In this document: one piece after another, positions 1 to 31,380 of the stretch | How the letters are laid out: each line of letters begins with the position of its first letter | Position numbering within the stretch: the stretch's first letter is position 1 | DNA from: a virus | IMG/VR virus record: IMGVR_UViG_3300037843_000557 | Coordinates: 1-31,380 of that record | DNA length: 31,380 nt | Strand: one strand, 5' to 3' | Notes under the pieces: model-generated | The model's database searches: none | Told to the model about the DNA's origin: nothing | Seen by the model: only the letters and a program-made list of their open reading frames with translations | Program-made: the position numbers and the translations under genes

Positions 1-1146
1 GTAGTCCACGCCCTGCGCGAAGTCTGCGCGGTTCGGTCCGAGACCGATCTCGATGATCGAGGCGACGTTCGAGCTTGGGAGCAGATCGAACGTGTTTTGC
101 CACGTGTTGTAGTAGTAAGTGAACGTCAAGGTCGAGCCGAAGGCGACGGGATTCGCCAGGGTGATCTGGCCGAGAGCGCCGTTGACCGCCGCGACCAGCG
201 CCGGGACGCCGTTGACCAGCGCGACGACGTTCGCTGGGCTGGTCGTGGTCACACCACCGTTGGTGCCGTCCACGATTGGGAAATTGTTGACCTGGAACAC
301 CGTGTTGCTTCCCGGCCCGGAGCCGCCTGAGAACGGCACTGCCGCCGACGTTGTCAATTGCGCGAGACCACCGCTGCCCGGCCCTGACTTCACCGTGAGG
401 TAACCGCCGTCCAGTGTCGGGATGCCAGCGGAGACGAGGCTCACGAGGTTCGCGAGCGTGCGCGTCCCGATGGAGTTCGAATTGATGTTGATCGTGATCG
501 CGTCGGTGCCCGCGCCGTTCACGGCCTGCGCGTCCGGCACTGCCACGCCGTTCACGAATTGGAGCGTCACGAGGTTTCCGGTCACACCGGGCTTCGTGAG
601 GCTAAGCACGACGTTACTGCCAGGGGGACTCATCTCGGGACCCACCTCCAGCGTCGCGTACTGCGGGACGTCCACGGTGTGGTTCTCGTTCGTCACGAGC
701 GTATCGCCGCGCTTGAAGGTGTAGGTGATCGTGAGGTCGGTGCCTGCTGGGATGATGTCTTGGGTGACGAATGCGCCGGTCGCGCCGTTCAGGCTGATAA
801 CCGTGACGGGAACGACGTTGCCGTTGGTGTAGACCGCCTGCACTTGGACGAGCGCCGGATTGTTGGTCACGACGCCCTTGCCCGTGCCGTCCGTGACAGG
901 GTAGAAGGTCGTGTTGAAGCTCTGCGTCAGGCCCGTGACTTGGTCGGAAATGTTCTCATTGACCGACTGGTCGTCCTGAACCGGGGAGGAGCCACGGAAC
1001 AGTTCGTAGTTGCTGACCGTGAAGAACTGCTGGCCTTCTCCGATGATGACCGGGATGCGGGCGGTGCCCGCCAGAGTCGCCGTGTTAGACACAAATATTT
1101 CTGTCGTGTAAACGCCGGGAGGTGCGTAGCTAGTGAAAAGTGCCAT
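1..1146 (-). CDS. Tail sheath protein, N-terminal part (truncated by window edge)
   Basis: The frame is open without a stop from the ATG at 1146 down to base 1 (382 codons), so the C-terminus lies outside the window. The protein begins MALFTSYAPPGVYTTEIF, which matches the PGVYxxE opening typical of contractile tail sheath proteins. It continues with beta-rich, Gly/Thr/Val/Asn-rich sequence (for example PVTVISLNGATGAFV) of the kind found in the surface insertion domains of large-phage sheaths. A ribosome site GAGGAAA lies just upstream of the ATG. In a virion the sheath polymerises around the tail tube and contracts to drive it into the cell. The assignment rests on the N-terminal motif and the structural neighbours. 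Another tail protein with the same opening (for example a baseplate-associated sheath-like protein) is possible, because the conserved C-terminal sheath domain is not visible. Confidence 0.75.
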   Translation of the reverse strand, partial: MALFTSYAPPGVYTTEIFVSNTATLAGTARIPVIIGEGQQFFTVSNYELFRGSSPVQDDQSVNENISDQVTGLTQSFNTTFYPVTDGTGKGVVTNNPALVQVQAVYTNGNVVPVTVISLNGATGAFVTQDIIPAGTDLTITYTFKRGDTLVTNENHTVDVPQYATLEVGPEMSPPGSNVVLSLTKPGVTGNLVTLQFVNGVAVPDAQAVNGAGTDAITININSNSIGTRTLANLVSLVSAGIPTLDGGYLTVKSGPGSGGLAQLTTSAAVPFSGGSGPGSNTVFQVNNFPIVDGTNGGVTTTSPANVVALVNGVPALVAAVNGALGQITLANPVAFGSTLTFTYYYNTWQNTFDLLPSSNVASIIEIGLGPNRADFAQGVDY

Positions 1147-1163
1147 AGTTTCCTCGTCAAAAG

Positions 1164-1190
1164 GGACTTCATCCAAGAAGACGAAAGTCC
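1164..1190 (-). terminator. Weak hairpin with short T run before the tail sheath gene
   Basis: On the minus strand a 6-bp stem GGACTT/AAGTCC with a loop of about 15 nt is followed by CTTTT. It lies between the zinc-ribbon gene and the sheath gene. It could be a leaky terminator or attenuator that raises sheath expression from a separate promoter. The stem is short and the T run has only four bases, so this is tentative. Confidence 0.25.
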
Positions 1191-1221
1191 AAAAATCTAG
1201 TCGTTCCCGAAGAAATAGGGG

Positions 1222-1578
1222 TTAGCCCTCTTTCGGCTCGGGGGTGCTAATGAACTCAAGCTTGCGGTCGTGCGGCTTGAACGCCTTGTCCGCGTCCGAC
1301 CACTCAAGCCCGGTCTTCCCGCTCTCGCGGCGAATCTTGTCGCGCTGCGCCTTCTTATCGAGGATGCGGCTCCAGCGCTTGTCCGCGTCCTTCCCGATGG
1401 CCACGTCCTGCGTAACATTGGTCATATTGCCAGTCATGACTCCCGGAGCGATCAGGATGACCTGTTCTGCCTCACCGCCGCAGCGAGCGCACTTAATGGA
1501 GTCTGGGCGGTTGCTTATTGAGCAGATGTGCTCGTGGACAACGGAGCACTTTTGACATTGGTAGTCATAGGCTGGCAT
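1222..1578 (-). CDS. FmdB-type zinc ribbon protein
   Basis: 118 residues. The start MPAYDYQC with Cys pairs C8/C11 and C30/C33 (CQKC and CARCGG) is the FmdB/CxxC zinc ribbon signature, MPxYDYxCxxC. Small proteins of this family are common in tailed phages, often beside virion genes, but their role is not established. The rest of the chain (residues 40-118) is charged and polar, with a basic stretch around KKAQRDKIRRE, and has no clear domain. The ATG at 1578 has an AGGAG ribosome site a few bases upstream. That site and the first 64 bases of the gene lie inside the 3' end of the upstream HNH endonuclease frame. It lies between the endonuclease and the tail sheath, so it was probably part of the structural operon before the endonuclease arrived. 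Confidence 0.8.
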   Translation of the reverse strand: MPAYDYQCQKCSVVHEHICSISNRPDSIKCARCGGEAEQVILIAPGVMTGNMTNVTQDVAIGKDADKRWSRILDKKAQRDKIRRESGKTGLEWSDADKAFKPHDRKLEFISTPEPKEG

Positions 1579-2135
1579 CGCTTGCTCTCCTGAAACTGCG
1601 AAATTTTCTCAATCAAGCTCAAGAACTCAACGACTGATTTGCTTCCTTTAAGTAGGTTGCAAGAGCCACAACATGGCACCACATTCTCCGGCGTATAGCC
1701 GATGCTGCTGTCTAAGCGGTCCAGCCCGTTGCAAACTAGCATTCTCTTTGCTCGCTTATGTCCTCCATCCAAGGCACGTGAAGACGGATGATTTCCACAA
1801 TAAAAGCAGTCTTTCTTCATCAGATCGACAACCTGATTTTCTGTTAAGGCCCAGAAAAGCCCCCTAGTTTTAGCGTTATACCTGTAATGGCGAATGTAGG
1901 AGCGTGAGGCAGCCAATTCTGGATCAAGTCGAGGAACACGCTTCAACTCTGGGTGATTGCCGCAAGTTTTTGTTCGCCCAATACGAAGATGCCTCCCGCG
2001 TACAGTTGTTTCGATCCCACATAACAAACACCGGCACTTCCAATATGCCGGGCGGGATTTGCTCAACGTTTTCCGCCGCACTTGTTCAATAACTACAAGA
2101 TGACCGAAGGTCTGTCCAATAAGACTGTGCAACAT
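1515..2135 (-). CDS. Free-standing HNH homing endonuclease
   Basis: 206 residues. The N-terminal part (residues 7-60) has the phage pattern GQTFGHLVVIE followed by YWKCRCLLCG and a TKTCGNH zinc site, probably a DNA-binding module. The HNH nuclease core spans about 110-165: C110/C113 (CFYCG), then NGLDRLDSSIGY, N151, and the closing CGSCN at 156-160. It would cut DNA at a site in endonuclease-free relatives and spread by repair. The gene is AT-rich (about 40% GC over 1801-1860 by hand count, against about 67% in the structural gene at 3661-3720). Its last 64 bases overlap the FmdB-type gene in another frame. It sits between two complete genes, so it is not inside an intron. Confidence 0.9.
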   Translation of the reverse strand: MLHSLIGQTFGHLVVIEQVRRKTLSKSRPAYWKCRCLLCGIETTVRGRHLRIGRTKTCGNHPELKRVPRLDPELAASRSYIRHYRYNAKTRGLFWALTENQVVDLMKKDCFYCGNHPSSRALDGGHKRAKRMLVCNGLDRLDSSIGYTPENVVPCCGSCNLLKGSKSVVEFLSLIEKISQFQESKRCQPMTTNVKSAPLSTSTSAQ

Positions 2136-2169
2136 ACCTATGGGTTCTAAAGTTCCTTAAAATGCAGCA

Positions 2170-4059
2170 CTAACGATAACTTGGAATAAAGATTTCAGAA
2201 CCAAAGGCTTTCATTCTTGGAGAAACTGTAAGCTTCCCCAAGAAATCGGTTTGCACCAAGGTCTCGCTAATCTCGAAGTGGGTCAGGCGCGTCACGAGCG
2301 GAATGTAGACCTTCCAGTCGGCTGCCGCGCTGACCGTCACGGTGTTGACGTAGCTGGGTGCGGTCGCGGAAGTATCCCTCGCCGTTCCCGCGAAGCTGCG
2401 GGTGACCTCGAAGATCGTGAGTCCGTCCGCCTCCGTGTTCTCGCGGGTCATGATGAGAAGCTCGCGTTTGACCATCTCCGCCAGGTCGGAGGACGTCTGG
2501 AGGTCGTTCGCCTTGATCTCAAGCGTGAACGACAGGTTCTCCTTGGAGCCGAACACCTCGTATGTCTCGCAGAGTCCTGGGCTTACGATGATCGCGCATT
2601 GGTCGCCCACCACCACGTTGTCGCCGATGGCAAGCCTCAGGCCTGACAGGATCGGGTTCTGTTGCCCATTAACTAGAATTGGCTGCCCGGCGCTGGTCTG
2701 GACGACGCCCTGAAGCTGCGATGGGTCGGCGTTCTGCACGTAGGTGGCTGTCAAGTTCTGCGTGATATTGCCCTGCTCGTCCACGCGGGCGTAGGTGATC
2801 GTGCTCGGGTCCACCTGCGTGAGGTTGTTGATCTCCCACTTCCTCGCCTTGGACTTCATCTGCCCGGAGTCGATGCGCACCTCCCAGCGGAGGAAGTCGC
2901 CCGGCTGGAGAAGCTGCGGGATGAGCAGGGAGCCGTCCGCCTGCGGGATCGGGTTCGTGAAAGAGCCAGCCGGGGTATTGACGAAGCATTGGCCGGGTGC
3001 GAGGGTCTCGCCCGGCGCAAGGTTGACCTGGAGGTAGTTCTCGGGCATGATCCCTACCGTGTTGTAGGGATTGACCTTAACCACCATGTTCGCCGTGATG
3101 GTCGAGCCTGCCGGGGTATACTGCGACAGCATGACCCACTGCGGACCTTGAAAAACGTAGTCGAGACCGGGGCGCAGGACGTAGCCGGACTGGTCGGTCA
3201 AAGTTACTGAAATATAAGGACTTGGGATATTGGCAAGCTGGGTGCCGGATACCGTGGTCTGGATGATAACGGCATTCTGCGGACGCTGGTACCAGAAATC
3301 CGTCAGGGGCGTCAGAGATTGCCCCGCAAGGGGCACCAGGACGCTGTAGGGCGTCCATACGGTCGGATTGGTGCCAGGGGTCGTCCCCGTGTTGTACGCG
3401 ACCGCGATGTACGCCGAGCCGCCGAAAACGACCTGGTCGCCGGGGACGTAGCTGAAGGTCGCGTTCCACGCCGGGAAGTTCAGTCCGGTGCTGTACGAGC
3501 AGGCAAGCTGCTGCGTCGGCGTCACGAGGTAGGCGAAGCCGCCCGTGGTCTGGTTGAACACGGTCGCCTCGACGGGGGTGCTTGTCGCGGAGTCGGAGAA
3601 AGCGACCGTGGTCACGTCGATGCCGGGGCGGAAGTTCACGACCGTGCCCGTCGCCTCTTTCAGCTTGCCCTCGACCCAGCGGTACTTGTGGACGGTCAGG
3701 CCGAGGTCGCGGGTCTTGTCGTCGAAGAAGTCCACGTTGAGGTAGTACACGCCGGGCGGAGGGTTCTGCTGCGCGGGATCGACCTCGCGGGTCCACTCGA
3801 CGAACTGCCCGTCCTTGTCGCCCACCTTGGCGAGGATGGCGCGGCCGATCTGCGTGCACATGAAATACGAAGGTGACAAACGCGTACCTGACGTCGTGAC
3901 GCTGGTCACGCTAATCCAAACATCGCCCCAGCGTATAATTGTATTCGCAGGGAACGTAACAGTGCCAAGTGTTTGCTTAAACCTTGGGTTTCTTTCAACA
4001 ATATCCCTAATCATTCTAATAAGATACGCAATTAAGTTTGCCCCGGTTAGGTCCACCAT
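2170..4059 (-). CDS. Virion structural protein with CBM-like module
   Basis: 629 residues, no signal peptide. The N-terminus is helical (LIAYLIRMIRDIVERNPRF) and is followed by long beta-rich sequence. Residues 198-237 (WNATFSYVPGDQVVFGGSAY, then TPGTNPTVW) match the carbohydrate-binding module 5/12 pattern, a small chitin/glycan-binding fold often carried by phage appendage proteins. The C-terminal third (about 500-629) has a conserved look (ELLIMTRENTEADGLTIFEV, RMKAFGSEIFIPSYR), but I cannot name the family. Its place near the tail sheath suggests a tail, neck or baseplate component. Both gene ends are much more AT-rich than the middle. The N-terminal 200 bases next to the GIY-YIG gene and the last 100 bases next to the HNH gene look like co-conversion tracts. 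Confidence 0.75.
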   Translation of the reverse strand: MVDLTGANLIAYLIRMIRDIVERNPRFKQTLGTVTFPANTIIRWGDVWISVTSVTTSGTRLSPSYFMCTQIGRAILAKVGDKDGQFVEWTREVDPAQQNPPPGVYYLNVDFFDDKTRDLGLTVHKYRWVEGKLKEATGTVVNFRPGIDVTTVAFSDSATSTPVEATVFNQTTGGFAYLVTPTQQLACSYSTGLNFPAWNATFSYVPGDQVVFGGSAYIAVAYNTGTTPGTNPTVWTPYSVLVPLAGQSLTPLTDFWYQRPQNAVIIQTTVSGTQLANIPSPYISVTLTDQSGYVLRPGLDYVFQGPQWVMLSQYTPAGSTITANMVVKVNPYNTVGIMPENYLQVNLAPGETLAPGQCFVNTPAGSFTNPIPQADGSLLIPQLLQPGDFLRWEVRIDSGQMKSKARKWEINNLTQVDPSTITYARVDEQGNITQNLTATYVQNADPSQLQGVVQTSAGQPILVNGQQNPILSGLRLAIGDNVVVGDQCAIIVSPGLCETYEVFGSKENLSFTLEIKANDLQTSSDLAEMVKRELLIMTRENTEADGLTIFEVTRSFAGTARDTSATAPSYVNTVTVSAAADWKVYIPLVTRLTHFEISETLVQTDFLGKLTVSPRMKAFGSEIFIPSYR

Positions 4060-4062
4060 GGT

Positions 4063-4773
4063 TTAAGCCCCCGTCCAACCACGGTGATGTGGTCGCCTGC
4101 CGTGAGATACGGCGCTCATGTGAAACCTGCTTAACCCGTATTTGTTACAAAAAGCCTTCATATTCGTGATTGTCACAGTGCTGCCCGAAGGGGATAGGAA
4201 TGTGGAAGTTTTAGAATTTGCGACTCCAATCTTTTGGCGTGTGGATTCAGCTAAATGCTTTCCGAAATTGTGGTGGTCAACGCCCCTCGCCCCCATTTTC
4301 AGCCGCGATTTCACGGTGTGGGATTTCCCAAAAAACGGATTTCCCTCTCCTTTGTTCATTTCAGAAAACTTGAGCTTAGCCTCTTCTGAATATTTATAGC
4401 CGTACATGGGGTGATTCATTCCTTGTCGCCCTGCGGCTATTTTTCTTTTTGTCTCCTCCGAATGCTTGTACCCGAGCAGTCCTTGCTCGCCGCCAAGTGT
4501 GAGGTTGTACCCGTTTTCTCTTAGGTTGGATTGGTGCAAGACAATGAAGAAAATTTCCATCGCCGAAAGCTCAGTATTGGTTTTAGCTTCGTATATCGTT
4601 TCGACCGTAAACGCTTCAACCCCATGCTTCCGTATCGCTGCTCCGAGGTACGGGCTGCCTTTTCCCAAATGCGCCGCAGAGAGATGCCTTCGCCATCGGG
4701 ACGCAGCAGTAAGCGTCGTTCTTCCGACGTATACTTTCCCGTTGACCAGATTTGTGATCTTGTAGACTTGCAT
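4063..4773 (-). CDS. Free-standing GIY-YIG homing endonuclease with NUMOD3 repeats
   Basis: 236 residues. The GIY-YIG nuclease domain covers residues 1-95: VYKITNLVNGKVYVGRT carries the paired Tyr motif, and an Arg-rich RWRRHL follows. Residues 100-185 contain several NUMOD3 DNA-binding repeats (GYKHSEETKRKI, GYKYSEEAKLKFSE, FGKHLAESTRQKI). Residues 195-236 look like a NUMOD1/IENR1 helix-turn-helix (VTITNMKAFCNKYGLSR). It separates two structural genes with only three bases before the next start codon. The gene and the adjoining 5' part of the 629-residue gene are AT-rich (about 35% GC over 3961-4020). A sequence CAGTAATAG stands 10 bases upstream of the start and resembles the motif seen before five other genes. 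Confidence 0.92.
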   Translation of the reverse strand: MQVYKITNLVNGKVYVGRTTLTAASRWRRHLSAAHLGKGSPYLGAAIRKHGVEAFTVETIYEAKTNTELSAMEIFFIVLHQSNLRENGYNLTLGGEQGLLGYKHSEETKRKIAAGRQGMNHPMYGYKYSEEAKLKFSEMNKGEGNPFFGKSHTVKSRLKMGARGVDHHNFGKHLAESTRQKIGVANSKTSTFLSPSGSTVTITNMKAFCNKYGLSRFHMSAVSHGRRPHHRGWTGA

Positions 4774-4820
4774 CCCGAAGCCCCTATTACTGCTTCAGGT
4801 AGGCAGTTTTGTGCAGGGCT

Positions 4821-5354
4821 TCACCAGCCGCCGGATACTCCATTGCCGCCGGTGCTGAAGCCGCCCTCGCCCTTGGAGACCTCGTCCGGGCGGCCGTAGT
4901 TCGTCGGGCCGTCCACGATCTTGACGGGCATCGCGCCGTAGTCCACGCCGGGAGCCGGGGCGGCGATGAAGACCTGCACAGGCTCGACCCACTGCTCGAT
5001 GGATCGGCGGATGTCGTTGAGGCTGACCTGCGCGTTGATGCGCGGGTACCAAACATTTTCAATATGCACGACTCCCTGCCAGGGGTAGTCGAGGATATTC
5101 CACTGGCTGCCGTCCCGCGCCTGGAACTTTGCGCCAGGGAGCATATACGCGAAGAACATCTCGTCGCCTTCCACCGGAGAGAGCGGGTTGGGAAGCTGCG
5201 TGTTGCCGGGGTTCGGCTTGAACTGCGCGAACGGGCTGCTGCGATAGTCGTCAGGGTCGCCGACCATCGCTTGAAGCTCGGGATTCCCGTTGGGGATGTC
5301 GGATTCGTCCAGAACACGTGCCGTTTTTGCCAGTTCCTTTGCGTCGAAAGCCAT
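4821..5354 (-). CDS. Probable virion structural protein, 177 residues
   Basis: The protein opens MAFDAKELAKTARVLDESDI and has conserved-looking internal sequence (EGDEMFFAYMLPGAKFQARD, WNILDYPWQGVVHIENVWYP), ending in a Gly/Ser-rich tail GGNGVSGGW. There is no signal peptide or membrane segment. I do not recognise the family. Strong GC preference at third codon positions and its place between structural genes support it over the overlapping 4787-5317 frame. An adaptor or connector role is only a guess. Confidence 0.7.
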   Translation of the reverse strand: MAFDAKELAKTARVLDESDIPNGNPELQAMVGDPDDYRSSPFAQFKPNPGNTQLPNPLSPVEGDEMFFAYMLPGAKFQARDGSQWNILDYPWQGVVHIENVWYPRINAQVSLNDIRRSIEQWVEPVQVFIAAPAPGVDYGAMPVKIVDGPTNYGRPDEVSKGEGGFSTGGNGVSGGW

Positions 5355-5390
5355 AGAGGTGCCTCTCTTTATGCTGCGGATAGTTGAATT

Positions 5391-6692
5391 TCACCGCCCC
5401 TTGCCCTGGAGCTTTCCAAATTCCACAGTCTTGCCGATGGGGATGTTCGGGTTCTCGAATTGCCTGCCGCCGAGGATGGCCGGGACGGTGCGCGGATCAA
5501 ACACGGGCTGCCCCGTGCCTGTGCCGTTCTTCGGGTCGGGTCTGACGACCGGGTTGTACAGCGTGGGCAGGCTGCCGTAGTTCTTGCGGATCATCGCCTG
5601 CGCCGACAGGTAGCGCGTGTCGCCGGGCGCGAGAAGCTCCACGGTGAAGTCCTGCTGGAGTATGATGCCCCTTGGCATCTTGTATACCACGTCGCTTATC
5701 ACCATGATGTCCCCGTTGGCGCGGAGGATCAGGTCGCCGTTCTGGACGATGGGCGTGCGCGTCATGTAGCTCCGGGAGGTCCTCGTCGTCTTGATGCCGC
5801 CCTCGTCGAGAATGCGGTTGATCGCGGAGTCCGGGGGGACGAACAGGAAGTCGTAGGGGCCGATGTAGCCGCCCACGAACCCGGTCTCGAAGCAGATGGG
5901 GCACCCGGTCTTGGGCTGCTCGCTTCCGAACACGCACCCGCAGCGCTCGCCGCGCCACATGCGGAAGAAGCACAGAGCGGGTTCCCCGGTCGTCTCGAAC
6001 AGGTACTCGTTGCGGCGCACCATCTCCTCGTAGACCCAATCTATTTTGTCGATCTCCTGCGTGTTCCTGACGTCGGTGCCCGGCGCTCCCGGCTTGTGAA
6101 GCTCGCCCTTCTCGCCCACGGGCACGACGGTGTAGTAGGTGCGGTTGAGGCTCGCGTAGATGTCAACGTAGTTCACGAGCTTGTTGTACACGACTTGCCA
6201 GACCTGCACGCCGTTATAGTCGGCGACGCTGACGTTCCCGGCGTTGACCAGCGCTGTGTCGGAGACCGCCCCGCCCTGCGCGAGGGTGTTGTCCACCAGC
6301 ATCGTGACGGTGCGGTCGAAGGCGTTGACCGACGTCGGGCGCAAGCTCACGCCGTCGCAGATGACGGTGACGTCATCCGGGCTGTTGGATACGGAGACAC
6401 GACCGCTCCTGACGGTCGTGTACGGCACCTCTTTGAGACGGATGACCCACTGCCCGACCTCGCCCTTCTCGATGAAGTCCTCGGGCGGCACGTCGTATGT
6501 CACCTGCTGAAGCGTGGTCATGTCGCGGTAGAAGTGCCCAGACCATGGGGATGCATTCAGCTTCACCCAGTTGGACGGGTAATCGAACGCCCGGTAGATG
6601 TTGTAGCCCTTGGTCGCGTCCTTGCTGTCGGCCCACCACAGGTCGTGCGAGCCGACCATGCCGGAGTCGATGAGTAGGAGATTGGTGACCAT
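5391..6692 (-). CDS. Virion structural protein with Fn3-like start and Cys-knuckle
   Basis: 433 residues. Residues 16-75 (KGYNIYRAFDYPSNWVKLN, then HFYRDMT) look like a fibronectin type III fold, sharing GYNIYR with the small Fn3-like genes at 27.5 kb. A zinc-knuckle-like cluster lies at C241, C251, C253, C264 and C267 (CGC and GCPICFETGFVGGY). The CPxCxGTGFVGGY type of motif recurs in tail or neck proteins of myoviruses. The C-terminal half is beta-rich and ends in a polar segment with VEFGKLQGKGR. It is probably a tail or neck component. The start at 6692 follows the GIY-YIG gene stop by 13 bases. No precise family name can be given from the sequence alone. Confidence 0.75.
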   Translation of the reverse strand: MVTNLLLIDSGMVGSHDLWWADSKDATKGYNIYRAFDYPSNWVKLNASPWSGHFYRDMTTLQQVTYDVPPEDFIEKGEVGQWVIRLKEVPYTTVRSGRVSVSNSPDDVTVICDGVSLRPTSVNAFDRTVTMLVDNTLAQGGAVSDTALVNAGNVSVADYNGVQVWQVVYNKLVNYVDIYASLNRTYYTVVPVGEKGELHKPGAPGTDVRNTQEIDKIDWVYEEMVRRNEYLFETTGEPALCFFRMWRGERCGCVFGSEQPKTGCPICFETGFVGGYIGPYDFLFVPPDSAINRILDEGGIKTTRTSRSYMTRTPIVQNGDLILRANGDIMVISDVVYKMPRGIILQQDFTVELLAPGDTRYLSAQAMIRKNYGSLPTLYNPVVRPDPKNGTGTGQPVFDPRTVPAILGGRQFENPNIPIGKTVEFGKLQGKGR

Positions 6693-6705
6693 TTGCTTTA
6701 CCTAA

Positions 6706-7425
6706 CTAAGAACCGCAAAGAGAACATTCTGGGTTCGTTTTTCCTCGGTTGACGTGCCATCGTGTGTGAATCGCCTTTGGAAGACTTTTGGCTGCAATGC
6801 GACCAGCCCGCTGTTTGTCTTCCCGTGACCCTGCCCTGCCCGCTCTGGCTTTGTCTTCCCGCGATGCTGCCCCGCCTATCTTTTTGAAATGGTCTGGGTC
6901 AACGGCGAGTTTCTGATTCTTCCACTCGTTGAACGCTTCTAAACGAACGGATTCATCCTGCTTGGCGCGGGCAGATTTTATTTTCTCTATCGTTTCAGAA
7001 GATGTGGCATGCCCCTTCATCTTAGCACTGAAATTTTCCTTGACTCCCGGTCGCTGCCACATAAGACGACTAGCGGCGGCGTTCTTTTTCTTAGCTTCTT
7101 CGGAATGGGGTCCCGTGAACCCCTCACCGCCACGGCAGATGTTGTAGCCTTTTTCATGGTTGCGAGAATCGAGAAAAGCGATACAGAACGTCTCAAGGCT
7201 ATTGAGCACTGCCTTGGGCATGTCGCCGTGAACCTCAGCGATAGGCTCAATGGAAAAGTTCTCCCGTCCGTGCTTTCGAATGGCGGCGAAAAGGCTAGAC
7301 CGTTCTTTGGGCTTGTGTTGCGCAGCCCAAAACTTCTTCTGCAAATACTGCACAAGGTTGTCGCCTTTGTGCTGACCAACATAAATCTTGCCGTTTACAG
7401 CGTTGGTGATGAGATAGACGTACAT
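6706..7425 (-). CDS. Free-standing GIY-YIG homing endonuclease
   Basis: 239 residues. The GIY-YIG domain covers about 1-100: MYVYLITNAVNGKIYVGQH with both Tyr motifs, the AIRKHGRENF segment, and the closing GYNICRGGEGFTG. The linker has a NUMOD3-like HSEEAKKKNAAASRL, then repeated basic segments (GGAASREDKARAGRAGSRED) that probably bind DNA. The C-terminus HTRWHVNRGKTNPECSLCGS is a recurrent end of phage homing endonucleases and may bind zinc with the Cys pair. Expression may use its own signal, since CAGTATTAG and a GGGAGG ribosome site lie just upstream. It separates the 433- and 310-residue structural genes, both of which appear complete. Confidence 0.92.
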   Translation of the reverse strand: MYVYLITNAVNGKIYVGQHKGDNLVQYLQKKFWAAQHKPKERSSLFAAIRKHGRENFSIEPIAEVHGDMPKAVLNSLETFCIAFLDSRNHEKGYNICRGGEGFTGPHSEEAKKKNAAASRLMWQRPGVKENFSAKMKGHATSSETIEKIKSARAKQDESVRLEAFNEWKNQKLAVDPDHFKKIGGAASREDKARAGRAGSREDKQRAGRIAAKSLPKAIHTRWHVNRGKTNPECSLCGS

Positions 7426-7443
7426 TTTCGAGCCTCCCTATAC

Positions 7444-7452
7444 CTAATACTG
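7444..7452 (-). promoter_or_regulatory. CAGTATTAG motif upstream of GIY-YIG gene
   Basis: Minus-strand CAGTATTAG, 18 bases before the start codon at 7425, in a short intergenic gap. The same core AGTATTA stands before four other genes in the window. It is a candidate phage promoter -10 element; this is inferred from recurrence and position only. Confidence 0.35.
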
Positions 7453-7473
7453 GGAAGTCGGATTTTTCACTCA

Positions 7474-8406
7474 TCATCCGAGAAGCCATCTTTGCTGTCT
7501 CAACCCCGCGCTGACCGGGCGGTTCGCCGTGACGAGCGGTGCCATCGTGTTGAACTGCTGGCTGTACGTCGCCGCTAGCGACTGGTACAGCGCCGACTTG
7601 TTGATGTCGAGCGACACGCCGTTGAGCGAGTAGCTGAACTCGTCGGCGGCCCACCTCGCCGACTCTCCCGACAGGCAGAGCGCCGCCGCCTCCAGCGCCG
7701 CGATGTTGCCCCAATCCGCCGGGATCGTGTCGAGCGTCCACGCGTAGTAGTTCATCGGGTTGTACACGTTCAGCATCGAGATCGAAATGGAGAGGTTCAC
7801 GAGGATCGTGGTGTCCAGCCAGATGAAGCCCACGCGGGTTGTGTAATTCGAGACGACCTTGCCCGGCGTCGGCGGGCGGAAGTGGTAATTTCTGTCCGGG
7901 TTCGTGTCCGACAGAAGCTCGCGCACGGCGCGAATCGCCTGCGCGTACATCGCGGGGGTCGTTCTCGCGCTGGCGATGGAAAGCTGCTTGCCGATGATCA
8001 TCGACGGGGCCTCGAACGCCGGGTCAGCCGGGTCCACGGTCTGAGTAACAAAATCCATGTGGACGTAGCTTTGCGGGCAGTTCCCGGCGAACTCCTGGAG
8101 TTGCCACACGATCTTGTAGACGCCCTTCCATGTCGTCGGGATGGTGAATTGCGCGTAGTAGGTGCCGACGCTGGCGCGTACCGGAGTCTGCTGCGGCGGT
8201 AAGGCTAGGGTAGCCCCTTCAGGCGGAAGCGGCGGTCCACCTTCCATGCTGAGCGGCTGGTGAAGGTCGTACTCGTATGCCACTGTCGGCTTCGTGGGGA
8301 CAAGATCGCGGAGCTTGTAAATGGTGTAATTGATCAGAACGGGATCGACCAGATTTCCGCTTGCATCACGGACGAGGATTGCCAGATCGGCAGTCCCAGT
8401 TTGCAT
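7474..8406 (-). CDS. Probable virion structural protein, 310 residues
   Basis: The N-terminal region (about 1-125) is beta-rich and reads like an immunoglobulin-type module: DLAILVRDASGNLVDPVLIN opens it, and PVRASVGTYYAQFTIPTTWK and VYKIVWQLQEF resemble the closing strands of phage and bacterial Ig-like domains. The C-terminal half is more helical (YAQAIRAVRELLSD, IAALEAAALCLSGESARWAA) and ends VSAGLRQQRWLLG. This arrangement resembles head-tail or neck connector proteins with an added Ig domain, but I cannot name the family. It is flanked on both sides by homing endonucleases (GIY-YIG downstream, HNH upstream). Confidence 0.7.
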   Translation of the reverse strand: MQTGTADLAILVRDASGNLVDPVLINYTIYKLRDLVPTKPTVAYEYDLHQPLSMEGGPPLPPEGATLALPPQQTPVRASVGTYYAQFTIPTTWKGVYKIVWQLQEFAGNCPQSYVHMDFVTQTVDPADPAFEAPSMIIGKQLSIASARTTPAMYAQAIRAVRELLSDTNPDRNYHFRPPTPGKVVSNYTTRVGFIWLDTTILVNLSISISMLNVYNPMNYYAWTLDTIPADWGNIAALEAAALCLSGESARWAADEFSYSLNGVSLDINKSALYQSLAATYSQQFNTMAPLVTANRPVSAGLRQQRWLLG

Positions 8407-8420
8407 GCCTTGTGTGAGAA

Positions 8421-8957
8421 CTATGATATTGCACCCCTTTGACGCTCAGCTATAATCTCTCGCAAGACAGGGCTGAGGCGAAGCATCTCCTCATAAGAGA
8501 GATGGTTATTCTTGATTCGGTTGCACATTTTGCAGGCTACGACTAGATTTTCTTTGATGTATCCAGTACTGTTGTCTTTACGGTCAAGGTTGCTGCCAAC
8601 ACGAGTTCCACTGCCAAATTTTCTGTATGGCATCCAATCAACTGTGGAACCGCAATAATGGCACTCAGAAACGGTAGTGAAGAGGACATACTCCTCATAG
8701 CTTAAAGTGACAGGAATGTGGCGCTTTTCTGCCCCGAGCAAAAGGCGGTTAAACCTCCATTCGTGAGGGCGCTTCCGGGATTTGATGTTAGGTCTGGTGG
8801 CGGCGCATCTGCGGCACAGTCCCACCATTTTTGGAACGACATTACCTCTCTTCCATAAATCCAGACCGCATCTTTTGCACTTAAACTTATAAAGAGTACG
8901 AAACTCCTTCCCATCCCAATAGCGTTTGGTTTCAACTGCATCTTTAATAGTGTACAT
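8421..8957 (-). CDS. Free-standing HNH homing endonuclease
   Basis: 178 residues. An N-terminal zinc pair (C27/C30 in CKRCG, C48/C51 in CRRC) precedes the HNH core: C99/C102 (CHYCG), NLDRKDNSTGY around 123-132, N137, then CKMCN at 142-146 with the usual IKNNHLSYEEM continuation. All expected HNH ligand positions are visible. The gene is AT-rich compared with the adjacent structural gene. It is the last minus-strand gene before a divergent switch, with 49 bases between its start and the plus-strand kinase start. It stops 14 bases before the 310-residue gene. Confidence 0.9.
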   Translation of the reverse strand: MYTIKDAVETKRYWDGKEFRTLYKFKCKRCGLDLWKRGNVVPKMVGLCRRCAATRPNIKSRKRPHEWRFNRLLLGAEKRHIPVTLSYEEYVLFTTVSECHYCGSTVDWMPYRKFGSGTRVGSNLDRKDNSTGYIKENLVVACKMCNRIKNNHLSYEEMLRLSPVLREIIAERQRGAIS

Positions 8958-9006
8958 ACTATTGGGAATGGAAGTCTAAAAATAGGTACTAACAGTATTA
9001 AACAAC
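8958..9006. promoter_or_regulatory. Divergent intergenic control region
   Basis: Forty-nine AT-rich bases separate the minus-strand HNH gene and the plus-strand kinase gene. Promoters for both directions must lie here or inside the flanking genes. It contains CAGTATTAA on the plus strand (8993-9001). A clear sigma-70 pair is not visible. Confidence 0.4.
8993..9001 (+). promoter_or_regulatory. CAGTATTAA motif upstream of kinase gene
   Basis: Plus-strand CAGTATTAA ends five bases before the ATG at 9007, with no Shine-Dalgarno sequence in the gap. It shares the AGTATTA core with four other sites. If it is a -10 element, the transcript would have almost no leader. Confidence 0.3.
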
Positions 9007-9573
9007 ATGATACTTATCAACATCGCGGGTGGACCTGGAGCGGGCAAATCGACGCTGGCGGCCTACCTGTACTACCGCCTGAAGCGGGCCGGGGTCAGGA
9101 CGGAGCTTGTCGGGGAAGCCGCACGCGAGGAGCACATCTATCCGGGGCACCCGGACAGGGCACCCGCCCCGCTCCTGGACAACCAGGTGCTCGTCGCTGG
9201 GCAGCAGTTCGAGAGGGTGCTCCGGCTCCAGCGCCACGGCATCGAGGTCGCCGTCTCCGACTCGCCTATAGAGCAAGGGCTGCTCTACTGCGCCGACCAC
9301 CCGTACTTTGAGGGCCTGACGAAGACCGTGTACGAGATCGCCGGGTATTTCGAAACCTACAACGTGTTCATCAACCCGAAACCGGGATGCTACGACCCGG
9401 AGAGCCGGGTGCAGCGGACAGAAGCCGAGGCGCGGGCGCACGACAAGACGGTGCGCAAGCTCATGAAGAATAAGTTCTGGGCGGAGTACGGCTGGGAAGA
9501 CTGGGACGTGCTGGGTGACGCGGCGGTCGCGCTGGCTTTGTCGAAACGCCCCAAGAAAAGGAAGAGAAAGTGA
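9007..9573 (+). CDS. AAA_28-type P-loop kinase/ATPase
   Basis: 188 residues. The Walker A motif GGPGAGKST is at 8-16 after a beta strand MILINIA. ELVGEAAREE (34-42) and VAVSDSPIEQGLLY (81-94) match the second-strand and Walker-B-like acidic segments of small nucleoside-kinase-like P-loop proteins. The tail is strongly basic (KRPKKRKRK). This layout fits the AAA_28 family, which includes the ribosylnicotinamide kinase domain of NadR and many phage proteins annotated only as ATPases. A nicotinamide riboside kinase role would fit the NAD+ genes at 15.9-18.3 kb, but nothing seen proves the substrate. It is the first gene of a two-gene plus-strand unit and overlaps the next by four bases (GTGA). 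Confidence 0.75.
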   Translation: MILINIAGGPGAGKSTLAAYLYYRLKRAGVRTELVGEAAREEHIYPGHPDRAPAPLLDNQVLVAGQQFERVLRLQRHGIEVAVSDSPIEQGLLYCADHPYFEGLTKTVYEIAGYFETYNVFINPKPGCYDPESRVQRTEAEARAHDKTVRKLMKNKFWAEYGWEDWDVLGDAAVALALSKRPKKRKRK

Positions 9574-10106
9574 TCGACGAAATGGATCAGACGATCCACG
9601 ATTTCTGCACGAGAGCCAGCCATTGGTTGCAGAGAGCTACGGGCTTGACCTGCTATTTCGTCGCCCGCGTCGGCGTGACCCTCACCGCCATCAGCGTCAT
9701 GGCCAACATCGCCAACTACTTTTTTCCGTTCCTGCCGGGACGCACCGACATGGTGACCGTCGCGCTGAGCGTCCTCATCCTCATAGACTGCATTCCCCGG
9801 TCAATCGCCTGCCAGCGCGGGGACGAGGCAGTCGGAAGCAACGCCAAGCCCGCAGAACTCATGAGATTCACGAGAGGGCCGTTCTGGCGCGTGCTGTGGG
9901 TTGGATTCGCGATCTTCGATCTTGCGTACATGCATTGGCTTTCGCGCCCGCTTGCATCCTTCATACAGGACAGCGCTTTCGCCTTGGGCTGCGCCGTCTT
10001 CTACAACTTCATCAATGTCACGCCGCTGCCTCCGGGCACCAGCAAGCTGCGGGAATGGATCAGGGGATTCTTCTCGTCGCGGGAACTGGCTAGGCAGGAA
10101 AACTAG
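9570..10106 (+). CDS. Four-helix membrane protein of unknown function
   Basis: 178 residues from a GTG overlapping the kinase stop; the ATG at 9582 (residue 5) is an alternative start. Hydrophobic segments at about 29-55 (GVTLTAISVMANIANYFFPF), 59-81 (MVTVALSVLILIDCI), 105-124 (VLWVGFAIFDLAYMHWL) and 127-152 suggest four membrane helices. The short ends are charged and no signal peptide is seen. It is translationally coupled to the upstream P-loop gene. Its 3' end overlaps the convergent small gene at 10090 by 17 bases. I do not recognise the family. An inner-membrane exclusion or regulator role is conceivable. Confidence 0.7.
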   Translation: MIDEMDQTIHDFCTRASHWLQRATGLTCYFVARVGVTLTAISVMANIANYFFPFLPGRTDMVTVALSVLILIDCIPRSIACQRGDEAVGSNAKPAELMRFTRGPFWRVLWVGFAIFDLAYMHWLSRPLASFIQDSAFALGCAVFYNFINVTPLPPGTSKLREWIRGFFSSRELARQEN

Positions 10107-10215
10107 GGCTTCTTGATTCTCTTCTTTGCAAGCGCTCGGCTTTCTCTATCTGCCGCTTGATCCTTTTGCGGGCCAGGAGGGCGGCAAGCTGCATCGACTG
10201 CTCAGGCGTCATCAT
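10090..10215 (-). CDS. Small basic protein, 41 residues
   Basis: Start ATGATGA overlaps the stop of the preceding gene (10212-10214), the same coupling used throughout this operon. The product MMTPEQSMQLAALLARKRI and the following IEKAERLQRRESRS form a likely amphipathic, basic helix. A longer frame extends further upstream, but it overlaps the 118-residue gene completely and is likely a shadow. Function unknown. Confidence 0.5.
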   Translation of the reverse strand: MMTPEQSMQLAALLARKRIKRQIEKAERLQRRESRSPSFPA

Positions 10216-10568
10216 CTTCCTCCACAATGCCGCCGCACGTCCGCGCTGGAGACAAAGACCTCTTTCGCGAGCCACGAGCCGACATTGGTCCTCGGCTTGC
10301 GCTCCACGCCCCGTGCCCGGATCGGGATCATGACATACTTGTTTTTCGTAAGCGCGTTGAACCGCTCGATCCGGTGCTGCTCCCGCAGGAAATGGAACGC
10401 GGAGCGGTACATCTTCTGCCGTGAGCCGTCCGTCACCCACGGGCGCTTGGTTTCGATCCAGCGGTCCAGCGGAACCACGCTGGAACCCTGGTGCGAGTGA
10501 AACAGGAACCGAAGCCTGCCCTTCGTGTCTACGCGAAACGCCTTCATGCCAGAGATTGTTCTACCCAT
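10212..10568 (-). CDS. Conserved phage protein of unknown function, 118 residues
   Basis: The sequence MKAFRVDTKGRLRFLFHSHQ followed by SVVPLDRWIETKRPWV has the look of a phage protein family I have seen as hypothetical in many large phages (KAFRV, RLRFLFHG, VPLDxW). There is no signal peptide or membrane segment. The C-terminal part is basic. The start could be M1 (10568) or M8 (10547); M8 gives the usual family beginning. It precedes the 41-residue gene with a four-base overlap. Function unknown; a DNA-associated role is only a guess from the charge. Confidence 0.7.
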   Translation of the reverse strand: MGRTISGMKAFRVDTKGRLRFLFHSHQGSSVVPLDRWIETKRPWVTDGSRQKMYRSAFHFLREQHRIERFNALTKNKYVMIPIRARGVERKPRTNVGSWLAKEVFVSSADVRRHCGGR

Positions 10569-10625
10569 GTGCGATCTGTTCTTTCCAGCAACTACCGCCG
10601 AAGATGGATTGGCAGCGGTTGCTCA

Positions 10626-10844
10626 TCACGACGGAATCTTGTTCAGGACGAACCAGTGGTTGGCTTGGATTTCGCCGTCGTCGCGCCAGTCAAGAACGTA
10701 CTCGCCCGACGCGATCCTCCCGAAAAGCTTGATCATCCAGTCGCGGTGCTCCTCGCAAAGCTGCACGATTTCCCCGCTGTTCTTCGTCAGCGTGGTCGTG
10801 GCGACCGCTTCGCACGTGCCGAAGTTCCAGTTGCACTTAGCCAA
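10626..10844 (-). CDS. Small Cys/His protein, 72 residues
   Basis: MAKCNWNFGTCEAVATTTL with C4 and C11, then LCEEHRDWMIK, suggest a small zinc-binding fold (CxxxxxxC...CxxH). The rest is acidic with Trp residues. It overlaps the upstream gene by eight bases (10837-10844) and has good third-position GC bias. Function unknown. Confidence 0.6.
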   Translation of the reverse strand: MAKCNWNFGTCEAVATTTLTKNSGEIVQLCEEHRDWMIKLFGRIASGEYVLDWRDDGEIQANHWFVLNKIPS

Positions 10845-11073
10845 TTGATTTACTCTCCAAAAAATCGTCCCAATGACTGTCGCACAGCCAATGAACGTAG
10901 TTGTACGTACCGTCCTCCAGAAGGTATTCCGGGTTCTCGTGCGGAGCGGGGAGATTGCAGAGAAGCCTCGGGTCTATGACACGGTGAAGGTCGTCGCAAT
11001 CGTCCTCGTACATCGCTATCGCGACCGTAATGCCCTCATCGTCTGCTTCAACCCCGCAGAGGTGCTCAGCCAT
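10837..11073 (-). CDS. Small acidic protein, 78 residues
   Basis: Very acidic (EADDEGITVAIAMYEDDCDD) with Cys and His residues near both ends (LLCNLPAPHEN, HWLCDSHWDD). It may bind metal or mimic nucleic acid charge; neither is shown. Overlaps of eight bases with both neighbours support translation as part of the operon. Unrecognised. Confidence 0.6.
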   Translation of the reverse strand: MAEHLCGVEADDEGITVAIAMYEDDCDDLHRVIDPRLLCNLPAPHENPEYLLEDGTYNYVHWLCDSHWDDFLESKSIG

Positions 11074-11386
11074 GTTGCTCCTCCGCCTGCGCGGCTACGG
11101 CTTGGATCATCGCCGCGATGGTGCGGTATTCGGGTATGTCGCTGTTCTGCCGAATCTTGAGGTCTTCGTAGGGGCGGGTGACGCGATCATCGAACTCGGC
11201 GGCGACCTTCTGGAGGACGCCAGCCACGGCGTTGATCTGCTCGTAGCGCAGGCCCTTGGAAAGCAGGTACTTGGCGGCTAGGCGCGTGACCGCGTAGTTC
11301 AGGTCGCCCACGTCCTTGATCTGTTCGGACAAGGGCTGGATGTGCAGGTCGATCTCCCCCCGGTTCTCGGGTCTGATGTATGGCAT
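11066..11386 (-). CDS. DUF6899-like phage protein
   Basis: 106 residues. The N-terminus MPYIRPENRGEIDLHIQ followed by GDLNYAVTRLAAKYL and a helical segment ending VTRPYEDLKIRQNSDIPEY matches a widespread phage family of unknown function (recalled as DUF6899: MPYIxxxxR..LD, GDLNYxITR, RPYEDxKIxxNGD). It is soluble and mostly helical. Members are usually found in early or middle accessory operons, as here, where it sits between two small genes with short overlaps. Confidence 0.75.
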   Translation of the reverse strand: MPYIRPENRGEIDLHIQPLSEQIKDVGDLNYAVTRLAAKYLLSKGLRYEQINAVAGVLQKVAAEFDDRVTRPYEDLKIRQNSDIPEYRTIAAMIQAVAAQAEEQHG

Positions 11387-11388
11387 GG

Positions 11389-11556
11389 TTATGTCCTATA
11401 CAGCACTGCTACGACGCTGCCGTCCCTTGAGTCGATTGCGAAGGAGTGGAGACGCCACTCTTTCGCAATGCTTCGTACAGCCTGCTTACTGAGTTCGTTC
11501 AGATGGTTTTCTAAATCCATAATGGTTGGGTATCGTGCTGTCTTGTATTCCATCAT
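11389..11556 (-). CDS. Small phage protein, 55 residues
   Basis: Starts ATGATGA, overlapping the stop of the DUF1599-like gene. The product begins MMEYKTARYPTIMDLENHL and ends with SIAKEWRLHSFAIDSRDGSV plus a short strand. Repeated ExLNEL/AKEW helices followed by a beta hairpin resemble many small phage proteins with no known function. A longer frame up to 11775 is rejected because it runs through the upstream gene. The end is three bases before the next start. Confidence 0.65.
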   Translation of the reverse strand: MMEYKTARYPTIMDLENHLNELSKQAVRSIAKEWRLHSFAIDSRDGSVVAVLYRT

Positions 11557-12338
11557 TTCACCTTCTTCCATTCCGCGCCTTCCATCACATCGCTCTGGGT
11601 CTCGTAGATCGCGGTGGGCTGGTAGGATTCGCGAAGCTCCTTCGGCAGTTCCAGCATCAGGGAGTAGGCGATGATGCTGTATCCGAGGAGGTCGCGGGCG
11701 CTGTCCTCCTTCTTCTCGAAGTTCCCCGCCCGGTTGTCCGCGCTGAGTTGGGCGTACCTCGCGACCTTGTCCCACAGCCGGGGCAGGATGCCCGGCAGGC
11801 CGTGCCTGCGGAAGCTCTCACCGTAGTCCTGGGCCTTGGGGTGCAGGGACTCGCACGCCTTGGCGATGCGCTCCTTGATGCTCGCAGCGGTCGCTAAGAT
11901 GACGCCGTTGTCCGGTGCAATCTTACCTTCCTCGATCAAAACAAGTATCGCTGACATAACAACCATGAAGTGCAGCCCTTGCTCTGTCATATGGAGGAAC
12001 ATATGCCCCCACTCCGCCATAGGCTCCCTGCGGTTATGTTCGACCAGACTCTCTACGATGATGAACCTGTAAAGCCACTGAAGTGTGACGTTCTCTAGCG
12101 TCACGCCATTAGACAGAAATGGTGCAACTACCGATCTATCAAGCTTGGTTTCAATCCGGCACCCGGCAATATAGCCCACGCCGCCGAGATAAGTCAGTTG
12201 GTCGGCTGTTTGTAGAAGTTCGTTGGCTTCCGCGATGTTGATGTGGTTGGGAAGGTCTTCGATGACCGGCTTCCAGCCGTCGCCGCGCACCATAAGGCTG
12301 CGGCGCACCTCCTGCCAGAAGGGGATGTTTTCGCTCAT
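11553..12338 (-). CDS. DUF1599/Nmad1-like (nucleotide modification-associated) protein
   Basis: 261 residues. Residues about 160-235 (LHPKAQDYGESFRRHGLPGI, RLWDKVARYAQL, DLLGYSIIAYSLML) match the DUF1599, or nucleotide modification-associated domain 1, pattern KaxDYgxSfRxxGlxGixxRxxDKxxR and DLxgYaixa. This all-alpha family is related to MazG-type helices and occurs in phages near nucleotide metabolism. Residues 1-150 are an extra N-terminal region I cannot place; its coding DNA (about 11900-12240) is visibly less GC-rich. A GAGTATTAC motif ends five bases before the ATG at 12338. The gene overlaps the 55-residue gene by four bases. Confidence 0.75.
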   Translation of the reverse strand: MSENIPFWQEVRRSLMVRGDGWKPVIEDLPNHINIAEANELLQTADQLTYLGGVGYIAGCRIETKLDRSVVAPFLSNGVTLENVTLQWLYRFIIVESLVEHNRREPMAEWGHMFLHMTEQGLHFMVVMSAILVLIEEGKIAPDNGVILATAASIKERIAKACESLHPKAQDYGESFRRHGLPGILPRLWDKVARYAQLSADNRAGNFEKKEDSARDLLGYSIIAYSLMLELPKELRESYQPTAIYETQSDVMEGAEWKKVK

Positions 12339-12343
12339 ATCCT

Positions 12344-12352
12344 GTAATACTC
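12344..12352 (-). promoter_or_regulatory. GAGTATTAC motif upstream of DUF1599-like gene
   Basis: Minus-strand GAGTATTAC, five bases before the start codon at 12338, in the 34-base gap after the preceding gene. It shares the AGTATTA core with four other gene starts. Candidate promoter element. Confidence 0.3.
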
Positions 12353-12372
12353 AGAACACGGCGGAAGGGGTG

Positions 12373-12726
12373 CTATCTGCCCTCGTTCTCCCTGTAGACA
12401 TACAAGCGCCGGGTGACCTCGTCGAGCGCCTTGGGGTCGAATTGCAGCCAGCCTGTGAAGCCGTCTTTACCGGACGAGACTTGAAGGCCGACGCAGTCGT
12501 GCATATGGGCAAAGAACGAGTACAGGAACTTGAAGCAGAACTCGGCGACGCGGGTGTAGTCGAACGGGCTTTCCCCGGACACGAAAGCGACGTGCCCCCA
12601 GTTGGGGCCGCCCTGGCAACTGCTGACGGTCTTAAAGCCGAAGCCGTTGATGGCCTTGACCAGCGTCCAGACCTCGGCGTCGATCTCGGCGTTGAGGGAC
12701 GGCACGAACTTCGTTGGGTGACTCAT
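12373..12726 (-). CDS. Conserved phage protein of unknown function, 117 residues
   Basis: The start at 12726 (MSHPTKFVPSLNAEIDAEVW) overlaps the upstream stop as ATGA; a longer upstream extension is in shadow. The segment AINGFGFKTVSSCQGGPNWG followed by HVAFVSG fits a phage family with the pattern LN..GIkTxxSCxGhxxxxxYVxF, of unknown function. The second half is amphipathic (RVAEFCFKFLYSFFAHMHD). It is probably a soluble cytoplasmic protein. Confidence 0.7.
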   Translation of the reverse strand: MSHPTKFVPSLNAEIDAEVWTLVKAINGFGFKTVSSCQGGPNWGHVAFVSGESPFDYTRVAEFCFKFLYSFFAHMHDCVGLQVSSGKDGFTGWLQFDPKALDEVTRRLYVYRENEGR

Positions 12727-12968
12727 TCGTCGCCTTCGTCGCAGCGGCAGCCATCCATACAACCATTCTCCCGGCAGCAACGGCAAGGTCCTTTATCGCA
12801 GTCGCATTGCACGACTGGGGATGGAGCAGGGTACTTCCCGGTAAGGGACCGAACAAACTTGGTCAGGAAGTCGCAGACGATGGCCAAGCCGAACAGGGCG
12901 AAGCACCCGGCGACGAACGCGTGACCGGGATACCTAGCTACCCAGTCGAGAATCTCACTTAGGTTCAT
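12723..12968 (-). CDS. Membrane-anchored Cys-rich protein, 81 residues
   Basis: One membrane helix at about 15-36 (HAFVAGCFALFGLAIVCDFL) follows a short N-terminus. After a linker (KFVRSLTGKYPAPSP) the last 27 residues hold eight cysteines (VVQCDCDKGPCRCCRENGC and DGCRCDEGDE), spaced like a metal-binding or disulfide knot. It overlaps its neighbours by 4 and 14 bases. Unrecognised; a metallothionein-like tail is a description, not a family call. Confidence 0.65.
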   Translation of the reverse strand: MNLSEILDWVARYPGHAFVAGCFALFGLAIVCDFLTKFVRSLTGKYPAPSPVVQCDCDKGPCRCCRENGCMDGCRCDEGDE

Positions 12969-13236
12969 TCTTCATCCTCGCAAGAAAGTCGATAGCCTCG
13001 CGCAGCGTATTGCCTTGGCTCTGCATCCGCCAGCGGACGCCCTGCAACATGTCCGGATTGGCGGCCAACCAGTCTATCCTGTCGCTGTCGTCCATTCTCG
13101 TCTCCTTCGTCATGACGCCGATGACATACAGCTTGCCTTCCTTCGCCGCCTTGGACATCTGTTGGCCTGCCCAGATTGCCGCAGCAGTAGCGGTAACGAT
13201 AAGCGCGATCATGGCGGCGTCGTAGAGCATCTTCAC
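12955..13236 (-). CDS. Small membrane-anchored phage protein, 93 residues
   Basis: The N-terminal helix (MLYDAAMIALIVTATAAAIW) could be a membrane anchor. The rest has the pattern DSDRIDWLAANPDMLQGVRW followed by NTLREAIDFLARM, which is common in phage hypothetical proteins. A competing frame at 12965-13240 is a shadow. It overlaps both neighbours. Function unknown. Confidence 0.65.
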   Translation of the reverse strand: MKMLYDAAMIALIVTATAAAIWAGQQMSKAAKEGKLYVIGVMTKETRMDDSDRIDWLAANPDMLQGVRWRMQSQGNTLREAIDFLARMKNEPK

Positions 13237-13433
13237 TCACTAACAGGCTCGGCAGGGTAGAGCGGGTAAGCCCCTAGATACGTGCTACGCAGGTCCTTGC
13301 CCGCAAGTTTAACGGCGGCGACGGTTTCTTCGGCCAATTCCAGCGACGGGTACTCAAGAACCCGCATGTAGACCCCCGCCTCGTCTCTGGACCCGAGTAT
13401 CAACACCTGCCAAAAAGTGCGTTCTGTTGCCAT
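13233..13433 (-). CDS. Small protein of unknown function, 66 residues
   Basis: MATERTFWQVLILGSRDEAG begins a compact alpha/beta-like sequence with ELAEETVAAVKLAGKDLRST. Its ATG shares a base with the preceding TAA (TAATG) and its stop overlaps the next ATG as ATGA, so it is part of a coupled operon. No family recognised. Confidence 0.65.
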   Translation of the reverse strand: MATERTFWQVLILGSRDEAGVYMRVLEYPSLELAEETVAAVKLAGKDLRSTYLGAYPLYPAEPVSE

Positions 13434-13609
13434 TAACTTTCCTCCAGCTTGGGCTTCACCAGCCTGACAGGCACCAACACATACATCATGCCATGCGGGT
13501 GCTTGTGCGGCGACTCGAAGCCGATCCTCACCAACTCTTCCTCGTCTTCATCTCGGACCGGCTCGAAGTCCACGATGCCCTCAACGAGAACTTTATCTCC
13601 GGTCTTCAT
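13433..13609 (-). CDS. Small beta-rich protein, 58 residues
   Basis: The ATG at 13609 overlaps the stop of the AAA+ gene (ATGA). The product starts MKTGDKVLVEGIVDFEPVRD and ends MMYVLVPVRLVKPKLEES, suggesting a small SH3- or OB-like barrel. A longer frame (to 13912) lies inside the AAA+ gene and is rejected. The tight coupling suggests it could be a partner of the AAA+ ATPase. Confidence 0.65.
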   Translation of the reverse strand: MKTGDKVLVEGIVDFEPVRDEDEEELVRIGFESPHKHPHGMMYVLVPVRLVKPKLEES

Positions 13610-15384
13610 TCGATGGTACCGGATGCCGCCGCCTTTGTCTTTGGTCTGCGCGAGCGCCTGATAGCGGTCAGCTTGGCGGGCGGTTCGGTCGGGGGCGTGT
13701 CCGCGTGCGCGGCTTTCATGTCGTTCTCGAAGCTCAGCGACGCCGTGCACGCCCGCCTGAGGTCGCCGACCTGGACCTTGCGGCTCTTGGACTTCGCGAG
13801 CGTCATCGCCATGCGGATCGAGTTCTTGATCTGGCGGCCGTTCACGTCGTAGTTGTACAGTTCGTCCGCCCACTCCGGGTCGAGGCCTGCCGCGCCGAGG
13901 AGGTTCTGCCAAATCCTGTGCGCCTTACCCTCCTTCTTGTAGTGCAGGGCGACGGAGATGCGGCTGTAGAACGCCGAGTCGATCTTCTTCACGCGGTTGG
14001 TCGTCAGAAATAGCACGCCGTTGTGGTACTCCATGAGGCGCAGGAACACGCCCACCATGGCGTTGCGCTCGATGTTGTGCTCGTCGCGCTCTTCGAGGAA
14101 GATGTCCGCCTCGTCGAGGAGAAGCACGGCGTCCCAGATGACGGCGACGTCGAGGATGTTGCGGAGCTTCTTTTCAAGCATGTCCGTGTTGGTGCCAAGC
14201 TCGCCCACGCCGACCGAGTACAGCGGCTTGTGCAGGAGTTCCGCCACCGCCTCGGCGGTCGCGGTCTTGCCCCAGCCCGGAGGCCCGTGCAGTAGGAAGA
14301 TCGTCCCGCCGCCTTTGCCCTCGATAATGTCGGTGAAGCCTGACCCGTGGAACTTGACGAGGGAGTGGATCATGTCCTTCTTCTCGTCCTCCACGACGAG
14401 CTTGTCCCATGCATCATCGCGCCATTTGATATCGGACATACCGTCGAGGTCGAGCCGCCCCCACTGCTTCACGGCAAGGGAGAACCCGTAAAGCTGCGGC
14501 AGGCAGCGCCAATAGTCCTTCTCGTCGATGGTCGTGTTACTGCGGGGCGCTTGGCCCTCCCGCTCGTTCTCGATCTCTACGCCACAGTGGCCGATGCAAC
14601 TTCTCCAGACCTCAGGCTCCTGCCGCTCGAACGAGACCGGGTCGATGACTATGCGGCCGTCTGCGCGGAACGTGCGAGCGTTCCACCAGCTAGGCTGGGT
14701 TAGCGTGCCTTTGTAGGCGGCGTAGGTGCCCGGCTTGAAAAAGCGGGCGAACTGCTTACCGCGCCCGGTCAGAAACTTCTTGTCCTTCTCTGTCACGGGG
14801 CGCACCGGGAGGTCGGCGAGGGGCACAAGCCCGTGGAACCCCGGCATGCTGTAGTTGTACAAGCCCTGCTGGATTTCGCCCTTCACGGCATGCACCACGC
14901 TGAGCGTGAACTGCCAGTAGGTGCCCGAGAAGAATGAACGCTGAAGCTTAACGGACTTGATGACGCCGCCGATTAGGCCCTCGTCGTATGTCTGCGCCAC
15001 GACTTCGGTGCCCAAGGGGAAGGCGGTCTCCATGTCGCTCATCTCGATCACGCCCTTGGCCTTGCGCTGCTTGTAAGACGCCGCCCGGAGTTTCTGCTCT
15101 TCTTGCAGGATGGTGATGAGAGCACGCTTCTGCGGATGGGTTATGCCGTCAAGCAGGTTGATGTAGTCCACGAGGAACGTGACGGGGTAGCGGTGCCCGA
15201 AGTCGTCCACCATCGCATCTTCAAGGTTGTTGGTCAGGTAGGTGTAGATGTGGTTGCGCATGCTCCCGTGGTCGGGGTCGCGCATGTCGATGAACTTGTG
15301 GCCCCGGTCTTCCAGAAGTTGGAATCCGGCATTCTTGGAGAGCACGACGGGCTTCTCGTCGTATGTGTAGTATTCCAGACTCAT
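13606..15384 (-). CDS. AAA+ ATPase with fungal-type architecture
   Basis: 592 residues. The AAA+ module covers about 330-550: Walker A GPPGWGKT (367-374), Walker B LLLDEAD (421-427), sensor 1 TTN (461-463), Arg finger SR (R475), and a sensor-2/lid region GRQIKNSIRMAM (516-527). The long N-terminal region contains RFFKPGTYAAYKG and ADGRIVIDPVSFER (about 214-254). The combination with EGKGGGTIFLLHGPPG, PLYSVGVGELGT and FLRLMEYHNGVLFLTTNRV is, from memory, closest to the large AAA+ family of filamentous fungi (with a DUF7025-like N-terminus). It is likely a remodelling ATPase that unfolds or moves a protein target. The C-terminus is a basic, low-complexity tail. It leads the small-gene operon, coupled by ATGA to the 58-residue protein. 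Confidence 0.88.
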   Translation of the reverse strand: MSLEYYTYDEKPVVLSKNAGFQLLEDRGHKFIDMRDPDHGSMRNHIYTYLTNNLEDAMVDDFGHRYPVTFLVDYINLLDGITHPQKRALITILQEEQKLRAASYKQRKAKGVIEMSDMETAFPLGTEVVAQTYDEGLIGGVIKSVKLQRSFFSGTYWQFTLSVVHAVKGEIQQGLYNYSMPGFHGLVPLADLPVRPVTEKDKKFLTGRGKQFARFFKPGTYAAYKGTLTQPSWWNARTFRADGRIVIDPVSFERQEPEVWRSCIGHCGVEIENEREGQAPRSNTTIDEKDYWRCLPQLYGFSLAVKQWGRLDLDGMSDIKWRDDAWDKLVVEDEKKDMIHSLVKFHGSGFTDIIEGKGGGTIFLLHGPPGWGKTATAEAVAELLHKPLYSVGVGELGTNTDMLEKKLRNILDVAVIWDAVLLLDEADIFLEERDEHNIERNAMVGVFLRLMEYHNGVLFLTTNRVKKIDSAFYSRISVALHYKKEGKAHRIWQNLLGAAGLDPEWADELYNYDVNGRQIKNSIRMAMTLAKSKSRKVQVGDLRRACTASLSFENDMKAAHADTPPTEPPAKLTAIRRSRRPKTKAAASGTIE

Positions 15385-15421
15385 GGTTGCCTCTGAGAAG
15401 AGGGTAACCTATTTTCGCGGA

Positions 15422-15763
15422 CTATTCAAGGGGAAGGCCTTCAGGGTTGTCGATCCTTACCAGGCTTCCGTCCTCTTTCCAGTGATGCCGTGGACCATCG
15501 ACTCTTACCAAGCTACCGTCTTCCGTCCAATGGCAGCGTAAGGTTATGCACCAGAAACACAGTTCTCTCGGGAAGCGCGTCAGCGGCTTGCCTTCCATGG
15601 CGGGCAGGAGGTCGCTGAGCTTGCAGCAGCCCATGCATTCCGAAAGATGTTCGCCGCACGCCGCACACATCCGAACCGAGTTGTCGTAGCCCTCGAACGG
15701 GAAGGGGCCGTTCCAGATGCCGTCCCTGAATTCCCACCCCTCAATGATTTTGACTTCGTTCAC
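15422..15763 (-). CDS. Cys-rich protein with duplicated C-terminal motif, 113 residues
   Basis: GTG start at 15763 overlapping the previous stop (GTGA). The middle contains MCAACGEHLSECMGCCKLSD and ELCFWCITLRC, several CxxC-type pairs likely to bind zinc. The last 35 residues carry two copies of HWxEDGSLVRxD (CHWTEDGSLVRVDG, then HHWKEDGSLVRIDN). No family recognised. It lies directly upstream of the AAA+ gene in transcription order. Confidence 0.65.
   Translation of the reverse strand: MNEVKIIEGWEFRDGIWNGPFPFEGYDNSVRMCAACGEHLSECMGCCKLSDLLPAMEGKPLTRFPRELCFWCITLRCHWTEDGSLVRVDGPRHHWKEDGSLVRIDNPEGLPLE
15448..15524. repeat. Imperfect direct repeat of about 31-36 bases
   Basis: Two adjacent copies of a sequence like cttaccaggcttccgtcctc and cttaccaagctaccgtcttc, about 42 bases apart, encode the duplicated HWxEDGSLVRxD unit of the 113-residue protein. 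It is a recent-looking internal duplication in frame. Confidence 0.6.
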
Positions 15764-15942
15764 TTATTGATCCACTTCGCGCCTGCGTAAAGAACCCCAG
15801 CCATCAGAGCCGCATACCCGAGCGCCACGGGGTACATGTGAGCGATGACCCACTCGATGTGAGTCATGTATGCAAGCCATGCGCCAATAGAGATGAAAAA
15901 CGTAACCACGATGCAGACCATGCCTTTGCTGTCTCTGGTCAT
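15760..15942 (-). CDS. Small two-helix membrane protein, 60 residues
   Basis: Two hydrophobic segments, MVCIVVTFFISIGAWLAYM (8-26) and MYPVALGYAALMAGVLYAG (36-54), joined by a short loop and ending with a basic KWINK. It overlaps the NAMPT stop by four bases (ATGA) and the Cys-rich gene start by four. Function unknown. Confidence 0.65.
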   Translation of the reverse strand: MTRDSKGMVCIVVTFFISIGAWLAYMTHIEWVIAHMYPVALGYAALMAGVLYAGAKWINK

Positions 15943-17381
15943 GCCGTTGCTTCCTTAGATTCCTCGAAGAAGCGGTCGTTCGACGACGCGGTTTCGCGGA
16001 TTTCCGCGAGTGTGAAGTCCTTCTTGAGTTCACCGTCCAGGAACACGGTCTTGAGCAGGTTACCGTAGCCGTCTTCCTCTGTGCTTGCGACGGTGTGGTA
16101 GGTGTGCGAATGGTTGTTGCCGTGATCGAACAGGCAGAAGCGCCCACCCTCGGACGATTTGGTCAGGTCGGTCACTGGCTTCTTGTAGACGGGGTGCCAG
16201 ACCCCAGCCCGGTTGATGGCGCTGCACTTGATAGCGAAACGCATGGTGTCGCGATTCTGTTGTTGGAGCAAAGCACCGCCCATGCCGTAACCCCAGTTGT
16301 CCATCGACCAGCCGAGGCGCGTCAGGTGCGAGTTGATGCGGAGGATGTTCTGATAGTTGACGCCGTCGCCTTGGATCACACGGATTTGCTGCGGCAGCAC
16401 CTTCCAGCCCTTAGCGTTCGTCTCGAAGCCGAACTTCTCGGAAACGGAATTGAAGATGTCCTCAATCACGACGCACGGATCGCCCGAGTCGGGGCGGAGG
16501 ACGACCGTGCCCTCACGGCGGAGAATCATCTCCCTAAGCTCACCGCCGAAAATGTTTTCAACCGCATTGTGGGTGTCGTAGGAGTCGATGACGCAGGCGA
16601 CGAGAGGTGTTGGAGACCTGCGAATCTGGTTGCTGTAGGCGTCAGCCTCGTGCTCTTTGCCCCATGACGTCACGGTACTGTGCTCCATGGCAGAAATGCT
16701 GAAGCCCGGCATGCCCTTTTCGTTGTAGAACTGCTGGAGCATCGGAATCGCCCTGAGCGTGTCGGTGCCGAGGAAGTTGACGAGGTGAGCGCCGCCGCCG
16801 ATTGCCGCCGTCTCGCGGGAGCTTACGCCGCGAAAGCCGAAGTCGTGCAGCTTGAAGTTCAGCAGTCCGGGGTCGCCCGTGCGGACTAGGTCCTTGCCGA
16901 TTGCCTGCTTGATCTCGTAGCTGAGCGTTGCGACCGTTGTTGGATACCAAACTTGGAGGAGCAGGGTCTCGGCCCAGTTGGTGACCCACGGGAACTCCTC
17001 GTCGGTGTTTTCGATGGTCATGAGGCAGTTGTGCGTATCGACGACAGTGCCCTCGGGGACAGCGCGAATCTTCAGCGGCAGCCTGCCGCCGTGCTTCTCA
17101 AGCAGGCGAGTCCAGCCCTTGGTGTTGAAGACCTTGTCGGTACCGAAGTGCAGGGCGCAAAACTTTTCCGCCTCGTCGATGTCTGCCTTGGTGAACACCT
17201 GCCCCACGAAGCAGGACTTCAGGATGTACTGTAGCCCGAAGAACATGGTGTGCTTCCAGAACCCGCCCCGGCTCTGGAGGTACGAGTACACGCGTTGCGC
17301 ATCCGGGGGGTACTGCCACCAGTGGGAAAGCTTGTAGGAGTCGGTTTCGAGCAGGGGGTTAACTCTGAGTTGCTGTGGCAT
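15939..17381 (-). CDS. nadV: Nicotinamide phosphoribosyltransferase (NAMPT/NadV)
   Basis: 480 residues, the normal NAMPT length. It makes NMN from nicotinamide and PRPP, the first step of two-step NAD+ salvage in the cytoplasm. Visible family motifs: TDSYKLSHWWQYP (13-25), HDFGFRGVSSRETA (179-192; D180 corresponds to human D219), MEHSTVTSWGKEHE (232-245; H234 corresponds to the catalytic human H247), LRPDSGDP (295-302; human R311/D313), VIQGDGVNY (335-343), and GGALLQ. All key residues are kept, so it should be active. It overlaps the NMN adenylyltransferase gene by 23 bases, which implies co-translation. Comparable pairs occur in vibriophage KVP40 and in NARP2 anti-defence pathways of phages. 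Confidence 0.96.
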   Translation of the reverse strand: MPQQLRVNPLLETDSYKLSHWWQYPPDAQRVYSYLQSRGGFWKHTMFFGLQYILKSCFVGQVFTKADIDEAEKFCALHFGTDKVFNTKGWTRLLEKHGGRLPLKIRAVPEGTVVDTHNCLMTIENTDEEFPWVTNWAETLLLQVWYPTTVATLSYEIKQAIGKDLVRTGDPGLLNFKLHDFGFRGVSSRETAAIGGGAHLVNFLGTDTLRAIPMLQQFYNEKGMPGFSISAMEHSTVTSWGKEHEADAYSNQIRRSPTPLVACVIDSYDTHNAVENIFGGELREMILRREGTVVLRPDSGDPCVVIEDIFNSVSEKFGFETNAKGWKVLPQQIRVIQGDGVNYQNILRINSHLTRLGWSMDNWGYGMGGALLQQQNRDTMRFAIKCSAINRAGVWHPVYKKPVTDLTKSSEGGRFCLFDHGNNHSHTYHTVASTEEDGYGNLLKTVFLDGELKKDFTLAEIRETASSNDRFFEESKEATA

Positions 17382-18306
17382 TTTGGGCCTCCTTCTTGAT
17401 GCCCTTCTCCGTCAGGAACTTTTCCAGCAGAGGGAAAAGCGGCTGGTGCGTGTCAACGATGTCTCCGGCTTCCAGCCTGTCGGTCTTGAACCATCTCACC
17501 TCCGCGATGTCGTCGCCCGCCGTCGCGCCCTGCGACATGACGGTGGTCGCGAAGAACAAGGTCTTCACGCCACGGTCGGATGTGCTGTAGCGCCAGTCGG
17601 GGATGACGGCGGAGCCGATGTACTGCATCTTGTGCGGGACGAGCGAGGTTTCCTCGAAGACTTCGTGGCGTGCGTCCCACTCGTAGGTCGGGCATTCCTT
17701 CTCCGCGTGGCCGCCGATGAAGCGGAATTTCCCCTCGGGGTCGCTGCCCTTGCGCCCGAGGAGGATGTTCGCGTAGTCGGTGGTGAATATCGCGATGTCC
17801 ACGGTCGCCAGCACGACGGGCCATAGGTGCGCGGAGGCGTAGATCATCCCGGCGCGGAAGTCCGAGGACTCGATCACCTTGGTCGCGTACTCCTCGCGGA
17901 TGTCGGTGCCCTTGATCTGCTGAAGCTCGGCGGGAAAGGCAAGTTCGATAGGCTTGTGCTTGCCCTTGTAGTGCGGCACGAACGAGTCGCGACCGCCATA
18001 AAGGACGAACTCGGCGGGGCCGTCGATTGCGTTCGAGATCGCCTCGTCGAGGTTCCGGCTCCACGTCTCGTCGTTATGCGTGTCGCGCAGTTCGCGCACG
18101 ATGAAATCGGGGAACTTCGCCTCGATCATGCGGCGACGGACCTCGAAATCTAGCGGGTTGTCCTTGGTCAGGCCCGCAGGGTGCGAGCCGACGAACACGA
18201 CCACTCCGCTGTGCCGGGAACGCACCTGCCGGAAAAGCTCCATGTGCCCGTCGTGCAGGTCGTTGACCTGGAAACGGCCAACAATAATTCCGTAGCTGGG
18301 TTTCAT
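17359..18306 (-). CDS. nadM: Bifunctional NMN adenylyltransferase/Nudix hydrolase
   Basis: 315 residues in two domains. Residues 1-165 are a nucleotidyltransferase: GRFQVNDLHDGH (10-21) with the HxGH signature at H18-H21, and IKGTDIREE (131-139), equivalent to the ISSTxxR motif; this half joins NMN and ATP into NAD+. Residues 166-300 are a Nudix domain with GGHAEKECPTYEWDARHEVF and EETSL (198-222); relatives cleave ADP-ribose. The Nudix box is unusual: the Arg before EVFEE is His and spacing is one residue longer than GX5EX7REUXEEXGU, though the EE metal pair is intact. It overlaps NAMPT by 23 bases, so the two steps nicotinamide to NMN to NAD+ are encoded together. The small membrane gene upstream overlaps by four bases. 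Confidence 0.95.
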   Translation of the reverse strand: MKPSYGIIVGRFQVNDLHDGHMELFRQVRSRHSGVVVFVGSHPAGLTKDNPLDFEVRRRMIEAKFPDFIVRELRDTHNDETWSRNLDEAISNAIDGPAEFVLYGGRDSFVPHYKGKHKPIELAFPAELQQIKGTDIREEYATKVIESSDFRAGMIYASAHLWPVVLATVDIAIFTTDYANILLGRKGSDPEGKFRFIGGHAEKECPTYEWDARHEVFEETSLVPHKMQYIGSAVIPDWRYSTSDRGVKTLFFATTVMSQGATAGDDIAEVRWFKTDRLEAGDIVDTHQPLFPLLEKFLTEKGIKKEAQNATATQS

Positions 18307-18482
18307 AGGAATCTCCTGAGTACCCTCTTGGCGTAAAAGAAGGCGGCGATGGCGACAGCCACAAACAGCATCAGCCCGAACACGGCGACCAGACGCACGA
18401 TCACGAACGAGTGGGCGACGAACCAGCAGCCCACGAAGATGAAGAGCAGCAATCCAAGGATGATGTAGAGGCGGCGTCTCAT
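18303..18482 (-). CDS. Small two-helix membrane protein, 59 residues
   Basis: Starts MRRRLYIILGLLLFIFVGCW and has a second hydrophobic stretch LVAVFGLMLFVAVAIAAFF, ending with basic KRVLRR. The frame runs from ATG at 18482 to TGA at 18303, overlapping the NadM start (ATGA). The N-terminal Arg cluster suggests inside orientation. Function unknown. Confidence 0.65.
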   Translation of the reverse strand: MRRRLYIILGLLLFIFVGCWFVAHSFVIVRLVAVFGLMLFVAVAIAAFFYAKRVLRRFL

Positions 18483-18489
18483 TTAGCCC

Positions 18490-18894
18490 TCACTGTTCAA
18501 CGTCGTAAACTTTGTAGACTACACCCGCGTCGCCGGGGTATCTGTAAATTAAAGCGTTCCCGATACCCAGACTAGACCTATTCTTGCGCTTGGTGGGGTA
18601 AGAACGTTCATCGTTATCTTGCAGATATTCCATATCATAAGTGCGCCCAACATCAAGCGGAGCGCAATCGCTGTATTGAGTCTCGCAGCGAATATAGAAC
18701 TTTACAGAACAAGCACTGCCGCACCCATGATTGTACGTCGTGTGAATGTTGTATCCGTAGCCGGGGATCGTGTAACCCGGTTCAAATGCCTCGTCGATGA
18801 AGTAACGCTCTTCCACATGCCGCTGTTGAGCCAGAGCAACTGATGCGCACACGGCGATTGCGAACAATGCCAGCAGAACGAAGCTTCTTCTCAT
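18490..18894 (-). CDS. Secreted protein with signal peptide, 134 residues
   Basis: The signal peptide MRRSFVLLALFAIAVCASVALAQ has a basic start, hydrophobic core and an ALA-Q cleavage site. The mature part has paired cysteines (HGCGSACSVKFYIRC, YSDC) that could form disulfides in the periplasm, and conserved-looking Tyr/Gly (PGYTIPGYGYNIHTTYN). No family recognised. It overlaps the upstream gene by four bases. Confidence 0.65.
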   Translation of the reverse strand: MRRSFVLLALFAIAVCASVALAQQRHVEERYFIDEAFEPGYTIPGYGYNIHTTYNHGCGSACSVKFYIRCETQYSDCAPLDVGRTYDMEYLQDNDERSYPTKRKNRSSLGIGNALIYRYPGDAGVVYKVYDVEQ

Positions 18895-19127
18895 TTCAGT
18901 TCCCCCGCAGCGAGGCTCTTTTCAAGCTCAGCCTTGATTATAGGGTTGTTGAGGCGGAAAAGGCAAACGGAATCCCACTGCTCGCAAAGCTTTTTGGCTT
19001 CCTCCCGCTCCGCGTCGGTCAAGGTCTTATTATACCGGAGTTGCCAGAGGAAGTTCGCCATCTTCGCGCCGATGAAGTCGGCTCGGGTGGCGATGCGCCG
19101 GGTTTCCTTTTTGCTAGACATCGTCAT
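18891..19127 (-). CDS. Small helical protein, 78 residues
   Basis: Charged and helix-rich (MTMSSKKETRRIATRADFIG, TDAEREEAKKLCEQWD, IIKAELEKSLAAGELK), without membrane or signal segment. M3 is an alternative start. It overlaps the secreted 134-residue gene by four bases. Unrecognised. Confidence 0.6.
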   Translation of the reverse strand: MTMSSKKETRRIATRADFIGAKMANFLWQLRYNKTLTDAEREEAKKLCEQWDSVCLFRLNNPIIKAELEKSLAAGELK

Positions 19128-19128
19128 C

Positions 19129-19305
19129 TCAGTGGGGGTACAGCAGACGGATCAGGTCGCGCTGGTAGACGATGATGCTGGATTGCCAGATAACAGCCCA
19201 GAGCAGCAGGGCCATGACGACAGCCGCCACGCTGAGTCCGACTGTCAAGTGCGTCTCGCTCGCCGGTATGCTCAGATGGCGGATGAATCGGATCATTGGC
19301 TTCAT
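19129..19305 (-). CDS. Single-pass small membrane protein, 58 residues
   Basis: Begins MKPMIRFIRHLSI and has one membrane helix VGLSVAAVVMALLLWAVIW followed by IIVYQRDLIRLLYPH. The start at 19305 leaves four bases after the upstream stop; a longer start at 19350 would run through the upstream gene. Function unknown. Confidence 0.6.
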   Translation of the reverse strand: MKPMIRFIRHLSIPASETHLTVGLSVAAVVMALLLWAVIWQSSIIVYQRDLIRLLYPH

Positions 19306-19309
19306 GCGC

Positions 19310-19660
19310 CTAGTTCCCGTTCCCAGAATGACCGCACACGACATTCTCATCAGGCGTGCCGTATGCCGGTTCCGTCATGAAGGTGCCGCGCACATACGAC
19401 CACTCCCCCGCCCCGCACGACCAAAAATACCCAACTGCGGTGTTTGTAAGGCTCCGCGACGTGTGGGGGTAAAGCACGAAGTCCGTCGCCCCGCCGTCGG
19501 CCGTCGCGTACCGGACGTCCCACGTCTCGTCGCTGGTGTTCGTAAACGTGATCACGTTGTTGTTGTTGCTATAGCTGACAACGATGTTGTTCGCGAACGC
19601 CGGAAGGACAAAGCCGAGCAAGCAAAACGCGCAAAGCACGAGCATGTTCCGAACTCTCAT
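19310..19660 (-). CDS. Secreted beta-rich protein, 116 residues
   Basis: The signal peptide MRVRNMLVLCAFCLLGFVLP ends at AFA-N. The mature chain is short beta strands (NNIVVSYSNNNNVITFTN, TWDVRYATADGGATDFVLYP) with two cysteines (C81-type SCGAGEW and VVCGHSGNGN). It resembles a small periplasmic or surface protein. No named family. It lies in the same run of envelope genes as the 134-residue protein. Confidence 0.65.
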   Translation of the reverse strand: MRVRNMLVLCAFCLLGFVLPAFANNIVVSYSNNNNVITFTNTSDETWDVRYATADGGATDFVLYPHTSRSLTNTAVGYFWSCGAGEWSYVRGTFMTEPAYGTPDENVVCGHSGNGN

Positions 19661-19812
19661 TTATTTTCTCCTCCGCTATTCGATTCGATACGCCTACGCT
19701 TCAAGGCAAGGCGCACGTTCTCCAGCTTCTCTTTGATGATCGCGTAGAAAGCCTCGTCCAAGGCCCGGTCAAAGGCTTCTTTGTGGCTGGAATCTGTATC
19801 GGAACTGCGCAT
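19657..19812 (-). CDS. Small charged protein, 51 residues
   Basis: The ATG at 19812 is chosen because AGGAGGTGGCGGGT, a strong ribosome site, stands before it; a GTG at 19851 would add 13 residues without such a site. The protein is a charged helix (EAFDRALDEAFYAIIKEKLE, then VRLALKRRRIE). It follows the helicase gene and overlaps the next by four bases. Function unknown. Confidence 0.55.
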   Translation of the reverse strand: MRSSDTDSSHKEAFDRALDEAFYAIIKEKLENVRLALKRRRIESNSGGENK

Positions 19813-19851
19813 ACCCGCCACCTCCTGTCCCGGCTCACTAAAGGCCTTCAC

Positions 19852-22800
19852 TTAATTGGATGCGGCGGACTTGGGCAAGGCGTCAACTTCTTTCAGGAAT
19901 CTTGAGGGGGCCACTCGCTGGACGTTGGCGCTGCCCTGGACGGGCACCTTCTCCGGCAGGCAGAGCACCAGCGCGTCGCGGGCACGGGTGCAAGCCACGT
20001 AAAACAAACGCCTTTCCTCCTCTATCTCCTCGTCGGACCCCATGCAAAACCTGTTCGGGAGAGACCCCTCGTACACATTGGTCAAAAATACACGACGCCA
20101 TTCTAAGCCTTTAGCTGAATTGTGAACAATTATGCCACCAGAAACATAGTAATGGTGGGGAAGAACATCTAAGCTGAAGACTTGTCCTTCATAAAATTCA
20201 CGACGTATCCTTGCAGTCATCGGTCGCGGACTGCTTGGGGCTTTCATATCAAAGTCCCTTTGTTGTGCCACAGGAACGCACATGTAGCCATCCAACATAT
20301 TCGCGGCCACCGTGTCGAACCAGTGACCGCCCAAAACTTTTTGTCTCTTCCCCCTGCGGCAATAGAGAGGACTATCTAACAACAGACCCCTGTCTTGCAG
20401 CAGTTTTACTGCTCTTGGAAAAACCAATGAACGCAACTCCTCGTGGACTTCATGAAGTTGCTGTGAAGACATTTTATGATGCCACTTTTCGAAACAAGCG
20501 GAAGGTATTCCATAGGCTACTTGATAACGAATTTCAGCAGCTAATGCGTCTTCTCTATTGTCAAAAACCCCCAAAAGCCACCCGCAGTCCGCTTTTTCCG
20601 TAGCTAATCTACCGGGAACGCCGCCGGATTTATATGGTTTGTTAGCAGACTTGCAAACACCGATTCTCCACCAATCTCCTCGTCGCATGAGGTATACCAC
20701 CCACTTGTTGTAAAAATCTTCGTTGAAAGACACTCTTACTCTATGCTCAGGAGTTACTCTGGTATGCGTTTCAGCAGTATCTATAACAACCAAATCGCCC
20801 TTGTATGGGCGTGTCCTTACGGAAAAATCGTAGCCTTTACGCTGATTATCATGCCCGCGAGCAAGCTGATTGCATTTCACTGCGTAAGAATACAGTCTAT
20901 CTTTGTCCGGCTGTAGTGATCCAATAGGTTTATTCCCATAGGTAGTCAGGACTGGCTCATCTGGCGGAGAGCAATGGATAGTGGAGATGGTCACGGAGCC
21001 TTGCCGCATCTCCTCCATCTTGCGGTCGTACTGCTCCTGCGTAAGCTCCCCGGTCGCAAGCTGGCGGTCGTACATCGCCTTCTCGGTCTCGTCGCCTTTG
21101 GTGCGGTCTAGTGCCATCTGGAAGATCAGGTCGTCGAGGGACATGACAGTCCCGGTCGTCAGGGACACGATCATGAGCACGAAACGCTCGATGTTCTCCA
21201 GCTTCGCCTTGACCCTGTCGGGGTCTTTCTTGTACTTCTCCTTGACGTACTTGCGGTAGTCGAACAGGGCGAGAATCTTCTCCACGGCGGTGATCGGCGC
21301 GTCCCTGAACTCGGTGACCATGTCGATGATGCCGACGAGGTTGTGTAGGCGCTCGTTCTCCTTGGCAGCCTCCAGCAGGTCGCCGTCGAACCGCTGGTTC
21401 GCCTCGATCCTCAGCTTGTTGAGCGCGACCTCGCCCACACCACAGCGGGGCACGGAGCAGCAGCGCATGAACGCGGTGAAGTCCTTGCGGTTGGCCGCCA
21501 GGCGGAGGTAGGCGAGGATGTCGCGCACCTCCTCGGTCTGGAGCAGACCGCGACCGCCGCGCACGATGTACGGGATGCGGCGGCGCACAAGCTCGCCCTC
21601 AAGGTCGCGGACCTGCATGCCGCTGCGCACGAGAATCGCGTTTTCCTTGTACAGGATCGGGTCGCGCCTGCGGGTGGCGTCGCTCTTAATCTGCTGGGCG
21701 ATGACCTCGGCGCAGTTCTGCGGCAGGCTGGCGCGGAAAAGACGCCAGTCCCCGTCCTCCTCGCGGAACACGTCCATCTGGAGGGGGATGGTTTCAGTCA
21801 TCGTCTTCTGAATCTTGTTGGCGAGGTGGACAATGTTTTTCATGCTGCGGTGGTTCCTTTTTATTTTATATAAATGGGGCTTAACCCCCCTCCACTCTTC
21901 ACTGAAATCTTTGAGAATCCTCGGTACGGCTCCATTGAACCCGTAGATTGAATTTCCGACTACTAATCCATCTGCGATGTACGTGTGGTCTTTCTCTATA
22001 TCAAGGGAGTACACCAATCCCTCATAATGCTCTTTTGTAACATTTGTAATAGAAGCAAATCCGCTTAGGCGATGACCGTCTTTGTCTTTCTTTCCAGTAA
22101 CAGCATTGGGAATATCCATGATCTGCGGAAGAACATTACAAGCTGCTGTTTTGAAGAACCCTGACCATTTCATACTAAAGTCTAGCCGCTTTTCATTATC
22201 CCGAATAACCAACGGAAACTCAAACAACAGACCATAGTCGGAGAGACAGTTAAACCCACCTTGTCGCTTAGCAACAGAAAAAATTGGTTTGATGGTTTCT
22301 AAGCCTCGTGTACGAGACGGCTCAAAAATAGTTTCTGGAATACCATACTGTAACGAAATCATCTCTTCCCACATCTGCGCTTCTATACGAGTTTCGCATA
22401 TCTTTACAATCCAGCCTGCGGTTGCCTTTTCAGCCCACATCCGATGTGCTAACCCAGCAGATTTACCAGCATGCAATTTTGTTGTACCTACGCGGAATCC
22501 AAAATCCTCTCGAAACATCAAGTACACGATATGCTTATCCTTTGAAGCCTCATTGAAGCGCACCCACAGCCAATGGTTCGGAGTGACACGGGTCTTGCAG
22601 CCAGCACTCTCAATAGCTATAAGAGTACCAGAATAAAAACGGGATGATGCCGCGTTAATTCGTCTTCCAGAACACCGCAAATCTGAGTTTCTTCTTCCCC
22701 AAGAGACAGCTAGTTCGTCTGTTCGTACAGTAGCAATGTCACGTTCGTTCCATTGTGCCTCTTGTTGCATACCCGTCAACTGGGGCTGCTTTGTCACCAT

Positions 22801-23628
22801 CGAAATTTGTGTACCCGGAGGCTGGCATTGCCCCATGTCCCCGACGACGTACAGGTTCGGGTTGTCCGGGCCGAGCAGGCCGTTGACGAACTCCCATTGC
22901 ACGGGGTTCGTGTCCTGCGCTTCGTCCATTAGCACGTGCTCGAACTGCTTCTGGAGGGTGGCTTTCCACTGCGAGTCGGTGCGCATCCTGCGGACGACGA
23001 GGTGGAGCATATCGTCGAAGTCCACCACGGAATTCTTGCGCTTCTCGTCCTCGAAAAGCTCCCAGAAATCAAGGTACTCCTCGGTGAGGGCGTGGTACCC
23101 GGCGTGCTCATTCAGCGCCTTGTCGTGCACCGCGTCGGTGTACTCGTCGCGGAAGCCTACACCACGAGCACGGTGGAAGCTTATCTTCTCCAGCACGGAG
23201 TAGGTGAAGCCGTTTCCCCTGCCCTCGCTGTGACCGCGCTTCTCGTCGTAGCGCTCGATGACCTTCTTCATAAGCTGCACTTGGTCGTACTCGTCGAGCG
23301 GTGTGACATGCGCTTGCAGGCCGAACGCCTTGGGATTCTTCCGTATGCCGGAAAGGGCGAGGGAGTGGATCGTGGAGACACGAGGCTCCTTGTCCATAGG
23401 CGTGTCTAGACCGATGCCAAGACGATCTTTCATCTCGTTCGAAGCTTTATTTGTGAAGGTGATAGCTACTATCTTGCGGGGTAATATACCCTGATCTATG
23501 AGCCAGCGGACGCGTTCAGTGAGCACACGGGTCTTGCCTGAACCTGCGCCAGCGATCAGGACGGCGGGCTTGCCGACTGGATGCTGCACGGCGGCTGTTT
23601 GTTCTTCGTTGAGGGGAAACTTAGGCAT
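19852..23628 (-). CDS. uvrD: UvrD/PcrA-like superfamily 1 helicase with two inteins
   Basis: 1258 residues, of which 681 remain after removing inteins, close to the usual UvrD/PcrA/Rep size. Motifs: Walker A AGAGSGKT (26-33), TFTNKAS (57-63), TIHSLA (86-91), DEAQD (235-239), GDMGQ|SIYGFNGA (motif III, split by intein 1 after residue 267), NHRS (592-595), TIH|SAKGLEW (motif V, split by intein 2 after 885), and VACTRARDALVL (1211-1222, motif VI). It unwinds DNA 3' to 5' in replication or repair. Both inteins interrupt the most conserved ATP- and DNA-contacting motifs, so splicing is required for activity. The start overlaps the 82-residue gene by eight bases. The extein DNA is GC-rich; intein DNA is AT-rich. 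Confidence 0.95.
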   Translation of the reverse strand: MPKFPLNEEQTAAVQHPVGKPAVLIAGAGSGKTRVLTERVRWLIDQGILPRKIVAITFTNKASNEMKDRLGIGLDTPMDKEPRVSTIHSLALSGIRKNPKAFGLQAHVTPLDEYDQVQLMKKVIERYDEKRGHSEGRGNGFTYSVLEKISFHRARGVGFRDEYTDAVHDKALNEHAGYHALTEEYLDFWELFEDEKRKNSVVDFDDMLHLVVRRMRTDSQWKATLQKQFEHVLMDEAQDTNPVQWEFVNGLLGPDNPNLYVVGDMGQCQPPGTQISMVTKQPQLTGMQQEAQWNERDIATVRTDELAVSWGRRNSDLRCSGRRINAASSRFYSGTLIAIESAGCKTRVTPNHWLWVRFNEASKDKHIVYLMFREDFGFRVGTTKLHAGKSAGLAHRMWAEKATAGWIVKICETRIEAQMWEEMISLQYGIPETIFEPSRTRGLETIKPIFSVAKRQGGFNCLSDYGLLFEFPLVIRDNEKRLDFSMKWSGFFKTAACNVLPQIMDIPNAVTGKKDKDGHRLSGFASITNVTKEHYEGLVYSLDIEKDHTYIADGLVVGNSIYGFNGAVPRILKDFSEEWRGVKPHLYKIKRNHRSMKNIVHLANKIQKTMTETIPLQMDVFREEDGDWRLFRASLPQNCAEVIAQQIKSDATRRRDPILYKENAILVRSGMQVRDLEGELVRRRIPYIVRGGRGLLQTEEVRDILAYLRLAANRKDFTAFMRCCSVPRCGVGEVALNKLRIEANQRFDGDLLEAAKENERLHNLVGIIDMVTEFRDAPITAVEKILALFDYRKYVKEKYKKDPDRVKAKLENIERFVLMIVSLTTGTVMSLDDLIFQMALDRTKGDETEKAMYDRQLATGELTQEQYDRKMEEMRQGSVTISTIHCSPPDEPVLTTYGNKPIGSLQPDKDRLYSYAVKCNQLARGHDNQRKGYDFSVRTRPYKGDLVVIDTAETHTRVTPEHRVRVSFNEDFYNKWVVYLMRRGDWWRIGVCKSANKPYKSGGVPGRLATEKADCGWLLGVFDNREDALAAEIRYQVAYGIPSACFEKWHHKMSSQQLHEVHEELRSLVFPRAVKLLQDRGLLLDSPLYCRRGKRQKVLGGHWFDTVAANMLDGYMCVPVAQQRDFDMKAPSSPRPMTARIRREFYEGQVFSLDVLPHHYYVSGGIIVHNSAKGLEWRRVFLTNVYEGSLPNRFCMGSDEEIEEERRLFYVACTRARDALVLCLPEKVPVQGSANVQRVAPSRFLKEVDALPKSAASN
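20119..20973 (-). mobile_element. Intein 2 in helicase motif V (285 residues)
   Basis: Covers C886 to N1170 of the helicase. It begins CSPPDEPVL (nucleophile Cys), has block B-like ETHTRVTPEH (953-962), block F-like EFYEGQVFSLDV and ends GGIIVHN before Ser+1, the canonical His-Asn end. It inserts between TIH and SAKGLEW. The middle (976-1047) reads WVVYLMRRGDWWRIG, then GRLATEKADCGWLL and a helix with AEIRYQVAYGIP, resembling a degenerate GIY-YIG nuclease fold. It is a sister of intein 1 in the same protein. Precise excision would restore TIHSAKGLEW. DNA is AT-rich compared with the flanks. Confidence 0.93.
21952..22827 (-). mobile_element. Intein 1 in helicase motif III (292 residues)
   Basis: Covers C268 to N559. 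It begins CQPPGTQIS, has the block B-like GCKTRVTPNHWLWV (343-356), the block F-like HYEGLVYSLDI (534-544), and ends DGLVVGN before Ser+1. The penultimate residue is Gly, not the usual His, so C-terminal cleavage may be slower. The middle (366-436) has HIVYLM, FRVG, HRMWAEKATAGWIV and EEMISLQYGIP, aligning with the GIY-YIG-like insert of intein 2. It splits GDMGQ/SIYGFNGA. The DNA is about 43% GC in 21961-22020 by hand count. Confidence 0.92.
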
Positions 23629-23869
23629 CCTTGAACCGACGCTTCCTGATATCGTCCAGGCGGATCGTCGGAGCGCTGTCGGCGTTCTTCATCATTTCGT
23701 CGTGAAGACGTTGCCCCTCCGCACACAGATGCTCCAAGCACAGGATCGGCATCGGCAGGATTCCGCCGACCTCCTCGTGCGACTTGCACTCAGTGCATTT
23801 CCGCAGATGGTCTGGGAAAGCGAAGAAGTAGTGAAACGGGTTGGGGACTTTTATCCGTTCGCTACTCAT
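23621..23869 (-). CDS. Small Cys/His protein, 82 residues
   Basis: Start MSSERIKVPNPFHYFFAFPD at 23869 overlaps the phosphatase stop by eight bases; its end overlaps the helicase start by eight. Residues 24-52 contain RKCTECKSHEE and LCLEHLCAEG, a possible zinc site (CxxC...CxxHxxC). The C-terminus is basic and charged (IRLDDIRKRRFKDA). Unrecognised; a regulator or helicase-linked protein is possible from position only. Confidence 0.6.
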   Translation of the reverse strand: MSSERIKVPNPFHYFFAFPDHLRKCTECKSHEEVGGILPMPILCLEHLCAEGQRLHDEMMKNADSAPTIRLDDIRKRRFKDA

Positions 23870-24614
23870 CGAACCGCGCCAGTAAGCATGAGACATTGTC
23901 CCCGGTAGGGATCGCGACGGCGCGGTCAACGATGGCTTGCGCGTCGGCCCCATCTTCCACCAGCTTGACGACTGCATCGGCTTCCTTCTCGAAGCCATAG
24001 TGGCCGGGGTCGAAAGCGCCGTCCGTGGCGACGACAATAAAGCTGCCCTTGTTCACCCGCACGCTGTAGATGTCCGGCTTACGGGAGAGCACCTTGCGCA
24101 GGTTGGAGTCGCCCAGCGCCCGCGCCATCTGCAATCCCGGGCCGTCGTAACTCGCGTACAGGTAGCCGCCGACGATTACGCCGCCGCGCTCCTCGGCGGC
24201 ACGCCTCTCGTCCATGTTGGTGCGAACGTTGTGGTCGGGGCTGATGTTGATGGCTCCCTTGGAGTCCTTGACGATGATCGGGCTGTCGCCCATGACGGCG
24301 CAGTACACGAACCTGCCCTTGAACGGGACGAACGCGAGCGACACCGTGGAACCGGGCACCATGGTTTGCGTTATGGCGTTCAACTTGCGAATCGCCCTCT
24401 TCAGGGCGACGCGGGGTGTGGCTTTAGGCTCGGTTATCTCGTCGGCGAAGATGCCGGGAAGCTCCTCGGATGCGAGGTGCGACACCTGCTCGCCGCCGTG
24501 CCCATCGAACACGGCGAGTAGCATGCCATGCTCGCAGGAGACGGTGCAAAAACGGTCTTCCTGGTAGGGGCGTGCCCCCTTGTGGGTGGCGGTCGAAATG
24601 GGCTTGAGGTACAT
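23862..24614 (-). CDS. PP2C-family protein phosphatase
   Basis: 250 residues, the size of a minimal PP2C catalytic domain. Motifs in order: GARPYQEDR (13-21; R15 and D20), AVFDGHGG (34-41; D37 metal ligand), AVMGDSP (106-112), ARALGD (164-169), ATDGAFD (196-202; D198) and PTGDNVSCLLARF (236-248; D239). All metal-binding Asp residues are kept, so it should remove phosphate from Ser/Thr in proteins using Mn/Mg. No membrane or signal segment is seen. No kinase is found in this window. There is no Shine-Dalgarno sequence; CAGTATTAG ends five bases before the ATG. Phosphatases of this kind are uncommon in phages. Confidence 0.95.
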   Translation of the reverse strand: MYLKPISTATHKGARPYQEDRFCTVSCEHGMLLAVFDGHGGEQVSHLASEELPGIFADEITEPKATPRVALKRAIRKLNAITQTMVPGSTVSLAFVPFKGRFVYCAVMGDSPIIVKDSKGAINISPDHNVRTNMDERRAAEERGGVIVGGYLYASYDGPGLQMARALGDSNLRKVLSRKPDIYSVRVNKGSFIVVATDGAFDPGHYGFEKEADAVVKLVEDGADAQAIVDRAVAIPTGDNVSCLLARFDE

Positions 24615-24619
24615 TTAGA

Positions 24620-24628
24620 CTAATACTG
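24620..24628 (-). promoter_or_regulatory. CAGTATTAG motif upstream of the PP2C gene
   Basis: Minus-strand CAGTATTAG five bases before the ATG at 24614, in a 21-base gap after the TPM gene. Same core as four other sites. If used as a promoter it would give a nearly leaderless message, consistent with the missing ribosome site. Confidence 0.35.
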
Positions 24629-24635
24629 CGGCGGA

Positions 24636-25712
24636 TTAAAATCCAGAGTCGCTGGAACCGCCGCCAGAGTCGCCGCCGCCGAAGCTTGAGTCGCTCGACG
24701 AATCGGAGAAGCTGGTGTCCGGGGCCGGGTCGGGTTCGGAGAAGCTAGTGTCCGCCTGCGGGGTAGTGTCTTCCCAGGTCGAGTCCGGGGCGTCCGTCTT
24801 GGCCGGCTCGTCGTAGGACGGCGTCGGTTCGGTGCCCGTGCCAGGCAGCATAGGAGTCGGCTCGACGTACACAACGCTCGGCTGGCTCGGGCGGCTCAGC
24901 GCCTCGCCTACCAGCATGCCTGTGACGAAACCGTCACCGGAATTGTTGTTGATCACCGTCGTGTGCGAGGGCGCTGCTGCCGCGTAGGAGCGGTACGGAG
25001 TGGACGCGGAATAGGTGCCGTCGTAGTCGGTCGGGGTGGCTGCGGTGGTTGCGGGCGAGGACTTGCGGAAGATGAAGTAGAGCGTGAGGCCGACGATGCT
25101 CAAGATGATAAACGTGAAGAAGAAAATCGCGAATATAGATGTTCCGCTATCGGCTTTCTGCGCCCGTGGCTGCCCGGCCGCGGGGAACGTCCGCTGCGTC
25201 GGCTGTTGTAGCGACCGCTGGGCGGAGAGGGTGCGCTGGCGGTAGTTCAGGGCGAGGTTGGTCGTGCCCTGCAACGCCGAGGCGATGCCCATCTCCCACT
25301 GGCGGTTCCTGAAGTACGTGTTCGAAAGCTGGCTGTAGGTGGACGGGATGTCGAACGCGCCGCTGTAGTACGAGCCGAGGAACATGTTCTTTTCGCGGTC
25401 GCTGGGCGCGACCATGACCACGAAGAGGTTGTCTAGGCGCTGCCCGGAGGCATCGACCCAGTTGGGGCACAACCGCTCGAAATACGCCTCTACGGCGGCG
25501 AGGTCGGAACCGTACTTGCTGATCGAGTCAACGATGACCACGTGGACGTTTGCGCCCTGGTTGACCAGGGTGCGGGCGGCGTTGGTGATTATGGCCGGAT
25601 TGCGGACGATGCCAGCCTTGTCGATTACGGTGTTGCAGGTTTCCGCCCGAGAGAGCGGGGCGAAGAGTATCAAGGCGACTACTACTGCGAGCAATGACAT
25701 CCTGAATTTCAT
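24636..25712 (-). CDS. TPM/YgcG-like exported membrane protein
   Basis: The ATG at 25712 is chosen because GGAGATT precedes it and the signal peptide MKFRMSLLAVVVALILFAPL (cleaved near SRA-E) then starts properly; 16 upstream residues are likely not translated. The mature part (about 25-160) matches the TPM domain (VVIVDSISKYGSDL, LFVVMVAPSDREKNMFLGS). A membrane helix FAIFFFTFIILSIVGLTLYF (about 192-215) follows, then a 140-residue disordered tail ending in Ser/Asp/Gly repeats (SFGGGDSGGGSSDSGF). This is the layout of bacterial YgcG-type proteins: external TPM domain, one helix, Gly/Ser-rich end. Its phage role is unknown. Confidence 0.85.
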   Translation of the reverse strand: MKFRMSLLAVVVALILFAPLSRAETCNTVIDKAGIVRNPAIITNAARTLVNQGANVHVVIVDSISKYGSDLAAVEAYFERLCPNWVDASGQRLDNLFVVMVAPSDREKNMFLGSYYSGAFDIPSTYSQLSNTYFRNRQWEMGIASALQGTTNLALNYRQRTLSAQRSLQQPTQRTFPAAGQPRAQKADSGTSIFAIFFFTFIILSIVGLTLYFIFRKSSPATTAATPTDYDGTYSASTPYRSYAAAAPSHTTVINNNSGDGFVTGMLVGEALSRPSQPSVVYVEPTPMLPGTGTEPTPSYDEPAKTDAPDSTWEDTTPQADTSFSEPDPAPDTSFSDSSSDSSFGGGDSGGGSSDSGF

Positions 25713-25771
25713 ATGGAATCTCCTATCGTTGATCTTAGCAGGTTTGCTGGAAACTTTCAAACGAAGGCCTA

Positions 25772-25802
25772 AACGAAAAACCCCGGCTTTTTGGCCGGGG
25801 CT
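25772..25802 (-). terminator. Strong rho-independent terminator
   Basis: Minus strand: a 7-bp stem CCCCGGC/GCCGGGG with a 6-base loop, followed by TTTTTCGTTT. It lies 17 bases after the stop of the outer-membrane-like gene and should end its transcript before the TPM gene. Confidence 0.9.
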
Positions 25803-25818
25803 GTCCGTACGGAGCGGG

Positions 25819-26418
25819 TTAGAGAACCAGCTTGATGCCGCCGCCCACCGAGGTCGCCGTGTACCGGCCCGCGATGGAGTTGATGCCGACCGGGACAGTC
25901 AGGCGGATGTGCTTGGTGATGCGCAGTTCGCTGTTGAGTTGGAGGAACCGCTGGCCTGCGACCGCGTCCTTGCCGGGAAGCTGGTAGGTCAAGATCGAGC
26001 GCAAGCGCCCGGCCTGGATGCCACCGCCCACGAACGGGTTCGCGGAATTGCGGGCCGTGGAGACAAAACTGCCGAAGGTGAAGCCGTTAGTGTTGATGAC
26101 CACGTCAGCGCCGCCTCCAGCGAGCACATGGGAGAACAGCTTGTAGTAGCCCTGCGCGGTGATGGTGCCGTTGTAGCCGCTGCCCGTGCCGGACGTGACC
26201 TTGGCGGTGTTGAACATGCCGTTGGCGTCAAGCAGGAGGTGCTTCGTGCTCGACTCGATACCAGCGCCGATGCCGTAGCTCGCGCCTGTGGCGGGGCTGC
26301 CGGGAGCGGTTGTGATGGTTCCTTGGACGTAGGGGGCGAAAACGCCGTTCTGCGCGTAAGCCGATCCTGCGAACAGGAGCGTTGCGACAAACATTGCGAG
26401 TAAAGCGATGCGTTTCAT
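25819..26418 (-). CDS. Outer-membrane beta-barrel-like protein
   Basis: 199 residues. The signal peptide MKRIALLAMFVATLLFAGSA ends at AYA-Q. The mature protein alternates hydrophobic residues in short strands with Gly (GASYGIGAGIESSTKHLLLD, FVGGGIQAGRLRSILTY, LTVPVGINSIAGRYT) and ends GGGIKLVL, with a C-terminal hydrophobic residue as in outer-membrane barrels. It would be exported to the outer membrane of a Gram-negative host. It has its own promoter region (divergent from the Ig cluster), a GGAGA ribosome site and a strong terminator, so it is a single-gene unit. Possible roles are receptor masking or superinfection exclusion (inference). Confidence 0.75.
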   Translation of the reverse strand: MKRIALLAMFVATLLFAGSAYAQNGVFAPYVQGTITTAPGSPATGASYGIGAGIESSTKHLLLDANGMFNTAKVTSGTGSGYNGTITAQGYYKLFSHVLAGGGADVVINTNGFTFGSFVSTARNSANPFVGGGIQAGRLRSILTYQLPGKDAVAGQRFLQLNSELRITKHIRLTVPVGINSIAGRYTATSVGGGIKLVL

Positions 26419-26459
26419 TATTTCTCCTTGGGGTTTGTACCCACAAATCCTATCCTCCC

Positions 26460-26468
26460 CTAATACTC
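26460..26468 (-). promoter_or_regulatory. GAGTATTAG motif upstream of the OMP-like gene
   Basis: Minus-strand GAGTATTAG, 41 bases before the ATG at 26418, with a TTGACC nine bases further upstream. Same core as the other four sites. Here the leader would be long enough to contain the AAGGAGA ribosome site. Confidence 0.4.
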
Positions 26469-26522
26469 GGAAAAGGTCAAGGGGGCGTTTCCGCCTTGCC
26501 CCAATGGCGCTAAGCTAGTTCA

Positions 26523-26550
26523 TTGACTTCGAGACCCTTCGGTGTACCAT
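26523..26550 (+). promoter_or_regulatory. Sigma-70-like promoter for the Ig/Fn3 cluster
   Basis: TTGACT (-35, five of six) and TACCAT (-10, four of six) with a 16-base gap, about 37 bases before the ATG at 26587. Position and spacing fit host sigma-70; not tested. Confidence 0.45.
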
Positions 26551-26586
26551 AGTAAGGTTTCCAGTCCCATCAAACTCGGAGGAGCC

Positions 26587-27483
26587 ATGTTTAAGTTTCG
26601 AAATCTTTTGCTGGGTTTATTGCTTCTGATACCCGGCGCGGCATTCGCTGCCAACACAGCCCCGCACATTACCAGCGCCGCCAGCACATCCTTCACTGTC
26701 GCTATCGCGGGCAAATTCACGGTCACTGCCACTGGTTCCCCAGCCCCCACTTTTACCGAAATCGGGGTGTTGCCTTCCGGGGTTACGCTCACGGCTGCCG
26801 GGCTTCTCTCGGGCACTCCCGCAACCGGAACTTTCGGGACCTACCCCGTCACCATCACCGCCGCCAACGGCACCGCTCCGAACGCCACGCAGTCGTTCAC
26901 GCTGACGGTTATCCCGCTTCATTTCGTAGGACTTAGTTTCACGGCCAGCATCACCACCGGGGTGACGAGCTACAACATTTACCGCACCCAATGCATCGCT
27001 CCTGTCGCCACTGTGGGGGGAGCCGAGGACATTTCTTGCCCGGCAGGCGCACCCGCGCCCGCAGTCATCGGCACCACAACGACCACAAGCTATCAGGACA
27101 ACAACGTCGCGGCGGGGCAATCCTACCAGTATTACGCGACATCCGTCTGCCCCACTTGCACGGACTCGACCCCGCTGACCGCAGCCTCCCTAGCCTCGGG
27201 CGGCGACACCACGTACACGGGCGCTTTTCCCACCGGCGTCTACAACGCTGGCGCGACCACAACCATCACGGGGTTCACCAACGCGGGGAATAACGGGGCG
27301 TTCACGGTTGTGAGCTGCTCCCCCACCGCCCTGGTCGTCGCCAACGCTGGCGGAGTCGCGGAGACGCATGCGGGGGCGGCGGTCGTTCCCGTGACGGAAA
27401 GCGTAGCCTCAAACATCCTGGTAGCAACGATCCCCCCCGCCGCTCCTGGCACCGTGATTATCTCAAGTCAAGTTGTTCAATAA
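26587..27483 (+). CDS. Secreted protein with Ig-type and Fn3-like repeats
   Basis: 298 residues. The start at 26587 follows CGGAGGAGCC. Signal peptide MFKFRNLLLGLLLLIPGAAF ends near AFAA-N. Residues about 25-110 match the He_PIG (putative Ig) pattern: TSFTVAIAGKFTVTATGSPA, FTEIGVLPSGVTLTAAG and LLSGTPATGTFGTYPVTITA. Residues 120-210 carry a Fn3-like segment (TSYNIYRTQC, SYQDNNVAAGQSYQYYATSV). The last part is Thr/Gly/Val-rich. This is an adhesin-like layout, first gene of a three-gene plus-strand unit with Fn3-like relatives. It probably ends at the cell surface or periplasm. Confidence 0.8.
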   Translation: MFKFRNLLLGLLLLIPGAAFAANTAPHITSAASTSFTVAIAGKFTVTATGSPAPTFTEIGVLPSGVTLTAAGLLSGTPATGTFGTYPVTITAANGTAPNATQSFTLTVIPLHFVGLSFTASITTGVTSYNIYRTQCIAPVATVGGAEDISCPAGAPAPAVIGTTTTTSYQDNNVAAGQSYQYYATSVCPTCTDSTPLTAASLASGGDTTYTGAFPTGVYNAGATTTITGFTNAGNNGAFTVVSCSPTALVVANAGGVAETHAGAAVVPVTESVASNILVATIPPAAPGTVIISSQVVQ

Positions 27484-27538
27484 TTTCCTGCTATCAGCCT
27501 CATTCATAGAAGTTGAATCTAGCTAGAGGGGAACCAAA

Positions 27539-27829
27539 ATGAGCCACCAAGTCACGCTTAGCTGGGTCGCTACTCCAGACGCCGGAGCAACCGGATTCCA
27601 GGGCTACAACATCTATCGCGGAACAGCAGCGGGGGCGGAGTCCACGACCCCGCTCAACGCCTCTCCCGTGAACGCCCTGACATACCAGGACACGTCTCCG
27701 GTTTTGGGGGAAGACTTTTACGTTGTGAAGTCCGTGGTGAACGGCGTCATCGGCACGGCGTCGAACGAGGTCTCCACCGCAGTCCTCCCGGCACCGCCTA
27801 CCAATCTGACTGTGGTTTCTTCCAACTAA
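27539..27829 (+). CDS. Single-domain fibronectin type III-like protein A
   Basis: 96 residues without signal peptide. VTLSWVATPDAGATGFQGYN, then YRGT and LTYQDTSPVLGEDFYVVKS and SNEVSTAVLP follow the Fn3 strand order. A good ribosome site AGAGGGGAACC precedes the ATG. It is closely related to the next gene and to the Fn3-like part of the preceding gene. The role could be a virion surface decoration or an adhesin module. Confidence 0.8.
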   Translation: MSHQVTLSWVATPDAGATGFQGYNIYRGTAAGAESTTPLNASPVNALTYQDTSPVLGEDFYVVKSVVNGVIGTASNEVSTAVLPAPPTNLTVVSSN

Positions 27830-27863
27830 GAAGCCTTCGGTCGAAACTACGGCGAGTCGCACA

Positions 27864-28154
27864 ATGGCGAATACCGTTACGCTCAAATGGCAGGCATCCA
27901 CGGATTCGGTGGACGGGTATCTGGTTTTTCGTGGATCAAAGTCGGGTCAGGAAACGCAGCTTACCCCGTCGTTCGTGGATGCCCTGACTTACACTGACTC
28001 CGCCGCGCGGGCCGGGGCGAATTTCTACGTCGTCAAGTCCTCGGTCAGGGGCATTTCCTCGGTGTCCTCGAACGAGGTTTCCGTGTCTTTCTCCGAGTCC
28101 TGGTTTGAAAAACTAATAGCGTTTTTGGAAAAGCTCTTGCCTTGGAACTGGTGA
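27864..28154 (+). CDS. Single-domain fibronectin type III-like protein B
   Basis: 96 residues. VTLKWQASTDSVDGYLVFRG, LTYTDSAARAGANFYVVKSS and SNEVSVSF follow the same Fn3 pattern as protein A, so the two are paralogues. The end (WFEKLIAFLEKLLPWNW) adds an amphipathic helix that A lacks and which may bind a membrane. It stops one base before the convergent minus-strand gene stop. Confidence 0.8.
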   Translation: MANTVTLKWQASTDSVDGYLVFRGSKSGQETQLTPSFVDALTYTDSAARAGANFYVVKSSVRGISSVSSNEVSVSFSESWFEKLIAFLEKLLPWNW

Positions 28155-28155
28155 A

Positions 28156-28461
28156 TTACTGAGGCGGGTTCGTTCCGTTGCTGCCGGGTTTCCCCTTCAG
28201 GGCGCTCAATATGTCGCTGGCTTTGTTGGTTCCGTAGTGGATGCCAACGCCCGTCGTCAGAAAGGCGGACGGCCCCGTCAGATCGGGCATATGCGCTGTC
28301 TTGATGACCAGATAGAGCACCCAAGAGCAGACGCTCACTACGATGAAGGCAGACGCACACCTGCTGTAGCTGCCCAGACCGTCGTCCTCCGAGAACACGG
28401 ACTTCAGCCAAGGAAATATCCTGCCTGCCTTTTCGAGCAGAGTTTTTAGGTAGAGAAACAT
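28156..28461 (-). CDS. Holin-sized membrane protein, 101 residues
   Basis: Residues 36-55 (CASAFIVVSVCSWVLYLVIK) form a clear helix and 64-82 (SAFLTTGVGIHYGTNKASD) a weaker one; the ends are basic and polar (KGKPGSNGTNPPQ). The size and the GLGSYSRCASAF start of the helix resemble holin-like phage membrane proteins, but no lysin is found in the window to confirm it. The ribosome site is inside a hairpin (28462-28490). Treated as a membrane protein with possible holin role. Confidence 0.55.
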   Translation of the reverse strand: MFLYLKTLLEKAGRIFPWLKSVFSEDDGLGSYSRCASAFIVVSVCSWVLYLVIKTAHMPDLTGPSAFLTTGVGIHYGTNKASDILSALKGKPGSNGTNPPQ

Positions 28462-28490
28462 ATATCAGCCCCCACTAAAGGGACTGATAT
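28462..28490 (-). promoter_or_regulatory. Hairpin abutting the start codon of the 101-residue membrane gene
   Basis: A 7-bp stem ATATCAG/CTGATAT with one mismatch and three further G-C pairs covers the bases immediately before the ATG at 28461, including the G-rich stretch GTGGGGG. It could hide the ribosome site and limit expression. It may also serve as a transcription end for the plus-strand Fn3 genes, since the plus strand continues into GGGGTTTT and CCCTTTTT. Confidence 0.4.
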
Positions 28491-28529
28491 TTGGGGTTTT
28501 GCGCCCTTTTTAGGTGCGGTTGCCGCCCG

Positions 28530-29141
28530 TCAGTATGCGTCTTTCCCGGCAAGGACAACGTAGGGGGTGGCGGCGATAATTTTCATGTCCATCCACAACG
28601 ACTGGTTCTCGCAGTAGTGTATGTCCAACCGGACCATGTCGTCAAAGCTTAGACTGCTCCGACCGCTCACTTGCCACAGTCCGGTGATGCCGGGTTTGGT
28701 GTCCAGCCTACGGCGGTGCCAAGGCTTGTACATCTGGCACTCGTAGGGAACCGGGGGCCGGGGGCCGACCAAGGACATCTCCCCGCGCAAGACGTTCCAA
28801 AATTGGGGAAGCTCGTCGAGGCTGAACTTCCTGAGAAACCCGCCAACGGGGGTAACCCTGAGATCGTTTGTGATTTTGTAGACCCGCTGTTCGCCGCCCC
28901 CATGCCCGGATTCGATGAGCTTCTTCACGAATTCCTTGTGCAGGCAGGAGTCGTTGTTGTTGTACATGGTTCGGAACTTCAAACACATGAACCGAGCACC
29001 GTCTTGCCCCAGACGCTCCTGCTTGAAAACCGCCGGGCCCTCCGATGTGAGCTTGATGATCGCGGCGATCAATGCGATCACGGGGGAGAGCACCAGCAGG
29101 AAAAAGGCGCTGCCGACAATGTCTATTGCACGTTTAACCAC
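28530..29141 (-). CDS. Bacterial sugar transferase (small phosphoglycosyl transferase)
   Basis: 203 residues from a GTG start with AGGAGACTC upstream. It has the whole minimal PglC-type fold: KRAIDIVGSAFFLLVLSPVI with the Ser-Pro break (S19, P20) of the re-entrant membrane helix, GPAVFKQERLGQDGARF and LKFRTM (35-59), the catalytic DE pair in LDELPQFWNVLRGEMSLVGP (D109/E110), KPGITGLWQVSGR (149-161), and a C-terminal D...Y..N.S segment. This enzyme places a sugar-1-phosphate on undecaprenyl phosphate at the inner membrane, the first step of O-antigen, capsule or glycan assembly. In a phage it could redirect the host surface polysaccharide; this is inference. No other glycan genes are in the window. 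Confidence 0.93.
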   Translation of the reverse strand: MVKRAIDIVGSAFFLLVLSPVIALIAAIIKLTSEGPAVFKQERLGQDGARFMCLKFRTMYNNNDSCLHKEFVKKLIESGHGGGEQRVYKITNDLRVTPVGGFLRKFSLDELPQFWNVLRGEMSLVGPRPPVPYECQMYKPWHRRRLDTKPGITGLWQVSGRSSLSFDDMVRLDIHYCENQSLWMDMKIIAATPYVVLAGKDAY

Positions 29142-29162
29142 GTGAGTCTCCTATGTGTGGGG

Positions 29163-30596
29163 TTACTTCGCGATGACCCAGACTTCGACCGTGCGGTCCC
29201 CGGTCTTGCCCGTCTCAACCGCGATGCTGCCCGGCAAAGCGCCGAGCGCGACGAGGCGGCGCTGGACGTTCTTGGCGCGTGCCAGCGAGTACATTGAACT
29301 GGACAGCTTCTCGGAGTCGTTCTCGTTGCCGATCAGCTTGATGACTGTGCCGGGGTTGTTCCGCTGGAGTGTGATAGCTTGGCGCAACATGTCGTCGCAG
29401 ATGGTCGTGACATGGAGCGGGTCGCTCGGGGTCTTGGTCTTCAGGTCGCACTGAAACTGGCTGGCGAAGGTGCAGATGCCCACCAGTTGCGGATCGAAGG
29501 GACGAGGAACCTCCACGGGAACTTCGACCGTCTTGATCACCTCGACCGGCTTCTCCACGACTACCGGGACCTCGACACGCTTCTCAATGACCACGGGCTG
29601 CGGGGGATCAGGCTTCGGGCCGATGCAATCGGCGAGCGTCACGCCAGCCGCCTTGACCGCCTTGTGAGTGACGTAGACCTTGCAGAACGCGAGGATGTTC
29701 GGGGCGTTCCGCGCCGCCTCAAGGATGACGCAATTCTTGTCCACGGTGTTCGCGCCGAACGAGCCGCCGAAGGGCAATGTCTGGAGTCCCGCGCTGAACC
29801 CCTTGGTGCAGGGGGACGTCGGGAGTGTCGTCGGAGCGTAGGCCGTGGATACGGGCATCTTGGGGGCCGCGATGTTGGTCTCGCTGCTGTAGCTGGCGTT
29901 GTTGGAGCCGTTCCCGTTGTTGCTCGCCGCCAACGCGGATGTATTCGTGTTAGACGATGACTGGGATTGCCCCTGCTTCTGCCCCTGGTTAGCGTTGCCA
30001 CCAGTTGCGTTGCCGCCAGTCGCGTTACCGCCTTGCCCACCTGTTCCGCCCTGACCACCAGCGCCGCCTTGACCGCCCTGCGCGGTGTTCGTGTTGCTGG
30101 AATTGCCCGAGCCGTTTACGGAGCCGCCCGTGGCGTTGGAGTTACCGCCTGTCGCGTTTCCGCCCGCGCCACCGTTGGCTGTGGACGAAGAGTTGCCGCC
30201 CGATCCGCCAGTCGCATTGGAGTTGGAGTTGGAGTTGGAGTTGGAGTTCCCGCCAGTGGCCGAGGAGTTGGAGTTGCCCCCGGTCGCGGAGTTGCTGTTC
30301 AAATTTTTGTTTGAGTTACTGTTCGAATTCGAGTTCGTGTTGGCGTTGCTGTTCGAGTTGGAGCCACCGCTGGTCGGGGGCGTCTTCGGGACTTCACAGA
30401 CATAGTAGTCGCCTGCGATGCCCTCGGAGCCTGTGCCCTTGAACCACTGGTTGTCGCCGCTGCCGGACGAACCGGACGGTTGGGTCGTTCCCACGTCCAC
30501 GCGTGCGGCCAAGGGGTCCGAGCAGTTCCACGCGAAAGCCGCGTGGCTGGGGAGCAGCATCACGATCACGGCGAAGAGGCATGTGCGAAGCTTCAT
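29163..30596 (-). CDS. Secreted Asn/Ser/Gly-rich protein with OmpA-like end
   Basis: 477 residues. Signal peptide MKLRTCLFAVIVMLLPSHAA (cut near AFA-W). Residues about 75-225 are low complexity: SNSNSNSN, then GGN, ATGGN and AGGQGG repeats. A short Cys-containing domain follows (250-320), then a Pro/Val hinge (VIEKRVEVPVVVEKPVEVIK and VEVPVEVPRP). The last 90 residues (VIKLIGNENDSEKLSSSMYS, LARAKNVQRRLVALGALPGS, DRTVEVWVIAK) resemble the OmpA peptidoglycan-binding domain. It would lie in the periplasm or outer membrane, anchored to the wall. It may display a sticky low-complexity arm. Unusual for a phage. Confidence 0.75.
   Translation of the reverse strand: MKLRTCLFAVIVMLLPSHAAFAWNCSDPLAARVDVGTTQPSGSSGSGDNQWFKGTGSEGIAGDYYVCEVPKTPPTSGGSNSNSNANTNSNSNSNSNKNLNSNSATGGNSNSSATGGNSNSNSNSNSNATGGSGGNSSSTANGGAGGNATGGNSNATGGSVNGSGNSSNTNTAQGGQGGAGGQGGTGGQGGNATGGNATGGNANQGQKQGQSQSSSNTNTSALAASNNGNGSNNASYSSETNIAAPKMPVSTAYAPTTLPTSPCTKGFSAGLQTLPFGGSFGANTVDKNCVILEAARNAPNILAFCKVYVTHKAVKAAGVTLADCIGPKPDPPQPVVIEKRVEVPVVVEKPVEVIKTVEVPVEVPRPFDPQLVGICTFASQFQCDLKTKTPSDPLHVTTICDDMLRQAITLQRNNPGTVIKLIGNENDSEKLSSSMYSLARAKNVQRRLVALGALPGSIAVETGKTGDRTVEVWVIAK
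30100..30365. repeat. Low-complexity tandem repeat DNA coding Asn/Ser and Gly/Gly/Asn
   Basis: This part of the 477-residue gene contains hexamer-like runs (ggagttggagttggagttgg and related) and repeated gccgccxgt units on the plus strand. The repetition at DNA level (30225-30360) would make it prone to slipped-strand length changes. Confidence 0.7.
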
Positions 30597-30615
30597 ACAT
30601 TATGTACCCGACCTT

Positions 30616-30632
30616 TTGAGCGAATCGCTCGA
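30616..30632. terminator. Small inverted repeat before the 477-residue gene
   Basis: A stem GAGCG/CGCTC with loop AAT, extended by two weaker pairs, and a T run on the plus strand only. It lies between the tRNA array and the secreted-protein gene. As a minus-strand terminator it lacks a T run, so its role is unsure. The rest of the 128-base gap 30597-30724 holds no ORF. Confidence 0.25.
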
Positions 30633-30724
30633 ATTTTTGGACTTGCACTCGTTGGATGCCCCTCGGGGCTGGGCTGGAGGAAAACCTTGGTGGGGATTTT
30701 AGCGGTACCTTGGTACTATGGAAT

Positions 30725-30799
30725 TGGCTGCCTCGCTAGGACTCGGACCTAGATTTGGTGATTCAGAATCACCCGTCCTGCCGGTCAGACGACAAGGCA
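30725..30799 (-). tRNA. tRNA-Gln (anticodon CTG)
   Basis: A 75-nt cloverleaf with acceptor TGCCTTG/CGAGGCA, anticodon stem GGTGA/TCACC, loop TTCTGAA (normal T33), T-arm CTAGG/CCTAG, discriminator G73 as expected for Gln, and encoded CCA. All stems pair. Confidence 0.92.
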
Positions 30800-30810
30800 A
30801 AAGACAAATT

Positions 30811-30884
30811 TGGCTCCGGGGCAAGGATTCGAACCTCGATAGCGGGTTCCAAGGACCCGCGTCCTGCCGTTGGACGACCCCGGA
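30811..30884 (-). tRNA. tRNA-Gln (anticodon TTG) with C33
   Basis: A 74-nt cloverleaf: acceptor TCCGGGG/CCCCGGA (perfect), D stem GTCC/GGAC, anticodon stem CGGGT/ACCCG, loop CCTTGGA giving anticodon TTG, T-arm CGAGG/CCTTG, G73, encoded CCA. Position 33 is C instead of the near-universal T (U33). Confidence 0.88.
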
Positions 30885-30889
30885 AAAAT

Positions 30890-30964
30890 TGGAGGCTACG
30901 GGGAGACTCGAACTCCCAAATGGTGGTTTACAAAACCACTGCTGTGCCGTTGAGCCACGCAGCC
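30890..30964 (-). tRNA. tRNA-Thr (anticodon TGT)
   Basis: A 75-nt cloverleaf: acceptor GGCTGCG/CGTAGCC, anticodon stem GTGGT/ACCAC, loop TTTGTAA (anticodon TGT), T-arm GGGAG/CTCCC, encoded CCA after discriminator T. One mismatch at the inner end of the D stem. Confidence 0.88.
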
Positions 30965-30978
30965 GAAATCACTAATTT

Positions 30979-31053
30979 TGGAGCCGCCTGACGGAAATCG
31001 AACCGTCGTCTTATCCTTACCGAGGACACATTCTACCATTGAACTAAGGCGGC
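30979..31053 (-). tRNA. tRNA-Thr (anticodon GGT), unusual loops
   Basis: A 75-nt cloverleaf: acceptor GCCGCCT/AGGCGGC (perfect), anticodon stem TGTCC/GGATA, loop TCGGTAA (anticodon GGT, position 33 is C), T-arm GACGG/CCGTC with an eight-base loop TTCGATTT rather than seven, encoded CCA. The two oddities could reduce function. Confidence 0.8.
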
Positions 31054-31058
31054 AACCT

Positions 31059-31226
31059 CTACAGCGAACTCTTTTCAATCAGCGCCCGGAACTCCTCGGC
31101 GCTCAGGACGACCCTCACGTCAGCCCCGCTGATCTTGGACAGATCGAATTTGACTAACTGCTCCCTCTTGTCCACGATGATGCGATCCATGTCGGGGTAG
31201 CACAGGACTATCCGCTCGATCTTCAC
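31059..31226 (-). CDS. Small protein of unknown function, 55 residues
   Basis: A GTG start at 31226 overlaps the stop of the upstream small frame as GTGA. Product MKIERIVLCYPDMDRIIVDK, then QLVKFDLSKISGADVRVVLS, EEFRALIEKSSL: mixed alpha/beta, soluble. It ends just before the tRNA array. Extending the frame to 31319 would enter the upstream gene in a frame with poor third-position GC. Confidence 0.55.
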   Translation of the reverse strand: MKIERIVLCYPDMDRIIVDKREQLVKFDLSKISGADVRVVLSAEEFRALIEKSSL

Positions 31227-31351
31227 CGCTGTTCTCCCTGTGCCACGGACAAAGACCGCCCGCCACCAGGTGCCGGGGGAAGCTGTACCCGCACATCCGG
31301 CACAATTTGACAGCAACATGGCTTGTCTTCCGACTTCGACATCTTGCTCAC
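31223..31351 (-). CDS. Small Cys-containing frame, possibly frameshifted
   Basis: GTG start at 31351 with GAGGAGAAG upstream; 42 residues starting MSKMSKSEDKPCCCQ. After about 15 codons the coding signal seems to move to the +1 frame, where CRMCGYSFPRHLVAGGLCPW followed by HREN gives a zinc-ribbon-like pattern with very high third-position GC. Either a sequencing or natural one-base change (in CAAATTG), or a programmed frameshift, may be present. The annotated frame is the one open from start to the GTGA overlap. Confidence 0.35.
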   Translation of the reverse strand: MSKMSKSEDKPCCCQIVPDVRVQLPPAPGGGRSLSVAQGEQR

Positions 31352-31380
31352 GGTGCTTCTCCTCTAATCTAATCCTGGGC

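Follow-up and report, generated by a model that had tools for sequence, protein, structure and literature searches.

The nicotinamide phosphoribosyltransferase (NAMPT) gene of a phage NAD+ salvage pair has changed type repeatedly behind the same NMN adenylyltransferase (NMNAT)/Nudix gene, and in the clearest cases the junction of the exchange is the NAMPT start codon. The pair lies on the 31,380-bp linear IMG/VR virus record IMGVR_UViG_3300037843_000557, a fragment, which was analysed over its whole length and is called the window (W in comparisons) below. The explanation that we favour, and judge to be likely, is a two-gene NAD+ salvage operon with a NARP2-like benefit and a replaceable NAMPT. 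Both reading frames stand on the minus strand at the positions given in the initial annotation, with NMNAT/Nudix upstream of NAMPT, and the 23 bases that they have in common are 17359-17381. The features of the locus are these:

17359-18306, minus strand: NMN adenylyltransferase/Nudix protein, 315 aa (open reading frame; Pfam Nudix and CTP_transf_like; profile match; AlphaFold2 model)
17857-18306, minus strand: NMN adenylyltransferase half, residues 1-150 (profile alignment to 2qjt/2qjo)
18244-18279, minus strand: nucleotidyltransferase motif GRFQVNDLHDGH (lengthened spacing in a family of 169 sequences)
17896-17910, minus strand: GTDIR, the second NMNAT motif (R137 in 89 of 89 viral relatives)
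17407-17814, minus strand: Nudix half, residues 165-300 (Pfam PF00293, 2e-9; profile alignment)
17641-17712, minus strand: Nudix box GHAEKECPTYEWDARHEVFEETSL (Glu215, Glu218 and Glu219 kept, consensus Arg replaced by His214)
15939-17381, minus strand: nicotinamide phosphoribosyltransferase (NAMPT/NadV), 480 aa (NF006629, PHROG_448, PDB NAMPTs, active-site positions)
17359-17381, minus strand: 23-bp overlap of the NMNAT/Nudix and NAMPT reading frames (open reading frame coordinates; the NAMPT exchange junction is at the ATG here)
17388-17394, minus strand: AAGGAGG, likely NAMPT ribosome-binding site (sequence; putative function)
18313-18317, minus strand: AGGAG, likely NMNAT/Nudix ribosome-binding site (sequence; putative function)

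How might the two genes be expressed together? The AAGGAGG sits 6 nt 5' of the NAMPT ATG, within the end of the NMNAT/Nudix gene, and the overlap, together with this internal ribosome-binding site, probably links the translation of NAMPT to that of NMNAT/Nudix. In a promoter scan of 13400-24000, promoter-like sites were no more frequent than in shuffled sequences.

The evidence for exchange comes from the placement of the two proteins among relative loci (L002-L006, L023, L035 and L036, the close ones all metagenome contigs). On the NMNAT tree, W forms one clade with L002, L003 and L004 (100/100). On the NAMPT tree, W is joined to L006 (100/99) and L002 is placed outside that group; L003 and L004 belong to a distant clade that also holds L005, L023, L035 and L036. 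When the NAMPT data are constrained to a clade of W, L002, L003 and L004, the fit worsens by 214 log units (AU p = 1.5e-168). The NMNAT data reject both a grouping of W with L006 (p 0.0003) and a single clade of second-type NAMPT carriers (p 5e-41); the clades put to these AU tests were picked once the first trees had been seen. The three nearest NMNAT relatives of the window carry NAMPTs 40-58% identical to its own, and L005 and L023 are 92% identical in NAMPT and 64% in NMNAT. At the DNA level, homology between W and L003 is lost at 17378, by the NAMPT start codon (17381-17379), and returns at 15375, close to where the next conserved gene begins, while NAMPT homology between W and L006 spans ATG to stop (17381-15939). 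The long strong homology of L036 and L005 begins at the NAMPT ATG, and a sliding comparison puts the step in identity at the same start codon. What is new here is that NAMPT changes type at least five times on the NMNAT tree, behind a fixed NMNAT/Nudix gene; a narrow literature search found no paper on NAMPT replacement in phages.

Why should the NAMPT slot be so changeable? Its repeated exchange implies that selection maintains the pathway with its two steps and not any one NAMPT, and the resident ribosome-binding site 5' of the start codon may help to make the junction workable. A further proposal, which we put forward tentatively and hold to be doubtful, is that NAMPT is an exchangeable cassette with start-codon junctions, that its swapping stems from selection on NAMPT itself (for instance, escape from a host inhibitor, or tuning to nicotinamide or PRPP levels during NADase attack), and that drift has left the Nudix half with a weaker activity or another one. 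Exchange repeated with start-codon precision provides naturally swapped partners with which to ask whether metabolism or an arms race with NADase defences selects for phage NAD+ rebuilding.

The description of the downstream gene as a complete NAMPT with its catalytic residues is borne out. The protein scores 567 bits against NCBIfam model NF006629, above the curated cut-off of 405, matches Pfam NAPRTase and NAMPT_N as well as PHROG_448 (E 3e-148), and has NAMPTs as its best solved relatives in the PDB, with E down to 1e-135. All 12 of the active-site positions checked, in what we take to be human NAMPT numbering, are present (D16, Y18, F193, R196, D219, H247, R311, D313, G353, D354, G384 and R392); the set includes H247, and D219, which goes with nicotinamide rather than nicotinate. 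The same 12 residues are identical in about 150 NAMPT relatives wherever the residue was aligned, and a dN/dS of 0.12 against L006 shows the gene to be under purifying selection. Family model and residues together make NAMPT a well-supported assignment, from which synthesis of NMN from nicotinamide and PRPP is predicted.

The upstream protein had been called a bifunctional NadM/Nudix, a label that fits its two-domain fold and motifs; its NMNAT part is not canonical NadM, and its Nudix box keeps the glutamates but has lost the Arg. Single-sequence Pfam matches are weak (Nudix 2e-9, CTP_transf_like 8e-5). Against PRK05379 the protein reaches 38 bits, the cut-off being 449, and because it falls so far below the curated NadM score we treat it as a relative of NadM without filing it there. 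A profile of 12 relatives aligns over both domains with the Francisella NadM/Nudix structure 2qjt (6e-21) and with 2qjo (8e-15). An AlphaFold2 model (pLDDT 92.5; 63 sequences) has the NadM/Nudix fold, nucleotidyltransferase domain before Nudix domain, and its six best Foldseek matches in the PDB are the NadM/Nudix chains 2qjt, 2r5w and 2qjo. Fold and domain order are therefore those of F. tularensis NadM/Nudix (2r5w/2qjt) and of 2qjo, at 15-20% identity, whereas the whole-chain rmsd of 15-17 Å indicates that the domains are packed differently in the model. The motif GRFQVNDLHDGH is two residues longer than GRFQPFHxGH, a lengthened spacing typical of the 169 family members compared; 2qjt and 2qjo have the canonical spacing, as does the Vibrio phage KVP40 protein (GRFRPFHNGH). 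Judged by the two extra residues in GRFQ..HxGH, the window protein belongs to a subfamily separate from canonical NadM. Among other members of the family, eleven viral and one cellular have HxGQ for HxGH (L012 and L023 are examples), and several have T or N in place of the first His.

In the Nudix box, E215, E218 and E219 are retained and the Arg of the REUxEE consensus is His214, a loss that sets the protein apart from the solved NadM/Nudix enzymes. This Arg is present in 80 of 80 cellular NMNAT/Nudix members, while in the phage clade of the window it is mostly replaced by H, N, S, C, Y, A, L, D, M or K, and is still kept by a few members (L028, L032 and L041). The clade for the most part combines this loss with retention of the catalytic Glu. 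The NMNAT/Nudix gene is under purifying selection (dN/dS 0.15 against L003), and since this extends to both halves (0.13 for the NMNAT half and 0.14 for the Nudix half), the Nudix half is probably still used. With its metal-binding glutamates kept, it would probably still hydrolyse an ADP-ribose/NAD-type substrate, perhaps slowly because the Arg is gone. The Arg loss also weakens the earlier suggestion that this half returns ADP-ribose to the PRPP pool, as does the search for PRPP synthetase (PF13793), which gave no match in the window, itself a fragment, or in any of the close-clade phage records scanned, the largest of 463 kb; matches were found in three huge phages (LR745206, LR756502 and LR756504). 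PRPP must then be supplied by the host, barring a gene located beyond the ends of these fragments, and a route from ADP-ribose to PRPP would need host Prs.

NARP2 (NAD+ reconstitution pathway 2) is reportedly composed of NAMPT and NMNAT (Osterman et al. 2024), and the window, a virus record, carries just such a phage-borne NAMPT and NMNAT. As in NARP2, the two enzymes would be expected to make NAD+ from nicotinamide via NMN: NAMPT would join nicotinamide to host-supplied PRPP, giving NMN, and the NMNAT half of the upstream protein would join NMN to ATP, giving NAD+. We regard this enzymatic reading, predicted from the two sequences, as highly probable. The window pair differs from NARP2 in that its NMNAT is of the lengthened-motif subfamily and its genes overlap, NMNAT first; rescue from defence, reported for NARP2, is for the window pair a prediction by analogy. 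In a published survey, every phage that contains NadM also has NadV (PMC9503650). A comparison with KVP40, proposed earlier as carrying a similar pair, holds for the enzymes and fails for the arrangement. KVP40 encodes NadV and an NMNAT/Nudix protein, with the same two activities expected and a NAMPT 42% identical to that of the window, but the genes are about 43 kb apart (NMNAT/Nudix near 95 kb, nadV at 138 kb) rather than overlapping, and its canonical NMNAT motif places it in a different subfamily.

Where else does the pair occur? We sampled the NMNAT/Nudix subfamily from IMG/VR (138 stretches found, 80 kept) and from contigs of bacterial genomes (97 found, 80 kept), the latter mainly from Bacteroidota and the Chlorobi group, besides a few other MAGs. 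The subfamily occurs both in large phages and in NrtR-linked chromosomal operons of Bacteroidota and Chlorobi, and the order NMNAT/Nudix then NAMPT on one strand is found at nearly all phage loci and most cellular ones. Some cellular NMNAT/Nudix loci have no NAMPT within the flank. Three phage records have none nearby; in two of them (W04 and G006), a NAPRTase/NAMPT-family gene lies a few kb away. The third, G007 (the record of L062), has at 12640-12717 a match to the NAMPT N-terminus followed by an in-frame TAA, and the C-terminal NAMPT domain was not found in it, so this is possibly a broken copy. In large phages, members of this NMNAT/Nudix subfamily also adjoin, or lie close to, genes for highly divergent NAMPT-like proteins, which score 124-134 bits with the family profile (L009 9145-10392, L079 6545-7723 and L083 9644-10825).

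The chromosomal operons have the same NMNAT/Nudix subfamily (about 40% identity) and gene order as the window, and differ in being cellular, in keeping the Nudix Arg and in their sampled neighbours, which include NrtR (L103), PRPP synthetase (L107), ADP-ribosylglycohydrolase (L109) and a sodium:solute symporter (L098). In the Chlorobiales operon L109, the ADP-ribosylglycohydrolase gene (3152-4093) lies directly 3' of NAMPT. Close relatives of the window pair come from metagenomes only; the nearest isolated phage by NMNAT/Nudix, at about 40% identity, is Tunturiibacter phage Tunturi_5, whose gp218-gp217 are of the same subfamily and in the same order (NMNAT 40% and NAMPT 41% identical), with genes about 120 bp apart and the Nudix Arg kept. 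The window pair adds to the carriers of a complete nicotinamide-to-NAD+ pathway a phage lineage whose relatives reach about 460 kb and whose NMNAT/Nudix subfamily is found as well in the salvage operons of Bacteroidota and Chlorobi.

Three alternatives concern the proteins and the exchange themselves. The upstream protein could be mainly a Nudix hydrolase acting on ADP-ribose, NAD+ or NAD-capped RNA, its nucleotidyltransferase half vestigial, as the weak NMNAT model scores, the unusual motif spacing and the HxGQ or TxGH of a minority of relatives would allow. We consider this unlikely: HxGH and the (S/G)TxxR motif are intact in the window (HDGH and GTDIR, the latter of the GTxIR form), the NMNAT half is itself under purifying selection, the residue that has been lost is the Nudix Arg instead of one in the NMNAT half, and a NAMPT nearly always adjoins the gene. 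The downstream protein could, in turn, belong to NARP1, in which Namat acts with Adps, which we take to be a PRPP-synthetase-like family. Namat is a NAMPT homologue that uses ADP-ribose pyrophosphate, and it is marked by the clamp motif GSx..x..xTRD (PMC12774641). The window reads GGALLQQQNRD at this place, none of about 150 NAMPT relatives carries the motif, the window and those close-clade phage records that were scanned yielded no Adps-like gene, and an NMNAT partner would be superfluous; we reject this reading as extremely improbable, and the earlier assignment to the NARP2 kind (nicotinamide and PRPP to NMN to NAD+) stands. Finally, unequal rates or misassembled metagenomes could have mimicked the exchange, a concern raised by the fact that the close relatives are all metagenome contigs. 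The contrast runs both ways, however, with L003 at 77% identity to the window in NMNAT and 40% in NAMPT, and L006 at 57% and 84%. In L003 the flanking genes (AAA ATPase 79%, helicase segments 85-91%) agree with the NMNAT and not with the NAMPT, the same junction occurs in two separate contigs (L003 and L004), and the replacing NAMPT type recurs in L005, L023, L035 and L036, which makes an artefact very improbable.

Why would a phage carry a salvage operon for NAD+? The benefit during infection would most likely be to maintain or rebuild NAD+ that is being split into nicotinamide and ADP-ribose by host NADase defences, and counter-defence, as the initial annotation proposed on the supposition that this phage meets systems such as Thoeris or DSR, is the best-supported role by analogy, to which we give slightly better than even chances. 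The main rival is plain metabolic salvage, in which the pair would serve phage replication by raising NAD(H) and be unconnected with immunity. The same operon on Bacteroidota and Chlorobi chromosomes means that the pair is not phage-specific and that the operon by itself implies no counter-defence, and its NrtR, PRPP synthetase or ADP-ribosylglycohydrolase neighbours in the sampled cases are as expected for NAD salvage. Nor was a defence-linked gene found beside the pair by PADLOC, run on nine window proteins: NAMPT and NMNAT/Nudix gave no match, and only the neighbouring AAA ATPase matched, weakly, the IetA/TRIP13 models. Against a purely metabolic role, NARP2-type phage pairs are reported, in work citing the original study (PMC11984713), to replenish NAD+ after NADase attack, and the repeated swapping of NAMPT resembles that of genes under conflict. 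Metabolic salvage thus seems to us a serious candidate of somewhat less than even probability.

Several other genes of the window merit description. The AAA ATPase (13606-15384, minus strand) lies just downstream of NAMPT, matches DUF7025 and, weakly, IetA/TRIP13, and is 79% identical in L003/L004. A P-loop kinase-like gene at 9007-9573 (plus strand, opposite to most genes) is conserved in L003 and L005 and matches AAA_28, presumably the family of the NadR kinase domain, and weakly a PHROG thymidylate kinase; as a third NAD gene it was rejected, NCBIfam and PDB searches giving no support for a nicotinamide riboside kinase. A UvrD/PcrA-type helicase (19852-23628, minus strand) has two insertions, at about residues 268-556 and 888-1166, the former matching an intein splicing domain and C-terminal splicing region; both are present in L002, neither in L003 and apparently one in L006. 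A PP2C-type Ser/Thr phosphatase (23862-24614, minus strand) is conserved in L002, L003, L005 and L006. Within 9 kb, on the minus strand, are two GIY-YIG homing-endonuclease-like and two endonuclease VII/HNH-like genes (together at 4063-4773, 6706-7425, 1515-2135 and 8421-8957). The minus strand also encodes a bacterial sugar transferase of the undecaprenyl-phosphate sugar phosphotransferase family (28530-29141), here on a phage record, and a cluster of four tRNAs, Gln(CTG), Gln(TTG), Thr(TGT) and Thr(GGT), at 30725-31053.
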